Shown: positions 1 to 64,000 of the stretch, piece by piece | How the letters are laid out: each line of letters opens with the position of its first letter | How positions within the stretch are numbered: position 1 is the first letter of the stretch | Assembly: GCA_900473805.1 (NCBI GenBank) | Contig: UCMS01000006.1 | Location: forward strand, 419,736-483,735 | Length of the DNA: 64,000 nucleotides | Origin: Hyphomicrobiales bacterium | GTDB lineage: Bacteria > Pseudomonadota > Alphaproteobacteria > Rhizobiales > Rhizobiaceae | Direction of reading: 5' to 3' | The notes under the pieces: model-generated | The model's input: the letters and a program-made list of their open reading frames with translations, nothing else | Database searches by the model: none | What the model was told of the DNA's origin: nothing | Position numbers and translations under genes: made by a program

Positions 1-703
1 GATGGGCGTGGAACTGGTCGAAGGCTCGGACCTGCGCGTCATCGATGGCAAGGTGAAGATGCGCACGACGCGCGGCTATGAGGCCATCGATGTGCTCTAC
101 CGCCGCGTCGACGACGACTTCCTCGATCCCTTGACCTTCCGGCCGGATAGCTGCCTCGGCGTGCCCGGCATCATGGATGTCTACCGCGCCGGCAACATCA
201 CGATCGCCAATGCGCCCGGCACCGGCATCTCGGATGACAAGGCGATCTACAGCTACATGCCGGAAATCGTCGAATTCTACACCGGCCGCAAGGCGCTCCT
301 GGAAAACGTGCCCACTTGGCGGTGCTCGGAAGCCGACAGCCTCAAATACGTGCTGGAGCACCTTGAAGAGCTGGTGGTCAAGGAAGTCCATGGCTCCGGC
401 GGCTACGGCATGCTGGTCGGCCCGACTGCTTCGAAGAAGGAGCGCGCCGATTTCGCCGACAAGCTGAAGGCCCGCCCCTCGAACTACATCGCCCAGCCGA
501 CGCTGTCGCTGTCGACCGTGCCGATCCTCGTCAACAAGGGGATTGCGCCCCGTCACGTCGACCTTCGTCCTTATGTCCTCGTCTCCGACAAGGTGCAGAT
601 CATCCCCGGCGGTCTGACCCGCGTGGCCCTCAAGCAGGGTTCGCTCGTGGTCAATTCCAGCCAGGGCGGCGGCACCAAGGACACCTGGGTACTGGAGGAC
701 TGA
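1..703 (+). CDS. Circularly permuted ATP-grasp type 2 protein (C-terminal part; 5' end outside window)
   Basis: The visible 233 residues are the C-terminal half of a circularly permuted ATP-grasp enzyme; reading is open to the window edge, so the true start lies upstream. Features seen are the [11 protein letters not shown] segment, the nucleotide-binding stretch [17 protein letters not shown], and the tail [21 protein letters not shown] typical of this family. ATP-grasp enzymes form amide or peptide bonds through acyl-phosphate intermediates, and this family is predicted to ligate or modify peptides; its substrate is unknown. The alpha-E gene starts 2 bases after the stop and a transglutaminase-like gene follows, the usual conserved trio. 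The family assignment is firm; the biochemical role is inferred. Confidence 0.9.
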
Positions 704-704
704 C

Positions 705-1652
705 ATGGTCATGCTCGGAAGAACTGCCAACGGCCTCTTTTGGATGTTCCGCTACATCGAGAGAGCCGAAAACATCGCCCGCCTCGTCGATGCGGGCCTG
801 CGCATGTCGCTGACCCGCACCGGCGCCTCGGACGAGGACTGGGATGCGGTGTTGAAGAGCGCCGACGTGCGCCCGCTGTTTGCCGAGCGCCACGGCAAGG
901 TGACCGCCTCTGATGCCATCGACTTCCTTCTGCGCGACACGACCAATCCGTCGAGTGTCATGTCCTGCATCGACGCCGGTCGCAACAATGCCCGCATGGT
1001 GCGCACGGCCCTGACCCGCGAAACCTGGGAAGCGACCAACGAGTGCTGGATCGAGCTCAAGCAAATGCTCGCTCGCAAGCTGAAATCGGCCGACCTGCCC
1101 GAGGTCATCGACACGGTGAAGCGCCAGGCCGGGCTGATCCGTGGCGCTTTCCACGGGTCGATGCTGCGCAACGAGATCTACAACTTTGCCCGCATCGGCA
1201 CCTTTATCGAACGTGCCGACAACACGAGCCGCATCCTTGATGTGAAATACTACGTGCTCTTGCCGGCGATCACCCACGTCGGCTCCTCGCTCGACAACAT
1301 GCAGTGGGAATCGATCCTGCGCTCGGTGTCCGCCCATCGCTCCTATCGCTGGGTCTATGACGGCGAATACAAGGCCGCCAACATTGCGGACTTCCTGATC
1401 CTCAACGGCCAGATGCCCCGCTCGCTCGCTTATTGCTACGAGAAGATCACCTCCAACCTCGGCTATCTCGCCAAGGACTATGATCACCGGCTGCCGGCGC
1501 ACGAGACGGCGGACAGCGTCGTCAAGACGCTGAAGTCGACCACGATCGGCGCAATCATGGACCAGGGTCTGCACGAATTCCTCGATGGCTTCATCGCCAG
1601 CAACAATCAGCTGGGCAACGAAATCACCGAAGGCTACCGGTTCTACAGCTGA
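705..1652 (+). CDS. Alpha-E domain protein (DUF403)
   Basis: A 315-residue, mostly helical protein that begins with LGRTANGLFWMFRYIERAEN, the N-terminal signature of the alpha-E (DUF403) family. The start is supported by a GGAGG ribosome-binding site inside the end of the preceding gene, 6 bases before the ATG. Alpha-E proteins occur next to circularly permuted ATP-grasp and transglutaminase-like genes and are thought to work with them in a peptide-tagging or peptide-modifying pathway. No catalytic activity has been firmly assigned. Tight spacing on both sides suggests one transcript. Confidence 0.92.
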   Translation: MVMLGRTANGLFWMFRYIERAENIARLVDAGLRMSLTRTGASDEDWDAVLKSADVRPLFAERHGKVTASDAIDFLLRDTTNPSSVMSCIDAGRNNARMVRTALTRETWEATNECWIELKQMLARKLKSADLPEVIDTVKRQAGLIRGAFHGSMLRNEIYNFARIGTFIERADNTSRILDVKYYVLLPAITHVGSSLDNMQWESILRSVSAHRSYRWVYDGEYKAANIADFLILNGQMPRSLAYCYEKITSNLGYLAKDYDHRLPAHETADSVVKTLKSTTIGAIMDQGLHEFLDGFIASNNQLGNEITEGYRFYS

Positions 1653-1666
1653 GCAGGAATGATCCC

Positions 1667-2491
1667 ATGCGTCTGCGCATCACCCACACCACCGAGTATC
1701 GTTACGACGACCCGGTGCCGTATTCGCTGCAGCGCCTGCGGCTGACCCCTTGCAGCCTGCCCGGCCAGACCGTGCACTCCTGGAACATCGCCGTCGACGG
1801 CGCGAAGGTCGAAGCCGGCTTCAATGACCAGTTCGGCAACCATACCCATCTCGTTTCGACCGACGGACCGAGCCACAGCATCCATATTGTCGCAAGTGGC
1901 GAAGTCGACACGGAAGACCGCGCCGGTGTCTTCGGCCCTCACCTCGGCTACGTGCCCCTCTGGCTCTATCTGCGTGACACGCCGCGCACAAAGCCCGGCA
2001 AGTTGACGCGCGAGCTGATGCGCGGCCTGACCGGGGACAACGAGCTTGCGAAAATGCACGACCTGATGGGCAAACTGCACGCAGCCGTCGCCTATGAGAC
2101 CGGCACGACGGACACCGAGACGACGGCCGAACAGGCGCTCGAGGCCGGCCGCGGCGTCTGTCAGGATCACGCCCATGTCTTCATTGCGGTTGCCCGGCTG
2201 ATGAACCTGCCGGCCCGTTATGTTTCCGGCTATCTTCTGATGGATGACAGGGCCGAGCAGACGGCCACGCATGCCTGGGCGGACGTGCATCTGCCGGGTC
2301 TCGGCTGGGTCGGCTTCGACGCCGCCAACAACCATTGTCCGGACACCCGCTATGTCCGCATCGCGACCGGCCTCTGCTACGCCGATGCCGCTCCGGTCTC
2401 CGGCCTGCGGCTGGGCCGTGCCAGCGAACAGCTGGGCGTGAAGGTGGTCGTTGAGGAAAGCGGCCAGAGCCAGAGCCAGTCGCAGGGCTGA
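1667..2491 (+). CDS. Transglutaminase-like cysteine protease family protein
   Basis: A 274-residue protein with a bacterial transglutaminase-like N-terminal beta domain (MRLRITHTTEYRYDDPV) and a transglutaminase/protease core. The likely catalytic triad is visible: Cys in GRGVCQDHAHVF, His in THAWADVHLP and Asp in GWVGFDAANN. The C-terminus ends in a Ser/Gln-rich tail. It has no signal peptide, so it is probably cytoplasmic. It is the third gene of the ATP-grasp / alpha-E set, in which it would plausibly cleave or transfer peptides. AGGA upstream of the ATG supports the start. Confidence 0.92.
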   Translation: MRLRITHTTEYRYDDPVPYSLQRLRLTPCSLPGQTVHSWNIAVDGAKVEAGFNDQFGNHTHLVSTDGPSHSIHIVASGEVDTEDRAGVFGPHLGYVPLWLYLRDTPRTKPGKLTRELMRGLTGDNELAKMHDLMGKLHAAVAYETGTTDTETTAEQALEAGRGVCQDHAHVFIAVARLMNLPARYVSGYLLMDDRAEQTATHAWADVHLPGLGWVGFDAANNHCPDTRYVRIATGLCYADAAPVSGLRLGRASEQLGVKVVVEESGQSQSQSQG

Positions 2492-2610
2492 ACCGAAACG
2501 GCAACCAGCCACGAATGTCGAGGCTGTTTCATCGCCCCCGCAAGGTTCGCGCCATGGCGGCATGGTCTGGTCCACGGCCAACCCAGATGGCCCCTCCGCA
2601 CAGAAGGGGC

Positions 2611-3078
2611 ATGAAAAGGCCGCCGATGCTGTTTGGCAAATCGCTGTTTCAATCGGTCGTGGACCGCCTCGCCGAAGAGCAGGCGCAGGAGGAACCGTTA
2701 CCCGAGCCGCGTTTTCGCATTGATGGCCTCGCAGCGAGTTACGCACCGGAACGGGTTCCGTCCGCGCCGGAAGACGTCGACCGGCGTCGCGAGGCCTATC
2801 TCTTCCTGATGGGCGATGACGATGCCCCGCAGCTCGCCCCCGAGCCGCCGCAGCCCGAAAATCCGAGCTGGCTGGACCGGCTCTCGATCGAGGACATCGC
2901 CGCCGATCTTGCGATTGCCGCCGAAGACGATCGCGACAGCCTGCAGGAAAAGCGCCGCGCATTCGCGCGGCTCAACCATCCCGACCGCATTCATCCGGAT
3001 TTCCGCAATCAGGCGACAACCCGCATGAAGGTCGCCAATCTCCTGATCGACGAGGCGCTCTCGCGCTGTCGGCGGTAA
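2611..3078 (+). CDS. Hypothetical protein with J-domain-like C-terminus
   Basis: The protein is about 155 residues. The N-terminal two thirds are acidic and Pro/Glu-rich. The last ~50 residues contain LNHPDRIHPDFRNQ followed by a helix (MKVANLLIDEAL), which resembles the HPD loop and helix III of a J-domain. This suggests contact with an Hsp70-type chaperone, but helix II is not convincing and the match is partial. The start is uncertain: in-frame ATGs lie at 2554, 2587, 2611 and 2626, and the purine-rich GAAGGGG at 2603-2609 is poorly spaced for all of them. It follows the transglutaminase gene by about 120 bases and could belong to the same unit. Confidence 0.65.
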   Translation: MKRPPMLFGKSLFQSVVDRLAEEQAQEEPLPEPRFRIDGLAASYAPERVPSAPEDVDRRREAYLFLMGDDDAPQLAPEPPQPENPSWLDRLSIEDIAADLAIAAEDDRDSLQEKRRAFARLNHPDRIHPDFRNQATTRMKVANLLIDEALSRCRR

Positions 3079-3093
3079 AACGGCTGGCAGGGC

Positions 3094-3561
3094 TCAGTCG
3101 TAGAAGCGACGGAGCAAACGGTTGACGTTGTCGCGTTCGGCAACCCCACCGAGCTGCTCGAGCACCCATTGCTCGTGATCGTTCCAGATCGGCATCAGCT
3201 CCTGCAGATAATCAACGCCCGCCGCTGTCATGAACAGCGACTGCACGCGGCGGTCCGTCTCTGACTTGCGCCGTTCGATGAAGCCCTTGTTCTCCAGCCC
3301 GTCGACGATTGCGACAAAATTCGCCCGCTGGATGCCCAGCGCCTCTGCGACTTCGCTCTGCTTCGCCCCTTCGTTACGGGTGAGCAGCAAAAGAACTGCA
3401 AAATCGGTAGGTCGCAATCCCTTGGAAGAAAAAGCTTCGTTAAAATGTTGAAAAACCGCCAGTTGAGCCCGCCTCAACCGATAGCCGACAGCGTCCTCCA
3501 TCGCGGAGAAGTCGAGCTTGCTATGGTTTCCCGTGAGTTCGCCATTCATCAAATCCGGCAT
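3094..3561 (-). CDS. MarR-family transcriptional regulator
   Basis: A 155-residue winged-helix protein. The helix-turn-helix reads SEVAEALGIQRANFVAIVDGLENKG and is followed by the wing FIERRKSETDRRVQ, with the DRR motif typical of MarR proteins. N- and C-terminal helices would form the dimer interface. MarR proteins usually repress a neighbouring transporter or enzyme gene and are released by small phenolic ligands. Here the neighbours are a tRNA gene and a convergent J-like gene, so no target is evident. An in-frame ATG at 3549 is an alternative start; neither has a strong ribosome-binding site. Confidence 0.88.
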   Translation of the reverse strand: MPDLMNGELTGNHSKLDFSAMEDAVGYRLRRAQLAVFQHFNEAFSSKGLRPTDFAVLLLLTRNEGAKQSEVAEALGIQRANFVAIVDGLENKGFIERRKSETDRRVQSLFMTAAGVDYLQELMPIWNDHEQWVLEQLGGVAERDNVNRLLRRFYD

Positions 3562-3893
3562 TTGTTCGCCATTGTTCGTTGCCCCTGGTACCGCCGCCCC
3601 CCGGCAGCTACCCTTATGGCAGCGATCTTAGCGGCAAAAAGCAACACCACAAGACACGAACACCAAGTGACACGCCGGAAATCGGCGTTTTTGATCATAA
3701 TTCGACCATTTTATCCGCAAGACCCTGAAAAATTAGGGGTCCATCTCTCGGAAACTGAGCGATGAACAGCCATTTCTCGTTGACGTCCCACGCCGTGGAG
3801 AAAGCGCAGCTGCGCGCTTTTTGCGATTGAAGGCAACCGCCGACTGCGCTATGACCGCAGTCGGAACGGTCGAGTCAAACTCTGCCGTCGGAA
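3562..3893. other. Intergenic region between marR-like gene and tRNA-Arg
   Basis: About 330 bases with no convincing gene. It is AT-richer than its surroundings between 3630 and 3740, as expected for the divergent promoters of the MarR gene and the tRNA. No operator could be assigned. Confidence 0.5.
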
Positions 3894-3970
3894 GCACCCG
3901 TAGCTCAGCTGGATAGAGTGTTGGATTCCGATTCCAAAGGTCACAGGTTCGAATCCTGTCGGGTGCGCCA
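3894..3970 (+). tRNA. tRNA-Arg (anticodon CCG)
   Basis: A 77-base cloverleaf folds by eye. The acceptor stem pairs GCACCCG with CGGGTGC. The D-arm region is GCTCAGCTGGATAGAGT. The anticodon stem TTGGA/TCCAA closes loop TTCCGAT, placing CCG at positions 34-36. The T-arm is ACAGG-TTCGAAT-CCTGT, followed by discriminator G and an encoded CCA. CCG reads the arginine codon CGG. Confidence 0.97.
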
Positions 3971-4070
3971 TTTCTCACAAATCTAAACATTGTTATGCAA
4001 TCAGCGCTGGTGCATGCGTCGCAGTCCGCCTTCAGCGAACCGCGCGCCGCGACCTCCGTCCGTGCTCCGC

Positions 4071-5693
<1,623 letters not shown>

Positions 5694-5779
5694 GGTCGCG
5701 GCGCCTGCTGGAATTCGGCGTCCTTATGGCATGCAGCCACACGTCTGTCCCTGATTTTTTTGCGCTGCGGGAAGGCCGC

Positions 5780-6397
5780 CTATCGCCCGGGCGTCAGCCC
5801 GCTGACGGCACTTGGCAGCGCGACATCGCCCGCAGCGAGCTCGCGGCGGCGCCGGAGCGCCCGGCAGAGCGTGGCGCGGCTGATGCCCTGTTGCCGGGCG
5901 GCATCGGCAAGCGAAAGCCCGCCCCGAGCCATGCGGTCGACCGCGGCATTCAGATCATCAGGCCGGAGTTTGCTGGGCCGGCCGATGTTTCGTCCGCGCA
6001 GGCGCGCGGCAGCCATGCCCGCCCGGGTGCGTTCTGAGATCAGTCCGCGCTCGAATTCGGCCAGGGCCCCCATGATATGGAAGATAAGGAGCCCCCCGGC
6101 CGAGCCCGTGTCGATCGCTTCCGTGACGGAATAGAGCGCAATGCCCCGGCGGCCGAAGTCGTTGACCAGTTCGATCAGATGCGACAGCGACCGGCCGAGG
6201 CGATCGAGACGCCAGATGACCAGCGTATCGCCGGACCGCAACACGGCCATGGCTTCAGCCAGTCCAGGACGCTGCCGTTGCGCGCCGGAATGTCCCAGAT
6301 CGGAAAAGATCTTCTCGCACCCGGCAGCCCCCAAAGCCTTGAGTTGCATGTCGACATTTTGATCAAGCGTCGACACCCGCGCGTATCCGATCCGCAT
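5780..6397 (-). CDS. Serine recombinase (resolvase / DNA invertase family)
   Basis: A 205-residue protein starting MRIGYARVSTLDQN, with the catalytic serine in YARVS. It has the conserved block IWRLDRLGRSLSHLI, the E-helix segment GALAEFERGLISERT, and a C-terminal DNA-binding HTH (LSLADAARQQGISRATL). Length and layout match small Tn3-resolvase / Hin-type recombinases. The start at 6397 is chosen because GGAG lies about 6 bases upstream and the family begins at MRIGYARVST; longer readings add unrelated sequence. No transposase or inverted-repeat ends were seen nearby, so it may be a domesticated or remnant mobile gene. Confidence 0.92.
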   Translation of the reverse strand: MRIGYARVSTLDQNVDMQLKALGAAGCEKIFSDLGHSGAQRQRPGLAEAMAVLRSGDTLVIWRLDRLGRSLSHLIELVNDFGRRGIALYSVTEAIDTGSAGGLLIFHIMGALAEFERGLISERTRAGMAAARLRGRNIGRPSKLRPDDLNAAVDRMARGGLSLADAARQQGISRATLCRALRRRRELAAGDVALPSAVSGLTPGR

Positions 6398-6728
6398 AAG
6401 CTCTCCGAAATCCTTTCCCGCCAATGATTTGACCGGATCTCCGGCGCACCGGAACGACAACGGCACAGTATCACAATGGTTCCCTTTTAAGCACAGCAGG
6501 TTGACTTGGTCAACGAAAAATACACGCATGAGATGCATTTGTCATTGCCCTCTTGAAACCGGGCATGCCATATTTCCCACCGACACGCGCAGACCAACAG
6601 CATCACAACCAAGGACCAATTTAAGCGCGACCAGGGCGAGGAATCGGGTTGTGCAAATGGGAACGGTTTCGAGACGCCGCGGGGGCGTCCGGCCGAAACA
6701 GGATCAACCGAACAGGAGGACTTTCAGC
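6398..6728. other. Intergenic region between recombinase and orphan gene
   Basis: About 330 bases that must hold the divergent promoters of the recombinase and the 6729 gene. It contains the palindrome listed at 6500-6514 and a smaller one (GCAT-GAG-ATGC, about 6528-6538). Resolvases often bind imperfect palindromes just upstream of their own gene, so a res-like site is possible. No gene seen. Confidence 0.5.
6500..6514. promoter_or_regulatory. Perfect palindrome GTTGAC-TTG-GTCAAC
   Basis: Six-base arms with a 3-base spacer, about 100 bases upstream of the recombinase start and 215 upstream of the orphan gene. It could be an operator or half of a resolvase site. Assignment is inference only. 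Confidence 0.35.
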
Positions 6729-7424
6729 ATGCCCAACTATTCGCTCACTCTGACCATCGACCCGACCGATCTGAACGTGATCAAGGCCGCCGGCCAGCGC
6801 ATCACTCTGGCCAAGCCGGTCGGCTCCGGCGATCCCAATGTCGTCTGGCTTTCGATCGATCCCTTCCAGTCGACCTCCGTCGAGTGGAAGGAGGATTACT
6901 GGATCTATGCCTCGACCACGGAAGTGGCGCAGGGCGCGGCGATCAACAAGCTGTCGGAAGTGACGCCCGGGCCGGCGCTGGATGCGGGCTATTACCCCTT
7001 CACACCGTCAGCCACCTTCGGCGTGTTCCAGAACGATTCGAGCGTCAATTCCGGCACTTTCGCCGCCGTCAACAACATGCCCTACAACCAGTATCCTGCT
7101 TTGACCTTCGGTCTGTCTCAGTCGGCCATGGTCAACAAGACGCCGGCGGAACGCAAGCCGATCTCGGCGCAGCTGGTGCCGTCGCAGAACCGCATCCAGA
7201 TGACGCCCTTCACCACGGTCTATGTCTGGCTGCAGAGCCAGTTCGCCAGCGAGACGATCATCACAAAGATCACCGGCAACACGGCGATCGCCAAGTTCGG
7301 CGGCGACGTCAGCGAGATCAGGCTGAAATACGACCCGACCCGCGGCGTCTTCGTGCCGGACCAGAAGTCCCACGATCTCCTGAAGATGGGTCTTATCGAA
7401 CTGCGCACGCCGCTGATCGTGTGA
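6729..7424 (+). CDS. Orphan hypothetical protein, predicted beta-rich, non-secreted
   Basis: A 231-residue protein beginning MPNYSLTLTIDPTDLN, preceded by a strong AGGAGGA ribosome-binding site 8 bases upstream. I do not recognise the family. It has no signal peptide, membrane segment or cysteine. It is rich in Thr, Ser, Val, Pro and Asn and shows alternating strand-like segments (NVVWLSIDPFQ, VEWKEDYWIYAST, TTVYVWLQSQF), so an all-beta fold of carbohydrate-binding or pore-forming type is conceivable. It is followed by a hairpin and then a secreted trypsin-like protease in the same orientation. Function unknown. Confidence 0.75.
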   Translation: MPNYSLTLTIDPTDLNVIKAAGQRITLAKPVGSGDPNVVWLSIDPFQSTSVEWKEDYWIYASTTEVAQGAAINKLSEVTPGPALDAGYYPFTPSATFGVFQNDSSVNSGTFAAVNNMPYNQYPALTFGLSQSAMVNKTPAERKPISAQLVPSQNRIQMTPFTTVYVWLQSQFASETIITKITGNTAIAKFGGDVSEIRLKYDPTRGVFVPDQKSHDLLKMGLIELRTPLIV

Positions 7425-7433
7425 TCTCCGTCG

Positions 7434-7460
7434 GGGATGCGGCAGCCCCCGCCGCATCCC
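7434..7460 (+). other. Intercistronic hairpin
   Basis: Arms GGGATGCGGC (7434-7443) and GCCGCATCCC (7451-7460) pair perfectly over 10 bases around a 7-base C-rich loop, starting 9 bases after the stop of the orphan gene. No U-run follows, so it is more likely an attenuator or mRNA-stabilising element than an intrinsic terminator. Confidence 0.6.
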
Positions 7461-7544
7461 TGCTCCGTGAAACAACCGCAACACATGTCTCGCCGGCAGA
7501 GGTCGACGTCGGCCTGGCTTGCCAGTCAGACAAGGAGAACATTC

Positions 7545-8495
7545 ATGCGCACCCATCTCAGACTTATCTGCATCATACTGGCCGGCCTCCTCACGACGAC
7601 AACAACGGGCTCAGCCGCACAGCTGGCAATCCAGAACCTGGATAACACGGGGTCAGACGTTCTTACCGAAGATCAGATGAACGAAGCCGAGCCCCTGCCA
7701 CTGCCTGTCATTACCGAGGAAGAGTTGAGGGACATGCAACGGCGCTTCCGGGAATTGAACCCGGACATTCCCGACCAGACCCCATCGGAGGCCACATCCC
7801 CCTCCCTCACCGCGCCCGGCGAACTGGAAAAAATTGCCGAGCCGCGTCTCGCTCCTCCCTACTGGAGCGCCGGTCGCCTGGTTTTCCGCACGGACGAAGG
7901 GAAACTCGGACGATGCACGGCGCAGTACATCGAAAATCTCAATGTGATTCTGACGGCCGCGCATTGTGTCCTGAGCCACAAGACCGGTCGTTGGTACACC
8001 GATTTCAGTTTCCAGCGCGCGCTCGCCGGCAATAAATCGCCGCAGATTGTCGGCTGGCGCTGCGTCTCGATCTACGACGCTTACCACAGCGACGGCGTCA
8101 ACTACGCCTATGACTATGCCTTCATCCTCGCGAGCGCCGATGACAAGCAGCGTCCGCTGGAAATGGCGACGGGCACCCCGGCATCCGCGCCGCTAACTGC
8201 AATCGGTTACCCACGAGACCTGGATGGTGGCCTTTTCATGTACAAGATCGACGGTTCGTGGACGAGGAACGTTGGTGGGATCGTCACTATGAGCGACAAT
8301 TCGCTCACCAAAGGAAGCAGCGGAGGAGCATGGTTCACGGCGTTCGAGGCCGGCGGTGGTGAACACAAAAACCAAGTCGTAAGCTTAAACTCACATCGTC
8401 TCAAGACCCGGCCAAACCAGTTGAACGGTCCACTTTTCACAGAGGACACGGTGACGCTCAAGAACCACGTCCGTGACGCTTTGTGCCTGGACTGA
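7545..8495 (+). CDS. Secreted trypsin-like serine protease (S1 family)
   Basis: A 316-residue protein. The start at 7545 has AAGGAG 7 bases upstream and opens a Sec signal peptide (MRTHLRLICIILAGLL, cleavage near GSAAQ). An acidic, Pro-rich pro-region of about 70 residues follows, then the protease domain. The catalytic triad is visible: His140 in LTAAHC, Asp190 in YDYAFIL and Ser259 in GSSGGAW. Cysteines flanking the His suggest disulfides, consistent with export. It should be periplasmic or extracellular. It lies 120 bases downstream of the orphan gene at 6729, which may be its substrate, partner or simply a co-acquired gene. Confidence 0.9.
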   Translation: MRTHLRLICIILAGLLTTTTTGSAAQLAIQNLDNTGSDVLTEDQMNEAEPLPLPVITEEELRDMQRRFRELNPDIPDQTPSEATSPSLTAPGELEKIAEPRLAPPYWSAGRLVFRTDEGKLGRCTAQYIENLNVILTAAHCVLSHKTGRWYTDFSFQRALAGNKSPQIVGWRCVSIYDAYHSDGVNYAYDYAFILASADDKQRPLEMATGTPASAPLTAIGYPRDLDGGLFMYKIDGSWTRNVGGIVTMSDNSLTKGSSGGAWFTAFEAGGGEHKNQVVSLNSHRLKTRPNQLNGPLFTEDTVTLKNHVRDALCLD

Positions 8496-8543
8496 CCATC
8501 GCCACTCCACCCGGCCTGTCAGCCACACTGGCCGGCATTCCCA

Positions 8544-8580
8544 GGCGCCGCGCATTTTGCCGCGGCGCCGACCATTTTCC
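8544..8580 (+). terminator. Probable intrinsic terminator after the protease gene
   Basis: Stem GGCGCCGCG (8544-8552) pairs with CGCGGCGCC (8561-8569) around CATTTTGC. A weak T-rich stretch (CCATTTTCC) follows. It lies about 50 bases after the protease stop. Confidence 0.6.
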
Positions 8581-8585
8581 TCGCC

Positions 8586-9020
8586 ATGGCTTTCCGTTAT
8601 GAACGCTTCATGACCGACACAGCAGAACAGACAGCCACCGAGACCATCACCCTCTACGAAGCCATCGGCGGCGATGCGACCGTCAAGGCGCTGACCGACC
8701 GTTTCTACGAATTGATGGATACGCTTCCAGAAGCTGCCCATTGCCGGGCCGTGCACCCGCCGGATCTCGCCGGCAGCGCCGAGAAGTTTTACGAATATCT
8801 GACCGGCTATCTCGGCGGCCCCCCGATCTACATGGAAAAGCGGGGGCACCCCATGCTGAGGCGGCGCCATTTCGTCGCCGAGATCGGCCCGGTGGAGCGC
8901 GACGAGTGGCTTCTCTGCTTCCGTCGAGCCATGGATGAAACGATCGAGAACCCGAAGCTGCGCGACATCATCTGGCCGCCGGTCGAGAAACTCGCCTTTC
9001 ACATGCAGAACAAGGAATGA
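8586..9020 (+). CDS. Group II truncated hemoglobin (trHbO type)
   Basis: At most 144 residues. It has the 2/2 globin features TLYEAIGGD, the RRRHF segment carrying the proximal histidine, and Trp at the G8 position (DEWLLCF), which marks group II. Such proteins bind O2 or NO and protect against nitrosative or oxidative stress. The start is uncertain: ATG at 8610 (MTDTAEQT) looks more like the family N-terminus, but neither ATG has a clear ribosome-binding site. The stop overlaps the next gene's first possible ATG. Confidence 0.92.
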   Translation: MAFRYERFMTDTAEQTATETITLYEAIGGDATVKALTDRFYELMDTLPEAAHCRAVHPPDLAGSAEKFYEYLTGYLGGPPIYMEKRGHPMLRRRHFVAEIGPVERDEWLLCFRRAMDETIENPKLRDIIWPPVEKLAFHMQNKE

Positions 9021-9025
9021 GCCCG

Positions 9026-9388
9026 ATGCCGATCTGGCGAGACACGCGTTGGGCAACAGCGGCAGCCGGTTTGATCGGCGCTGCCGGCGTGGCCCTGGCT
9101 GCGGCAGCGAGCCATGCCGGCGGCGAACACCTGTTACGGCCGGCATCGACGATCTGCCTGGCCCATGCGCCGGCCCTGCTCGCCCTTGCGCTGGCGGGCG
9201 ACAAGATCAGGTGGGCCGGCCTTGCGGCACTCGCCATGACGATCGGCACGCTTCTGTTTGCCGGAGACCTCGCCGCACGGCAGTTTTTCGGCCAGGGCCT
9301 GTTTCCTATGGCAGCACCAAGCGGCGGCCTGACGCTCATCGCGTCCTGGCTGCTGCTCGTGGCAAGCACGGTGATGCGAAACCGCTAA
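9026..9388 (+). CDS. DUF423-like small membrane protein
   Basis: A 120-residue protein with four hydrophobic helices (AAAGLIGAAGVALAAAA, LAHAPALLALALAG, GLAALAMTIGTLLFAGD, GLTLIASWLLLVAS) and the G-A-A-G-V/AHAP patterns of DUF423 inner-membrane proteins. The role is unknown. The start at 9026 is preferred because AAGGA lies 9 bases upstream; an in-frame ATG at 9017 overlaps the hemoglobin stop. Probably co-transcribed with the hemoglobin gene. Confidence 0.82.
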   Translation: MPIWRDTRWATAAAGLIGAAGVALAAAASHAGGEHLLRPASTICLAHAPALLALALAGDKIRWAGLAALAMTIGTLLFAGDLAARQFFGQGLFPMAAPSGGLTLIASWLLLVASTVMRNR

Positions 9389-9433
9389 GCCTGCGGGTGC
9401 GCGGCATCCGGGTCGACCAGATCTCGAAAATAA

Positions 9434-9820
9434 TTAGTGGGTGACGGCGGCCAGTGCCGAACCGCCGAACATCAGCAGATTGCCATGCGGATCGCGGATG
9501 TGGAACCGCATCTCGCCGCCGCAGGTATCGGACGGACGGATCGCATCGATCCCCCGGTCACGGAAGTCCTGGTAAATTTCGCCGGGAGCATCTGCGCGGA
9601 AAAAGACGGAACTGTTCTGGCATTGAACTGGATCGTCGCTCAGCCAGAAATGCAGCTCCATGCCGCCTCTGCGCACAACGAGATAATCCAGCCCATCCAT
9701 GCCGACATCCTCGAAGCCAAGAGTACCCACGTAAAAACTGCGGGTTTCCGAGAAGTCGAGAGACGGAAGAATGGGCACGGCGTTGAGGATCGTCTTCGCA
9801 ACAGGGTGCTGAGCGTTCAT
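9434..9820 (-). CDS. VOC-family protein (glyoxalase / bleomycin-resistance fold)
   Basis: A 128-residue single VOC module with paired beta-alpha-beta-beta-beta units. Visible family elements are the start NAVPILPSLDFSETRSFY, ELHFWLSDD, and the C-terminal DPHGNLLMFG. Small VOC proteins include bleomycin-binding proteins, glyoxalase-like enzymes and antioxidant proteins. The C-terminus has HIRDPHGNLL rather than a clear Glu metal ligand, so a binding protein is as likely as an enzyme. AGAGGA upstream supports the ATG at 9820. Confidence 0.88.
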   Translation of the reverse strand: MNAQHPVAKTILNAVPILPSLDFSETRSFYVGTLGFEDVGMDGLDYLVVRRGGMELHFWLSDDPVQCQNSSVFFRADAPGEIYQDFRDRGIDAIRPSDTCGGEMRFHIRDPHGNLLMFGGSALAAVTH

Positions 9821-9865
9821 GCGGATAGTTCCTCTGCTTCCCGCATGAGAGTGAAAACGAAACGA

Positions 9866-10132
9866 CTACGATCTCGCGTTGGCGTTCCGCTGCCATCTCG
9901 GCGCAGGAAAGTCGATAACAAGGGCGGGGGCCCGGTTGGGTTCTGCGTACATGGTATCGCATTTTCGTTGATGCAAGCCAGGCAAAGTGATGATTTCGCA
10001 ATTCATCACTTCACTTTCCTGCGAGCGTTGCAACATTGCCTCGGCAAGTTCGGGCAGAAGCCCCTCGCCGCGCTGACGTGCAAGCTCGTGGAAAGAGCCA
10101 AAGCCCCTTTTGTCGACACCGTCCCTGCTCAT
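9866..10132 (-). CDS. Small hypothetical protein, translationally coupled to DUF2325 gene
   Basis: An 88-residue ORF whose ATG overlaps the stop of the upstream DUF2325 gene (ATGA) and is preceded by AAAGGA at a spacing of 9. That arrangement argues for real translation. The product is charged, with two cysteines (MNCEIITL, QRKCDTM) and a basic C-terminus (PRWQRNANARS). No family recognised. It sits between the DUF2325 and VOC genes on the same strand, so all three may share one mRNA. It could still be a spurious ORF. Confidence 0.5.
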   Translation of the reverse strand: MSRDGVDKRGFGSFHELARQRGEGLLPELAEAMLQRSQESEVMNCEIITLPGLHQRKCDTMYAEPNRAPALVIDFPAPRWQRNANARS

Positions 10133-10524
10133 CCGTTCGAGTTCCTTTCATTCAGTGTCTGCAAGGCGCGCTCGAGACTGGACTTCGAGCCGTTCCGCAG
10201 CGGAATGAAAGTCTTGCCGAACTTCTTGCAACCGCTCTTCACGCGCAGACACGCATCGTGACTGATACAGTCGATCGGGCAGAAGACGCAGTCGACAGAG
10301 GGAAGCACTGTGTCGATACGCGATACCGCTTCACGTAAACCCCCATCATGGTGAATTAGTTCCGCACCAAAATTGCTGGCGATCTGACGAAGATGCGCAA
10401 CCTGGCAATCACGCCCGCCGACATAGAGGAAACTCCGGACATCAGGCTGCTGCCGCGCACCCTGTTCGGCGCCGGTAACTGACCCGGAGATCTTCGGCTC
10501 CACGCGCATTTTCTTCTTCGCCAT
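10129..10524 (-). CDS. DUF2325 domain-containing protein
   Basis: A 131-residue protein with a basic N-terminus (MAKKKMRVEPK) and a Rossmann-like DUF2325 domain: FLYVGGRDCQVAHLRQIASNFGAELIHHDGG, then VDCVFCPIDCISHDACLRVK. The clustered cysteines suggest metal or redox sensing, but the molecular role of DUF2325 is unknown. AAGGGAGAG before the ATG supports the start. It is divergent from preT, sharing the 299-base region 10525-10823. Confidence 0.88.
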   Translation of the reverse strand: MAKKKMRVEPKISGSVTGAEQGARQQPDVRSFLYVGGRDCQVAHLRQIASNFGAELIHHDGGLREAVSRIDTVLPSVDCVFCPIDCISHDACLRVKSGCKKFGKTFIPLRNGSKSSLERALQTLNERNSNG

Positions 10525-10823
10525 GATGGTCTCTCCCTTAACGGCCCGTTACTGGACTCGGTCACTTCCGTCGATCCGTCAGCCATACAAAACATGATAA
10601 AAGGAGTAAAGTATTAAGTTGAGCAAACTTGTCATGTTTGTGCACGATTGAAGCCGATTGCGGCAACGCTATCCAGTCATTGAGCGAGGGGCTTGACGAC
10701 CGTCAAAAACCCAGCATTTGCGGGCTTTCCACACCGACAAATGCAAATTTTTACCGTTTGATAAAAGTTTGAACCTGAGTTACGCTTCCCTGCATCGCTT
10801 CGAATATAAAAGAGGGAACTGCG
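10525..10823. promoter_or_regulatory. Divergent promoter region, DUF2325 gene / preT
   Basis: An AT-rich 299-base intergenic region. It holds a weak RutR-like site (10750-10765) and a separate inverted repeat TTGAC-GACC-GTCAA (10693-10706) whose spacing does not fit RutR. No gene seen. Confidence 0.5.
10750..10765. promoter_or_regulatory. Weak RutR-like operator upstream of preT
   Basis: TTTACCGTTTGATAAA matches the E. coli RutR consensus TTGACCA-N2-TGGTCAA at 10 of 14 defined positions and shares the half-site TTTACC with the better site at 18902. It is about 60 bases before the preT ATG, a sensible operator position. Inference. Confidence 0.4.
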
Positions 10824-12185
10824 ATGCGAAGACTGGAACCAGGCCTTAAGGCCGGGCGGCTTGACGCTGCCGATTATGCAAAGAATTTCTCCGACCTGCA
10901 TCCACGCCTAGGCGATCACGAGGCCCTCGTTGCCTCCGACCGATGCTACTTCTGTCATGACGCGCCCTGCATGACGGCCTGTCCCACCGCCATCGATATC
11001 CCGATGTTCATCCGGCAGATATCGACTGGCAATCCGATCGGCGCGGCAAAGACCATCTTCGACCAGAACATTCTCGGCGGCATGTGCGCCCGCGTCTGTC
11101 CGACCGAAACGCTGTGCGAAGAGGCTTGCGTGCGCAACACGGCGGAAGAGCGCCCCGTCGAAATCGGCCGTCTGCAACGTTACGCTACGGACATCGCCAT
11201 CGAAGAAGGCCGCCAGTTCTACCGTCCGGCAGCGTCCTCCGGTCGCACGGTGGGGATCGTTGGTGCCGGCCCAGCCGGTCTCGCCGCCGCCCATCGGCTG
11301 GCCACCCACGGCCACCAGGTCACCATCTACGAAGCCCGCGAAAAGGCCGGCGGCCTCAACGAATACGGCATCGCCGCTTACAAGACGCCGAACGATTTCG
11401 CGCAGAAGGAAGTCGACTACATCCTGTCGCTCGGCAACATCGATGTGCTCGACGGCCAGATGATGGGCCGCGATTTCACCCTCGCCGATCTCCAGGCCAA
11501 GCACGACGCCGTCTTCATCGGCGCCGGCCTCGGCAACGTCAACGGGTTGAACATCCCCGGCGCCAAGATCAACGGCGTGCTCGACGCAGTCGAATTCATC
11601 GCCCATCTGCGCCAGGCCGACAGCAAGGCAGACGTTCCGGTCGGGCGTGACGTCGTCGTCATCGGCGGCGGCATGACCGCGATCGATGCCGCCGTCCAGG
11701 CCAAGCTTCTCGGCGCGGAGAACGTCACGATCTGCTACCGCCGTGGCAAGGAGCACATGAACGCCTCCGAGTTCGAGCAGGATCTCGCGACCTCGAAGGG
11801 TGTTCACATCCGCCACTGGCTGCAGCCGAAAGAAGTCGCCCATCATGGCGGACACTGTTCCTCGATCACCTTCGAATACACCCACCTCGAAAACGGCCTG
11901 ATGAAGGGCACCGGCCATACGACCGAGATCAAGGCGGACCAGATCCTGGTCGCGATCGGCCAGAAGCTCGACGGCCAGGGTCTAGACGGTCTCAAGGTTG
12001 AAGGCGGCAAGATCGCCATCGACGCCGAAGGCCGCACCTCGATCCCGGGTGTCTGGGCCGGCGGCGACTGCGCCTTCGGAGGCCAGGACCTGACGGTCTC
12101 TGCTGTCGCCATGGGCCGTGACGCGGCCGAAAGCATCAACCGCTCTCTCGCCGTTTTGACGGCGGGCGTGAGCGCAGTCGCATGA
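10824..12185 (+). CDS. preT: NAD-dependent dihydropyrimidine dehydrogenase, flavin/NAD subunit PreT
   Basis: A 453-residue glutamate-synthase-small-subunit-like oxidoreductase. The N-terminal region carries two Cys clusters for Fe-S binding (CYFCHDAPCMTACPT and CARVCPTETLCEEAC), followed by the FAD fold GIVGAGPAGLAAAHRL and the NAD(P) fold VVVIGGGMTAIDAA. With PreA it reduces uracil and thymine to the 5,6-dihydro compounds, the first step of reductive pyrimidine catabolism. GAGGGA precedes the ATG. preA follows after 27 bases, so the two form an operon. A cytoplasmic heteromer is expected. Confidence 0.95.
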   Translation: MRRLEPGLKAGRLDAADYAKNFSDLHPRLGDHEALVASDRCYFCHDAPCMTACPTAIDIPMFIRQISTGNPIGAAKTIFDQNILGGMCARVCPTETLCEEACVRNTAEERPVEIGRLQRYATDIAIEEGRQFYRPAASSGRTVGIVGAGPAGLAAAHRLATHGHQVTIYEAREKAGGLNEYGIAAYKTPNDFAQKEVDYILSLGNIDVLDGQMMGRDFTLADLQAKHDAVFIGAGLGNVNGLNIPGAKINGVLDAVEFIAHLRQADSKADVPVGRDVVVIGGGMTAIDAAVQAKLLGAENVTICYRRGKEHMNASEFEQDLATSKGVHIRHWLQPKEVAHHGGHCSSITFEYTHLENGLMKGTGHTTEIKADQILVAIGQKLDGQGLDGLKVEGGKIAIDAEGRTSIPGVWAGGDCAFGGQDLTVSAVAMGRDAAESINRSLAVLTAGVSAVA

Positions 12186-12212
12186 CGCACCCGCTCAGAG
12201 AGGATTTGAACA

Positions 12213-13526
12213 ATGGCTGATCTCCGCAACAACTTCGTCGGCATCAAGTCGCCAAACCCCTTCTGGCTCGCCTCTGCTCCGCCGACCGACAAGGCCTACA
12301 ACGTCGAGCGCGCCTTCAAGGCGGGCTGGGGCGGCGTCGTCTGGAAGACGCTCGGCTCGGAAGGCCCGCCGGTCGTCAACGTCAATGGCCCGCGCTACGG
12401 CGCAATCTGGGGCGCAGACCGCAGGCTCCTTGGCCTGAACAACATCGAACTGATCACCGACCGTCCCCTGCAGGTGAACCTGCAGGAGATGAAGATGGTC
12501 AAGATGAACTGGCCGGATCGGGCGCTTGTCGCCTCGATCATGGTCCCCTGTGTGGAGGAAGAGTGGAAGGCGATCCTGCCGCTGGTCGAAGAAACCGGCG
12601 CTGATGGCATCGAGCTCAACTTCGGCTGTCCGCACGGCATGTCCGAACGCGGCATGGGATCGGCCGTCGGTCAGGTACCGGAATACATCGAGATGGTCGT
12701 GCGCTGGTGCAAGCAATACACCCGCATGCCCGTCATCACCAAGCTGACGCCCAACATCACCGACATCCGCAACCCCGCCCGCGCCGCCAAGCGCGGCGGC
12801 ACAGATGCCGTGTCGCTGATCAACACGATCAACTCCATCGTATCGGTCGATCTCGACAACTTCTCGCCGAACCCCAGCATTGGCGGCAAAGGCAGCCATG
12901 GCGGCTATTGCGGCCCGGCCGTCAAGCCGATCGCGCTGAACATGGTCTCCGAAATCGCCCGCGATCCGGAAACCTATGGCCTGCCGATCTCCGGCATCGG
13001 CGGTGTGACGACCTGGCGTGATGCGGCCGAATTCCTGGCACTCGGTGCTGGCAACGTGCAGGTCTGCACGGCGGCCATGACCTATGGCTTCAAGATCGTC
13101 CAGGAAATGATCACCGGCCTCAACAACTGGATGGATGCCAAGGGCCATCAGAGCCTCGACGACATCTGTGGCCGCGCTGTCCCGAATGTTACCGACTGGA
13201 AGTACCTGAACCTCAACTATGTGGCCAAGGCCCATATCGATCAGGATGCCTGCATCAAGTGCGGCCGCTGCCACATCGCCTGCGAAGACACCTCGCACCA
13301 GGCGATCACCAGCATCGTCGATGGCGTCAGGAAGTTCGAGGTGATGGAAGACGAGTGCGTCGGCTGCAATCTCTGCGTCAACGTCTGTCCTGTCGAGAAC
13401 TGCATCACCATGGTCGGCCTTGAACCCGGCACACTTGACCAGCGCACCGGCAAGCCGGTCGACCCGAACTACGCCAACTGGACGACCCATCCGAACAATC
13501 CGATGGCAGTCCAGGCAGCAGAGTAA
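12213..13526 (+). CDS. preA: NAD-dependent dihydropyrimidine dehydrogenase, catalytic subunit PreA
   Basis: A 437-residue protein with a dihydroorotate-dehydrogenase-like FMN barrel (NNFVGIKSPNPFWLASAPPT; substrate region ELNFGCPHG) and a C-terminal ferredoxin domain with two 4Fe-4S motifs, CIKCGRCHIAC and CVGCNLCVNVCPVENC. It catalyses the reduction of the pyrimidine ring with electrons passed from PreT. It is the last gene of the unit; a strong terminator follows within 10 bases of the stop. Hydrolytic steps of the pathway are encoded at 19-22 kb. Confidence 0.96.
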   Translation: MADLRNNFVGIKSPNPFWLASAPPTDKAYNVERAFKAGWGGVVWKTLGSEGPPVVNVNGPRYGAIWGADRRLLGLNNIELITDRPLQVNLQEMKMVKMNWPDRALVASIMVPCVEEEWKAILPLVEETGADGIELNFGCPHGMSERGMGSAVGQVPEYIEMVVRWCKQYTRMPVITKLTPNITDIRNPARAAKRGGTDAVSLINTINSIVSVDLDNFSPNPSIGGKGSHGGYCGPAVKPIALNMVSEIARDPETYGLPISGIGGVTTWRDAAEFLALGAGNVQVCTAAMTYGFKIVQEMITGLNNWMDAKGHQSLDDICGRAVPNVTDWKYLNLNYVAKAHIDQDACIKCGRCHIACEDTSHQAITSIVDGVRKFEVMEDECVGCNLCVNVCPVENCITMVGLEPGTLDQRTGKPVDPNYANWTTHPNNPMAVQAAE

Positions 13527-13533
13527 AACAGAT

Positions 13534-13570
13534 GGTCTGCCCGGCCATCTGAGACCGGGCAGACCGTTTT
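13534..13570 (+). terminator. Intrinsic terminator of preTA
   Basis: Eleven-base perfect stem GGTCTGCCCGG (13534-13544) / CCGGGCAGACC (13555-13565) with a 10-base loop, followed by GTTTT. It begins 8 bases after the preA stop. Confidence 0.88.
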
Positions 13571-13688
13571 CCATTTCGGCGTTTTCACTGCAGATTCAGG
13601 GAATCTTTAGCCCTTGGCGGCGACAATATCTGTAAGGGTCACTTAACCCCTCAATTCTTCTGGGGTTTCCTTTGCGGGCATTGTAAAT

Positions 13689-16367
13689 ATGGCGGCGACC
13701 ACGACAAAACGGGATCCCAGGCAGTACTGGACTGCGCGCCTGCAGATAGTCGTGCCCAGTCTTCTGGTCCTCTTTGCGATTATCGTTTCAGCCTCTTACG
13801 CCGACCGCCAGCAACGACAGATCGACCGACAATTCAGCCGCGACGCCGTTCAAGAGCAACTGGGCACCATCAGAACCAAGCTCGAAGGCAATATCAACGC
13901 CAACATTCGCCTGCTCCAGGGGCTTGTCGCCGTCATCAGCACGGAACCCTATGTCTCGCAGCAGAGGTTCGCGGCGCTGGCTGAGAACCTCCTTGCCATC
14001 CCCTCCCAGCTACGCAACGTCGCGGCAGCCCCGGACATGACGACGGCCTTCGTCTATCCCTATGAACGAAACCGCACCTTCATTGGAAGGCAAATCCTCA
14101 GCGCACCTGAGGATGCTCGACTGCTGCGCGCCCTGAAAGACGGCCAGACGGTCATCATTGGCCCCAATCCGCTTAACAATGGCACCCAGGGCCTGATTAT
14201 CGCACTGCCCGTCCGCATGGTGAACGACCGAGGCCAACCGGCCTTCTGGGGTAGCGTGATCGGTATAGTCGATCTGCCTCGCGTCTATGACGACAGCGGA
14301 CTGTTGGCAAATGATCTTCCCTTGCGACTGGTCGTGGCCAAGAAGACAATGGACCATACCGGTTCATCCATCATTTTCGGCGATCACAACGTCTTCGACC
14401 AGGATCCGATCCGTATGCTGATCGATCTCGGAAACGACCAGTGGACGATTGCCGCGATCCCACACGAAGGTTGGGGCACCGGCACCACCCTCTCCGGCGT
14501 CGTGCGGCTGGGCATATTCCTCGTGGCGTCCACGATCTCCGCCATCGTGATCTGGGTCGCGTTGTTGATGATGGAGAGGCAGAAGAACTACGCCGCCCTC
14601 CACCAGCGTGAGGAGCAATTGACCGCCTTGTCCAGCCGTCTCAACCTGGCACTCGAGACCTCCAGTATCGGGATCTGGGAGCTCGACACCACCTCCGGTG
14701 ATATTCAGTGGGACGAGCGGATGTACCAGCTCTATGGTATCGATCGCAGTGTAGCGCCTTGTTACGACATCTGGAAATCCTGTGTTGATGCAGATGATCT
14801 GGTGGAGACGGACCGACGTCTCGCCGAGGCGATCAGAGACGGGAAAACCTACGAGACGCAGTTTCGCATCGATCGCTTCGGCGAAATTCGCCATATCCGC
14901 GCCGTCGGAACGGCCTACCAAAACCAGCAGGGCCGGATCAGCGTGCTGGGAGTCAACTGGGATGTCAGCGCTGACGTGCGGTTGCAGGAAGAACTGCGCG
15001 AAGCGCAACGGCAGACCGAACAGCAGAATGCAGCGCTCGACGCGGCCCGGAAACGGATGGAGCACAATTCGCTCCACGACGCTCTGACGGGCCTCCCAAA
15101 CCGTCGTTTCCTCGATCAGACGCTGGCGACCGCGCTTTACGATACCTCCGGGCAATTGACGATCCTTCATCTCGACCTGGACCGCTTCAAGGAGATCAAC
15201 GACACTCTCGGCCACGGTGCCGGTGACGCGATCCTGCGTCATGTGGCGACCGAATTGCAGCAAGCGGTTGACCAGGGTGACTTCGTCGCCCGGATCGGCG
15301 GTGACGAATTCGTCGTCATATGTCTGAAGCCGCTTGATCCGGACGGGGCGACGGCCCTCGGAGAGCGCCTGATAGGCGCAATCAACCAGCCCATCATTTA
15401 CAATGGCCATGAATGCCGCGTAGGCGCCTCCATTGGCATCGCCATGCGGCAGCAGGGCTCGATTTCGGCAGAACAGTTGCTCGTCAATGCCGATATCGCA
15501 CTCTATGAAGCCAAGCGGCGTGGGCGCAATCGCGTCGAACACTTCAACGACAGCCTGCGGGCCCGCACCATCAACGTCAAACAGACGGCAGATGCCATCC
15601 TGCGCTCGCTCGCGGATGACGACTTCGTCGCGTGGTACCAGCCTCAGTTTGACGCCACTACGCTTCAAATCAACGGTGCCGAAGCACTCGCCCGGTGGAA
15701 CCACCCCAAGAAAGGCATACTGACGCCCGACAAGTTTCTCGAGATTGCCGAAAGCCTGAATGTCGTTTCTCAGATCGACGCCAGCATTTTGGAGCAGGCA
15801 CTGGCCCAGCTGTCACGCTGGAGATCCCTTGACCTCGGCATTGAACATGTCTCGGTCAACATATCCGCACAGCGCCTCTTCGAGGACAAACTGATCGACC
15901 GCATCGAGAAGCTGGCATTGAAGCCGGGAAGCCTCTCCTTCGAATTGCTGGAATCGATTTCGTTCGACGACAAGGCGGACGCTGTCGCCGAAAGTCTCGA
16001 CCGGATAAGAACCCATGGGATCGCGATCGAGATTGATGATTTCGGCACCGGCTATGCGTCGATCCTATCGCTGATCAAGCTCTCCCCCAGCCGACTGAAG
16101 ATCGATCGCCAGCTCGTCGCCCCGGTCGTAGAGAATGCCACGCAGCGCCGGTTGATCAGCTCCATTGTCGATATCGGCCGTTCTTTCGGAGTGGGCATCG
16201 TCGCGGAAGGCGTCGAGACGATGGAGCATGCCGCCATCCTGCGCGATCTCGGCTGCCAGACGCTGCAGGGTTATGCCCTCGCCCGACCCATGAGCGCCGA
16301 TGGCTTCGTGGATTTCGCTCTCCGGTATGCGGCAGACAACGGTTTTGCCCTGCCCCGCACCGCCTGA
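13689..16367 (+). CDS. CHASE-PAS-GGDEF-EAL protein (cyclic-di-GMP turnover)
   Basis: An 892-residue membrane sensor. TM helix 1 is at about 18-38, a periplasmic CHASE-like domain covers about 60-250 (FAALAENLLAIPSQLRNVAAAP), and TM2 is at about 276-297. A PAS domain (320-435), a coiled coil, GGDEF and EAL domains follow. The GGDEF motif is intact (IGGDEFVVI, residues 537-541) and EAL is intact (GAEALARWNHP, 665-667), with FEIDDFGTGYASL-like downstream residues (IEIDDFGTGYASI), so both synthesis and hydrolysis of c-di-GMP are possible. The inhibitory RxxD site is replaced by DQGD. Monocistronic by spacing; the ligand is unknown. Confidence 0.94.
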   Translation: MAATTTKRDPRQYWTARLQIVVPSLLVLFAIIVSASYADRQQRQIDRQFSRDAVQEQLGTIRTKLEGNINANIRLLQGLVAVISTEPYVSQQRFAALAENLLAIPSQLRNVAAAPDMTTAFVYPYERNRTFIGRQILSAPEDARLLRALKDGQTVIIGPNPLNNGTQGLIIALPVRMVNDRGQPAFWGSVIGIVDLPRVYDDSGLLANDLPLRLVVAKKTMDHTGSSIIFGDHNVFDQDPIRMLIDLGNDQWTIAAIPHEGWGTGTTLSGVVRLGIFLVASTISAIVIWVALLMMERQKNYAALHQREEQLTALSSRLNLALETSSIGIWELDTTSGDIQWDERMYQLYGIDRSVAPCYDIWKSCVDADDLVETDRRLAEAIRDGKTYETQFRIDRFGEIRHIRAVGTAYQNQQGRISVLGVNWDVSADVRLQEELREAQRQTEQQNAALDAARKRMEHNSLHDALTGLPNRRFLDQTLATALYDTSGQLTILHLDLDRFKEINDTLGHGAGDAILRHVATELQQAVDQGDFVARIGGDEFVVICLKPLDPDGATALGERLIGAINQPIIYNGHECRVGASIGIAMRQQGSISAEQLLVNADIALYEAKRRGRNRVEHFNDSLRARTINVKQTADAILRSLADDDFVAWYQPQFDATTLQINGAEALARWNHPKKGILTPDKFLEIAESLNVVSQIDASILEQALAQLSRWRSLDLGIEHVSVNISAQRLFEDKLIDRIEKLALKPGSLSFELLESISFDDKADAVAESLDRIRTHGIAIEIDDFGTGYASILSLIKLSPSRLKIDRQLVAPVVENATQRRLISSIVDIGRSFGVGIVAEGVETMEHAAILRDLGCQTLQGYALARPMSADGFVDFALRYAADNGFALPRTA

Positions 16368-16395
16368 CGACGTGGCGCGGTCTGCAGAACCGTAA

Positions 16396-17037
16396 TCAAC
16401 CGCCGAACAGGTTGAGGCTCTGGCCGGCAGCCATGGCCGCATAGGCCAACGCGCCGAAATAGCCGAGCGTCAGCAAAACCATCAGATGTCCGGCTGCAAC
16501 GACAGCACCGTCCCGCTGCGAAATACCGGTGGAGAGCAGCAGGATCGCCACACCAGGCAGTGTGTTGGAGAAGGGGATGAAGGACAGCGGCATCATCAAA
16601 AGCACGCCTGCTGCCGTCAGCACCAGCCCGTTGATGCGGTTGGTCACGGCACCGGTCGTCAGCGCAAGCAGCCGCGGCCGCACGAAACGGTCGACCTTGC
16701 GCAGGATGGTCAGCCCGCGCTGCAGCACCGGCACGAGCTTGCCGGTATCGAGCTTGCGATCCGCCACTTTCGCCGGCAACCACGGAAAGCGGTTGAACGT
16801 GACCGCGATCCCGATCAGCACGATGCCCGCACCGAAGACGGTCGAGACACCGGGAATGGACACCGGCACCAGGAACGGCAGAGACAACAGTCCGCACAAC
16901 AGCAGCAGCCCGCTTTCGCCCATGGTCTGCAGGATTTCCCGGAGCGTGACGTGTTCGCCGTCCATCGAGGCGATCACCTCTTCCAGCACCGCGCTGGTGC
17001 TTCGGTCTGTATCGTGGAAGCCGATCGTCGTTGTCAT
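16396..17037 (-). CDS. exoD: ExoD family protein (exopolysaccharide-related membrane protein)
   Basis: A 213-residue protein with the cytosolic ExoD start (LREILQTMGESGLLLLCGLLSLPFLVPVSIPG) and four to five hydrophobic segments. ExoD is known in Sinorhizobium for effects on exopolysaccharide and alkali tolerance; the molecular activity is unclear. The start at ATG 17037 is chosen because the longer reading begins with TTG. It is convergent with the GGDEF-EAL gene, with 28 bases between the stops, and divergent from a DMT transporter. Confidence 0.88.
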   Translation of the reverse strand: MTTTIGFHDTDRSTSAVLEEVIASMDGEHVTLREILQTMGESGLLLLCGLLSLPFLVPVSIPGVSTVFGAGIVLIGIAVTFNRFPWLPAKVADRKLDTGKLVPVLQRGLTILRKVDRFVRPRLLALTTGAVTNRINGLVLTAAGVLLMMPLSFIPFSNTLPGVAILLLSTGISQRDGAVVAAGHLMVLLTLGYFGALAYAAMAAGQSLNLFGG

Positions 17038-17182
17038 CAGAGCCGCTTTCAATTAAGTCCGGGACAGATCTGTCATGGGCGAAGCAATGCGGCTGCGCCT
17101 CAAGCCGCAGATGAATGACAATACCGGCCCGGTCAAGTCACACCGACGAGGATGACAGATTCCTGTGGCTGCGAGATGAAGC

Positions 17183-18124
17183 ATGACCGAAAACGTCGAC
17201 GTGCCAGCCGCTCCCGCCAATCGCCACACCGTTCATGCCAAGGGCCGCGAAAAAGTTCTTGCCCATGCCGCCATGCTGCTCTTTGCGGCCTTGATCGCGG
17301 GCTCTTTCTCCTTCGGTGGTATGGCCGCGCAGCATCTGGAAGCCGGACCGCTGACGCTGTGGCGTTACCTGATGACCATGGTCGTGATGGGCGTCCTGAC
17401 GTTTGGCATTCTCCGCGTGCCGTTCACCAAGCCGCGCCGCGTCTGGCGCTATGCCCTGCTGGGCGGCCTGATCGCCATTTACATGCTGACGATGTTTGCA
17501 GCCCTCGAGTTCACCAGCCCCGTGCAGACCGGTGCCGTCTTCACCCTGATGCCACTGATCAGCGCGGGCTTTGCGCTGGTCTTCATCGGCCAGAAGACCA
17601 GACCCGACGTGTTGATCGCCCTTGTCATCGCCGCGCTCGGCGCAATCTGGGTGATCTTCCGGGCCGATATCGGCGCGATCCTGTCCTTCGATGTCGGGCG
17701 CGGCGAGTTGATCTACTTCGTCGGCGTCGTCTGCCACGGCGCCTATGTGCCGCTGATCCGCAAGTTCGGCCAAGGCGAAAACCCGGTCGCGTTCGGTTTC
17801 TGGGTGGTGGTCTTCACGATCCCCTGGCTTCTGCCCACGGGCGCCGTACCGCTGGCCGAGACGGATTTCGCAGCACTTCCGGGCACCGTCTGGGCGACCA
17901 TCGCCTATCTGTCGATCGTCACGACGGCGATCACATTCATGCTGCTGCAATACGCATCCATGCGCCTCCCAGCGCCCAAGGTGCTCGGATATGGCTACCT
18001 GACCCCAACCTTCATCATCCTGCTGGAGGGCCTGCTCGGCCACGGCTGGGCAAGCCCGGCCGTTTTTCTCGGCGCGCTCGTGACCGCCGCTGGCCTTCTG
18101 GTGATGGGGCTGCTCAGGGATTGA
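17183..18124 (+). CDS. DMT superfamily transporter (EamA type)
   Basis: A 313-residue protein with about ten TM helices in two EamA repeats (for example AAMLLFAALIAGSFSFGGMAA and WATIAYLSIVTTAITFMLLQY). EamA carriers export metabolites or amino acids; the substrate is not predictable. Its stop overlaps the convergent rutR stop by 11 bases. Its adjacency to the RutR regulon is suggestive but not evidence of pyrimidine transport. Confidence 0.88.
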   Translation: MTENVDVPAAPANRHTVHAKGREKVLAHAAMLLFAALIAGSFSFGGMAAQHLEAGPLTLWRYLMTMVVMGVLTFGILRVPFTKPRRVWRYALLGGLIAIYMLTMFAALEFTSPVQTGAVFTLMPLISAGFALVFIGQKTRPDVLIALVIAALGAIWVIFRADIGAILSFDVGRGELIYFVGVVCHGAYVPLIRKFGQGENPVAFGFWVVVFTIPWLLPTGAVPLAETDFAALPGTVWATIAYLSIVTTAITFMLLQYASMRLPAPKVLGYGYLTPTFIILLEGLLGHGWASPAVFLGALVTAAGLLVMGLLRD

Positions 18125-18767
18125 CGCCTAACTTCAGGATCAGGCCGCTGACGAACAGTCCCTCGAGGAAGTGAGCGGCCTCTTCGAAGCGCTCGGCCCC
18201 ATCGCGTCCCTCGCCCAGCACCGCCTTAACCTGCACGTCGAAATCCGCATAATGCTGGGTCGTCGACCAGATCGAGAAGATCATGTGGTGCGGATCGCAG
18301 TCCCGCACTTTGCCGGCCGCAATCCAGGCGCGGATAACCTCGGCCTTCTCGTCCACCAGATCCTTCAACGGGCCTTCCAGAACACCCATGATATGTGGCG
18401 CGCCCTGCAGGATTTCGTTGGCAAAGAGCCGGCTTTCGCGCGGAAATTCTCGGGCCATTTCCAGCTTGCGTCGGATATAGGACCGGATCTCTTCCTCCGG
18501 ATCGCCCTCGGCATCGAAAGCCGCCAGCGGTTCCAGCCAGTTCTCCAGCACCCGGTCGATCAGCGCCCGATGCATCGCCTCCTTGGTACGGAAATAATAA
18601 AGCAGATTCGGCTTCGACATGCCCGCGACCTCGGCAATCTGGTCAATCGTCGAGCCATGAAATCCCCGCTGCGAAAACACCTCCAGCGCCGCTTCCAGGA
18701 TGAGCTCCTCTTTTTCCTCCTGGATCCGCGTCCGCCTCTGAGTTTGCGCCGCTCTCGGTATGGCCAT
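18114..18767 (-). CDS. rutR: RutR-type TetR-family regulator of pyrimidine catabolism
   Basis: A 217-residue TetR-fold protein. The HTH segment (FSQRGFHGSTIDQIAEVAGMSKPNLLYYF) and the ligand-domain signature (IFSIWSTTQHYADF) are near-identical in pattern to E. coli RutR, which binds uracil or thymine and then leaves its operators. The start at 18767 (MAIPRAAQ) follows a GGGGAA site; upstream in-frame codons add unrelated sequence. It faces the beta-ureidopropionase gene across a 285-base region that contains a good RutR box, which supports local control of the operon by pyrimidines. Confidence 0.9.
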   Translation of the reverse strand: MAIPRAAQTQRRTRIQEEKEELILEAALEVFSQRGFHGSTIDQIAEVAGMSKPNLLYYFRTKEAMHRALIDRVLENWLEPLAAFDAEGDPEEEIRSYIRRKLEMAREFPRESRLFANEILQGAPHIMGVLEGPLKDLVDEKAEVIRAWIAAGKVRDCDPHHMIFSIWSTTQHYADFDVQVKAVLGEGRDGAERFEEAAHFLEGLFVSGLILKLGVNP

Positions 18768-18901
18768 GTTGAACGTATTCCCCGCTAACGTCTTGAACTC
18801 GCTACTGATAATCGGCGCATAAATTCTGTGCAATTGCCGAGATTTTTGTCGTAGATTTTTGCCAAATTCAGCTTGAGTGCACCGATGGAAGCTGTAATGT
18901 T

Positions 18902-18917
18902 TTACCAGTCGGTCAAA
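18902..18917. promoter_or_regulatory. RutR-like operator
   Basis: TTTACCAGTCGGTCAA matches the known E. coli RutR palindrome TTGACCA-N2-TGGTCAA at 12 of 14 defined positions. It lies between rutR and the divergent hydrolase gene, about 135 bases from either start. The match is seen in sequence; occupancy by RutR is inferred. Confidence 0.75.
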
Positions 18918-19052
18918 TTATTGGACAGATGTCAAATAAAGGCAACTGCCGATACGACAGCGGAAAAGACAAATATAAACCGCTGCTGTTGACCTCGGGA
19001 ACTCGGGAGTTGGGCGCAAGATCCGGCTCCCAAAAACAGGTGAGGATCAGCA

Positions 19053-20306
19053 ATGACGGCGCAACCCGGCACGAACCTTCGCGTGAACGGCGATCGGCTG
19101 TGGGACATGCTCATGGAGATGGCGAAGATCGGCCCCGGCATTGCCGGCGGCAACAATCGCCAGACCCTGACCGATGAAGATGCCGAAGGCCGCCGCCTTT
19201 TCCAGCGCTGGTGCGAGGATGCAGGACTGACCATGGGCGTCGACACCATGGGCAACATGTTCATGACCCGCCCCGGCACCGATCCGGACGCGCTTCCCGT
19301 CTATATCGGCAGCCATCTCGACACGCAGCCGACCGGCGGCAAATATGACGGCGTGCTCGGCGTGCTCGCAGGTCTCGAAGTCGTACGCTCGATGAACGAC
19401 CTCAACATCAAGACCAGACACCCCATCGTCGTCACCAACTGGACAAATGAGGAAGGCGCACGCTTCGCGCCGGCCATGCTGGCCTCGGGCGTCTTTGCGG
19501 GCGTCCTGACCCAGGATTATGCCTATGCCCGCAAGGACATGGAGGGCAAGTCCTTCGGCGACGAGTTGAAGCGCATCGGCTGGGTCGGCGACGAAGAGGT
19601 CGGTGCCCGCAAGATGCACGCCTATTTCGAATATCACATCGAACAGGGCCCGATCCTCGAGGCCGAAGAAAAGCAGATCGGTGTAGTCACCCACTGTCAG
19701 GGGCTGTGGTGGCTGGAATTCACCTTGACCGGCAAGGAAGCCCATACCGGCTCCACCCCGATGAACCACCGCGTCAATGCCGGCCTTGCCATGGCCCGCA
19801 TCATGGAAATGGTCCAGACGGTTGCCATGGACAACCAGCCGGGCTGCGTCGGCGGCGTCGGCCAGGTGAAGTTCTCGCCCAATTCCCGCAACGTGCTTCC
19901 CGGCACGGTGGTCTTCACCGTCGACATTCGCTCGCCGGAACAGGCCAAGCTCGACGGCATGCGCGCCCGCATCGAAAAGGAAGCAGCCGAGATCTGTGCT
20001 GCCCTTGGTGTCGGCTGCTCCATCGAGGCCGTCGGTCATTTCGATCCTGTTACCTTCGACCCGACGCTCGTCGCCTCCGTCCGCAAGGCGGCGGAAGACC
20101 TCGGCTACAGCCATATGAACATCATCTCTGGCGCCGGCCACGATGCCTGCTGGGCCGCCAAGGTGGCGCCCGCAACCATGATCATGTGCCCCTGCGTGGA
20201 CGGTCTCTCCCACAACGAGGCGGAGGAGATCTCCAAGGAATGGGCCAGCGCCGGCTGCGACGTGCTGCTCCGAGCGGTTCTGGAGACGGCGGAGATTGTG
20301 GGCTAA
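19053..20306 (+). CDS. Beta-ureidopropionase / N-carbamoyl-beta-alanine amidohydrolase (M20 family)
   Basis: A 417-residue Zn-dependent amidohydrolase of the hydantoinase/carbamoylase branch of M20. Metal-site blocks are visible: GSHLDTQPTGGKYDGVLG, NWTNEEGARFAP, EYHIEQGPIL and GAGHDACWAAKVAP. It hydrolyses N-carbamoyl-beta-alanine (or the beta-aminoisobutyrate analogue) to the beta-amino acid, CO2 and ammonia, the last step of the pathway begun by PreTA. The assignment over allantoate or L-carbamoylase activity rests on the adjacent dihydropyrimidinase and rutR. GGTGAGG precedes the ATG. Confidence 0.9.
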   Translation: MTAQPGTNLRVNGDRLWDMLMEMAKIGPGIAGGNNRQTLTDEDAEGRRLFQRWCEDAGLTMGVDTMGNMFMTRPGTDPDALPVYIGSHLDTQPTGGKYDGVLGVLAGLEVVRSMNDLNIKTRHPIVVTNWTNEEGARFAPAMLASGVFAGVLTQDYAYARKDMEGKSFGDELKRIGWVGDEEVGARKMHAYFEYHIEQGPILEAEEKQIGVVTHCQGLWWLEFTLTGKEAHTGSTPMNHRVNAGLAMARIMEMVQTVAMDNQPGCVGGVGQVKFSPNSRNVLPGTVVFTVDIRSPEQAKLDGMRARIEKEAAEICAALGVGCSIEAVGHFDPVTFDPTLVASVRKAAEDLGYSHMNIISGAGHDACWAAKVAPATMIMCPCVDGLSHNEAEEISKEWASAGCDVLLRAVLETAEIVG

Positions 20307-20338
20307 ACTCAAGATCTGTCCTATGCGGAGGCCTGCCA

Positions 20339-20569
20339 ATGACATTGCCAAGAGAACTGTCTGCAGAAGAAAGAGCCGAACTGCGAGCGAAGGGGTTCCA
20401 GCGTTTTGAATTATGGCTACCTGACCTGCGCGACCCGTCCATCCGCGAGCAGGCTGTAGCAGAAGCAAATCGAATGGCCTTTGCTGATGAAGAAGACAAC
20501 GTGATGGAGTGGATTGATAGTCTTCAGAAGGACATGTGGGATCATGAGGACGGAGAAGGCGGCCAATGA
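20339..20569 (+). CDS. MazE-like antitoxin (DUF3018)
   Basis: A 76-residue acidic protein starting MTLPRELSAEERAELR, with the DUF3018 core RAKGFQRFELWLPDLRDP and an acidic C-terminal tail (WIDSLQKDMWDHEDGEGG) that would occupy the toxin. GGAG precedes the ATG. Its stop overlaps the toxin start (ATGA), the usual antitoxin-first arrangement with translational coupling. It lies 32 bases after the beta-ureidopropionase stop on the same strand and so may be read from the pyrimidine promoter. Confidence 0.85.
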   Translation: MTLPRELSAEERAELRAKGFQRFELWLPDLRDPSIREQAVAEANRMAFADEEDNVMEWIDSLQKDMWDHEDGEGGQ

Positions 20570-20898
20570 AGCGTGGCGATGTCGTCACCGTGGTGCTGCC
20601 AAGCGCTCTGGGCAAGCCTCGCCCAGCCGTCATCGTTCAGACGGACTCGATGACGGAGTCGCAGCTCAAAACCGTGCTCGTCTGCCCGATAACCAGCTTC
20701 AGCTCCGTTCCGAGCATCTTTCGGGTGCCAGTGGAGCCTACTCCCACAAATGGGCTCAAACTGCAGTCTGAAGTCATGGTCGACAAAATCAGTCCAGCCA
20801 GCCGGCAGAGGGTCGGGGAAGTCATTGGGACTTTTGATGACGTGACGATGCGCCGGGTCGAGCGCTCCATGGCTCTGGCACTTGGCTTCGCAGGATGA
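20566..20898 (+). CDS. MazF/PemK-family endoribonuclease toxin
   Basis: A 110-residue SH3-like barrel protein with the hallmark start MKRGDVVTVVLPSALGKPRPAVIVQTD, the mid-motif VLVCPITSF and LQSEVMVDKISP. MazF toxins cleave single-stranded mRNA at short motifs and arrest growth when the antitoxin is lost. The ORF looks intact. It is embedded between beta-ureidopropionase and dihydropyrimidinase on the same strand, with only 36 bases to the next gene. Confidence 0.9.
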   Translation: MKRGDVVTVVLPSALGKPRPAVIVQTDSMTESQLKTVLVCPITSFSSVPSIFRVPVEPTPTNGLKLQSEVMVDKISPASRQRVGEVIGTFDDVTMRRVERSMALALGFAG

Positions 20899-20934
20899 GC
20901 ACACACTAAAAATGGAACCACGGGGAGAGACCAC

Positions 20935-22392
20935 ATGACCACCACAGTCATCAAGGGCGGCACGATCGTCACCGCCGATCTGACCTACAAGGCAGACGTC
21001 AAGATCGAGGGGGGCGTGATCGTCGAGATCGGGCCCAACCTGTCCGGCGACACCGTGCTGGATGCGGCGGGCTGTTATGTCATGCCGGGTGGTATTGACC
21101 CGCATGTACATCTCGAAATGCCCTTCATGGGCACCTACTCTGCCGACGACTTCGAAAGCGGCACGCGCGCTGGCCTCTCCGGCGGCACGACCATGGTCGT
21201 CGACTTCTGCCTGCCCGGCCCCGACCAGTCGCTGCTCGACGCCTTGCAGATGTGGGACAACAAGACCTCACGCGCCACGGCCGACTATTCCTTCCACATG
21301 GCGATCACCGGCTGGAACGAACGCGTCTTCGACGAGATGAAGACGGTCGTCCAGGATCGCGGCATCAACACCTTCAAGCACTTCATGGCCTACAAGGGCG
21401 CGCTGATGGTGAACGACGACGAGATGTTCGCCTCCTTCCAGCGTTGCGCAGAACTTGGCGCTTTGCCGATGGTGCATGCCGAAAACGGTGACGTCGTCGC
21501 TTCGATGACCGCGAAGTTGCTCAGCGAAGGCAATAATGGTCCGGAGGCGCACGCCTATTCCCGTCCGCCGGAGGTCGAGGGCGAAGCGACCAACCGCGCG
21601 ATCATGCTGGCCGACATGGCGGGCGTGCCGCTCTATGTCGTGCACACCTCCTGCGAACAGGCCCATGAAGCCATCCGCCGAGCCCGCCAGAAGGGTATGC
21701 GCGTTTACGGCGAACCGCTGATCCAGCACCTGACACTCGACGAGAGCGAATATTTCAACAAGGACTGGGACCACGCCGCCCGCCGCGTCATGTCGCCCCC
21801 CTTCCGCAACAAGCAGCACCAGGATTCACTCTGGGCCGGCCTGCAGTCGGGTTCACTCTCGGTCGTCGCCACCGACCACTGTGCCTTTACGAGCGAACAG
21901 AAGCGCTTCGGCGTCGGCAACTTCGCCAAGATCCCGAACGGCACCGGTGGGCTTGAGGACCGCATGCCCATGCTCTGGACCTATGGTGTCGCCACCGGCC
22001 GCCTGACGATGAACGAATTCGTTGCGGTCACCTCAACCAACATCGCCAAGATCCTCAACATATACCCGAAGAAGGGCGCCGTGCTCGTCGGCGCCGATGC
22101 CGACCTGGTGGTCTGGGATCCGAAGCGCTCCAAGACGATCTCGGCCAAGACCCAGCAGTCCTCGATCGACTACAATGTCTTCGAGGGCAAGACCGTTACC
22201 GGCCTGCCGCGCTACACGCTGACTCGTGGTTACGTCGCGATCGAGGAGAGTGCCGTAAAGACGCGCGAGGGCCACGGCAAGTTCGTCAAGCGCGAGCCCT
22301 TCCCTGCGGTTTCCAAGGCGCTGTCGACCTGGAAGGAACTGGTCGCGCCGCGCAAGGTGGAACGCACGGGCATTCCGGCGACGGGAGTGTGA
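20935..22392 (+). CDS. hydA: Dihydropyrimidinase (D-hydantoinase)
   Basis: A 485-residue cyclic amidohydrolase. Metal ligands are visible in order: PGGIDPHVHLEMP (H-x-H), the carboxylated lysine in FKHFMAYKGALMV, His in PMVHAENGD, His in YVVHTSCEQAHEA and Asp in VATDHCAF. It opens dihydrouracil or dihydrothymine to N-carbamoyl-beta-amino acids, between the PreTA and beta-ureidopropionase steps. GGGGAGAG precedes the ATG. It ends the enzyme part of the operon and is followed by a repeat block that separates it from the transporter genes. Confidence 0.95.
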   Translation: MTTTVIKGGTIVTADLTYKADVKIEGGVIVEIGPNLSGDTVLDAAGCYVMPGGIDPHVHLEMPFMGTYSADDFESGTRAGLSGGTTMVVDFCLPGPDQSLLDALQMWDNKTSRATADYSFHMAITGWNERVFDEMKTVVQDRGINTFKHFMAYKGALMVNDDEMFASFQRCAELGALPMVHAENGDVVASMTAKLLSEGNNGPEAHAYSRPPEVEGEATNRAIMLADMAGVPLYVVHTSCEQAHEAIRRARQKGMRVYGEPLIQHLTLDESEYFNKDWDHAARRVMSPPFRNKQHQDSLWAGLQSGSLSVVATDHCAFTSEQKRFGVGNFAKIPNGTGGLEDRMPMLWTYGVATGRLTMNEFVAVTSTNIAKILNIYPKKGAVLVGADADLVVWDPKRSKTISAKTQQSSIDYNVFEGKTVTGLPRYTLTRGYVAIEESAVKTREGHGKFVKREPFPAVSKALSTWKELVAPRKVERTGIPATGV

Positions 22393-22418
22393 GCGGTTCG
22401 ATGGCGTTGGCGCATGTT

Positions 22419-22623
22419 GTTACCCCCCTCTGCCCTGCCGGGCATCTCCCCCTCAAGGGGGGAGATCGGAGGCGGCTGGCCGCTCGCCAAACCTCATCTG
22501 TTCTTTCTCACTGGTCTCAAAACACCGCTAGTGGCAAAGCAAACGGTGTCAGCGGGGCAAAACCGATGCGGGGTCCGATCTCCCCCCTTGAGGGGGAGAT
22601 GTCCGGCAGGACAGAGGGGGGTA
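22419..22623. repeat. Pair of inverted RIME-like palindromic repeats
   Basis: Two arms, 22419-22470 and 22574-22623, are near-perfect inverted copies. Each contains the palindrome CTCCCCCTCAAGGGGGGAG and an outer CCTCTG-CCTGCCGG segment. They could pair into a long hairpin between the dihydropyrimidinase gene and the convergent cupin gene. The form matches short intergenic mosaic elements of rhizobia; the exact family name is inferred. Confidence 0.75.
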
Positions 22624-22659
22624 ACCCAAGCGCCGACGTCAGAGACACCAGCGAACAGG

Positions 22660-22724
22660 CACGCTCCACGCCCCCTCATCCGGCGCTGCGCGCCGCCTTC
22701 TCCCCGCTGAGGAGAAGAGGATCG
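22660..22724. repeat. Additional RIME-like repeat fragment
   Basis: The segment CCCCCTCATCCGGCGCTGCG followed by CCTTCTCCCCGCTGAGGAGA is a diverged copy of elements at about 24140-24190 and 48895-48945 (CCCTCATCCG-CCTTCTCCCCG). It ends at the cupin stop codon. Confidence 0.6.
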
Positions 22725-23138
22725 TCACACCTCGACCAACCCATCCAGCTCCGGCAGCAGGACGACGCTCTCCTGCTCGTTCGGATCGGTGCGCGCGATG
22801 ATCGCGGTGCAGGGCGCGTTCGACAGGTTGGCTGGCAGATGCGGAACTCCGGCCGGAATGTAGAACAGCTCGCCCGCGTGAACCACGACATGGTTCTCCA
22901 GCCGCTCGCCATACCAGGTATGCGCCTGACCGGAGAGCATGTAGATCGCCGTCTCGTGGCTCTCGTGCAGATGCGCCTTGGCGCGCGCACCCGGCGGCAT
23001 GGTCAGCACATGCATGCAGATGCCCTTGGCCCCCACGGTCTCGGCGGCGATCCCCTCGAAGTAACTCAGTCCCTGCTTGCCCTCATAGGTGTGGCCGGGC
23101 TTCACGATCCGGCAGGTGGGCTTTGCTGATGCGTCCAT
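22725..23138 (-). CDS. Cupin-domain protein
   Basis: A 137-residue single cupin. Motif 1 is visible as AKAHLHESHETAIYMLSG (His/His/Glu metal ligands) and motif 2 as GELFYIPAGVPHLPANLS, so a metal centre is likely. The start at ATG 23138 has AGAGGACGGG upstream. It is transcribed against the pyrimidine operon. Small cupins can be dioxygenases, isomerases or ligand-binding proteins; no substrate can be assigned. Confidence 0.88.
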   Translation of the reverse strand: MDASAKPTCRIVKPGHTYEGKQGLSYFEGIAAETVGAKGICMHVLTMPPGARAKAHLHESHETAIYMLSGQAHTWYGERLENHVVVHAGELFYIPAGVPHLPANLSNAPCTAIIARTDPNEQESVVLLPELDGLVEV

Positions 23139-23262
23139 TGTCCCGTCCTCTTCCAACCGGCGGCAGGTCCGCCAATCCCGGTCCGCTGCTCGCGAGCGAC
23201 CGCATGTTCAAAGAATGCAAGAGGCAGTCTGCCTTTGCAACAAACCCGATTGGTCCCAGCGC

Positions 23263-24051
23263 ATGAATGCACCTTACTCCGTCGTCTCGGCCAGGAACCT
23301 GAGCCTTACTTTCGAGACTAATGACGGCCCTGTCCACGCCCTGTCCAACGTCGATCTCGAGGTGAAGAAGGGGGATTTCGTCTCGTTCATCGGCCCCTCC
23401 GGCTGCGGCAAGACCACCTTCCTGCGCGTAATCGCCGACCTCGAGAAACACACGGCCGGTGACATCACTGTCAACGGGATGACACCGGAAAACGCGCGCA
23501 AGGCGCGCTCCTACGGCTATGTCTTCCAGGCGGCTGCCCTTTATCCCTGGCGCACGATTGAAAACAACATCGCACTGCCGCTGGAAATCATGGGCTATAG
23601 CGCCGATGAGAAGAAAAAGCGCATCGAACAGACCCTCGATCTCGTCAACCTCACCGGCTTCGGCAAGAAATATCCCTGGCAGCTGTCGGGCGGCATGCAG
23701 CAGCGTGCCTCGATCGCCCGCGCGCTCGCCTTCGACGCCGACCTGCTGCTGATGGACGAACCCTTCGGCGCGCTCGACGAAATCGTGCGTGACCACCTGA
23801 ATTCCGAACTGCTGAAGCTCTGGGACCGGACCAACAAGACCATCTGCTTCGTCACCCACTCGATCCCGGAAGCCGTCTACCTCTCCACCAAGATCGTCGT
23901 CATGAGCCCGCGTCCGGGCCGGGTCACCGACATCATCGAATCGACACTGCCCAAGGAACGCCCGCTCGACATCCGCGAGACGCCGGAGTTTCTCGAGATC
24001 GCGCATCGGGTGCGCGAGGGTTTGAAGGCGGGGCATTCTTATGAGGAATAG
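23263..24051 (+). CDS. ABC transporter ATPase (SsuB/TauB/ThiZ type)
   Basis: A 262-residue ATPase with Walker A GPSGCGKTTF, Q-loop region GYVFQAAALYPWRT, signature LSGGMQQRASIARALA, Walker B LLLMDEPFGALDE and switch His VTHSIPEA. It belongs to the nitrate/taurine/thiamine-precursor branch. Together with permeases at 24738 and 25622 and the binding protein at 26519 it forms a complete importer. Its position behind dihydropyrimidinase suggests pyrimidine or a related heterocycle as cargo. The start is ATG 23263 (MNAPYSVV); the ribosome-binding site is weak. Confidence 0.93.
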   Translation: MNAPYSVVSARNLSLTFETNDGPVHALSNVDLEVKKGDFVSFIGPSGCGKTTFLRVIADLEKHTAGDITVNGMTPENARKARSYGYVFQAAALYPWRTIENNIALPLEIMGYSADEKKKRIEQTLDLVNLTGFGKKYPWQLSGGMQQRASIARALAFDADLLLMDEPFGALDEIVRDHLNSELLKLWDRTNKTICFVTHSIPEAVYLSTKIVVMSPRPGRVTDIIESTLPKERPLDIRETPEFLEIAHRVREGLKAGHSYEE

Positions 24052-24065
24052 TGTGGTGGTCTCGG

Positions 24066-24375
24066 CAGATATGCCCCTCACCCTGACCCTCTCCCCGCAA
24101 GCGGGGAGAGGGGACGGCCAGCGCGGTGCCACGCGTTCCTTCTCCCCGTTGCAACAGGGAGAAGGTGCCGGCAGGCGGATGAGGGGCAAGGCCATCGGCG
24201 TCGTGAGTGCCGGCCACGCGCTTCCCACCTCCCCCTTGAGGGGGGAGGTCGCCGCGAAGCGGCGGGTGGGGGTGAACCTGACGACGAGTTCGACGTCATT
24301 GATCAACGCTCAGGTCTCGCACATCACCCCACCCCGGAGCTTCGCTCCGACCCTCCCCCTCAAGGGGAGGGTGTC
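24066..24375. repeat. Composite block of RIME-like palindromic repeats
   Basis: Successive palindromes occur here: CTCTCCCCGCAAGCGGGGAG (about 24090), TTCTCCC-loop-GGGAGAAGG (about 24140), CCTCCCCCTTGAGGGGGGAGG (about 24229) and ACCCTCCCCCTCAAGGGGAG (about 24352). The last two, with GCGGGTGGGGGTGA and its inverted partner CACCCCACCCCGG, recur as the same composite at 45203-45320 and about 48960-49085. The block fills the 350 bases between the ATPase gene and the small membrane protein. Confidence 0.8.
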
Positions 24376-24402
24376 GGGTGCCGCAGGAGCGGAGGCCACC
24401 CC

Positions 24403-24738
24403 ATGAACCCCACCTTCCTCCTCTGGCTGGGTGCCGCCATGGCGACCTTCCTCGGGGCCGCGACCGTCAGCCGTGCTTATATCGACAGCGGCAAGCTCTG
24501 GGTGCTGCTCGCCTCGCTCGCCCTCTACTGTGTCGGCAACCTGATGATGGTGAAGCTGATGCGGGAGGGTGGACTGGGTCTTGCCATCTCGGCCTCCTCC
24601 GTCGCGCAGCTGCTGCTGATCAACGTGATCGCCTTCTTCCTCTTCGGCGAACGCTTGAGCGCCATCCAAACCGCAGGCGTCGCGCTGGGTGTCGTCTCCA
24701 TGGCTCTCATGCTTTTTCCCGCAAAAGGAGGTGCCTGA
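24403..24738 (+). CDS. Small four-helix EamA/SMR-like membrane protein
   Basis: A 111-residue protein with four TM helices (LLWLGAAMATFLGAATVS, LWVLLASLALYCVGNLMM, LAISASSVAQLLLINVIAFFLF, GVALGVVSMALMLF). Helix 3/4 resembles the EamA motif FGERLSAIQTAGVALG. It is the size of a small multidrug-resistance or half-EamA protein and probably dimerises. Its stop overlaps the permease start (TGATG), so it is translationally coupled into the ABC importer operon, which is unusual for this transporter class. Confidence 0.78.
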   Translation: MNPTFLLWLGAAMATFLGAATVSRAYIDSGKLWVLLASLALYCVGNLMMVKLMREGGLGLAISASSVAQLLLINVIAFFLFGERLSAIQTAGVALGVVSMALMLFPAKGGA

Positions 24739-25625
24739 TGACATCAGCCCCTTCCGCCTTCCGTGACCGCATTTTGCCGGTTCTGACCGTCATCCTCGCG
24801 ATCCTCGTGATCTGGCATGTCTTCGTCATCTATCTCAACGCGCCCTTCGTGCGCGACCAAGCGGCGCGCGCCGGTGAGGAGATCACCTTCTCCCAACTCG
24901 TCGAACGCACCTTCGCTCAGGAACGGCCGATCCTGCCCGCTCCGCATCAGATCGTCGCCGAGCTCTGGGACACAACCATCAACAAGGCCGTCACCTCCAA
25001 GCGCAGCCTTGTCTATCATGCCTGGATCACGCTCTCGGCCACTTTGGCCGGCTTTGCCATGGGCACCGTGCTCGGCATCGTGCTGGCGATTGCCATCGTC
25101 CACAACCGGGCCATGGACAAGTCGCTGATGCCCTGGGTCATCGCCTCGCAGACCATTCCCATCCTCGCCATTGCGCCGATGATCATCGTCGTCCTCAATT
25201 CGATCGGGATCTCAGGTCTGATGCCCAAGGCCCTGATTTCGACCTATCTTTCCTTCTTCCCGATCGTTGTCGGCATGGTGAAGGGCCTGCGCAGCCCCGA
25301 CATTCTGCTGCTTGATCTGATGCACACCTACAATGCCAGCCAGTCCCAGACCTTCTGGAAGCTGCGCTGGCCGGCCTCGATGCCCTACCTCTTCACCTCG
25401 CTGAAGGTGGCGATCGCCATCTCGCTCGTCGGTGCCATCGTCGGCGAACTGCCAACCGGCGCGGTGGCAGGCCTCGGCGCCCGCCTGCTGTCCGGCTCCT
25501 ACTACGGCCAGACCATCCAGATCTGGGCGGCCCTCTTCATGGCGGCCGGGCTCGCCGCCCTGCTCGTTTCGATCGTTGGAATGGCCCATACACGGGTTCT
25601 CGCACGCATGGGGGTCAAGCCATGA
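24738..25625 (+). CDS. ABC transporter permease (BPD type, SsuC/ThiX-like), first
   Basis: A 295-residue integral membrane protein with an N-terminal TM helix, a ~60-residue hydrophilic loop and the BPD_transp_1 domain (AGFAMGTVLGIVLAIAI; EAA-like loop around WKLRWPASMPYLFTSLKVAIAISLVGAIVGE). The start at 24738 follows AAAAGGAGG and overlaps the previous stop. It pairs with the next gene to form a heterodimeric channel. Confidence 0.92.
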   Translation: MTSAPSAFRDRILPVLTVILAILVIWHVFVIYLNAPFVRDQAARAGEEITFSQLVERTFAQERPILPAPHQIVAELWDTTINKAVTSKRSLVYHAWITLSATLAGFAMGTVLGIVLAIAIVHNRAMDKSLMPWVIASQTIPILAIAPMIIVVLNSIGISGLMPKALISTYLSFFPIVVGMVKGLRSPDILLLDLMHTYNASQSQTFWKLRWPASMPYLFTSLKVAIAISLVGAIVGELPTGAVAGLGARLLSGSYYGQTIQIWAALFMAAGLAALLVSIVGMAHTRVLARMGVKP

Positions 25626-26488
25626 ACGGTTACCTCGTCTTCGCCTTCGTCTTCTGGGTCGGTGCCTGGGGCCTGAACCAGTGGCTGGTGGCACAGCGTC
25701 CCAAGGATGTGTCGACCAAGCGGGCCATCGGCCTTGCAGTGCCGCTGATCTTCGGGGTTACGCTGCTCGTCATCTGGGAATGCGTGGTGCGTGGCTTCGA
25801 GATCCCCTCGATCCTGCTTCCCGCACCCTCGATGATCTGGGCGCGCATCATCACCTCCACCCATATCCTCTGGGCGGATTTCCAGCAGACCTTCCTGAAA
25901 TCCGTGATCACGGGTTACATCGCCGGCTGCGGCCTCGGCTTCATCGTCGCGATCTTGATCGACCGCTCGCCTTTCCTGCAGAAGGGGCTGCTGCCGATCG
26001 GCAACTTCGTCTCGGCCCTGCCCGTCGTCGGCATCGCTCCGATCATGGTCATGTGGTTCGGCTTCGACTGGCAGTCCAAGGTTGCCGTCGTCGTCATCAT
26101 GACCTTCTTCCCGATGCTGGTGAACACGGTCCAGGGACTGGCTTCGGCCAGCCACATGGAACGAGACCTGATGCACACCTATGCCGCCTCCTGGTGGCAG
26201 ACGCTGGTGCGCCTGCGGCTCCCTGCCGCCTGGCCCTTCATCTTCAATGCGCTGAAGATCAACTCGACTCTGGCTCTGATCGGGGCCATCGTTGCAGAAT
26301 TCTTCGGCACCCCGATTGTCGGCATGGGCTTCCGGATCTCGACAGAGGTCGGACGCTCGAATGTCGACATGGTCTGGGCCGAGATTGCGGTTGCCGCACT
26401 CGCCGGCTCGGTCTTCTACGGATTGGTGGCACTGGCAGAACGCCGGGTCACCTTCTGGCATCCGTCCGTCCGTGGTGGACGGACGTAA
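25622..26488 (+). CDS. ABC transporter permease (BPD type), second
   Basis: A 288-residue permease whose ATG overlaps the stop of the first permease (ATGA). It has six or so TM helices and the EAA-like loop LRLPAAWPFIFNALKINSTLALIGAIVAE. It is homologous to its partner, consistent with a two-permease importer. It is co-transcribed with the binding protein 30 bases downstream. Confidence 0.92.
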   Translation: MNGYLVFAFVFWVGAWGLNQWLVAQRPKDVSTKRAIGLAVPLIFGVTLLVIWECVVRGFEIPSILLPAPSMIWARIITSTHILWADFQQTFLKSVITGYIAGCGLGFIVAILIDRSPFLQKGLLPIGNFVSALPVVGIAPIMVMWFGFDWQSKVAVVVIMTFFPMLVNTVQGLASASHMERDLMHTYAASWWQTLVRLRLPAAWPFIFNALKINSTLALIGAIVAEFFGTPIVGMGFRISTEVGRSNVDMVWAEIAVAALAGSVFYGLVALAERRVTFWHPSVRGGRT

Positions 26489-26518
26489 ACTGCACCAAAA
26501 CAAAAAGAGGGAACTGAA

Positions 26519-27511
26519 ATGACCATGAAACTCGCATCCCTGCTGCTCGGCGCAGCGGTCTCCTTGACCGCCATGCAGGCCGCCGCCGCCGACAAGGTGA
26601 CCCTCCAGCTGAAATGGGTGACCCAGGCCCAGTTCGCCGGCTACTACGTCGCCAAGGACAAGGGCTTCTATGAAGAAGAAGGCCTCGACGTCGAAATCAA
26701 GCCGGGCGGCCCTGATATCGCTCCCCCGCAAGTTCTGGCCGGTGGCGGCGCTGACGTGATCGTCGACTGGATGCCGTCTGCCCTCGCAACCCGCGAAAAG
26801 GGCGTTCCGCTCGTCAACATCGCCCAGCCCTTCAAGTCCTCGGGCATGATGCTGACCTGCCTCAAGGAAACCGGCATCACCAAGCCTGAGGATTTCAAGG
26901 GCAAGACCCTCGGCGTCTGGTTCTTCGGCAACGAATACCCGTTCCTGTCCTGGATGAGCACGCTCGGCATCAAGACCGATGGCTCGCCGGAGGGCGTCAC
27001 AGTCCTCAAGCAGGGCTTCAACGTCGACCCGCTCTTGCAGAAGCAGGCTGCCTGCATCTCGACCATGACCTACAACGAGTACTGGCAGGTCATCGACGCC
27101 GGCATCAAGGCGGAAGACCTGGTGACCTTCAAGTATGAAGACGAGGGCGTCGCAACCCTTGAGGACGGCCTCTACGTCCTCGAAGACAAGCTCGCCGACC
27201 CTGCCTTCAAGGAAAAGATGGTCAAGTTCGTCCGCGCTTCCATGAAGGGCTGGAAGTACGCCGAAGAGAACTCCGATGAAGCCGCTGAAATCGTGCTCGA
27301 AAACGACGCCTCCGGCGCCCAGACCGAACAGCATCAGAAACGCATGATGGGCGAGGTCGCCAAGCTGACCGCTGGCTCCAACGGCGCGCTCGACAAGGCC
27401 GACTACGACCGTACGGTCAAGACACTGCTGGGCGGCGGTTCCGATCCGGTCATCACCAAGGAGCCCACCGGCGCCTTCACGACCGAAATCACCGACGCGG
27501 CCCTCAAGTAG
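26519..27511 (+). CDS. ABC transporter substrate-binding protein (NMT1/THI5-like)
   Basis: A 330-residue exported protein. The signal peptide is MTMKLASLLLGAAVSLTAMQAAAAD. The mature start VTLQLKWVTQAQFAGYYVAKDKGFYEEEGL is the signature of the NMT1/THI5-like (SsuA) family, whose members bind pyrimidine precursors such as formyl-aminopyrimidine, or riboflavin, taurine and similar solutes. Given the operon (dihydropyrimidinase, RutR control), a pyrimidine or related heterocycle is the best guess. GAGGGA precedes the ATG, and a strong terminator follows the stop. Confidence 0.92.
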   Translation: MTMKLASLLLGAAVSLTAMQAAAADKVTLQLKWVTQAQFAGYYVAKDKGFYEEEGLDVEIKPGGPDIAPPQVLAGGGADVIVDWMPSALATREKGVPLVNIAQPFKSSGMMLTCLKETGITKPEDFKGKTLGVWFFGNEYPFLSWMSTLGIKTDGSPEGVTVLKQGFNVDPLLQKQAACISTMTYNEYWQVIDAGIKAEDLVTFKYEDEGVATLEDGLYVLEDKLADPAFKEKMVKFVRASMKGWKYAEENSDEAAEIVLENDASGAQTEQHQKRMMGEVAKLTAGSNGALDKADYDRTVKTLLGGGSDPVITKEPTGAFTTEITDAALK

Positions 27512-27534
27512 AACCAGGCGGACCACCGAAAACG

Positions 27535-27570
27535 GGCACGGGGAGCAATCTCCGTGCCTTTCAGTTTTTT
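27535..27570 (+). terminator. Intrinsic terminator of the pyrimidine/ABC operon
   Basis: Ten-base stem GGCACGGGGA (27535-27544) / TCTCCGTGCC (27549-27558), one G-T pair, loop GCAA, followed by TTTCAGTTTTTT. Confidence 0.93.
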
Positions 27571-27843
27571 GTAAGTAAGACGAATTATTTCAACGAATTG
27601 CGATTGCATTTCGGCAACACCTATCGTCCTATGTTGAACATTCTTTGTCGCGCACTTGAATTCCGCGACGGCGCCTCTTGCAAGCCATTCTGACATCGCC
27701 CACCTCTTGCACCATGTTTTAGGGGCCGCCACTCGGCCGATACGGTTCATGACAGGAGTTTTATTGTGTCATGAATGGTGAGCCGGCCACGGCGCACATG
27801 CGTAATATGCTGAGACTTGCGATCTTCTTCGGGGAAGGGACCC
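27571..27843. other. Intergenic region before RND efflux operon
   Basis: About 270 bases between the terminator and the efflux adaptor gene. It presumably carries the efflux promoter. No regulator gene lies next to it and no clear operator was seen. Confidence 0.4.
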
Positions 27844-29034
27844 ATGCTTTTGAACACGAGCCCCAAGGCCATTCTGCTGGCCTCCACGCTGACGCTTATG
27901 ACCTCCACGGTTTTCGCGCAGGAAACGCCCGCAGAGCCGCCAAAGAGCCCTGCTCTTCCCGCCATTGTCGTCACCCAGGCGAAGAGCCGCACTCTGGTCG
28001 ACCGCATCCTTGCCACCGGCACGATCAAGGCGGTCGAGGATGTGTATATTCAGCCGCAGGTCGAAGGCCTGCAGATCAGCTCTCTGGAAGTCGATGTCGG
28101 CGATACGGTCACCGCCGGTCAGGTCGTGGCACGGCTCAATGATGACACGCTGAAGCTGGAGCGCAGCCAGCAGGCCGCCAATCTGGCGAAGGCTGAAGCG
28201 TCGCTGGCGCAGTCCCGCGCACAAGTTGTCGAAGCCGAAGCCAATCTCAAGGAAGCCCAGCGCCAGTTCGATCGGGCTTCGCGTCTGGTCAGCAGCGGCT
28301 CTGTCTCCGCTTCGCAGCGCGAACAGGCCGAAACGTCGCTGGCGAGCGCCCAGACCCGCGTCGAGAGCGCCAAGCAGGCGATCGCCGTGGCCGAAGCGGA
28401 TATCAAGGTCATCGAAACGCAGATTTCCGACATTGATCTGCGCCTGGCCCGCACCGAGATCAAGTCGCCAGTCGCCGGCATCGTGTCTGTACGCAATGCC
28501 CGCATCGGCGCCATTGCGTCGGGCAGCGCCTCGCCGCTCTTCACCGTCATTCGAGACGGTCAGATCGAACTTGTGGCGGATGTGACGGAAAGTGATATAT
28601 TGCGGTTGAAGGCTGGCCAGCCGTCGGCCATTACGGTTGCAGGAACGAGCACACCGATATCCGGTTCGGTTCGTCTGGTGTCGCCGGTCGTGGATGCCGT
28701 GACCCGCATGGGTTCCGTGCACATCGCCATCGATGACGACGCGGCCGCCCGTGCCGGCATGTATGGAAATGCAGACGTCACCGTCGGCCAGGCCGAGGAT
28801 ATAGCCCTGCCGCTGTCGGCGATCACCAGCGAGCGTAACGTCACCACGGTACGGCTCGTAGCCGATGGCATCGTGAAAATGCAGACGGTCAAGACCGGTA
28901 TCCAGGATGGTCCCTTCATTGAGGTGACCGAAGGATTGGAAGAGGGCGACCTGGTCGTCGCCAAGGCGGGTGTCTTCGTCCGCGAAGGCGACCGGATCAA
29001 ACCCGTAGAAGACACCAGCAGCGTTTCCAACTGA
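27844..29034 (+). CDS. RND efflux periplasmic adaptor (membrane-fusion protein)
   Basis: A 396-residue exported protein. The start at 27844 (MLLNTSPKAIL) follows GGGAAGGGA and gives a signal peptide ending near VFAQ. It has a lipoyl/beta-barrel half (GTIKAVEDVYIQPQVEGLQISSLEVDVGDTV, split lipoyl partner TEIKSPVAGIVSVRNARIGAI) and a long alpha-hairpin rich in Ala/Gln/Glu between them. It links the inner-membrane pump to an outer-membrane channel. The pump gene begins 14 bases downstream. No TolC-like gene is present here, so the channel must be encoded elsewhere. Confidence 0.94.
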   Translation: MLLNTSPKAILLASTLTLMTSTVFAQETPAEPPKSPALPAIVVTQAKSRTLVDRILATGTIKAVEDVYIQPQVEGLQISSLEVDVGDTVTAGQVVARLNDDTLKLERSQQAANLAKAEASLAQSRAQVVEAEANLKEAQRQFDRASRLVSSGSVSASQREQAETSLASAQTRVESAKQAIAVAEADIKVIETQISDIDLRLARTEIKSPVAGIVSVRNARIGAIASGSASPLFTVIRDGQIELVADVTESDILRLKAGQPSAITVAGTSTPISGSVRLVSPVVDAVTRMGSVHIAIDDDAAARAGMYGNADVTVGQAEDIALPLSAITSERNVTTVRLVADGIVKMQTVKTGIQDGPFIEVTEGLEEGDLVVAKAGVFVREGDRIKPVEDTSSVSN

Positions 29035-29048
29035 GGACCGACGTCGCC

Positions 29049-32000
29049 ATGAACTTCTCTGCATGGTCCATTCGCAATCCGATCGCACCGATTCTGGCTT
29101 TCTTCCTGCTGGTCGTTGTCGGTATCCAATCCTTTAACGCGCTGCCGATCACCCGGTTCCCGAACATCGACGTGCCGCTTGTCGCGATCACCGTCGGCCA
29201 GAGCGGTGCCTCCCCGGCCGAACTGGAAAGCCAGGTCACGAAGGAAGTCGAAGACGCGGTCGCCTCGATCACCGGCGTCGACGAAATCAATTCGACCGTC
29301 ACCGATGGCCAGTCCCAGACGGTCGTCATGTTCCGCATGGAAGTGCCCACCGAACAGGCGGTCCAGGACGTCAAGGACGCAATCGACCGGATCCGCGGCG
29401 ATCTCCCGGCCTCCGTCGATGAGCCGATCGTCAGCAAGATCGACGTCGAGGGCCAGGCGATCCAGAGTTTTGCGGTTTCCTCGCCGAACATGAACCTGGC
29501 GGAACTTTCCTGGTTTGTCGACGACACGATCAAGCGCGCCCTGCAGGGCCAGCCCGGCATCGGCCGCGTGGACCGCTACGGCGGCGCGGACCGCGAGGTT
29601 CGCGTCGAACTCGACCCGAATCGCCTCGACGCCCTGGGTGTCACGGCCTCTGACATTTCCAGCCAGCTGAAGGGCACCAATGTCGATCTCGGCTCTGGCC
29701 GCGGTCAGGTTGCCGGTGCCGAACAGTCGATCCGCACCCTCGGCGATAACCGCGATGTCGAGAGCCTCGCCAACACGACCATCGCCCTTCCTGGCAACCG
29801 GTTCGTCAAGCTCTCCGACCTCGGCCGTGTCTACGACACCTATGAGGAACAGAAGTCCTTCGCCCGCCATGACGGCAAGCCGGTGGTTTCCTTCGCGGTG
29901 TTCCGCGCCAAGGGCGCGAGCGAGGTGACGGTCGCTGAAACCGTCGCCGAGAGCCTTGCCCAGGTCCGTGCCGAAAATCCCGACGTCCAGATCGAGATGA
30001 TCGATGACTCGGTCTACTTCACCTATGGCAACTATGAAGCGGCCATGCACACCCTAGTCGAGGGTGCGATCCTCGCCGTCATCGTGGTGCTGCTCTTCCT
30101 GCGCAACTGGCGTGCGACGCTGATCTCGGCGGTTGCGCTGCCGCTTTCGGCCATCCCGACCTTCTGGGTCATGGACATAATGGGCTTTTCGCTCAATCTG
30201 GTCTCGTTCCTGGCGCTCACGCTGGCAACCGGTATCCTCGTCGACGACGCGATCGTCGAGGTGGAGAACATTGCCCGCCATATCAAGATGGGCAAGACGC
30301 CCTATCGAGCGGCGATTGAGGCGGCGGACGAAATCGGCCTCGCCGTCATCGCGACGACCTTCACCATCATCGCGGTCTTCGTGCCGGTTTCCTTCATGCC
30401 GGGCATCCCGGGCCAGTACTTCATCCAGTTCGGCCTGACGGTCGCCTTCTCCGTCTTCTTCTCGCTGCTTGTGGCCCGTCTCATCACCCCGATGATGGCC
30501 GCCTATCTGATGCGGGCCGAAGACGCGATGGACGACCATCACGACAACGACAGCCTGCCGCTGAAGATGTACACGAAGCTGGTGCGTTTCACGACACGCC
30601 GCTGGTATTCGCGCCTCGGAACGCTCGCGGCGGCGATCCTCTTCCTGATCGGCTCGATTATCCTCCTGTCCGGCGTTCCCGGCAGCTTCATTCCCCCGGA
30701 GGACGCCGGCCGCATCGTGCTGTCAGTGGAACTGCCGCCGAATGCAAAGCTCGATGACACCGAGCGCAAGACGGACGAAATTTATGCCGCGATCAAGGAT
30801 GTTCCGGATGTTGCGAGCATCTTCATCCTCGGCGGCTCCTCCCCGCGCGGTGATCTCGAGCTGCGCCGCGCAAGCGTGACCATGAACCTTGACCGGATCG
30901 AGCATTCGCTGGCCAAGACTCTCGTCAACAAGGGTCTCGGCGGTCTCCCCGTGATCGGCCAATATCTGCCGAAGCTTCCGGAGAACGGCCGTACCCGTCC
31001 GCAGTGGGACATCGAAGAGGAAGTCTTCGCCAAGCTGGCCGCGATCCCGGACATCCGGATCACCAAGCTCAACGACCGCGGCGAGCGCGACATCACCTTC
31101 AACTTCCTATCCAAGAACGAGGCGGAACTGAATGACGCGGTCGGGATTCTGGAATCCAGGCTGCGCCAGGTGCCGGAATTGGCAAACGTCAGTGCCGACG
31201 GCGCCCTGCCCCGTCCTGAACTGCAGATCCGCCCCCGCGCTGACGAAGCAGCTCGCCTGGGCATAACAGCCCAGCAGATTGCCCAGACGGTGCGCGTCGC
31301 CACGATCGGCGACGTCGACGCGGCTCTTCCGAAGATCTCGCTCGACAACCGCCAGATCCCGATCCGCGTCCAGGCTTCGCTTGATCTGCGGACCGATCTG
31401 GCCGCCATCCGCGCCCTGAAGGTGCGCACGGCAAGTGGCGCCACCGTGCCGCTGTCGAGCGTCGCCGACATCGACTATGCCGAGGGCGTTTCCTCGATCA
31501 AGCGCAACGATCGCAACCGCGTCGTCTCCATCGGCGCGAGCCTTCCGCAAGGGGTCGCACTCGACACGGCCACGGCGGCCTATCGCACGGCCGTGGAAAA
31601 CGCCGACATCCCGGCAAGCGTTCGCCTGGCCGAGAGCGGTGATGCCAAGGTTCAGGCCGAGATGCAGCAGAGCTTCCTCAACGCCATGATCCTCGGCCTG
31701 CTGCTGGTGCTGACGGTGTTGATCCTGCTCTTCAAGAACGTGATCCAGCCCTTCACCATCCTGTTCTCGCTGCCGCTCGCCATCGGTGGCGTGGCAGTGG
31801 GTCTGATCGTGACGAACAATGCGCTGTCCATGCCGGTCCTGATCGGCATCCTGATGCTGATGGGTATCGTGACGAAGAACGCCATCCTGCTGGTCGATTT
31901 CGCCATCGAGATGCGCCATCAGGGTCTCCATCGACTCGAAGCCATGGTGGAAGCCGGCCGCAAGCGCGCTCGGCCGATCATCATGACTTCGATTGCCATG

Positions 32001-32372
32001 TCGGCCGGCATGCTGCCGTCTGCCCTTGGCGTCGGCGAAGGCGGTTCGTTCCGTGCACCGATGGCGATTGCCGTGATCGGTGGCATCATCGTCTCGACGG
32101 CTCTGAGCCTCGTGGTCGTGCCCGCCTTCTTCCTGATCCTCGACGACGTCTCGCGCCTGCTCGCCTGGGTCTTCGGTCGATTTGTCGGCAAGAAGGAAGT
32201 CGAGGAACAGGTGCTGTCCGCAGAAGACCTGTCGCATCTCGCCCGCCGCAACTTCGAGAGCCTGCAGGCGGTGGAGAAAAGGCTTGCCGCCGTCGAGCGC
32301 GGCAAAACCGATATCCGCAAGGGCGATGGCGGTGGCAACGTCATCAACCTGCCGCCGCTCGCCGCAGAGTAA
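29049..32372 (+). CDS. RND efflux pump permease (HAE-1 like)
   Basis: A 1107-residue inner-membrane pump. It starts with the family signature MNFSAWSIRNPIAPILAFFLL and has the two large periplasmic loops and 12 TM helices of AcrB/MdtBC-type pumps. TM4 carries the proton-relay acidic pair (ATGILVDDAIVEVENI), and TM10-11 contain LIGILMLMGIVTKNAILLVDFA. The C-terminal ~100 residues after TM12 are longer than usual and charged. It is probably a trimer exporting hydrophobic or amphipathic compounds by proton antiport. Confidence 0.95.
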   Translation: MNFSAWSIRNPIAPILAFFLLVVVGIQSFNALPITRFPNIDVPLVAITVGQSGASPAELESQVTKEVEDAVASITGVDEINSTVTDGQSQTVVMFRMEVPTEQAVQDVKDAIDRIRGDLPASVDEPIVSKIDVEGQAIQSFAVSSPNMNLAELSWFVDDTIKRALQGQPGIGRVDRYGGADREVRVELDPNRLDALGVTASDISSQLKGTNVDLGSGRGQVAGAEQSIRTLGDNRDVESLANTTIALPGNRFVKLSDLGRVYDTYEEQKSFARHDGKPVVSFAVFRAKGASEVTVAETVAESLAQVRAENPDVQIEMIDDSVYFTYGNYEAAMHTLVEGAILAVIVVLLFLRNWRATLISAVALPLSAIPTFWVMDIMGFSLNLVSFLALTLATGILVDDAIVEVENIARHIKMGKTPYRAAIEAADEIGLAVIATTFTIIAVFVPVSFMPGIPGQYFIQFGLTVAFSVFFSLLVARLITPMMAAYLMRAEDAMDDHHDNDSLPLKMYTKLVRFTTRRWYSRLGTLAAAILFLIGSIILLSGVPGSFIPPEDAGRIVLSVELPPNAKLDDTERKTDEIYAAIKDVPDVASIFILGGSSPRGDLELRRASVTMNLDRIEHSLAKTLVNKGLGGLPVIGQYLPKLPENGRTRPQWDIEEEVFAKLAAIPDIRITKLNDRGERDITFNFLSKNEAELNDAVGILESRLRQVPELANVSADGALPRPELQIRPRADEAARLGITAQQIAQTVRVATIGDVDAALPKISLDNRQIPIRVQASLDLRTDLAAIRALKVRTASGATVPLSSVADIDYAEGVSSIKRNDRNRVVSIGASLPQGVALDTATAAYRTAVENADIPASVRLAESGDAKVQAEMQQSFLNAMILGLLLVLTVLILLFKNVIQPFTILFSLPLAIGGVAVGLIVTNNALSMPVLIGILMLMGIVTKNAILLVDFAIEMRHQGLHRLEAMVEAGRKRARPIIMTSIAMSAGMLPSALGVGEGGSFRAPMAIAVIGGIIVSTALSLVVVPAFFLILDDVSRLLAWVFGRFVGKKEVEEQVLSAEDLSHLARRNFESLQAVEKRLAAVERGKTDIRKGDGGGNVINLPPLAAE

Positions 32373-32384
32373 CGGCAGCGTCTC

Positions 32385-32433
32385 GATCGGCCAATTTCGA
32401 CCCTAACCGGAATTGGCCGATCAGCGATTTTTC
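32385..32433 (+). terminator. Intrinsic terminator of RND operon
   Basis: Twelve-base perfect stem GATCGGCCAATT (32385-32396) / AATTGGCCGATC (32411-32422), a 14-base loop, then AGCGATTTTT. Confidence 0.85.
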
Positions 32434-32510
32434 CCGCTGTGTATGGGATCTCTGACGGAAACATTCAATTCCGCTCGAAGGGACCAAACCAACCGCATCG
32501 GGATTTGATC

Positions 32511-33179
32511 ATGAAGAACCTCCTCGCCACGACGGCGCTCTTTCTCCTTGCCACGGCCGCCTCTGCTGCAGACGCCGTTTCGTCCGTTCCGGACGCCCCA
32601 GTCGCCACCGACATCGAGAACCGGGGCTTTGAATGGACCGGCGGTTATGCCGGTCTTCAAGGCGGTCATGGCTGGCTGGACGGCCATTTTGAAACCGCTG
32701 GCCTGACTCCACTGGACGGCAGTTTCGACGGCGGCTCCCTCGGCGCCTTTGCCGGCTTCAACAAGCAGTTCGCGAACAATGTCGTGATTGGTCTCGAGGG
32801 CGATCTCGAGCACAACTGGAACGAACAGGACCTGGCGACGCTGATCGGCACTTTCACCGGCAAGGCGGACTGGCAGGGATCCATCCGCGGTCGCCTCGGC
32901 TACAGCTTCGGCCGCGCCCTGGTCTATGCCAGCGCCGGTTGGGCCGCCGCCCATGTCGACGCCGATCTCGTCGGCCTCGTCAATGCCAGCACCAGCGAAG
33001 TCTATCACGGCTACACCGTGGGCGCTGGCGTGGATTATGCTGTCACCGACCGGATCTTCGGCCGTCTCGACTATCGCTATAGCGACTTCGGCAGCAAGGA
33101 CCTGAACTTTGGCGGCACGGTGGTCGAATCGGACCTCAGCCAGCACAGCGTCCGGCTGGGCCTCGGCGTAAAATTCTGA
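32511..33179 (+). CDS. Outer-membrane beta-barrel protein (Omp25/Omp31-like)
   Basis: A 222-residue protein with signal peptide MKNLLATTALFLLATAASAAD, then the family opening (FEWTGGYAGLQGGHGW) and alternating amphipathic strands ending in the aromatic C-terminus SVRLGLGVKF, required for barrel insertion. It matches the small 8-stranded porin-like proteins abundant in rhizobia and Brucella. It probably stabilises the envelope. It is flanked by terminators on both sides, so it is monocistronic. Confidence 0.9.
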   Translation: MKNLLATTALFLLATAASAADAVSSVPDAPVATDIENRGFEWTGGYAGLQGGHGWLDGHFETAGLTPLDGSFDGGSLGAFAGFNKQFANNVVIGLEGDLEHNWNEQDLATLIGTFTGKADWQGSIRGRLGYSFGRALVYASAGWAAAHVDADLVGLVNASTSEVYHGYTVGAGVDYAVTDRIFGRLDYRYSDFGSKDLNFGGTVVESDLSQHSVRLGLGVKF

Positions 33180-33208
33180 CGCCCTGCCCAACCCCGACAG
33201 GATCCCAA

Positions 33209-33240
33209 AGGGGGCTCGGTCATCCGAGCCCCTTATTCTT
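33209..33240 (+). terminator. Intrinsic terminator of the outer-membrane protein gene
   Basis: Nine-base perfect stem GGGGCTCGG (33211-33219) / CCGAGCCCC (33224-33232), loop TCAT, flanking AAG/CTT, then TTATTCTT. Confidence 0.9.
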
Positions 33241-33291
33241 GGGCCCCCGAAAGCAGTCCGTGCGGATATTCTCATGCAACCGCCCGTCGGG

Positions 33292-33305
33292 TTGATCGAA
33301 ATCAA
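33292..33305. promoter_or_regulatory. FNR/FixK-type box (anaerobox)
   Basis: TTGATCGAAATCAA is an exact match to the TTGAT-N4-ATCAA consensus bound by FNR, FnrN and FixK regulators. It lies 190 bases upstream of the Crp/Fnr-family gene start, within an otherwise gene-free 250 bases. Confidence 0.75.
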
Positions 33306-33494
33306 ACAGGGCTTGTGCAACCGAAACTATGCTGCAGGGGCTGGATAGGGGCGACGCGTCCGACAGTTTGCAGACCTGCAGCGCCACGGGGGTGGCGGCG
33401 CGGTCTCGCGGGCGGGGCACTGATGCGCGGCCAGTCGCCGTGCGGACGTTCTGTCGGTCCAAGGCGTCGCTATCAACGGGGAGCCGGGAAAACC

Positions 33495-34178
33495 GTGAAC
33501 AAGATCTTGAGACTGAACACACGAGACAAGAACACGCTTCTGCGGACATCTTTTCTGTCGCAACTCGGCCCCACGGCGATGGCGGCTATGTTGGACATAG
33601 CGACCGTTGCGAATTACGAATCGCGCGACGTGCTGTTCCGTGAGGGTGAACACGCGGAATACTTCTACTGCGTGCTCGGCGGCTATGTCCGCCTGTACCG
33701 GCTGAACAAGGACGGTCGAGAGGCCGATATCCGCATCTGCGGCCCCGGCGACACCTTCGCCGAATGCTTGCTGACCATGGGCGACAACTATCTCTACAAC
33801 GCTCAGGCTGCCGAGACAGTGACGCTTGCCCGGTTCGATCTGCAGAAGGTTCGTGCCTTGGCGGAGCAGGAGAAGGAGGTTGCGAAAACCATCATGCGCT
33901 GCCTGTCCGCCCATCTGCTGGCAACCATGGACTGCATCGCCAACGACCGCCTGCAGACCGCGCCACAGCGCGTGGCTCATTATCTGCTGACAGCCTGCAA
34001 TGCCGAGGGTGGCCCGGCTTCGGTCCGCCTGCCCTTCCAGAAGAGCCTGCTCGCCGGCAAACTGGGCCTGGCCCCGGAAGCCCTGTCGCGCGCCTTTTCA
34101 ACGCTGCGCCGCGCCGGGGTCACGGTCAGGGGCCGCACCATCCAGATCAACGACGTCTCGGCCCTCAAACAGATCTGA
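33495..34178 (+). CDS. Crp/Fnr-family transcriptional regulator
   Basis: A 227-residue regulator starting with GTG at 33495, with GGGAGCCGGGAA upstream. It has a cyclic-nucleotide-binding-like beta-roll (REGEHAEYFYCVLGGYVRLYRLNKDGREADI), a long dimer helix and a winged HTH (LPFQKSLLAGKLGLAPEALSRAFSTLRRAGV). The recognition helix has the E-xx-SR pattern of FNR-type readers of TTGAT half-sites. The N-terminal Cys cluster of FNR/FnrN is missing, so direct 4Fe-4S oxygen sensing is unlikely; a DNR/NnrR- or FixK-like role is more plausible. It converges on the urease cluster. Confidence 0.9.
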   Translation: MNKILRLNTRDKNTLLRTSFLSQLGPTAMAAMLDIATVANYESRDVLFREGEHAEYFYCVLGGYVRLYRLNKDGREADIRICGPGDTFAECLLTMGDNYLYNAQAAETVTLARFDLQKVRALAEQEKEVAKTIMRCLSAHLLATMDCIANDRLQTAPQRVAHYLLTACNAEGGPASVRLPFQKSLLAGKLGLAPEALSRAFSTLRRAGVTVRGRTIQINDVSALKQI

Positions 34179-34201
34179 GGGCCGCGCGAGAAGGCAGGGC
34201 T

Positions 34202-34822
34202 TCAGAGACCGCCACTCTGCTGCAAAAAGCTGACGATCCGCTCGACCCCGGCGCCGCGCTTGAGATCGGTGAAAACAAAGGGACCGCCTGCCCGCATCCG
34301 CCCGGCATCGCGCTCCATGACATCGAGATCGACGCCGACATGGGGTGCGAGATCTGTCTTGTTGATGACCAGCAGATCGGAGCGCGTGATGCCAGGCCCG
34401 CCTTTGCGCGGGATTTCCTCCCCCTGGCAGACCGAGATCACATAGAGGGTGATGTCCGCGAGATCCGGAGAGAAGGTGGCGGCCAGATTGTCGCCGCCGG
34501 ACTCGATGAAGACGAGGTCGAGATCCGGAATGCGCTGATTGAGATCGGCAATCGCCTTCAGATTGATGGAGGCGTCTTCGCGGATCGCCGTGTGCGGACA
34601 GCCACCCGTCTCCACACCCACCACCCGGTCAGAGCTCAGTGCCTGCATCCGGATCAGCGCATCCGCATCCTCACGCGTATAGATGTCATTGGTAACGACG
34701 GCGACCGAGTAGTGGTCGCGCATCGCCTTGCACAGCTTCTCCGTCAGCGCCGTTTTGCCCGAACCGACAGGTCCGCCGATACCGACGCGGAGAGGACCGT
34801 TTTTGGATTTGTTTGCATTCAT
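34202..34822 (-). CDS. ureG: Urease accessory GTPase UreG
   Basis: A 206-residue SIMIBI-class GTPase. It has P-loop [17 protein letters not shown], the metal-site CPH motif ([16 protein letters not shown]), [18 protein letters not shown] and the base-specificity motif [10 protein letters not shown]. UreG delivers nickel to apo-urease with UreD/F/E. The start at 34822 is preferred (AGGA about 9 bases upstream); ATG 34840 would add six residues but has no ribosome-binding site. It is the last gene of the minus-strand urease cluster. Confidence 0.96.
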
Positions 34823-34842
34823 ACTCTGATCCTGGGTCATGC

Positions 34843-35568
34843 TTAGGATTGGAAAAGCCTAGAATACTGTGTCTCGTGGCGCATGCTGAGTGTTTCCGCC
34901 GCAATTGCTGCCGAACCCAGGTCGTCGAGACCGAGCCGCTCAAACCCGGGCACTGCGGAAAGGATCAGCTCCTCGAAGGTGGCGATCAGGAGGACGCCGT
35001 GGCTCTGGCCGATGACACCAAGCCGTATGGCAACAGATATCAGTTGCGAGACCTGCGCATGCAGAAAAGCGGCCAAGGCATCGCCGGCGGCCACCCCATG
35101 GGCCGCCGCAATGGCGCCGACGGCCACACTGTAGGCGACCGGACCGGATAACTGCCCGAGCACCGGATGCGGCCAGCCGGCTGCAGCACTGACGAAGGCT
35201 TCGCCCTGGCGGGTGATTTCCGCATGGCGCTCCGCCGAACCGGCAAGAGCGGCCGCCAGCTCAATGAGTTCAGCCAGATCGTCGCCTTCGGTCTGCCGCC
35301 GATGCGCGTCGAGAAATAGGATGGCGTCGTTGCGCAGTCCGCCCTGCTCCATCAGCAGACACAGCCAGGACCGCAAGCTGTCGGCATCGCGCACATGCCG
35401 CTCCACAATGGCGCTTTCCAGCCCACCGGAATAGGCAAACCCACCGACGGGAAAGGCCGGCGACAGCCAGGCCATCAACCGCAACAAACCGCGCTGGGTC
35501 ACGGGCGCTCGCGAAAACAGGCTGTCAGCCATGGCCACTTGCGCCGTGTCCATGGCTTCCGTGAGCAT
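34843..35568 (-). CDS. ureF: Urease accessory protein UreF
   Basis: A helical protein of up to 241 residues with the family core [23 protein letters not shown] and [19 protein letters not shown]. UreF bridges UreD and UreG in the maturation complex. The gene overlaps ureE: ATG 35568 has a good GGGGGG site but lies 44 bases inside ureE, whereas ATG 35532 reduces the overlap to 8 bases. Either start is possible. Confidence 0.94.
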
Positions 35569-35992
35569 GATATGCCCCCCGCACCGGTTGGAAGGGTTCC
35601 ACCACCTCGGTCACCTCAGCGCCAAGCCCCGTCAGCATCTCGCGAATGACATGGTCACGCAGGATCAGGATCCGCTCCGCCTCGATCTGCGCCGCCAGAT
35701 GCCGATTGCCGAGATGCCAGGCAAGCTCGACCAGATGCAGCCCGTCACGGCCCGTGATCTGAAACAGCCGTTCCTCTGCCGCCCGAATCTCGATCGTCGT
35801 GCCATCTTCGAGAAGAAGCCGGTCACCATGCGCGAACAACACGGGCTCCTTGAGATCGAGCATGACCATTTCACCGTCGTCGAGATGCAAGAGCTTACGT
35901 CGCAGATGGCGCGCGTCATGCGACAACACCACGATGCCTTCGGGAGCCTCCGCCACGGTGCCGGCGGGTTTGTAGCTTGTCGCGCGCTGCAT
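35525..35992 (-). CDS. ureE: Urease accessory nickel chaperone UreE
   Basis: A 155-residue protein with an N-terminal UreE domain ([25 protein letters not shown]), a ferredoxin-like middle ([17 protein letters not shown]) and a His-rich C-terminus ([16 protein letters not shown]) that binds nickel. Transcribed with ureF and ureG. An upstream GGDEF gene on the same strand separates it from ureC by about 2.3 kb. Confidence 0.95.
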
Positions 35993-36055
35993 GAAGTCTC
36001 CGATTGTCTGTTTTTTGAACCATGCACAAACGGAAGGCAGCGAGCAAGATTGAAG

Positions 36056-36937
36056 TTATGCCTCGGCTCCGGCGATGCTGAATATCCCCGAGGGATCAGC
36101 CTGGTAGGGAGCACTCATGCCGTCCGCTGAACCGAGGTCCCACTCGTGCAGGACCCGGTCGCGTCCGTCGCTCTTGGCAAGGTAGAGTGCCTTATCGGCC
36201 AGCGCATAAACCCATTCCGGCCGCCGTCCCGGGAGAAATTCCGCAACGCCGGCCGACATGGTCACGGAAAGCTCGACATCGTCACAGATGAAACGACCCG
36301 CAGCGACTTCGCTGCGCGCTCGCTCCACCAGCGCAAGCCGCTCGGCGCTTTCGCCGCCCTTGAGTATGACACCGAATTCCTCGCCACCCAGCCGCGCCAC
36401 GAGATGGTGATCTGAAAATACCTGGCGCAAGACCCCCGAGATTTCCTGGATGACCAGATCTCCGACATGATGTCCAAAACGGTCGTTGATCGACTTGAAC
36501 CGGTCGATGTCGATGATGGCGAGAGAGGCTTCCCCCGAGACATGCGCAAATGCATCATTGAACGCTCGGCGATTGGCGAGACCGGAAAGCGTATCCGTGC
36601 GGCTCAGGCGCTCGAACTCGGCGCGCGATTGCGTGAGATCGCGGATGATAAGGCCGGCGACAAAGGCAAAGGCACCGGAAAACGCACCGCCGAACAGCCA
36701 GGAGAAGGCCACCGTGATCTTGATCGCCTCTTCGACCGGCATCGTCAAGAAGCCGAGGCCATAGAGCAAGGGCAGCGTTGCGAGGCTAAGTCCACTGGCA
36801 AGGATCACCGCCCGGCAGCTGATCGACAGCGCGAACCCGACCATCGCCTTCTGGTTGTCGAAACTGCCCAGATCGATTTGCCGCCACAGCCACGTCCTGA
36901 TGAAATCCACCAGATGCTCCTTCATGAAGATATACAT
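36056..36937 (-). CDS. Diguanylate cyclase with two TM helices
   Basis: A 293-residue protein: two hydrophobic segments in the first 110 residues (ISCRAVILASGLSLATLPLLYG; AFSGAFAFVAGLII), then a GGDEF domain (TDTLSGLANRRAF, ARLGGEEFGVIL). The active motif GGEEF is intact. The upstream I-site position reads SDHH instead of RxxD, so product inhibition may be absent. It lies inside the urease cluster, codirectional between the TIGR02117-like gene and ureE. The ATG at 36937 has no obvious ribosome-binding site; ATG 36925 is an alternative. Confidence 0.92.
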   Translation of the reverse strand: MYIFMKEHLVDFIRTWLWRQIDLGSFDNQKAMVGFALSISCRAVILASGLSLATLPLLYGLGFLTMPVEEAIKITVAFSWLFGGAFSGAFAFVAGLIIRDLTQSRAEFERLSRTDTLSGLANRRAFNDAFAHVSGEASLAIIDIDRFKSINDRFGHHVGDLVIQEISGVLRQVFSDHHLVARLGGEEFGVILKGGESAERLALVERARSEVAAGRFICDDVELSVTMSAGVAEFLPGRRPEWVYALADKALYLAKSDGRDRVLHEWDLGSADGMSAPYQADPSGIFSIAGAEA

Positions 36938-37164
36938 GGATTAGGGAGCAATTCTTCCCCAATCTCTAATGAAGTCTGTCGAAATTGAACGACCTGCAAA
37001 ATGAAAGAACAACAACCCAAAAAGGCCGAAAGCACAACCAGAGAATGCGGAAATCGACAAGACACGTCGGCCAGATTTGCGTTTTCACAAATGCTGCCCC
37101 GATTTTCTAGGGGATTGGAATGACCCAGGCCACGCGATGCCACAAGTCAGTCGAGTGATCTGTC

Positions 37165-37854
37165 TCAGAAATGCGTCGATTCGGGCGAATCGATTCGCGG
37201 AACAGACCAGTCGAGCAGTTGCGGGAGAGGCGTCCACCACCCGGTCGTGAGGCCACCCTGGCGCAGCATGGCCGCGGTCCAGGTGTTGCAGCCGGCCAGC
37301 GCGTTGAACCCGCCACGCGCCTGGAAAAAAGCATCGTCCAGTCCATAGGCAGCGCCTTCGATAACCAAGGGCAACCCACCGTCCCGCTGGAAGCTGTCAC
37401 GGATCGCCGCGATCATCCGCCGCCGGCCCTCCGCCGAAACGGACAACACCCGAACCGCCTTATGACCCCGGTCGATCGGTCCGGCGACTTCGACATGCAT
37501 CACCGACCGGTCAAGGGTCAGCGCCCGCAACACCGGCAGAGGTTTCAGATCGCCCCATGTCGGCGTCTCGATATAGAAGGACCGGCCACCCCAGCCGAAC
37601 ACCAGATAGGCGGCACCGGGCATGCCGATCGGCAGGCCGGACGGGGTGAGATCGGCAAAGGCAGCCCGCACCTCGTCGTCGAGCGTAAGCGCGATATCGG
37701 TATGGATCGGATTGGAGAGCAGCAGGATTTCCCGGGTCTCGGTCGATGCGGCAAGCGATGGCGCCACCAGCGGCCGTGGGACGAAGGTCCCAAGGCCAAG
37801 CGCGACAAGGACGAGCAGGAAACCCGCAGAGAGCGCGCGCAAAACCCTTCGCAT
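37165..37854 (-). CDS. TIGR02117/DUF2459 urease-associated hypothetical protein
   Basis: A 229-residue protein with an N-terminal signal or anchor helix (RRVLRALSAGFLLVLVALGLG). Conserved blocks are LLLSNPIHTDIALTLD, YLVFGWGGRSFYIETPTWGDL and GCNTWTAAMLRQGGL. This family is known to occur near urease genes in rhizobia. The conserved His and Cys (IHTDI, CNTW) could form an enzymatic dyad, but no activity is established. It is probably periplasmic. The start at 37854 has GGAG upstream; the longer reading begins with TTG. Confidence 0.82.
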   Translation of the reverse strand: MRRVLRALSAGFLLVLVALGLGTFVPRPLVAPSLAASTETREILLLSNPIHTDIALTLDDEVRAAFADLTPSGLPIGMPGAAYLVFGWGGRSFYIETPTWGDLKPLPVLRALTLDRSVMHVEVAGPIDRGHKAVRVLSVSAEGRRRMIAAIRDSFQRDGGLPLVIEGAAYGLDDAFFQARGGFNALAGCNTWTAAMLRQGGLTTGWWTPLPQLLDWSVPRIDSPESTHF

Positions 37855-37993
37855 CAACGCAGCTCCGGCTTCGTGACATGCGGCAGCATTTGTAACAGAC
37901 GGCCTTTCACGCAAGCCAAGTCAGCGTTGCCCTTGAGGGATGGTTGGCAAATACGGCTTCAACCAAAAGAAAAACGAAAATTGACCGGATCAC

Positions 37994-38236
37994 TCAATTG
38001 GTAAGATCGAGACGGTGTTCGATACGCTGGACCTTTTCCGTCAAACGATCGATCCTCAACCCCATCTCGGCGACACCGGTCGCATCCGCACTCTGGTCGC
38101 GCCGAAGCCCGGCAAGGCCGATCTCAATCCGGGTCAGCCGATGCCCGTCGTCCATCAATGTGTCACGCAGGTCACGGATATCCGTTCGGATGGCCCGCAA
38201 ATGCTCCAGCACAAGATTATTCACGTCTTCAGCCAT
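37994..38236 (-). CDS. Small coiled-coil hypothetical protein
   Basis: An 80-residue protein beginning MAEDVNNLVLEHLRAIRTDIRD, almost entirely heptad-patterned helix (LRDTLMDDGHRLTRIEIGLAGL; IDRLTEKVQRIEHRL). It has no cysteine or TM segment. It follows ureC on the same strand with 73 bases between them, so it may be part of the urease transcript. No function known. Confidence 0.65.
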   Translation of the reverse strand: MAEDVNNLVLEHLRAIRTDIRDLRDTLMDDGHRLTRIEIGLAGLRRDQSADATGVAEMGLRIDRLTEKVQRIEHRLDLTN

Positions 38237-38309
38237 GGTGCCCACCGTCGGTCCATGGCGACAGTGTACACCAAACGGCAGAACCGGCAATCCAGCCGCC
38301 TGTGCTCGA

Positions 38310-40022
38310 TCAGAACAGGAAGTATCGCTGCGCCATCGGCAGCTTGGTCGCCGGTTCGCAGGTGAGCAGCTCGCCATCGGCCCGCACTTCATAGGTCTCC
38401 GGATCGACCTCGATATGCGGCGTCAGGTCGTTGTGGATCATCGACTTCTTCGAGATGCCGCCGCGCGTGTTCTTGACCGCGACCATCTGCTTGGCGGTGC
38501 CGAGACGGTTGGCGAGCCCGCCATCCAGCGCCGCCTGGGAGACGAAGGTGACGGACGTATTGGTACGCGCCTTGCCGAAGGAGCCGAACATCGGCCGGTA
38601 ATGCACCGGCTGCGGGGTCGGGATCGAGGCATTCGGGTCGCCCATCGGAGCTGCCGCAATCATGCCGCCGAGCAGCACCATATCGGGCTTCACGCCGAAG
38701 AAAGCCGGGTTCCAGATGACGAGGTCGGCGCGCTTGCCGATTTCGACCGAGCCGATCTCGTGGGACAGACCGTGCGCGATGGCGGGGTTGATCGTGTATT
38801 TGGCGATGTAGCGCTTGACGCGGACATTGTCGTTGTCGCCTGTCTCGCTCGGCAGGCGCCCACGCTGGCGCTTCATCTTGTCGGCCGTCTGCCAAGTCCG
38901 GATCGCGACCTCGCCGACGCGGCCCATGGCCTGGCTGTCGGAGGAGATGATCGAGAAAGCGCCGATATCGTGCAGGATGTCTTCCGCCGCGATCGTTTCC
39001 TTGCGGATGCGGCTTTCGGCAAAGGCAATATCCTCAGGGATCGACGAGGACAGGTGATGGCAGACCATCAGCATGTCCAGATGCTCGGCGATCGTGTTGA
39101 CCGTATAGGGCCGCGTCGGGTTGGTCGACGACGGGATGACATTCAGTTGACCGCAGATCTTGATGATGTCGGGCGCATGGCCACCGCCCGCCCCTTCCGT
39201 ATGGAAGGCATGGATGGTGCGGCCCTTGATCGCGCCGACCGTATCCTCGACGAAGCCCGACTCGTTCAGCGTATCCGTGTGGATCATCACCTGAACGTCA
39301 TACTGGTCGGCAACCGATAGGCAGCAGTCGATGGCACCGGGCGTGGTGCCCCAGTCCTCGTGCAGCTTGAGCGAAGTGGCGCCGGCCAGCACCATTTCCT
39401 CGAGCGCCCCCGGTAGCGAGGCATTGCCCTTGCCGGCAAAGGCGAGGTTCATCGGGAAAGCATCCGCCGCCTCGATCATCCGTGCGATGTGCCAGGGGCC
39501 GGGCGTGCAGGTGGTGGCGAGCGTGCCATGGGCGGGACCGGTGCCGCCGCCCAGCATGCAGGTGAGGCCGGACATCAGCGCCTCCTCGATCTGCTGAGGG
39601 CAGATGAAGTGGATATGGGCGTCCATGCCGCCGGCGGTGATGATCTTGCCTTCGCCGGCAATTGCTTCCGTGCCCGGACCGACGATGATGTCGACGCCGG
39701 GCTGGGTGTCCGGATTGCCGGCCTTGCCGATCGCAACGATCCGGCCGTCCTTCAGGCCGATATCCGCCTTCACGATCCCCCAGTGGTCGAGGATCAGCGC
39801 ATTGGTGATGACCGTATCCACGGCGCCGTCGGCCCGGGTCACCTGGCTCTGGCCCATGCCGTCACGGATGACCTTGCCGCCGCCGAACTTCACCTCTTCG
39901 CCATAGGTGGTGAAATCCTTCTCCACCTCGATGAACAGTTCCGTATCGGCAAGACGCACCTTGTCGCCCTTGGTCGGACCGAACATTGAAGCATAGGCGG
40001 CGCGGGACATCTTGAAGGACAT
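38310..40022 (-). CDS. ureC: Urease subunit alpha (catalytic)
   Basis: Full-length 570-residue urease alpha chain. Nickel and active-site elements are intact: [12 protein letters not shown] (H-x-H), the carbamylated lysine in [41 protein letters not shown], the flexible-flap region [21 protein letters not shown] and the metal Asp further on. It hydrolyses urea to ammonia and carbamate in the cytoplasm as (alpha-beta-gamma)3. AAGGAA precedes the ATG. Two extra genes separate it from ureB upstream, a rhizobial arrangement. Confidence 0.98.
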
Positions 40023-40027
40023 GGGCG

Positions 40028-40678
40028 TCAGGTTCCTTGGGCGAGGGAAGAAGCAAAGAGGGGTTGCAGCCGCATCACGCGACCGCTGTCGATGTAACGA
40101 TCGACCAGACGACGCTCGGCGTCGAAGGGATGACCATCCCAGCCGGCATGGCCGAAACCGGCAAGGATGATCGTGTCATCGGCATGGGCAGGATCGGAGA
40201 GCAGCGCCTCGATCACCACCAAGCCGCTCGATGGCACCACATAGGCTTCGGCATCAAGGGCCGAGAGCTTTTCATCCAGCCTCTCGTGCACGTCTCGATG
40301 AACGATCCTGTGGCGCTTTCCATTTGCATGGGCGAAGGTTGCGAAGCCGTCGGTGTAATCATCGCAGAAGTCATCGAGTTCCGGATGGCTGATGGCGAGT
40401 GCGCCCTTCAGAGCGGCAAATTTGTCCGGGTCCCGCACCGACCAGATCTCGGCAGTGCGGCGCACGGCCTCGCTATCGCGCCAGTTCGGATCGGCGAGCA
40501 TCTGGGCCCCCGGACGGCCGGTGTTGCAGACAGCGACGATATCCGTCTTGCGCCCCGCCGCGCCGAAATTACGGCTGCCGTTGAACCGGATGACGAGATC
40601 CGCCGCATCGATGAGCGAGGCCACTCCGTCGTCCACCGGTCCATTGCCGACAATCATGACTTGCCGTGCCTGAGCCAT
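40028..40678 (-). CDS. Urease-operon protein with GT29 (sialyltransferase)-like N-terminus
   Basis: A 216-residue protein located between the lprI-like gene and ureC, 5 bases before ureC. Its start [27 protein letters not shown] closely follows the sialylmotif-L pattern of GT29/DUF115-type glycosyltransferases (VGNgP, G, ID-D-ViRfN), then [13 protein letters not shown]. The later part has [12 protein letters not shown] and [16 protein letters not shown], which would fit motif S / the acceptor region. Rhizobial homologues are often called urease operon accessory proteins without biochemical proof. A real glycosyltransferase activity is inference only. GAGGGT precedes the ATG. Confidence 0.75.
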
Positions 40679-40690
40679 TGCGTCACACCC

Positions 40691-41125
40691 TCAATAGAGC
40701 CCGACCAATGATTTCAGCTCTTCCGTCCGGCGCTTTGTCAGCTCCGCCAGGCAGGAAGAGATCATCAACGGCTGCATCGAACCACCCTCGGCCGAGTAAC
40801 CTTCGACATCGCAGGCGGCGTCGCGATAGGCGAGCCAGGCACGCTGCGAAACCAGAAGCCGCTTGGCTGCACCATTGGCATCCGAGGGGGGCGACGCCTT
40901 GTCCCATGCGAGCATGGCGGCGCGTGTCTCGGCCCATTGGGCATTCATCGCGGCATCGGCTTTTCGATAGTCCTCGGCCGAACACTGGTTCATGTCGGCC
41001 TGGGTCTGGGCATTGTTGCAGTCGACGTCCCGCACGTCCTCACCCGAGGCCGGCGCGTCTTGCAGCAATACGCAGCCGCACAGCATCAGGATCACGCCCA
41101 AGTTCATCGCACGCACCATGACCAT
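40691..41125 (-). CDS. LprI-like (DUF1311) periplasmic protein
   Basis: A protein of up to 144 residues with a short hydrophobic leader ending in LMLCGC, which could be a lipobox or a normal signal peptide. It then has the DUF1311 pattern: VDCNNAQTQADMNQCSAEDYRKADAAMN, LLVSQRAWLAYRDAACD and SCLAELTKRRTEEL, with four cysteines likely in two disulfides. LprI-type proteins inhibit lysozyme; here it sits between ureB and the GT29-like gene. The start may be the third codon (41119), better spaced from GGAGGGG. Confidence 0.82.
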   Translation of the reverse strand: MVMVRAMNLGVILMLCGCVLLQDAPASGEDVRDVDCNNAQTQADMNQCSAEDYRKADAAMNAQWAETRAAMLAWDKASPPSDANGAAKRLLVSQRAWLAYRDAACDVEGYSAEGGSMQPLMISSCLAELTKRRTEELKSLVGLY

Positions 41126-41143
41126 CCCCTCCGGCCAGCCATG

Positions 41144-41449
41144 TCAGAGGCCACCCATGACCTGCTGGCGGAAACCATAGACTTCGCGTTTGCCCGACAG
41201 CGGGATCAGCGTCACCTGCCGGGTCTGGCCGGGCTCGAAGCGCACAGCCGTGCCCGCCGGAATATCGAGCCGCATGCCGCGCGCCTGTTCGCGCTCGAAG
41301 ATCAGCCCGGCATTGGTCTCGTAGAAATGGTAGTGGCTACCAACCTGCACCGGCCGATCGCCGCTGTTCGACACCTCGAGCGTCACCGTCGGAAGGCCGG
41401 CATTCAGTTCGATTTCGCCTGCGGCTGCAATGATTTCACCGGGGATCAT
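41144..41449 (-). CDS. ureB: Urease subunit beta
   Basis: A 101-residue chain starting [18 protein letters not shown], with the typical [20 protein letters not shown] and [23 protein letters not shown]. It is the structural subunit of the urease core. The start at 41449 has AAGGAG 7 bases upstream; the longer reading starts with TTG. The DUF1272 gene precedes it directly. Confidence 0.97.
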
Positions 41450-41469
41450 GAATCGCTCCTTCAGCGGGT

Positions 41470-41721
41470 TCAAGCGGCGCGCGAAGGCGTGCAGCCCTCG
41501 GCTTTCAGGACGCGCTTGGTGGATGCCGGATTGTTGGCGAGCTTGCCGACGGGTCGGATCGGCCGGCGCACCAGTTCACCGCCGCAGTTCGGGCAGATGC
41601 CGGCAAGCGTGGTCGAGGCGCAGTCGGCGCAATAGGTGCATTCGAAGCTGCAGATCATCGCCAGGCTCTCCGGCGGCAGATCCTTGTCGCAGCACTCGCA
41701 GTTCGGCCGAAGCTCAAGCAT
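41470..41721 (-). CDS. DUF1272 small zinc-finger-like protein
   Basis: An 83-residue protein. The first 60 residues match DUF1272: [19 protein letters not shown], then [12 protein letters not shown] and [12 protein letters not shown]. Eight or so cysteines in CxxC pairs suggest two zinc sites. The start is ATG 41721, overlapping the stop of the upstream membrane-protein gene by 8 bases; GGTGGG is upstream. Between ureA and ureB, on the same strand. Confidence 0.85.
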
Positions 41722-42163
41722 TTTTCCCACCTAAGAGTAATAGAATAATTGAGCCTATGAAGAGGAGAATCCAAGCACATCCACTCAACAAGATAAATGG
41801 AGCAGCTTGAAGTTTCTGAGGAATCTCAATTCTGAGAGCCGTAGATGCCCGCGTATCCAACTCATGTTCCCATCCAAAACCGGATGCCAGCTCAGCCTCT
41901 ATGCGCGCGATATATCGTCCTATCGTCTTCGTTCGTATAAAATGGGGGATTGAAACAGCTGCCCCCAAGATAACAAGGAAGGGCATCGCAAAAAGGGAAT
42001 TTTCATTCGCACCTTGAGAGTGCGCGAAGGCAAAAATTGCGGCGACACCACCAACAACTGCCAGTTCGACCTGAATTACAGCCTTCAAATGATGATCTAC
42101 CTCAGAACGAAGAGCTTTGTATTCCTCAAGCAGAAAGAGTTGTCTGGACGTGAGATCTGCCAC
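41714..42163 (-). CDS. Hypothetical membrane protein between ureA and DUF1272 gene
   Basis: A 149-residue protein. It has an amphipathic N-terminal helix (LTSRQLFLLEEYKALRSEVDHHLK), TM1 (IQVELAVVGGVAAIFAFAH), TM2 (LFAMPFLVILGAAVSIPHFI), a ~45-residue soluble loop and TM3 (FILLSGCAWILLFIGSIILLLLG). The start is GTG at 42163: a near-perfect AGGGAGGTGAT sequence that overlaps the ureA stop sits just before it. Base composition is AT-richer than the neighbouring ure genes, hinting at a later insertion. No family recognised. Confidence 0.72.
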   Translation of the reverse strand: MADLTSRQLFLLEEYKALRSEVDHHLKAVIQVELAVVGGVAAIFAFAHSQGANENSLFAMPFLVILGAAVSIPHFIRTKTIGRYIARIEAELASGFGWEHELDTRASTALRIEIPQKLQAAPFILLSGCAWILLFIGSIILLLLGGKNA

Positions 42164-42173
42164 GATCACCTCC

Positions 42174-42476
42174 CTACCGAATGGGTTCGTGCACGGTGAC
42201 GAGCTTCGTCCCATCCGGGAACGTCGCCTCGACCTGCACGTCGTGGATCATCTCGGCGATGCCCTCCATCACCTGGTCCCGGGTGATGACATGGGCGCCC
42301 GCCTCCATCAGATCGGCGACGCTGCGGCCGTCGCGCGCGCCTTCAACGACGAAATCGGAAATGAGCGCGATCGCTTCCGGATAGTTGAGCTTGACGCCCC
42401 GCTCCAGCCGGCGCCGCGCGACGATGGCGGCCATGGCGATCAGCAGTTTGTCCTTTTCCCGCGGCGTCAGGTTCAT
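42174..42476 (-). CDS. ureA: Urease subunit gamma
   Basis: A complete 100-residue gamma chain: [59 protein letters not shown]. Length and sequence are canonical. It follows ureD by 21 bases on the same strand. Confidence 0.97.
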
Positions 42477-42497
42477 GCGTGCTCCAATCAGGTGTCG

Positions 42498-43316
42498 TCA
42501 GAGAGTCCAGACTTTTGGCACAGACGCGCCCCCGCGCAAGGCCGAAATGATCGGGATGAGGATTTTTCGCAAGGCAAAGCCATCACTGGCCGAGACACGG
42601 GCAACAAGCTTGCCTTGCCAATAACTTACGCCGCCCATTTCTTCACCAATCAGCCCACGGATTGGGCTGACCAGTCCTTCTGCACGGGGGCTGACATGGA
42701 TCAGCGTGGCGAAAGCAACACGGCCCGACAGGACGCCCGGATGGGCGGTCAGGCCGGCGACATCGCCTTCGAGCTTAAGGTCTTCGGCATGCAGCAGACG
42801 CCCTTCCCGGCGGATCCGCCAGCGGTCACGCACCAGGCCCGCATTCATCGCCTCGCCCATCGCCTTACGGCCAAGCAGGATTGCCTCGACCGCGAGGAAT
42901 TCGGCGTCGTCAGCGAGATCGACCTCGAGCCGTCGGGTGAGAGAAGCGTTGTCGAAGAGAATACTTTCCTGCGGCAGCCAATGGAATTTGGCGCCTGCCG
43001 CCACCTCGATTCGGCTGGTGATCTGGCCAGTGCCGGCCGAGGCCTTGTAGATCTTCTCGCAGGCCTGCGTCGTTGCGGTGACGAAACAGCCAGGACCGGC
43101 GCGAAAATGCCAGTCGAATTGGTCACCGCCGGTAATGCCGCCGGCGGTGTTGATGGTTACCGCCTCGAGTTCGTCGGTAAAACTTTCGGGCAGACGGATT
43201 TTCGCCGCCCCCTCCTGGAAAAGCTCGGCGATGCGCGTGCGCCCGCCGAGCGACTTGGTTACAAGTCGCCCGATACCACGGGCACGCTGTTGTCGTGTGT
43301 GCTGGATTGCTTGCAC
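42498..43316 (-). CDS. ureD: Urease accessory protein UreD
   Basis: A 272-residue maturation scaffold with the core [54 protein letters not shown] and a conserved C-terminus. It binds apo-urease and recruits UreF/UreG. The start is taken as GTG 43316, which has AGGGGAAAAC directly upstream; the longer reading (GTG 43370) adds unrelated residues. It overlaps the end of the esterase gene by 58 bases, so the two genes are probably on one transcript. Confidence 0.93.
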
Positions 43317-44386
43317 GTTTTCCCCTGCCCGCCATTCTGGTTTGAGGCGGTTGTCTGGCCGTCCGCGCACGAAGCACCGACGGTATTTCCGGCCATCAAA
43401 TCACCGCCGGATGTGCGGAAGAAGTCCCACATTCTGTCGGTCGCATCAACCTCGCGGATGGTCTTGTCTCCGGCCGATGCCAGCTGAAACAGCACCGAGC
43501 GGGCCGGCCAGGCATGGTCAGCATTGGCGATCACGTAGGACATGACGCTGGTGCCGGCCCGGCAACCCATATAGCGGGAGACATCGGCCGAAGCGCCGGT
43601 CTCGGTCTGCGGCCGCGTATTGCAGCCATTGAGCTCGGCCCAACGGTTGAGCGCCACTTCGCCGCCATAGCGCCAATAGGCCTTGCCGCCGCCATCGAAC
43701 GGATTGACGTGATCCTTCATGCCCGAAAAGGCGATGATCGACACGGGCCGGCTCGGCTGGCAGCTTTCGCGCCTTGGCAGCCAGACACCGTTTTCCTCGA
43801 CAGGCGTTCCGGCGCGCAGTCCCATGACGAAACCGGCAGCGGCAAAATCGCCAAAGCCGTTGCAGATATATTGCGACAGCATGCGCCCGCCACCGGAATA
43901 GCCGGACGCATAGACCTTGGTGGCGTCGATGCAGAGCGTTTCCTTGATGAGCCTCAGCGCATCACGGATGGCAGCGGACTCATCCGCCCCCTCGCCGGCC
44001 GTCACACCCGGCACATTCCAGGCATGAGTATTCGGCAACTCGCCCTTGAGGCTGCCGGCGAGCGCCATGACGACAAAGCCTTCACGCTCCGCGACCTCGT
44101 CCCAATGGCTGCGTTTGAGCTGCACCGTGGGATTGCTGTTCGATCCGTGGAAATCGAGGACCAGCGGGACCTTCTTCTTGCCCGAATAACTGGTCGGAAT
44201 GACATAGACCGCCTCGCGCATCACGCCGCCGGACTGGAAGGTCAGTCTATGTTGGCCGGGCTGGACCGCAGTGCCGCAGCTCGCCGCTTCGGCAGAAACC
44301 GCCGACAGTCCGAAGAGAAAGAGCCCCGCGACCGCACGAGCCAATACGCTCGCCCGAGCGCGGTGAGATACCGTGCTGGATGTCAT
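43259..44386 (-). CDS. Secreted PHB-depolymerase/LpqC-type esterase
   Basis: A 375-residue alpha/beta hydrolase with an N-terminal signal peptide ([19 protein letters not shown]). It has the oxyanion-hole region [12 protein letters not shown], the nucleophile elbow [11 protein letters not shown] (Ser), a plausible Asp in [13 protein letters not shown] and the catalytic His in NADHAWP. The family covers polyhydroxybutyrate depolymerases and feruloyl or acetyl-xylan-type esterases. AGAAGG precedes ATG 44386. It heads the urease cluster; a functional tie to urease is not evident. Confidence 0.88.
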
Positions 44387-44483
44387 GGATGTGCCTTCTG
44401 TTTGCAGATGCGCGTTCAATACCACGCGTGTCCCCAGCATCAACCCGACTTCGCTAATAAATCATCAACCCTGTCTTGCAAAA

Positions 44484-45179
44484 TCATACGGTCAGATGGC
44501 GGCGCGCCTCCGGCGTATCCAGCGTCTCGGCCGCCCCCTGATGCACGATCTCGCCGCGATCCATGATGTAAACGTGATCGGCCAGCTCGCGGCAGAAATC
44601 GAGATATTGCTCGACGAGCAGGATCGCCATGCCGGTGGTATCGCGCAGATAGCGGATGGCGCGGCCGATATCCTTGATGATCGACGGCTGAATGCCTTCG
44701 GTCGGCTCGTCCAGCACCAGAATCTTCGGTCGGGTAACCATGGCCCGCCCGATCGCAAGCTGCTGCTGCTGACCACCCGAGAGGTCGCCGCCACGCCGCG
44801 ACAGCATGCTGTCGAGAACCGGAAACAGGCTGAAGATGTCGTCGGGGATATAGCGGTCCTTGCGGTCGAGCGGCGCGTAGCCGGTTTCGAGGTTCTCCTT
44901 GACCGTCAACAGCGGAAAGATCTCGCGCCCCTGTGGCACATAACCGACCCCCGTGCGCGCCCGGTTGAACGGAGCCATGCCGTTGAGCTTGGTGCCATTG
45001 AAGGTGATCGTTCCGGCCGACACCGCATGTTGGCCGGTGATGGCGCGCAAGAGCGACGACTTGCCGACCCCGTTTCGCCCGAGCACGCAGGTGATCTTGC
45101 CCATCTCGGCATTGATCGACACGCCGCGCAATGCCTGGGCGGCGCCGTAATGGAGATTGACGTTTTCGACTGTCAGCAT
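44484..45179 (-). CDS. urtE: Urea ABC transporter ATPase UrtE
   Basis: A 231-residue LivF-type ATPase starting MLTVENVNLHYGAAQALRGV. Walker A is GRNGVGKSSLL, the signature LSGGQQQQLAIGRAM, and Walker B ILVLDEPTEGIQPSII; the EGIQPSII stretch is typical of UrtE. It powers high-affinity urea uptake. It is last in the urt operon and separated from urtD by a 144-base repeat block. Confidence 0.95.
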   Translation of the reverse strand: MLTVENVNLHYGAAQALRGVSINAEMGKITCVLGRNGVGKSSLLRAITGQHAVSAGTITFNGTKLNGMAPFNRARTGVGYVPQGREIFPLLTVKENLETGYAPLDRKDRYIPDDIFSLFPVLDSMLSRRGGDLSGGQQQQLAIGRAMVTRPKILVLDEPTEGIQPSIIKDIGRAIRYLRDTTGMAILLVEQYLDFCRELADHVYIMDRGEIVHQGAAETLDTPEARRHLTV

Positions 45180-45202
45180 GGGTTTGTCCCCGTTGTCTTG
45201 TT

Positions 45203-45320
45203 CCCACCTCCCCCTTGAGGGGGAGGTCGCAGCAAAGCTGCGGGTGGGGGTGATCCCTCTGCAATCAGTCACCCCACCCCGGCGCTTTGCGCCGACCCTC
45301 CCCCTCAAGGGGAGGGTGAG
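45203..45320. repeat. RIME-like composite repeat between urtD and urtE
   Basis: It contains CCTCCCCCTTGAGGGGGAGG, then GCGGGTGGGGGTGA, a short spacer, CACCCCACCCCGGCGC and finally CCTCCCCCTCAAGGGGAGG. The same order of modules occurs at 24225-24375 and 48960-49085. It sits within an operon and can form two strong hairpins in the mRNA. Confidence 0.8.
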
Positions 45321-45323
45321 CCA

Positions 45324-46079
45324 TCACCGCCCCAAATAGTTCTCGATGACCTTCTGGTCATTCGAGACGAAATCGATCGTTCCCTCGGCCAGCACCGAGC
45401 CTTCCGCCAGGCACGTCACCTTCACCCCGAGATCCCGAATGAAGCCCATGTCGTGTTCGACGACGACGACGGAGCGGGTCTTGGCGATTTCCTTCAAGAG
45501 AATGGCCGTCTCCGCCGTCTCGGCATCGGTCATGCCGGCGACGGGCTCGTCGACGAGCAGTAGCTTGGGTTCCTGCGCCAGCAGCATGCCGATCTCCAGC
45601 CACTGCTTCTGGCCATGCGAAAGATTGGCCGCGAGCTCATCCTTGCGATGGGTGAGCCGCACCGTCTCCAGGATCTCCTCGATGCGCGCCTTGTCCTCCG
45701 GTGACAGCCGGTAGAAGAGCGTCGCGAATACCCCGCGCTTGCGGTTCAGTGCCAGTTCCAGATTGTCCCAGACGGTATGGCTTTCGAACACCGTCGGCTT
45801 CTGGAATTTTCTGCCAATGCCGAGCTGCGCAATCTCGGCCTCGTCCTTCTTCGTCAGGTCGATCTTGCCGCCGTCGAAGAAGACGTCGCCGGTGTCAGGC
45901 CGCGTTTTGCCGGTGATGATGTCCATCATCGTCGTCTTGCCGGCGCCATTCGGGCCGATGATGGCCCTGAGTTCACCGGGTTCGACGATGAAGGAGAGCG
46001 AGTTCAGCGCCTTGAAACCGTCGAAGGAAACCGACACGCCGTTGAGATAGAGCAGGCTCGATGTTGTCTGGTCGCTCAT
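45324..46079 (-). CDS. urtD: Urea ABC transporter ATPase UrtD
   Basis: A 251-residue LivG-type ATPase. Walker A is GPNGAGKTTMMDIITG, the signature NLSHGQKQWLEIGMLLAQ (SHGQ, as usual in UrtD), Walker B LLLVDEPVAGMTDAET and the switch VVVEHDMGFIRDLG. It pairs with UrtE to drive the UrtB/UrtC channel. It ends 3 bases before the repeat block and follows urtC by 4 bases. Confidence 0.96.
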   Translation of the reverse strand: MSDQTTSSLLYLNGVSVSFDGFKALNSLSFIVEPGELRAIIGPNGAGKTTMMDIITGKTRPDTGDVFFDGGKIDLTKKDEAEIAQLGIGRKFQKPTVFESHTVWDNLELALNRKRGVFATLFYRLSPEDKARIEEILETVRLTHRKDELAANLSHGQKQWLEIGMLLAQEPKLLLVDEPVAGMTDAETAETAILLKEIAKTRSVVVVEHDMGFIRDLGVKVTCLAEGSVLAEGTIDFVSNDQKVIENYLGR

Positions 46080-46083
46080 GGTT

Positions 46084-47253
46084 TCACTCCGCAGCCACGG
46101 GGGTCGTTTCGGGTTTCACGTCGGTATTCGCCGCATCCTTGTCCGCCTCGCGGGCATAATCTCTGCGCTTGGAGAGATAGGCCTGGACCGTGCCGACGAT
46201 GCCCTTGGGCAGGAAGAGCGTGACGCAGATGAACAGTCCGCCCAGGGCAAACAGCCAGAGATCGGGGAAGGCACCGGTAAAATAGCTCTTGCCGAGGTTC
46301 ACGAGGATTGCCCCGATGATCGGCCCGATCAGCGTGCCGCGTCCACCGACGGCCGTCCACACGACGACTTCGATCGAGTTGGCCGGGGCAAATTCGCCGG
46401 GATTGATGATGCCGACCTGCGGTACGAAGAGTGCCCCCGCAATGCCCGCCATCATCGCCGAGACGACGAAGGTGAAGAGTTTGATGTTCTCGACCCGGTA
46501 ACCGAGGAAACGCACCCGGCTTTCAGCATCGCGCACACCCACCAGCACCTTGCCGAACTTCGAACGGGTGATGGCGGAGGCGAGGATCAGGCACAGCGCC
46601 AGAAACAGCGCCGAGAGCATGAAAAGCACGGCGCGCGTGCCGTCGGCCTGGACATTGAAGCCGAGGATTTCCTTGTAGTCGGTGAGGCCGTTATTGCCGC
46701 CAAAGCCCATGTCGTTGCGGAAGAAGGCCAGAAGCAACGCATAGGTCATCGCCTGCGTGATGATCGACAGATAGACGCCATTGACGCGGGAGCGGAAGGC
46801 GAACCAGCCGAAGACGAAGGCGAGCAGACCCGGGACCAGCAGAACCATGGCCATGGCGACGGGGAAGTAATTCATCCCATGCCAGAACCAGGGCAGTTCC
46901 TTCCAGTTCAGGAAGACCATGAAGTCAGGCAAAATCGGGTCGCCATAGACGCCGCGGGAACCGATCTGGCGCATTAGATACATGCCCATCGCATAACCGC
47001 CGAGCGCGAAGAAAGCGCCATGGCCGAGCGAGAGAATGCCGCAGTAGCCCCAGACCAGGTCGAGTGCGAGCGCCAAGAGCGCATAGCAGAGATATTTGCC
47101 AAGCAGCGACACCACATAGGTTGGAACATGCAGTGCGCTGTCGGGCGGCGTCAGCAGGTTGAGTGCTGGCACCAGCAGGGCAAAGCCCAGGAGAACGCCG
47201 ATGGCGATGACGATCTTGCCTTCGAGTGCGCGCAGGATGAAGCCGCTGATCAT
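46084..47253 (-). CDS. urtC: Urea ABC transporter permease UrtC
   Basis: A 389-residue LivM-type permease with about ten TM helices, the conserved GYCGILSLGHGAFFALGGYAMG segment and the coupling region GVRDAESRVRFLGYRVENIK. The C-terminus is charged and extends about 50 residues beyond the last helix. Its ATG overlaps the urtB stop (ATGA). Confidence 0.95.
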   Translation of the reverse strand: MISGFILRALEGKIVIAIGVLLGFALLVPALNLLTPPDSALHVPTYVVSLLGKYLCYALLALALDLVWGYCGILSLGHGAFFALGGYAMGMYLMRQIGSRGVYGDPILPDFMVFLNWKELPWFWHGMNYFPVAMAMVLLVPGLLAFVFGWFAFRSRVNGVYLSIITQAMTYALLLAFFRNDMGFGGNNGLTDYKEILGFNVQADGTRAVLFMLSALFLALCLILASAITRSKFGKVLVGVRDAESRVRFLGYRVENIKLFTFVVSAMMAGIAGALFVPQVGIINPGEFAPANSIEVVVWTAVGGRGTLIGPIIGAILVNLGKSYFTGAFPDLWLFALGGLFICVTLFLPKGIVGTVQAYLSKRRDYAREADKDAANTDVKPETTPVAAE

Positions 47254-48854
47254 GCTTCCACCGCCCTTCCCTTGAGCGCGAAGAGCCCGCGCGGTCGTTT
47301 TTGAATGAAGAGAATGATCAGGACGAGTACGAGGATCTTGCCCAGCACCGCCCCGACCGAAGGTTCGAGGAACTTGTTCAGCACGCCGAGCGACAGCGCG
47401 CCGACGAAAGTGCCCCAGAGATTGCCGACGCCGCCGAACACCACGACCATGAAACTGTCGATGATGTAGGACTGGCCGAGGTTGGGCGAGACGTTGTCAA
47501 TCTGGGACAGCGCCACGCCGGCAATCCCGGCAATCCCGGACCCGAGCGCGAAGGTGAAGGCGTCAACCCAGGGCGTGCGGATGCCCATGGACGAAGCCAT
47601 GCGGCGGTTCTGCGTGACGGCGCGCATCTGCAGGCCGAAGGACGAACGCTTCATCAAGGCTAACAAGGCGAAGAAGATCGTGAGAGAAAACAGCACGATC
47701 CACAGCCGGTTCCAGGTGATCGAGAGGCCGCCGAGCGCAAACGAGCCGGACATCCAGGAGGGATTGCCGACTTCCTGGTTCGTCGGGCCGAAGATGGTGC
47801 GGATCGTCTGCTGCAGGATGAGCGAAATGCCCCAGGTGGCGAGCAGCGTCTCGAGCGGCCGGCCATAGAGGAAGCGGATCACGCCACGTTCGATGATCAA
47901 GCCCACGGCGGCCGTCACCAGGAAGGCGACGGGCAGCGCGATCGCCAGCGACCAGTCGAACAGTTCAGGATAGTTGGTGCGAATAACCTGCTGGACGACG
48001 AAGGTGGAATAGGCGCCGATCATCACCATCTCGCCATGCGCCATGTTGATGATGCCCATGACGCCGAAGGTGATGGCAAGGCCGATGGCCGCCAGCAACA
48101 GCACCGAACCGAGCGAGATGCCGTACCAGACGTTCTGCCCCATATCCCAGAACAGGAGCTGCCCCTCGATTTTGCTGATTGCCGCATCGAGATCCGGCTT
48201 CAGGCTGTCGTCGATGGTCGACGACACCGACATCAGGATGCCGATCGCCTCACGCCCGCCGAGCGACGCGACGGTGGCGATGGCGGCACGCTTGTCATCG
48301 GCCGAACGATCGGACGCAAGCACGGAGACGGCGCGCGCCTCTTCCATGCGCGCCTTGACCTCCGAGTCGGCCTCGGTGGCGAGCGCCGTCTCGATCAAGG
48401 CAAGATTCTCCGCACTCGGCGACTGCAACACCGCTTGGGCGGCGGCGAGGCGCACGCTGCGATCAGGGCTCAAGAGCGTTAACCCGCCGAGTGCTGAGCG
48501 GATCGCTCGACGCAGGGAGTTGTTGACCTTGATCTTGGTAAAGGCGCCCTTCGGCTCCTCGCCGACCGTCTCGCCAGTCAGCGGGTCGATGGCCGCGAGA
48601 TTGCTGCCGGCAGCTTTGGTGATGAAGACCTGGTTGTCCGACTTGCGGACATAGAGATCGCCCTCGGCAAAGGCTTCGAGAGCGGGAACGACGCGGGCAT
48701 CGGCGGTCGCCGCAATCTGCCCGAGAAGCTCTTCGGCCTGCTTGAAATTCGCCTTTCCGAGCGCGTTCAGGAGTTCGCGCGGATCGCTCTGCGCAAAGGA
48801 GGGCGCGGCGAAGGAAAGAAGCAGGAATACGAGTGTAATGAAACGAATGAGCAT
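47250..48854 (-). CDS. urtB: Urea ABC transporter permease UrtB with N-terminal extension
   Basis: A 534-residue protein. The C-terminal ~300 residues are a LivH-type permease (FGVMGIINMAHGEMVMIGAYSTFVVQ; DSFMVVVFGGVGNLWGTFVGA). The first ~220 residues are a signal peptide (LIRFITLVFLLLSFAAPSFAQ) and a helical HEAT/Armadillo-like periplasmic region with repeated Leu/Ala helices (SVRLAAAQAVLQSPSAENLAL), as known for UrtB of Proteobacteria. The extension probably contacts the binding protein or regulates the channel. Confidence 0.95.
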   Translation of the reverse strand: MLIRFITLVFLLLSFAAPSFAQSDPRELLNALGKANFKQAEELLGQIAATADARVVPALEAFAEGDLYVRKSDNQVFITKAAGSNLAAIDPLTGETVGEEPKGAFTKIKVNNSLRRAIRSALGGLTLLSPDRSVRLAAAQAVLQSPSAENLALIETALATEADSEVKARMEEARAVSVLASDRSADDKRAAIATVASLGGREAIGILMSVSSTIDDSLKPDLDAAISKIEGQLLFWDMGQNVWYGISLGSVLLLAAIGLAITFGVMGIINMAHGEMVMIGAYSTFVVQQVIRTNYPELFDWSLAIALPVAFLVTAAVGLIIERGVIRFLYGRPLETLLATWGISLILQQTIRTIFGPTNQEVGNPSWMSGSFALGGLSITWNRLWIVLFSLTIFFALLALMKRSSFGLQMRAVTQNRRMASSMGIRTPWVDAFTFALGSGIAGIAGVALSQIDNVSPNLGQSYIIDSFMVVVFGGVGNLWGTFVGALSLGVLNKFLEPSVGAVLGKILVLVLIILFIQKRPRGLFALKGRAVEA

Positions 48855-48892
48855 GTTGTTGTCCCCCGGTTGGCGGGGCGGCGGAGCTCGTA

Positions 48893-49085
48893 CAGCCCCT
48901 CATCCGCCTGCCGGCACCTTCTCCCCGTGAACGGGGAGAAGAAGTGTTCCGCTGTGAGCGTTCCGCGAACACCCTCCCCTTGAGGTGGAGGGTCGAACCG
49001 AAGGTTCGGGGTGGGGTGACTCTGTGCACGAGATCACCCCCACCCATCGCTTACGCGATGACCTCCCCCCTCAAGGGGGAGGTGG
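48893..49085. repeat. RIME-like composite repeat between urtA and urtB
   Basis: It begins with CCCTCATCCGCCTGCCGGCA and TTCTCCCCGTGAACGGGGAG, then ACCCTCCCCTTGAGGTGGAG, GTTCGGGGTGGGGTGA, CACCCCCACCCATCGC and CCTCCCCCCTCAAGGGGGAGG. These modules match those at 24.1-24.4 kb and 45.2 kb. Such stable hairpins after urtA may raise urtA mRNA over the permease genes. Confidence 0.8.
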
Positions 49086-49096
49086 AGGAAAGCCGT

Positions 49097-50386
49097 TCAG
49101 CTACCCTTGCCGCCGCACTTGCCGGTGGCAACGTTGAAGTTGCCGCATTCCATCGGCTTGCGCCAATCGGAGATCAGGTCCTTGGAGTCGGGCAGGTAAT
49201 CCGACCACTCGTCGCCAACGACCGACGGGGTCTGCTGGACGATTTCGAACTGGCCGTCGGCCTGGATTTCGCCGATCAGGACCGGCTTGGTGATGTGGTG
49301 GTTCGGCATGACGGTCGAATAGCCACCCGACAGGTTCGGGACGGCAACGCCGATGATCGAGTCGAGAACGGCGTCGGTGTCGGTGGTTCCGGCAGCTTCG
49401 ACGGCCTTAACCCAGGCGTTGAAGCCGATATAGGCGGCTTCCATCGGGTCGTTGGTCACGCGCTTGTCGTTCTTGGTGAAGGCGTGCCAGGTCTTGATGA
49501 ACTCGGCATTGACCGGGGCATCGACGGACTGGAAGTAGTTCCAGGCAGCGAGGTGACCGACGAGCGGGGCCGTGTCGAGGCCGGCGAGTTCTTCTTCACC
49601 GACGGAGAAGGCGACGACCGGAATGTCTTCAGCCTTGATGCCCTGGTTGCCCAGTTCCTTGTAGAACGGAACGTTCGCGTCACCATTGATGGTCGAGACG
49701 ACGGCGGTCTTCTTGCCTGCCGAGCCGAACTTCTTGATGTCGGAGACGATGGTCTGCCAGTCGGAGTGACCGAACGGAGTATAGTTGACCATGATGTCTT
49801 CTTCGGCAACGCCCTTGGACATCAGATAGGCTTTGAGGATCTTGTTGGTCGTCTGCGGATAGACGTAGTCGGTACCGGCGAGAACCCAGCGCTCGACGCC
49901 TTCGTTTTCAGCCAGGTAGTCGACGGCCGGGATCGCCTGCTGGTTCGGAGCCGCCCCCGTGTAGAAGATGTTGCGCGAGGATTCTTCACCCTCGTACTGC
50001 ACCGGGTAGAAGAGGATGGAATTGAGCTCTTCGAAAACAGGCAGGACGGACTTGCGCGACGACGAGGTCCAGCAACCGAAAACGGCAGCGACCTTGTCCT
50101 TGGAAATCAGCTCGCGGGCCTTTTCGGCAAACAACGGCCAGTCGGAGGCCGGGTCGACCACGACGGCTTCGAGCTGCTTGCCTAGAACGCCACCCTTCTT
50201 GTTCTGCTCGTCGATGAGCATCAGCATGGCGTCTTTCAGCGTCGTTTCCGAGATCGCCATCGTGCCCGACAGCGAGTGGAGAACGCCGATCTTGATGGTG
50301 TCGTCTGCGGCAAACGCGCCGTGGAAGGCGGTTGTCGACAGCATGGCGCCGAGAAGCGCGCCTGTCAGTTTCATCTTCATGGACAT
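49097..50386 (-). CDS. urtA: Urea ABC transporter substrate-binding protein UrtA
   Basis: A 429-residue exported protein with signal peptide ending FHGAFAADD, then IKIGVLHSLSGTMAISETTLKDAMLMLIDEQN, the typical UrtA start. Further family blocks are VAAVFGCWTSSSRKSVLPVFEEL, LFYPVQYEGEESSRNIFYTGAAPNQQ and SGGYSTVMPNHHITKPVLIGEI. It is the first gene of the urt operon. The leader carries a perfect inverted repeat close to the start codon. Confidence 0.97.
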   Translation of the reverse strand: MSMKMKLTGALLGAMLSTTAFHGAFAADDTIKIGVLHSLSGTMAISETTLKDAMLMLIDEQNKKGGVLGKQLEAVVVDPASDWPLFAEKARELISKDKVAAVFGCWTSSSRKSVLPVFEELNSILFYPVQYEGEESSRNIFYTGAAPNQQAIPAVDYLAENEGVERWVLAGTDYVYPQTTNKILKAYLMSKGVAEEDIMVNYTPFGHSDWQTIVSDIKKFGSAGKKTAVVSTINGDANVPFYKELGNQGIKAEDIPVVAFSVGEEELAGLDTAPLVGHLAAWNYFQSVDAPVNAEFIKTWHAFTKNDKRVTNDPMEAAYIGFNAWVKAVEAAGTTDTDAVLDSIIGVAVPNLSGGYSTVMPNHHITKPVLIGEIQADGQFEIVQQTPSVVGDEWSDYLPDSKDLISDWRKPMECGNFNVATGKCGGKGS

Positions 50387-50419
50387 TGTTGTGATCCCCT
50401 CTTCTTGGTCGCAACCGGT

Positions 50420-50439
50420 CGGTTAATGTCTGTTAACCG
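50420..50439. promoter_or_regulatory. Inverted repeat CGGTTAA-N6-TTAACCG upstream of urtA
   Basis: Perfect 7-base arms with a 6-base spacer, 34-53 bases before the urtA ATG. It could be an operator or a leader hairpin. The pairing is seen directly; its role is inferred. Confidence 0.6.
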
Positions 50440-50480
50440 TTGCTGAGAGGGACTATCGGATGCCGCAGTGCAAAACCGTA

Positions 50481-50496
50481 TACGTCGTTTGACGTA
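50481..50496. promoter_or_regulatory. Inverted repeat TACGTC-N4-GACGTA upstream of urtA
   Basis: Perfect 6-base arms around GTTT, about 95-110 bases before the urtA start. The size and symmetry suit a dimeric regulator; the nearby LuxR-type response regulator is a candidate. Confidence 0.55.
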
Positions 50497-50674
50497 GGCC
50501 AGGGGGTAAAAGAGGGAAGAGGAGCCGTGCCACCTCGATCCAAGTCCACATCATGCCTATATCCCTGCTGACCCGACAGGATGCGCAGCCCCTCTCAGCC
50601 GGCGCAACGCCCTCTTGGCTTGTCAGTGATCAAGGCGGCACTGTAGGATCGGACGGAAAAACGAAAGACGAAGC

Positions 50675-51226
50675 ATGGATATCTCTCCCAGGCGGCTCGG
50701 TCTGAAGACCAGCACCGCCGAGGCACATCACGCGCTCGACACGATGATCGGGAGCTTCGACACCCCCGCCTCCTACGCGCGTTATCTTGACGGCATGGCG
50801 CGCTTCCGGCTGCCGGTGGAAGCCTGGCTTGCCGAGGCGCCGCCGCCCGCAGGCTTTGAGGACTGGCAACCCGGCCTGTACGGCGAGGAACTGCGGGCCG
50901 ATCTTCGCGATCTCGGTTTGGATGAGCCCCTCGATCTACCAGAGTTTTTGCCGCCTGACGGCGCTGGGCAGATCGGACTTCTCTATGTCCTCGAAGGCTC
51001 AGCCCTCGGCGCCCGGCTTCTCGCCAAGCGGGCGGAAGCTCTGGGTTTTACCGACAGCAATGGGGCCCGTCATCTTTTTGCGCAGGCACGGAACTTTTCC
51101 AGTTGGCGCGCGTTCTCGACGCGTATGGAGAACGTGTGTGTGTACGACGAACGGGCAGCTGCAGCTTGGGCCGACACCGCTTTCGACTATGCCCGTAACG
51201 CCTTCGAAAGTGCCCCTGAATGCTAA
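50675..51226 (+). CDS. bphO: Biliverdin-forming heme oxygenase BphO
   Basis: A 183-residue helical protein. The N-terminal TSTAEAHHALDTMIG carries the likely proximal His, and GLLYVLEGSALGARLLAKR is the conserved distal-helix region of bacterial heme oxygenases. It opens heme to biliverdin IX-alpha, the chromophore for the phytochrome encoded next. Its stop overlaps the bphP ATG by 7 bases, giving a coupled chromophore-apoprotein operon. Confidence 0.92.
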   Translation: MDISPRRLGLKTSTAEAHHALDTMIGSFDTPASYARYLDGMARFRLPVEAWLAEAPPPAGFEDWQPGLYGEELRADLRDLGLDEPLDLPEFLPPDGAGQIGLLYVLEGSALGARLLAKRAEALGFTDSNGARHLFAQARNFSSWRAFSTRMENVCVYDERAAAAWADTAFDYARNAFESAPEC

Positions 51227-53763
51227 CCGTGCCTACCGTCGACCTGTCGAATTGCGACCGTGAACCGATCCATATCCCTGGCAGTATCCAGCCCCATGGT
51301 TGTCTGCTTGCCTGCGATCCCGGCATCACCGTGGTCAACCGTTACTCCGCCAATGCCAACGCTATGCTCCGCGCCGAGGGCGCGCTGAAGGGGCGGCATA
51401 TTGCCGACTTGCTCGGCGACGAAGCGACCCACGATCTGCGCAATGCCATCGCGCAGGCCCCGGATCCAAGCCGCCCCGCCGTCATAGCCCATCTGCGGCT
51501 GCCCAACGGCGATCATTTCGACATCGCCGTACACCGCCAGCACGACGGCGCCATCCTGGAATTCGAACCGTCCCTGCGCCGTACGCAACCGCTCCAATTG
51601 GCCCGTGAGATGATCGGCCGCGTCAAGGACATCGCCGACATCGATCTGTTGATCTCATCCTCGGCCAGGTTGGTACGAACGGTCCTCGGCTATGACCGGG
51701 TCATGGTCTATCGCTTCGAGGAGGATGGATCCGGGAAAGTTGCAAGCGAAGCCAAGCGCCCGGATCTCGAAAGTTTCCTCGGCCAATACTTTCCGGCCAC
51801 GGACATCCCCCAGCAGGCCCGCATCCTCTATATGCAAAACCCAATCCGTGTCATTTCAGACGCACGCGGTACCCGCGTCAGCCTGCTGCCGGAAGAAGAC
51901 GAGATCAGTCTACCGCTCGACCTCTCCTTCGCCCACTTGCGCAGCGTTTCCCCGATCCATTGCGAATATCTGCGCAACATGGGCGTGGCCGCGTCGATGT
52001 CGATCTCTCTGATCCTCGACGGCAAGCTCTGGGGCCTCATTGCCTGCCATCACTATGCGCCGAAAACGCTCACCATGTCTGAGCGGATCGCAGCCGAAAT
52101 GTTCGGCGAGTTCTTCTCGTTGCATCTCCTTGCCCTGCGACAGAAGCGCAAACTCGACATCTCGACGGAAGCCCGCCGCGCGCTCGACCGCTTCCTCCAG
52201 TCGGCCTCGCACCAAACGGACGTCGATGAGATTTTGGCGAGTGCCCTGCCAGAATTTCAGAAGCTGTTGGCCTGCGATGGTGTCGGCCTCTGGATGAAGG
52301 ACCGCTGGACCGCGATCGGCACGGTGCCGCCTTCCGGCGAGGAAGCAGAACTCGCGCGCTTCGTCGGCGAAACCTCCGATGGCCGCATCTGGGCGACGAA
52401 GTCCCTGTCGACCGACTGTCCCGAAGCGGATTATCCCGAAATCGTCTCCGGCGTACTGGCCGTTCCCCTGTCGCAGATCCCGCGAGATTATCTGTTCTTT
52501 TTCCGCAAAGAGCGTTTGCAGACCTTGAACTGGGCCGGCAATCCGGAAAAAACCTATGATGTCGGCCCGCTCGGCGACCGGCTGACGCCGCGCAAGAGTT
52601 TTGCCATTTGGAAGGAGACGGTGCGTCATCAGGCTGAGCCTTGGCAGGACGCAGACCTGGAGATTGCCGAGGCGATCCGGTCCGCCACCGTCGAGATCGT
52701 CCTGCATCACAACGAACTGATGCAGGAAGAGCGCAGCAAGGCGGATGTTCGTCAGCGGATGCTGAACGAGGAATTGAACCATCGCGTCAAGAACATCCTG
52801 GCCGTGATCAAGTCGCTGGTTGCAGCACCAGGACAGGACGAGGTACCGATAGACCACTATATCGGCTCCCTGCGGGGCCGCATCCATGCACTCTCCCATG
52901 CCCATGATCAGTTGACGCGCGGGGACGGTGGCGGTTCGCTATCCGATCTGCTGCAGGCGGAACTCCTGCCTTATCGCGGCGGCCTCGACACGCTGTCGCT
53001 GAAGGGCGGAGCCGTGACCCTTGACGCGCGCGCCCATGCCGTTGCCGCGCTCGTCATCCACGAACTTTGCACCAATGCCGCGAAGTATGGAGCCTTGTCT
53101 CGGACGGGGGGAACGCTATCCGTTGAATGGCAGCGGACGGCAGACGACGATTGCCTGATCCGCTGGCAGGAAAGCGGCGGCCCTACCGTTGGCCCGATCG
53201 GCCGTAAGGGCTTCGGCACGGCGCTCATCGAACGCAGCATTCCTTATGACCTTGGTGGTACCAGCCATCTGGATTATAAACCGGAAGGTCTAACCGCGGA
53301 ATTCTGCATTCCCGGTCGATTCCTGAGTTGGGAGACTGCTGCAATTACCCAAGAGCACCCGTCCGCTGAGACATCAGGCCCGACCGCAGAGAGCAAGCCG
53401 CTGCAACCCGGCCTGCCCGTGCTTCTGGTCGAGGATCAGGTGCTCATTGCCATGGACGCGGAGATGATGCTGGCCGATGCCGGGCTGGAGAACGTCGTGA
53501 CGGCGAGTTCCAGCGCCGATGCTCTCAACCGGCTGAAGACCTTTACGCCCTCGATCGCCATTCTCGACATCAATCTCGGTCGCGACACCTCGGTGCCGGT
53601 TGCCGAGGAACTGTCCAGGCTGGGCATTCCCTTCGTGTTTGCCACGGGCTACGACGACCGCTCTATCGTGCCAGAAGGATTTGCCGATGTCCCGGTGGTT
53701 CGCAAACCCTACGATTCGGTGGCTTTGTTGAAAGCCCTGTCGGACCGCTTGCAGAGCGCCTAA
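51220..53763 (+). CDS. bphP: Bacteriophytochrome: PAS-GAF-PHY, HWE histidine kinase, C-terminal receiver
   Basis: An 847-residue photoreceptor. The biliverdin-linking cysteine is Cys12 (DLSNCDREPIHIPGSIQPHG). GAF motifs FPATDIPQQARILY and HCEYLRNMG (chromophore His) are intact, and the PHY tongue PRxSF reads RLTPRKSFAIW. An HWE/HisKA_2 kinase follows at about 515-710 (LNHRVKNILAVIKSLVA), then a receiver at about 730-845 (VLLVEDQVLIAMDAEM; phospho-Asp in AILDINLG). The HWE kinase with fused receiver resembles the Agp2 branch of Agrobacterium, which contains bathy phytochromes; spectral type cannot be read from sequence. Confidence 0.96.
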   Translation: MLTVPTVDLSNCDREPIHIPGSIQPHGCLLACDPGITVVNRYSANANAMLRAEGALKGRHIADLLGDEATHDLRNAIAQAPDPSRPAVIAHLRLPNGDHFDIAVHRQHDGAILEFEPSLRRTQPLQLAREMIGRVKDIADIDLLISSSARLVRTVLGYDRVMVYRFEEDGSGKVASEAKRPDLESFLGQYFPATDIPQQARILYMQNPIRVISDARGTRVSLLPEEDEISLPLDLSFAHLRSVSPIHCEYLRNMGVAASMSISLILDGKLWGLIACHHYAPKTLTMSERIAAEMFGEFFSLHLLALRQKRKLDISTEARRALDRFLQSASHQTDVDEILASALPEFQKLLACDGVGLWMKDRWTAIGTVPPSGEEAELARFVGETSDGRIWATKSLSTDCPEADYPEIVSGVLAVPLSQIPRDYLFFFRKERLQTLNWAGNPEKTYDVGPLGDRLTPRKSFAIWKETVRHQAEPWQDADLEIAEAIRSATVEIVLHHNELMQEERSKADVRQRMLNEELNHRVKNILAVIKSLVAAPGQDEVPIDHYIGSLRGRIHALSHAHDQLTRGDGGGSLSDLLQAELLPYRGGLDTLSLKGGAVTLDARAHAVAALVIHELCTNAAKYGALSRTGGTLSVEWQRTADDDCLIRWQESGGPTVGPIGRKGFGTALIERSIPYDLGGTSHLDYKPEGLTAEFCIPGRFLSWETAAITQEHPSAETSGPTAESKPLQPGLPVLLVEDQVLIAMDAEMMLADAGLENVVTASSSADALNRLKTFTPSIAILDINLGRDTSVPVAEELSRLGIPFVFATGYDDRSIVPEGFADVPVVRKPYDSVALLKALSDRLQSA

Positions 53764-53855
53764 CCCCCCGACGCCACATTCCCCCTGGAAAGGCAGGGTT
53801 GCCGAACAGCGTCAACCCCGCTACGTTCCCTTTATGTTCTGACATGGGGAGCGCT

Positions 53856-54314
53856 ATGCGGGCCTTGGAATCGTTTATCCTGGAAGCAAAGGCGGCCTGC
53901 TATGTCGGCGGCAAGACGGCAGAAACGCAGGCATCACGCCGGGCAGCCCACGACATCACCTACCGGCGCGGACCTTTCGGCTATCTCGACAGCTATTATG
54001 GCGGCACCGATTTCCTCGGCCAGGAAGTCGTCTGGAAGAATGACGAACCGGTGTGGGCCCTCAATTATTATGGCCGCATCCTCGAACCCGGTCTGATCAA
54101 TGGCGAGCGGGCCGGCACGGTGATCCGTCAGGCACTCAGTGCCCTCTATCAGGAAGGTCGCTTTCTCGGTGGCTTCACTTTCCAGCATGCCTTCGGGGAA
54201 TATATCGACGAATCCATCGGCGATGTCGCAAGCTTTCAGGGCGTGGAACGCATTTGCGTGAATGGACGGCTGTCCTACCAGCTGGATTATCACGGGGGCC
54301 TCGTCAAACCCTGA
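53856..54314 (+). CDS. DUF5680-like hypothetical protein
   Basis: A 152-residue protein starting MRALESFILEAKAACYVGG. It continues with HDITYRRGPFGYLDSYYGGTDFLGQEVVW and PVWALNYYGRILEPGLINGE, rich in Gly and Tyr, typical of DUF5680. The start at 53856 follows GGGGAG. No signal peptide. The function is unknown. It lies 92 bases after bphP and 92 before the hybrid kinase, on the same strand. Confidence 0.78.
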   Translation: MRALESFILEAKAACYVGGKTAETQASRRAAHDITYRRGPFGYLDSYYGGTDFLGQEVVWKNDEPVWALNYYGRILEPGLINGERAGTVIRQALSALYQEGRFLGGFTFQHAFGEYIDESIGDVASFQGVERICVNGRLSYQLDYHGGLVKP

Positions 54315-54406
54315 CGGCAAGTCCTTTCTGTGCCCTTGCTATTCTGACCAATCCCGTGAAAATGCCTAAACCGACATCACCCTTGAAAAGGCGCTAGAAT
54401 TTAGGC

Positions 54407-57400
54407 ATGCCGGCACGCCAACGCATCATCCCCGTCCGCCGGGAGTATAACCGCTGGGTCGCCAACCAGACTCTGGAAGACTACGCGCTCCGCTTCACGG
54501 CCAAAAGCGCACGAAAATTCTCGTCCAGCCGCATATCCCAAACGGCGATCGGCGCGATCTCCTTCCTTGCGTTGGAAGCGATCGGCGGCACGATCACCAT
54601 TGCCTACGGGACCACGAACGCTTTCTTTGCCATCATTGTTGCTGCGGTGCTGATGCTGCTGGTTGGTGTGCCCATCAGCCGTTATGCCATCCGCCACGGC
54701 GTCGACATCGATCTGCTGACCCGCGGCGCCGGCTTCGGCTATATCGGCTCGACGATCACCTCGCTGATCTATGCCAGCTTCACCTTCATGCTCTTTGCCA
54801 TCGAGGCCTCGATCATGACCAAGGCGCTGGAACTCGCTTTCGGCATACCACTCTGGCTCGGCTACATCATCTCCGCCGTCGTGGTCCTGCCACTGGTGAC
54901 CTATGGGATCCGCATGATCTCGAAATTCCAGCTGTTGACCCAGCCTTTCTGGATCGTACTCAACATTCTGCCATTCATCTTCATTGCCTTCCTCGACTGG
55001 GAAAAGATCGACCTCTGGCGCGCCTTTGCCGGTGTGGGCCATTCGAACGCCCACATGGGCAGCGCTGCCCCTTTCGACCTCCTCGAATTTGGCGCGGCGT
55101 CCGCCGTCATCCTGGCCCTGATGCCGCAGATCGGCGAGCAGGTGGACTTCCTGCGCTTCCTGCCGCCCGAGGGGGCACGCAAGCTCCATCACCGCATCGC
55201 GATCTTCCTCGCAGGCTCCGGTTGGGTGGTGCTGGGCGTACCGAAACTGCTGGCGGGCTCATTCCTTGCCGTCCTGACGCTGTCGACGGGCGTACCCATC
55301 GGTGAGGCAGCCGATCCGGCCCATATGTACGTCGCCGCCTTCGGCTACATGATCCCGAACGAGACGGCCGCGATGCTGCTGATGGCCGGCTTCGTGGTAA
55401 TTTCCCAGCTGAAGATCAATGTGATGAATGCCTATGCAGGCTCGCTCGCTTGGTCGAACTTCTTCTCGCGCCTGACCCACAGCCATCCCGGCCGCGTCGT
55501 GTGGCTCGTTTTCAACGTCGCGATCGCCCTGCTTCTTATGGAGCTCGGTATCTACGGCCTGCTTGAGGAAACGCTCGGCATCTTCTCGATCATTGCGATG
55601 AGCTGGCTCTGCGCCATCTCCGCCGATTTGTTCATCAACAAGAACCTTGGCCTTTCGCCGCCGGGTATCGAGTTCAAGCGCGCCCATCTCTACGACATCA
55701 ACCCGGTCGGCTGCGGCACCATGCTCCTGTCGGCCAGCCTGGCGCTCGCCGCGCATTTCGGCGCCTTCGGCAGCCTTCTCGCCTCGCTGTCGACCTTTGT
55801 GACCCTCATCGCCTTTCTCATCTCTCCGCTGATCGCCTGGGCGACGGCGGGCAAGTTCTATCTCGCGCGCAAACCCCGCCAGAGCTGGAAGAATCAGACC
55901 GGTATCACCTGTTCAATCTGCGAACATCCTTTCGAGCCGGAGGACATGGCCTGGTGTCCGGCTTACGCCGCGCCGATCTGTTCCCTGTGTTGCACACTGG
56001 ACAGCCGCTGCCACGACATGTGCAAGCCGCATGCAAAGATCAACGCCCAGGCAGGCGCTGTCGCCCGCACCTTCCTGCCGGCCGTGCTCTTGGAAAAGTT
56101 CTCCACGCGGCTCGGCCGTTACGCCCTGACTGCCATGGCATCGATCTCGCTCATTGGGGCGATCCTTGCCCTCATCGCGCATCAGGTGAACGTGGCAACA
56201 CCCGCAATGACCGACGTCGTCAACCGCACGGTGCTGGTGGTCTTCTTCATCTTCGCCATCATCGCCGGTATCGTCTCCTGGTTCTACGTACTCGCCCATG
56301 ACAGCCGACTGGTGGCCGAGGAGGAATCCTCGCGCCAGAACACCCTGCTGCTCAAGGAAATCGCAGCCCACCGCAAGACAGACGCCGCCCTGCAGAACGC
56401 CAAGGAGACGGCAGAGGCGGCCAACCGCGCCAAGAGCCGGTATGTGGTGGGGCTTTCCCACGAGCTGCGAACCCCGCTCAACGCGGTGCTCGGCTATGCC
56501 CAGATTTTGGAGCGCGACGAGACCATACCCCTCCCCCGGCAATCGGCGATCAAGGTCATCCGCCGCTCTGCCGACCACCTGTCCGGTCTGATCGACGGGC
56601 TGCTGGACATTTCGAAGATAGAGGCCGGCCGCCTGCAGGTCTTCTCCAACGAAGTCAACATCCAGGATTTTCTCGACCAGCTCATCGACATGTTTGCTCC
56701 CCAGGCCGCGGCCAAGGGCATCCTCTTCGAGCACCAGCGCTCGCGCAACCTGCCGCTTTACGTCCGCACAGACGAGCGCCGCATCCGCCAGATCCTCGTC
56801 AACCTGCTGTCCAACGCCATCAAGTTTACCGACGAAGGCACGATCCGCTTCACGGTCGACTATCGCAGCCAGGTGGCCACCTTCACCGTCAGCGACACCG
56901 GCCGCGGCATCGCGGAAAAGGACCTGACCCGCATCTATGAACCCTTCCAGCGCGGCGAGGCCGACAATATTCGCCCGCAGCCGGGCCTTGGCCTGGGGTT
57001 GACCATCACCAAACTGCTGACCCAGACGTTGGGCGGCGAAATCTCGGTGGTCAGCGAGCGAGACAAGGGATCGACTTTCAGGATCCGCCTGATGCTGTCG
57101 GCAATCGACCGGCCGAACACGGCGCCGGCCCCCGAACGCAAGATCGTCTCCTATACGGGCCCGCGCCGCACCATCGTCGTCGTCGACGACAACGAGGACC
57201 ATCGCGAACTGATGCGCGAGGTACTGGCGCCGCTGGACTTCGTCGTGCTGACGGCAGCCGGTGGCCTCGAATGCCTGACGCTCATCGAGGGTGTGAAGGC
57301 GGACCTCTTCCTGGTCGACATCGCCATGCCCGGCATGAACGGCTGGCAACTGGTTGAGAAGTTGCGCGATGCCGGGCAGAAGGCACCGATCCTGATGCTG

Positions 57401-57790
57401 TCCGCCAATGTTGGCGATGCCCCGGCCCCCGGCGGCGAGGGTCACGACGACGCGATCACCAAGCCTGTGGACATCTCGCGCCTGCGCGACAAGCTCGCCC
57501 GCTTCCTCGGTCTCGACTGGATTTATGCCGACGATCCGCGCCTGTTGCAGCCCGCGCTTCAACCGCAAAAGCCGGTGTCACCGGGAGCGGCCCATCTGGA
57601 GGAGTTGATCAGTCTCTGCGACATCGGCTACATCCGCGGCATCGAATCCAAGCTTGCCGAACTGGCGGGACTGGGAAGTAACGCCGCATTCGTCGAGACC
57701 GCCCGTGCCCATGTCCAGGCTTTCGACCTCGCCGGTCTGCGCAGCTTCCTCACCTCCTTCGAAAGCGCCAGGGAGGCCATCGATGGCTGA
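54407..57790 (+). CDS. NCS1-permease-like hybrid sensor histidine kinase with Cys-rich domain
   Basis: A 1127-residue multi-domain protein. Residues ~40-490 form a 12-TM transporter of the cytosine/purine/allantoin permease type (NQTLEDYALRFTAKSARKFSSS start; TITIAYGTTNAFFAIIVAAV). Residues ~500-545 are a compact Cys/His cluster (CSICEHPF, CSLCCTLD, CHDMCKPH), likely zinc-binding. Two further TM helices (~570-640) lead to a HisKA domain (phospho-His in GLSHELRTPLNAVLGY, ~680), an HATPase (NLLSNAIKFTDEG; DTGRGI; PGLGLGL), a receiver (VVVDDNEDHRELM; phospho-Asp in LFLVDIAMPGMNGW) and a ~90-residue C-terminal helical region. It overlaps the response-regulator start. Likely senses or gates on a nitrogenous solute. 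Confidence 0.95.
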   Translation: MPARQRIIPVRREYNRWVANQTLEDYALRFTAKSARKFSSSRISQTAIGAISFLALEAIGGTITIAYGTTNAFFAIIVAAVLMLLVGVPISRYAIRHGVDIDLLTRGAGFGYIGSTITSLIYASFTFMLFAIEASIMTKALELAFGIPLWLGYIISAVVVLPLVTYGIRMISKFQLLTQPFWIVLNILPFIFIAFLDWEKIDLWRAFAGVGHSNAHMGSAAPFDLLEFGAASAVILALMPQIGEQVDFLRFLPPEGARKLHHRIAIFLAGSGWVVLGVPKLLAGSFLAVLTLSTGVPIGEAADPAHMYVAAFGYMIPNETAAMLLMAGFVVISQLKINVMNAYAGSLAWSNFFSRLTHSHPGRVVWLVFNVAIALLLMELGIYGLLEETLGIFSIIAMSWLCAISADLFINKNLGLSPPGIEFKRAHLYDINPVGCGTMLLSASLALAAHFGAFGSLLASLSTFVTLIAFLISPLIAWATAGKFYLARKPRQSWKNQTGITCSICEHPFEPEDMAWCPAYAAPICSLCCTLDSRCHDMCKPHAKINAQAGAVARTFLPAVLLEKFSTRLGRYALTAMASISLIGAILALIAHQVNVATPAMTDVVNRTVLVVFFIFAIIAGIVSWFYVLAHDSRLVAEEESSRQNTLLLKEIAAHRKTDAALQNAKETAEAANRAKSRYVVGLSHELRTPLNAVLGYAQILERDETIPLPRQSAIKVIRRSADHLSGLIDGLLDISKIEAGRLQVFSNEVNIQDFLDQLIDMFAPQAAAKGILFEHQRSRNLPLYVRTDERRIRQILVNLLSNAIKFTDEGTIRFTVDYRSQVATFTVSDTGRGIAEKDLTRIYEPFQRGEADNIRPQPGLGLGLTITKLLTQTLGGEISVVSERDKGSTFRIRLMLSAIDRPNTAPAPERKIVSYTGPRRTIVVVDDNEDHRELMREVLAPLDFVVLTAAGGLECLTLIEGVKADLFLVDIAMPGMNGWQLVEKLRDAGQKAPILMLSANVGDAPAPGGEGHDDAITKPVDISRLRDKLARFLGLDWIYADDPRLLQPALQPQKPVSPGAAHLEELISLCDIGYIRGIESKLAELAGLGSNAAFVETARAHVQAFDLAGLRSFLTSFESAREAIDG

Positions 57791-58706
57791 AGCCGCAAAG
57801 CGCGATATCGTCCTGCTCGTCGACGACAGCCCCGATGCACTCGGTTTCCTCACGGAAGCGCTGGAAGCCTCAGGCTATTCGGTGCTGATCGCGACCTCTG
57901 GCCACGCGGCACTGTCGATCGTCGCCCGCATCAGCCCCGATCTGATCCTCCTCGATGCCGTGATGCCCGGCATGGACGGTTTCGAGACCTGCCGTGCGCT
58001 GAAGGCCGAACCGGTCGTGGCCCAGGTCCCCGTGATCTTCATGACTGGACTGACCGAGACGGAACATGTGGTAAAGGCGCTGGAATGCGGTGGCGTCGAC
58101 TATCTCACCAAGCCGATCAACATCGATGAGCTGCGCGCGCGAATCCGCGTCCATCTGTCGAACGCGCGGTCGGCTCAAAGCGCCCGCGTGGCTCTCGATG
58201 CCGCGGGCCGGCATCTGTTGGCCATCCGCGGCGACGGGCAGGTGCACTGGACGACACCACAGGCCAATCGGCTGATCGAGACCGCGACAGGTCATGCCGA
58301 GGGTATCGGCGACGTTGCCAGAGCAGCCGCCAGTTGGCTTCGGGCCCGCCGGGCCGGCACGTCGACGCAATCGGACTCCAGCTTCCCCTTCCCGGGCGCA
58401 ACCGGCCTTCCCCTCACCCTCTCCCTGCTCGGCACGATCGGCGCGGACGAATATCTTTTCCGCCTCACCTCGGCGAACCGTCAGAGCGAGGATGAGATGC
58501 TGCGCGAACGCTTCGGCCTGACGCATCGCGAAAGCGAAGTGCTGCTCTGGATCGCCAAGGGCAAGGCCAACCGCGACATCGGCGAGATCCTCGGCTTGTC
58601 CGCCCGCACGGTGAACAAGCATCTCGAGCAGATCTACGCCAAGCTGGGCGTCGAAAACCGCGCCTCGGCCGCCGTCAAGGCCGCAGATGTGTTGCGCGAG
58701 ACCTGA
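57783..58706 (+). CDS. Two-component response regulator, REC - linker - LuxR HTH
   Basis: A 307-residue regulator. The receiver (residues ~8-125) has VLLVDDSPDALGF, phospho-Asp in LILLDAVMPGMDGFETC, and the Thr and Lys switch residues (IFMTGLTE; YLTKPIN). A ~110-residue middle region of unassigned fold follows, then the LuxR-type HTH (LTHRESEVLLWIAKGKANRDIGEILGLSARTVNKHLEQIYAKLGV). Its ATG overlaps the kinase stop by 8 bases, so the pair is cotranslated. Target genes may include the nearby urt operon. Confidence 0.94.
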   Translation: MAEAAKRDIVLLVDDSPDALGFLTEALEASGYSVLIATSGHAALSIVARISPDLILLDAVMPGMDGFETCRALKAEPVVAQVPVIFMTGLTETEHVVKALECGGVDYLTKPINIDELRARIRVHLSNARSAQSARVALDAAGRHLLAIRGDGQVHWTTPQANRLIETATGHAEGIGDVARAAASWLRARRAGTSTQSDSSFPFPGATGLPLTLSLLGTIGADEYLFRLTSANRQSEDEMLRERFGLTHRESEVLLWIAKGKANRDIGEILGLSARTVNKHLEQIYAKLGVENRASAAVKAADVLRET

Positions 58707-58829
58707 GCACATCAGATCGGACAGGTGGACGCGCAAGCGCATGTGGCATCGCCCCGCGCCGCCGACCGGGCATCGCCCTAGACGAGCGAAGCCGCCAGCC
58801 TACCGTCAACCGACCGCAAGGACAGGATC

Positions 58830-59363
58830 ATGGACAATTTCGTCATCGTCACCGGATGCTCCGGCGGCGGGAAGTCAACGCTCCTCAAGGCATTGCAGGA
58901 CCGGGGCTTTGCGACAGTCGAGGAACCTGGAAGACGCATCGTCCGTCATCAGCTGGCGATCGGCGGCAGGGCATTGCCCTGGATCGATCTGAAGGCCTTC
59001 GCAGAAGAGGCAATCCGCGTCGCCCGAGAGGACCGAGATCGCATGAAGGGGCATGATGGCTGGGTCTTCTTTGATCGCAGCCTCTTTGATGCTGCCTCCG
59101 CCCTCGCATCCGCGACCGGCAACTCAGCGGCAATCAAGTCCCTGAGAGCGGACGCGCGCTATCACCGCCGCGTCTTCGCCGTCCCGCCATGGCCCGAGAT
59201 CTTCGCGAAGGATGACGAGCGCCAACACGACTTCGCAGCCGCTGTTGAGGAATATGACAGGCTCGCCACCCACTACGCAGACCTTGGGTATGAATGGACG
59301 ATCATTCCGAAAGCATCCGTCGAGGAACGTGTCGACTTCGTGCTGCGCGCCCTGCCCTGCTGA
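58830..59363 (+). CDS. AAA-type P-loop ATPase (AAA_28)
   Basis: A 177-residue single-domain NTPase: Walker A VTGCSGGGKSTLLKAL, a probable Walker B/lid (GWVFFDRSLFDAAS) and VPPWPEIFAKDDERQHDF, as in AAA_28 kinase-like proteins. These resemble nucleoside or small-metabolite kinases but lack characterised substrates. AAGGACAGGA precedes the ATG. It is isolated and followed by a terminator shared with the convergent livK. Confidence 0.85.
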   Translation: MDNFVIVTGCSGGGKSTLLKALQDRGFATVEEPGRRIVRHQLAIGGRALPWIDLKAFAEEAIRVAREDRDRMKGHDGWVFFDRSLFDAASALASATGNSAAIKSLRADARYHRRVFAVPPWPEIFAKDDERQHDFAAAVEEYDRLATHYADLGYEWTIIPKASVEERVDFVLRALPC

Positions 59364-59382
59364 GGGATCCCCAAAACGCAGA

Positions 59383-59407
59383 AAAGCCCGGCACGAAGCC
59401 GGGCTTT
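59383..59407. terminator. Bidirectional intrinsic terminator
   Basis: AAAGCCCGGC and GCCGGGCTTT form a perfect 10-base stem with loop ACGAA between the convergent ATPase gene and livK. A/T-rich flanks on both sides allow termination in either direction. Confidence 0.92.
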
Positions 59408-59430
59408 CCTTGTCGCCGTAATGGCAGACC

Positions 59431-60546
59431 TTATTGCGGGACGTAGGTGAACTTGCCGTCCGCGCTCTTCTTCCACTCGTACATGATGTAGCCGGGGATC
59501 TTCGGGTCGCCCTTCTCGTCGTAGGAGATGTCGCCGAGAGCGGTCGGGAACGGGCCCTTTTCCTTCATAGCCGTTGCGACGGTTTCGGCGTCGACCGAAC
59601 CGGCAGCCTTGGCGGCACCGGCGATGACCTGCATAGCAGCATAGGAGTAGAGCGTGTAAGCTTCCGGGTTGAAGCCGGCAGCCTTGAACTTCTCGACGAG
59701 TTCCTTGTTGGCCGGGTTCAGGGTCGGATCCGGGCCGAAGGTGTTGAGTGTGCCTTCGACGGCGTCGCCGGCGATCGAGGCCAGTTCGTTCGAAACGATA
59801 CCGTCACCCGAAACGAGCGTTGCCTTCAGGCCCTGGTCAGCAGCCTGACGGATGATCAGACCAGCTTCGGTGTGGAGACCACCCCAGTAGATGATCGAAA
59901 CGCCGGCTTCCTTCATCTTCGCGATCAGCGCGGAGAAGTCCTTGTCGCCAGTCGTGACGCCTTCGTACATGACTTCGGTCAGACCACCGGCATTCATCGC
60001 CTTCTTGGTTTCATCGGCGAGACCCTGGCCATACGGGGTCTTGTCGTGAACGATGGCGATCTTGGCGTCCTTGAACTTTTCAACGAGGTAGGCACCGGCA
60101 ACCGCACCCTGCTGGTCGTCACGGCCGCAGGTACGGAAGGTGTTCCACAGACCACGCTCGGTGAAGACCGGGTTGGTCGCAGCCGGGGTAATTTCGAGGA
60201 TGCCGTTTTCGGCATAAACTTCCGACGCCGGGATCGAGACGCCCGAGTTGAAGTGACCGATCACGAACTTGACGCCGTCGGCAACGAACTTGTTGGCAAC
60301 GGAAATGCCCTGCTTCGGATCGGAGACGTCGTCGCCGAGCACGATCTTGATCTGTTCGCCATTGATGCCGCCAGCGGCATTGATGTCGGCGGCAGCCTGT
60401 TCGGCGCCCTTCTGGAGCTGTGCACCGAAGGCAGCGTTCGGACCGGTCAGCGGACCGGCGACGCCGACGAGGATGTCAGCCCAGGCGTTGCCGCTGAAGG
60501 CAACCATGGCCGACAGCGCAACCGCCGAGAGGAGAGACTTCTTCAT
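59431..60546 (-). CDS. livK: Branched-chain amino-acid ABC transporter substrate-binding protein
   Basis: A 371-residue Leu/Ile/Val-binding protein with signal peptide [24 protein letters not shown], then [33 protein letters not shown]. Further family blocks are [23 protein letters not shown] and [17 protein letters not shown]. It delivers branched-chain amino acids to LivHM. GGGAG precedes the ATG. It is downstream of the rest of the liv genes, separated by 142 bases, so it may have its own promoter. Confidence 0.95.
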
Positions 60547-60688
60547 ACTGTTACTCCCAGTTTTTTATGCGGGTTTGGGTTTGAAAACCGTGCGCAATAC
60601 CCGCTCTCACTGCGCCGGAAAACTGTTCCACTCGTTATTTCAAGCCGAGGCTCTCTGTCGCCAATCTGTGACAGAAAACAACACCTTG

Positions 60689-61042
60689 TCAATCTTTGTT
60701 CTTCCACGAAAGATACGATGTTCTCTCATAGAGCCAGTAATAGTTGTCGACCATCTGGGTCGTCCGCCGCGCCTGAAATCCGGCGAGCGCAAAGGCCAGA
60801 AGCAGCACCACATCGATGACGTAGTAGAACGGGCTGATGAACGGCCCGCCGAACAACGAAAAGTGCAGGAACCGCATCGCAACACCCAGTCCGAGCACTG
60901 CGATGAACACGCTGCCATAGCTCTGCCAGTTCTCCGCAACTGCCTTGCCCGTGCGCCAGGCAGTCCAGAAACCAAGCAAGAGCACCAGGAACCTCAGCAC
61001 GAGCCGAACGGTGGTGTCGCTTTCGAAAAACAATCCTTGCAT
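60689..61042 (-). CDS. DUF6867-like small membrane protein of the liv locus
   Basis: A 117-residue protein with three TM helices (LVLRFLVLLLGFWTAWRTG, VFIAVLGLGVAMRFLHFSLF, VIDVVLLLAFALAGFQAR) and a conserved polar C-terminus (TQMVDNYYWLYER). This family is found between livF and livK in rhizobia and may be an accessory part of the transporter. GGAGGA precedes the ATG; it follows livF by 18 bases. Confidence 0.8.
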   Translation of the reverse strand: MQGLFFESDTTVRLVLRFLVLLLGFWTAWRTGKAVAENWQSYGSVFIAVLGLGVAMRFLHFSLFGGPFISPFYYVIDVVLLLAFALAGFQARRTTQMVDNYYWLYERTSYLSWKNKD

Positions 61043-61060
61043 GTCAAATCCTCCGCGCGC

Positions 61061-61789
61061 TCAATGATGGCCGCCTTCGAGATAGGCCGCCCGGACCGAC
61101 GGATCGGCGAGCAGTTCCTTGCCCGTCCCGCTCATGGTGACATTGCCGTTCACCATGACATAGGCACGGTCAGAGAGCTTCAGCGCGGCAAACGCGTTCT
61201 GCTCCACGAGGAAGACGGTCAGTCTCTCTTCCTCGTTCAGGCGCTTGATCTGCTCGAAAATGCCCTTGACGATCAGCGGTGCGAGACCGAGCGACGGTTC
61301 GTCGAGCAAAAGCAACTTCGGCCGCGCCATCAGCGCACGGCCGATGGACAGCATCTGCTGCTCACCACCCGACAGGGTGCCGCCGCGCTGGTTCTGACGT
61401 TCCTTCAGACGCGGGAACATGGTGAAGACCTTCTCCACGTCCTCCGCAAAGAACTTCATATTGTCGAGACCGGCGCCCATCTGCAGGTTTTCCATCACGG
61501 TCATGCGCGGGAAAATGCGACGACCTTCCGGCGACTGCGCGATGCGGCGACGGGCGATCAGGTGCGTCGGCAGTTTGGTGATGTCCTCTCCGTCGAAGAC
61601 GATCTGGCCGGCGCGTGCCTGTGGGCTGCCGCAGATCGTCATCATCAGGGTCGACTTGCCGGCACCGTTGGCGCCGATCAGCGAGACGATCTCGCCTTTG
61701 TGGACCTCGACATTGACACCGGCGAGCGCACGGATATTGCCGTAATAGGTCTCGACGGCAGAGACTTTCAGAAGCGGTTCAGAGGACAT
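61061..61789 (-). CDS. livF: Branched-chain amino-acid ABC transporter ATPase LivF
   Basis: A 242-residue ATPase: Walker A GANGAGKSTLMMTI, Q-loop region SPEGRRIFPRMTVMENL, signature LSGGEQQMLSIGRAL, Walker B LLLLDEPSLGLAPLI, switch LVEQNAFAAL. It overlaps the livG stop by one base (TGATG). It drives LivHM with LivG. Confidence 0.96.
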   Translation of the reverse strand: MSSEPLLKVSAVETYYGNIRALAGVNVEVHKGEIVSLIGANGAGKSTLMMTICGSPQARAGQIVFDGEDITKLPTHLIARRRIAQSPEGRRIFPRMTVMENLQMGAGLDNMKFFAEDVEKVFTMFPRLKERQNQRGGTLSGGEQQMLSIGRALMARPKLLLLDEPSLGLAPLIVKGIFEQIKRLNEEERLTVFLVEQNAFAALKLSDRAYVMVNGNVTMSGTGKELLADPSVRAAYLEGGHH

Positions 61790-62661
61790 CAGTTGTTCCC
61801 TCCGGCAACGGCTTCGACTTCATGGATCGCTTCGTCCAATTCTTCATCCTCGACACCCAGATAGGCCGCGATGACCTTCGGGTCGTTCTTAACGTGATCG
61901 GGCGTGCCGTCGGAGATCTTCTGGCCGTATTCCAGAACCACCACGTGGTCCGAAATCTGCATGACGACGGACATGTCGTGCTCGATGAGAAGCAGCGAGG
62001 TGCCTTCGTCACGGATGCTCCTGAGCAGCGTGTTGAGCGCGAGCGATTCCTTCGGGTTGAGACCGGCGGCGGGCTCGTCGAGGCAAAGAAGCTCGGGTCC
62101 CGTGCACATGGCGCGGCAGATTTCCAGACGACGCTGCGCGCCGTAAGGCAGGTCGCCGGCCGGGTCGTCGGCGCGATCGATGAGATCGGCCTTTTCCAGC
62201 CAGTAGCGCGCCTTCTCGATCGCCTCGCCGGCCGCCTTTTTATAGGCCGGCATGCCGAGCAGACCGAGAACCGTATAGCCCGACGCCTTCATCAGCGCAT
62301 TGTGCTGCGCCACCAGAAGGTTTTCCAGAACGGTGAGGCCCGAGAACAGGCGGATATTCTGGAAGGTACGGGCGACCTTCGCCTTCTTCGGGATTTCGAA
62401 ATCCGGAAGGCGCTCCAGCAGGAACTCCTGGCCGGACCTCTGCCGCAGCGTGATCATGCCCATGGTCGGCCGGTAAAAGCCGGTGATGCAGTTGAAGACG
62501 GTCGTCTTGCCGGCACCGTTGGGGCCAATCAGCGCGGTGATTTCGCCGCGCTTGGCTTCGAAGGAGAAGTCGTTGATGGCCATCAGACCACCAAAGCGCA
62601 TCGACAGATGCTCGACTTTCAGGATGGTGTCATTGCTCATTGTCGTGTTCCCGGAGGTCAT
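61789..62661 (-). CDS. livG: Branched-chain amino-acid ABC transporter ATPase LivG
   Basis: A 290-residue ATPase with Walker A GPNGAGKTTVFNCI, Walker B LLCLDEPAAGLNPKES, and switch LLIEHDMSVVMQIS. The expected LSGGQ signature appears as DLPYGAQRRLEICRAM, normal for LivG. The ATG at 62661 overlaps the livM stop by one base; ATG 62640 (MSNDTILKV) is an alternative start. Confidence 0.95.
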   Translation of the reverse strand: MTSGNTTMSNDTILKVEHLSMRFGGLMAINDFSFEAKRGEITALIGPNGAGKTTVFNCITGFYRPTMGMITLRQRSGQEFLLERLPDFEIPKKAKVARTFQNIRLFSGLTVLENLLVAQHNALMKASGYTVLGLLGMPAYKKAAGEAIEKARYWLEKADLIDRADDPAGDLPYGAQRRLEICRAMCTGPELLCLDEPAAGLNPKESLALNTLLRSIRDEGTSLLLIEHDMSVVMQISDHVVVLEYGQKISDGTPDHVKNDPKVIAAYLGVEDEELDEAIHEVEAVAGGNN

Positions 62662-64000
62662 CAGCCGTGACCCTCCTTGGTGAAGCTGCCCGAGACGGCC
62701 TTGCGTTCCTTGAGGAAGGCCGTCGGCTCTCTGCTGCCGACGAAACCGCGCGGCTTGAACAGCATGACCACGACCATGGCCAGACCGAAGAGCAGCATGC
62801 GGTAGAGCTCCGGCGTGAAGTCTTCGCCGAAGATGTGCTTCAGGAACTCCATTTCACGCAACGCTTCCGTGCCGCCGATCATGACGATGGCCGCAACCGC
62901 GATACCCGTCAGCGAACCCATGCCGCCGAGAACGACGATGGCGAGGATAACGGCGGATTCGAGGAAGACGAAGCTTTCCGGGGAAACGAAGCCCTGGCGG
63001 GCGGCGAAGAAAGAGCCGGCGAAACCGCCGAACATCGCACCGATCGCAAACGCCGTCAGCTTGGTCGTCACCGTGTTGATGCCGAGCGAACGGCAGGCGA
63101 TCTCGTCCTCGCGCAGCGCTTCCCAGGCACGGCCGATCGGCATGCGACGCAGCTTGATCGTCACATAGGCGGTCAGGCAGCAGAGTGCCAGGATCACGTA
63201 GAAGAGGTAGATCTTGTAGTAGGCCGACGACATCGGCAGGCCGAAGGTCTTCGCGAAGCCATCGGCAGACGCGTTGAACTCGATACCGAAGAAGGTGGCC
63301 TTCGGAATGCTCGAGATCCCGAAGGTACCCTTGGTAACTTCCTGCCAGTTGATCAGCACCAGTCGGATGATTTCCCCGAAGGCGAGCGTCACGATGGCGA
63401 GATAGTCACCTTTGAGACGCAGGACCGGAAAGCCGAGAATGATGCCCCAGAAAGCGGCCAGGATGCCGGCGAGCGGCAGCAGGATCCAGAAGGACAGACC
63501 GAAATTCTGCGCGAGAAGCGCATAGGAATAGGCGCCGACCGCGTAGAAGGCGACATAACCGAGGTCCAACAGACCGGCGAGACCGACGACGATGTTGAGC
63601 CCCCAGGCCAGCATCACGTAGATCAGGATCTGGATACCGAAGTTGTCGATGAACTTCAGAGATCCCTGTACGCCACTCAGCGCGACGATGACAGGCGGAT
63701 AAAGGATCAGGGCGAGAAGAGCGATCTTCAGGAAATGCGTCTTGAAGAAGCTCGGCTTTGCATCGATGTCGTGAACCGGCATGGCTGCCGATTTCTTCTC
63801 CTTGCGCGCCGAAAGCCAGGGCGCGAAGAAAGCGACCATGGCGAAACGGCCCACGGCAGCAATGATCACGAAGATCGCCAGCATGCCCCAGCGCGTATAC
63901 CAGATCAGCTCGTTGCTGATGTTCTGGTCGGTCTTGATGCCGATATAGAGGCTGAACAAGCCGAGGGCCAGAAGGCCGGCGAACAGGCCTTCCTTGACGG
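62661..64000 (-). CDS. livM: Branched-chain amino-acid ABC transporter permease LivM (5' end outside window)
   Basis: Reading is open through the window edge (upstream residues [13 protein letters not shown] are visible), so the start is missing. About 445 residues are present. They include an N-terminal hydrophobic region not in small LivM proteins, then the core [50 protein letters not shown] and the coupling motif [19 protein letters not shown]. The long N-terminus is usual in Proteobacteria. livH is expected just upstream, beyond the window. Confidence 0.95.

Follow-up and report, generated by a model that had tools for sequence, protein, structure and literature searches.

The gene pair at 54,407–58,706 of the window, by which is meant the whole 64,000-nucleotide stretch analysed, probably encodes a two-component system in which a receptor of the NCS1 fold senses urea or short amides and whose output controls their uptake, a reading drawn from computation. 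The membrane domain, kin of nucleobase- and hydantoin-type permeases, would serve as the receptor; its occupancy by ligand would reach the kinase by way of an eight-cysteine module and a pair of additional helices, and the kinase would set the phosphorylation state of the REC-LuxR regulator encoded by the overlapping gene. The proposed binding site of that regulator is a palindrome of 7-2-7 layout (TACGTCA-N2-TGACGTA) ahead of urtA, from which it would most likely activate urtABCDE; the target solute would be urea at this locus and, in relatives, formamide or a short amide. The architecture, the fold class, the recurring gene linkage and the palindrome were computed directly, as was the association of the palindrome with presence of the kinase gene. 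In soil and water urea ranks among the major nitrogen sources; if correct, the scheme would identify by name the kinase, regulator, operator and target operon that serve urea and formamide uptake across Pseudomonadota, and would offer a compact urea- or formamide-responsive switch usable as a biosensor.

The kinase gene (54,407–57,790, forward strand) is an ORF of 1127 aa encoding a hybrid sensor histidine kinase whose N-terminal domain is NCS1-like. Domain calls bear out the single-ORF fusion described in the initial annotation, placing in order, all on the forward strand, an NCS1-fold permease-like domain (54,524–55,858; residues about 40–484, by fold and hhalign); the eight-cysteine module (55,910–56,026; residues 502–540, by conservation and a weak zinc-finger-type fold resemblance); two further transmembrane helices before the kinase (56,108–56,305; residues about 568–633, by the model and by hydropathy, which delimits segments at 571–599 and 600–633); HisKA (56,432–56,629; residues 676–741, phospho-acceptor H685); HATPase (56,768–57,097; residues 788–897); and the kinase's own receiver (57,173–57,496; residues 923–1030, D971). 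The signature residues are present, with H685 inside SHELRTPLN, an N box, a G box and the receiver aspartate, and a chance origin of the fusion is excluded because the architecture is conserved across genomes. The regulator ORF as listed opens at a TTG (57,654), the likelier start being the ATG at 57,783, from which a REC-LuxR (NarL/FixJ-type) response regulator of 307 aa is read (57,783–58,706, forward strand; recognition helix RTVNKHLEQ) that overlaps the end of the kinase gene by 8 bases, in agreement with the overlap first noted. Like NarL/FixJ regulators it consists of REC and GerE (Pfam Response_reg, 1.8e-29; GerE, 1.7e-18), with a spacing of about 120 residues between the two that is longer than in NarL.

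Pfam is silent on the N-terminal part of the kinase: residues 1–500 gave no match up to E 10, PF02133 was unmatched up to E 10 in the window kinase and three divergent relatives, and SSF was unmatched up to E 10 in the window kinase, in a search that also misses PF02133. A PDB sequence search with the permease part returned nothing significant, and a search of viral contigs was without match. Profile–profile comparison of the kinase family with four PF02133 proteins, by contrast, gave an hhalign probability of 98.2 (E 5.9e-14) over profile positions 35–474, and the predicted structure, of twelve helices, matched CodB (Z 30.3, rmsd 3.9, 392 aligned) and Mhp1 (Z 26.6, rmsd 4.2, 428 aligned; second Mhp1 entry Z 23.9) ahead of the best other family (Z 23.0), with SSS structures ranking lower in the match lists. 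Free-standing relatives L050 and L222 score above the PF02133 cut-off and L225 below it. Profile comparison, predicted fold and free-standing relatives together place the domain as a divergent NCS1 branch, and the description of a full-length NCS1 permease-like domain is upheld although Pfam does not detect it. The gene setting of another, distant free-standing permease, L282 (G602), is uninformative.

Mhp1 S312 and T313, side chains of its sodium site, correspond through chained alignments to K336 and I337 of the window kinase, the lysine present in 134/134 aligned sequences and the isoleucine in 133. The apparent replacement of the sodium-site serine by an invariant lysine suggests a receptor that is no longer sodium-driven. 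Equally invariant (134/134 each) are E133, Q241, E244, Q245, N338 and N341, while F53 and E57 occur in 133 sequences with one gap; by the same chained alignments the position of Mhp1 W117 is L (79) or F (55), and that of Q121 is E133. The domain thus has the fold of CodB and Mhp1, and profile kinship with them through PF02133 members, and differs from both in its fusion to a kinase, in K/I at S312/T313 and in escaping PF02133. It is possible, if doubtful, that it acts as a transceptor, carrying urea or an amide and signalling by flux in the manner of CbrA: in the predicted model the helices corresponding to TM1 and TM6 are still broken, CbrA is described as carrying histidine despite non-conserved Na2 residues (PMC7918813), and L222, of the free-standing relatives found the closest, belongs to an amidase-type operon that also encodes a CN-hydrolase, a binding protein like AmiC and a regulator of AmiR type, a setting that speaks for the favoured amide-sensing scheme as well. 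The K336 substitution and the presence of a urea ABC transporter next door speak against this, though each is compatible with transport. In the favoured scheme we infer that urea is the ligand and that the permease domain senses it, the domain being a likely sensory module, as originally suggested.

The operon upstream of the kinase is a genuine urtABCDE, all five products (5/5) scoring above their NCBIfam cut-offs: urtA, for the urea ABC transporter binding protein (49,097–50,386; TIGR03407, 560.6 bits, cut-off 492.75), urtB (47,250–48,854; TIGR03409, 437.1 bits), urtC (46,084–47,253; TIGR03408, 454.1 bits), urtD (45,324–46,079; TIGR03411, 386.1 bits) and urtE (44,484–45,308; TIGR03410, 337.6 bits; the family model matches from residue 45 on and the true start may be internal), all on the reverse strand, as is ureC nearby, which encodes the urease alpha subunit (38,310–40,022). 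The kinase had been placed beside the urea transporter; the transporter is real, but urtA starts some 4 kb ahead of the kinase, and the transporter just downstream of the kinase and regulator is liv. The suspicion of a liv operon misread as the urea transporter was rejected, since liv sits downstream and urt upstream.

This linkage recurs widely. The kinase was found in 65 of 100 genomes, its own included (68 if three weak matches to free-standing permeases are counted), and as an extensive match in 52 of 398 genomes drawn from the phylum, among them members of other classes (the tally becomes 59 with seven matches that are weak, fragmentary or lacking the permease). Linkage was followed in 100 loci, comprising the 80 best of at least 593 relatives (L051–L130) and 20 kinase loci picked by hand, with several other matches of those searches left aside (L131–L150). 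The regulator adjoins the kinase in 100/100, and in 93 the kinase diverges from an ABC transporter gene, for UrtA in 73 and a formamide-type binding protein in 20, across gaps of 75 to 7792 bases. FmdA is present in 18/20 formamide-type loci; contig ends cut the remaining two, L127 and L141. Seven loci, two of them at contig edges, are without a divergent transporter gene; among the exceptions, L143 and L146 carry UrtA further on along the same strand, L124 carries AmiE, and L100 and L145 have no transporter or amidase gene of this kind nearby. Matches from the phylum search yielded 37 further stretches (L190–L226), the neighbours of about 20 more kinase-bearing genomes, mostly in the window's own order, being left out; grouped by hand, 30/30 full hybrid kinases (L190–L219) adjoin fmd (19) or urt/ure (11), and one stretch, L226, is a 4.8 kb contig holding the kinase and regulator only.

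Co-occurrence with nitrogen genes, whose absence the initial annotation had named as refuting its proposal of a nitrogen-scavenging system, was found in both samples (93/100; 30/30), and that setting is borne out by the urea or formamide genes that recur beside the kinase. The candidate solutes listed at the outset, purine, pyrimidine, hydantoin or urea, are narrowed: urea stands, and the partners are urea uptake and urease or a formamide-type transporter with formamidase, sometimes with aliphatic amidase. A purine, pyrimidine or hydantoin ligand, as in classical NCS1 proteins, is very unlikely; it would suit the NCS1 kinship, and one distant free-standing relative (L185) adjoins a hydantoinase A gene, but the kinase's partners are urea and formamide genes, in a screen for recurrent partners limited to urea uptake/urease, formamide-type transporter, formamidase and aliphatic amidase genes, and the replacement of Mhp1 W117 by L/F and of Q121 by E133 also weighs against such a ligand, although F could still stack.

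Urea and formamide settings appear to have been exchanged about six times on a FastTree tree with several weak nodes, counting L143 and L146 as urea and L124 as formamide and omitting leaves marked '?'. No residue cleanly separates sensors of the two settings, so that the favoured scheme must allow for a ligand common to both, for example an intracellular nitrogen signal; positions 169, 327, 401 and 402 lean towards a separation without making it cleanly, and the other columns flagged vary within settings. A tentative history, which we hold somewhat short of an even chance, is that an NCS1 branch became dedicated receptors as the sodium site gave way to lysine and the pocket adapted to the amide group that urea and formamide have in common, with about six rewirings between formamide and urea operons in which regulator and operator changed together. 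If the sensing scheme as a whole is correct, another LeuT-fold family besides SLC5 has been made into kinase receptors, and about six natural switches would be available for studying the joint movement of sensor, regulator and DNA site.

The eight-cysteine module (C502, C505, C517, C525, C528, C529, C535 and C539) is probably cytoplasmic and zinc-binding. All eight cysteines are invariant in 134/134 aligned sequences, window kinase included. Resemblance to zinc-module folds of RING/FYVE/PHD type is weak (best VIA Z 3.7; best Foldseek E 0.28), and neither the best Pfam match (Cript, E 0.0031, 6/41 members) nor the best PDB sequence match (E 0.012) is significant; a search of the genome with one degenerate DNA pattern found no second protein with the module beyond the kinase gene. 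The suggestion of redox input through the cluster finds no support, the likeness, such as it is, being to zinc modules. An unlikely alternative has the module read an intracellular signal (nitrogen status, redox, or a metal such as nickel for urease), with the permease as anchor or modulator. It would account for the invariance of the cysteines and for their retention on two kinase types, since in L220 and L221 the same sensor module heads a different, non-hybrid kinase near FmdA; soluble CbrA lacking its transporter part, when highly expressed, is described as still activating a target gene (PMC7918813); and the lack of residues separating urea from formamide settings agrees with it. Many permease residues are nevertheless as invariant as the cysteines, which a mere anchor would not need, and L223, whose kinase belongs to the family but lacks the permease, retains no more than a remnant of the cysteine stretch, and the 19.9 kb examined there contain neither fmd nor urt nor ureC genes.

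Transporter-headed kinases as such are already known, in SLC5/STAC and Amt forms. CrbS/CrbR, RpuS/RpuR (both SLC5/STAC) and CbrA are described as joining a transporter-fold N-terminus to a kinase, CrbS and RpuS as hybrid kinases with a LuxR-type regulator that govern use or uptake of small nutrients, and CrbR activation as requiring an imperfect palindrome (PMC9100948, PMC7918813, PMC5715377). The window kinase is likewise a hybrid paired with a LuxR-type regulator, but unlike the SLC5/STAC kinases its best fold matches are CodB and Mhp1 rather than SSS structures, the eight-cysteine module and two helices sit where STAC and PAS would be (neither has a Pfam match at 0.001 across the whole protein), and the partners of its family are urea and formamide genes. 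EupR of Chromohalobacter, as reported, is a NarL/FixJ-type regulator of solute uptake with a predicted transporter-like hybrid kinase, differing in its SSF domain with PAS subdomains and in serving ectoine uptake (PMC2964678); the ammonium sensor histidine kinase of the anammox bacterium Kuenenia fuses a nitrogen transporter fold to a kinase, the fold being Amt rather than NCS1 and the ligand another (PMC5764959). A related locus is that of Ectopseudomonas guguanensis G3, described from genome annotation alone, with a second urtABCDE operon and a LuxR-family two-component regulator, a hybrid kinase named in a figure legend and fmdA at the adjoining locus tag (PMC13296017). Neither an NCS1-type urea/amide sensor kinase nor a two-component urea sensor was met in the literature among the matches listed.

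The proposed operator, TACGTCGTTTGACGTA (50,481–50,496, no strand assigned), lies ahead of urtA, about 95 bases from its start, and departs from the consensus TACGTCA-N2-TGACGTA by one mismatch. It is the only match in the window with three mismatches or fewer (0.81 expected by chance) and the only exact TACGTCN4GACGTA in the genome; at one mismatch or fewer the genome holds 2 places against 7 for the reversed control, so that the operator argument rests on place, not number. The second one-mismatch site, between ORFs that by translation are acetyltransferase-like and decarboxylase-like, was set aside as probable chance. Among kinase-bearing loci, 73/78 have the palindrome (at least 11/14) upstream of urtA, as against 0/19 genomes with a genuine urtA and no kinase, a contrast to which relatedness may contribute, since 13/19 of the latter come from other families of the order. 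At 12 or better it occurs in 56 of the 78 intergenic regions scanned, those of loci whose gaps are shorter than 800 bases, and in 2/2340 shuffles; below 12 fall 18/39 formamide-type and 4/39 urea-type regions, some of the formamide-type holding variants.

Binding by this regulator, with activation rather than repression as the outcome, is what we infer. That the palindrome serves another urt regulator, the kinase pair controlling something else nearby, is very unlikely: NtrC and similar nitrogen regulators do control urt in some bacteria, and five kinase-bearing urea loci (L147, L150, L208, L213 and L214) are without the site, but its association with the kinase stands against this, as does its layout, NarL-family sites being 7-2-7 inverted heptamers, with a NarL heptamer that differs from the TACGTCA half-site. 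The half-sites, moreover, tend to change together with a recognition-helix residue of this regulator across loci, L068 and L117 breaking the pattern. Before the binding-protein gene, the looser TACG-N8-CGTA, which 13% of shuffled sequences also match, is absent in 19/97 loci with N at the helix position and in 8/8 with D, the gene start in that scan having been set by the homologue's full length and so probably too far upstream in D-type loci; variant sites were found in the D-type loci by the intergenic scan.

The initial annotation had described a single open reading frame joining sensory, kinase and receiver parts and overlapping a LuxR-type regulator gene, and this arrangement is confirmed: the kinase gene (54407-57790, plus strand) is uninterrupted over 1127 aa, Pfam locates HisKA, HATPase and receiver domains, with H685 as phospho-acceptor and D971 in the receiver, and the regulator gene (REC and GerE domains, Pfam) most likely starts at ATG 57783, giving an 8-base overlap. 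Rhizobium and Ciceribacter proteins are the closest named relatives of the kinase among the matches listed (94-95% identity).

Residues 1-500 of the kinase give no Pfam match up to E 10. Kinship with the NCS1 transporters, proposed from the sequence alone, is borne out by profile-profile comparison, where a 17-sequence profile matched four NCS1 proteins over profile positions 35-474 (probability 98.2, E 5.9e-14), and by an AlphaFold2 model of the kinase (mean pLDDT 75.6), in which this part has twelve membrane-type helices, including two that are broken (40-50/53-67 and 225-236/239-251). Foldseek places the NCS1 transporters CodB and Mhp1 first for the modelled permease part; the fold match to CodB has a Z of 30.3 (rmsd 3.9, 392 aligned), that to Mhp1 a Z of 26.6, and the next-best family a Z of 23.0. 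Free-standing relatives at L050 and L222 pass the cut-off of the NCS1 family PF02133, and a third, at L225, has no PF02133 match; because of the profile comparison, the predicted fold and the two passing relatives, the permease part is a divergent NCS1 branch. Chained alignments put K336 and I337 at the positions of Mhp1 S312 and T313, residues of the sodium site, the placement of K336 hanging on a one-residue gap, and E133 at that of Mhp1 Q121; the 134 aligned kinases show no variation at K336, N338, N341, E133, Q241, E244, Q245 or D247. Equally invariant (134/134) are the eight cysteines of the adjoining module, CxxC-x11-C-x7-CxxCC-x5-C-x3-C. This module follows the twelfth helix and, given an NCS1 topology, would lie in the cytoplasm. 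Modelled as 81 residues (mean pLDDT 81.2), it resembles zinc modules of the RING, FYVE, PHD and C1 types only weakly, with a best Foldseek E of 0.28 and a best Z of 3.7, and may bind zinc.

On one side of the kinase, the window carries urtABCDE on the minus strand (44484-50386; all five NCBIfam cut-offs passed) and urease alpha (38310-40022); the interval from urtA to the kinase contains genes for a heme oxygenase-like protein, a bacteriophytochrome and a DUF5680 protein. The suggested association with nitrogen genes holds widely: across 100 kinase loci (the best 80 of at least 593 relatives plus 20 chosen), a UrtA gene diverges from the kinase in 73 and a formamide-type binding-protein gene in 20, with gaps of 75-7792 bases among these 93 (below 800 in 58). 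The seven exceptions comprise two contig edges (L062, L111), two loci with UrtA farther along on the same strand (L143, L146), one with AmiE (L124), and L100 and L145. FmdA is present in 18 of the 20 formamide-type loci (that of L122 scoring 756.6 bits, cut-off 500), and all 30 full hybrid kinases of the phylum-wide loci L190-L219 adjoin fmd (19) or urt/ure (11) genes by manual grouping. The same NCS1/Cys8 sensor heads receiver-less kinases at L220 (7502-10183) and L221 (7666-10362) with FmdA close by (Pfam on L220 only); the protein next to the L220 kinase combines receiver and kinase-type domains. At L222, the closest free-standing permease among those found precedes CN-hydrolase, AmiC-like binding-protein and AmiR/ANTAR regulator genes, and a distant free-standing NCS1-like permease (L185, 6824-10316) adjoins a hydantoinase A gene. 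A kinase of the same family without the permease (L223, 8842-10710) lacks fmd, urt and ureC genes within the retrieved stretch; it keeps only a remnant of the Cys stretch, and its regulator lies on the opposite strand.

On a FastTree phylogeny of the 134 kinases and two outgroups, with urea (87) and formamide (42) settings mapped, the setting changes 6 times, against at least 28 in each of 200 shuffles, so the kinase/regulator pair has apparently switched pathway on several occasions. No residue in the 134-kinase alignment cleanly divides the two settings; thus either a shared amide group is recognised, or the ligand is not the substrate itself.

A dyad scan of intergenic sequences yielded TAC-N10-GTA with extensions, TACGTCA-N2-TGACGTA, scoring at least 12 of 14 in 35/39 urea-type and 21/39 formamide-type regions and in 2/2340 shuffles. 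The window's candidate operator, TACGTCGTTTGACGTA (50481-50496, about 95 bases upstream of urtA), is the only exact TACGTCN4GACGTA in the 4.9 Mb genome; with up to one mismatch the palindrome occurs at 2 places against 7 for a reversed control, so what counts is the position of the site and not how often it occurs. A score of at least 11 before urtA is reached in 73 of 78 kinase-bearing loci versus none of 19 kinase-less genomes with a genuine urtA, of which 6 are from the window's own family; kinase-less status derives from the 100-genome and phylum samples (in G575 the sole match is weak and to a 489-aa frame), and of three further Urt-like genes two score below 11 and one is unscorable. None of the five kinase-bearing loci lacking the palindrome (L147, L150, L208, L213, L214) belongs to the tree's main alphaproteobacterial urea clade.

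The half-sites vary with one residue of the regulator recognition helix, RTVxKHLEQ, in groups that are clades and hence represent few independent events. N at x mostly accompanies TCA or TCG, T accompanies TAG in 9/10 urea-type loci, and H (L203) and K (L216), each seen at a single locus, accompany CCA in at least one half; L068 and L117 carry N yet have TAG. D accompanies TACGCAA in 5/8 Bradyrhizobium-type loci, the other three having 76-79 intergenic bases only. A second scan of a differently placed stretch, under a loose rule met by 13% of shuffles, found no site in 8/8 D and 19/97 N loci.

Most likely, urea (or an amide) would bind the NCS1-fold receptor on its periplasmic or cytoplasmic side, the Cys module and two helices would relay the change to the kinase, and the phosphorylated regulator would bind the palindrome and probably activate urt. 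Among the literature matches listed, whose coverage leaves out most subscription papers, no NCS1-headed kinase or two-component urea sensor is described; in the portions of the sources covered, the closest known kinds include the SLC5/STAC kinases (PMC9100948, PMC7918813, PMC5715377), EupR with its predicted SSF kinase (PMC2964678) and the Amt-kinase (PMC5764959). The covered parts of one genome paper report a second urtABCDE operon accompanied by a two-component regulator of LuxR type, name a hybrid kinase in a figure legend, and show fmdA under the adjoining locus tag, as genome annotation without functional study in those parts (PMC13296017).

The kinase occurs in 65 of 100 genomes of one sample, these 65 comprising its own, every one of the 59 from the same genus, and others (raw tally 68, three weak matches set aside), in 20 of 289 genomes of the class, own included (raw tally 21, one being a free-standing permease), and, as an extensive match, in 52 of 398 genomes of the phylum, own included (raw tally 59, seven weak, fragmentary or permease-less).

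The heme oxygenase-like gene, whose Pfam match falls below the cut-off, and the bacteriophytochrome with HWE kinase and receiver (together 50675-53763) occupy the same place in L051-L055, L059 and Roseibium litorale (L109), a recurrence that may reflect a link between light and nitrogen or a hot spot for insertion. The kinase pair is flanked by the DUF5680 gene (53799-54314; also in L051 and L053) and, on the other side, by an AAA_28 ATPase gene (58830-59363; also in L051, L053, L061, L064, L066, L087 and L114), and downstream lies a branched-chain amino acid (liv) operon with a DUF6867 gene (59431-63959), which many other Rhizobiaceae loci also have on the far side of the pair.
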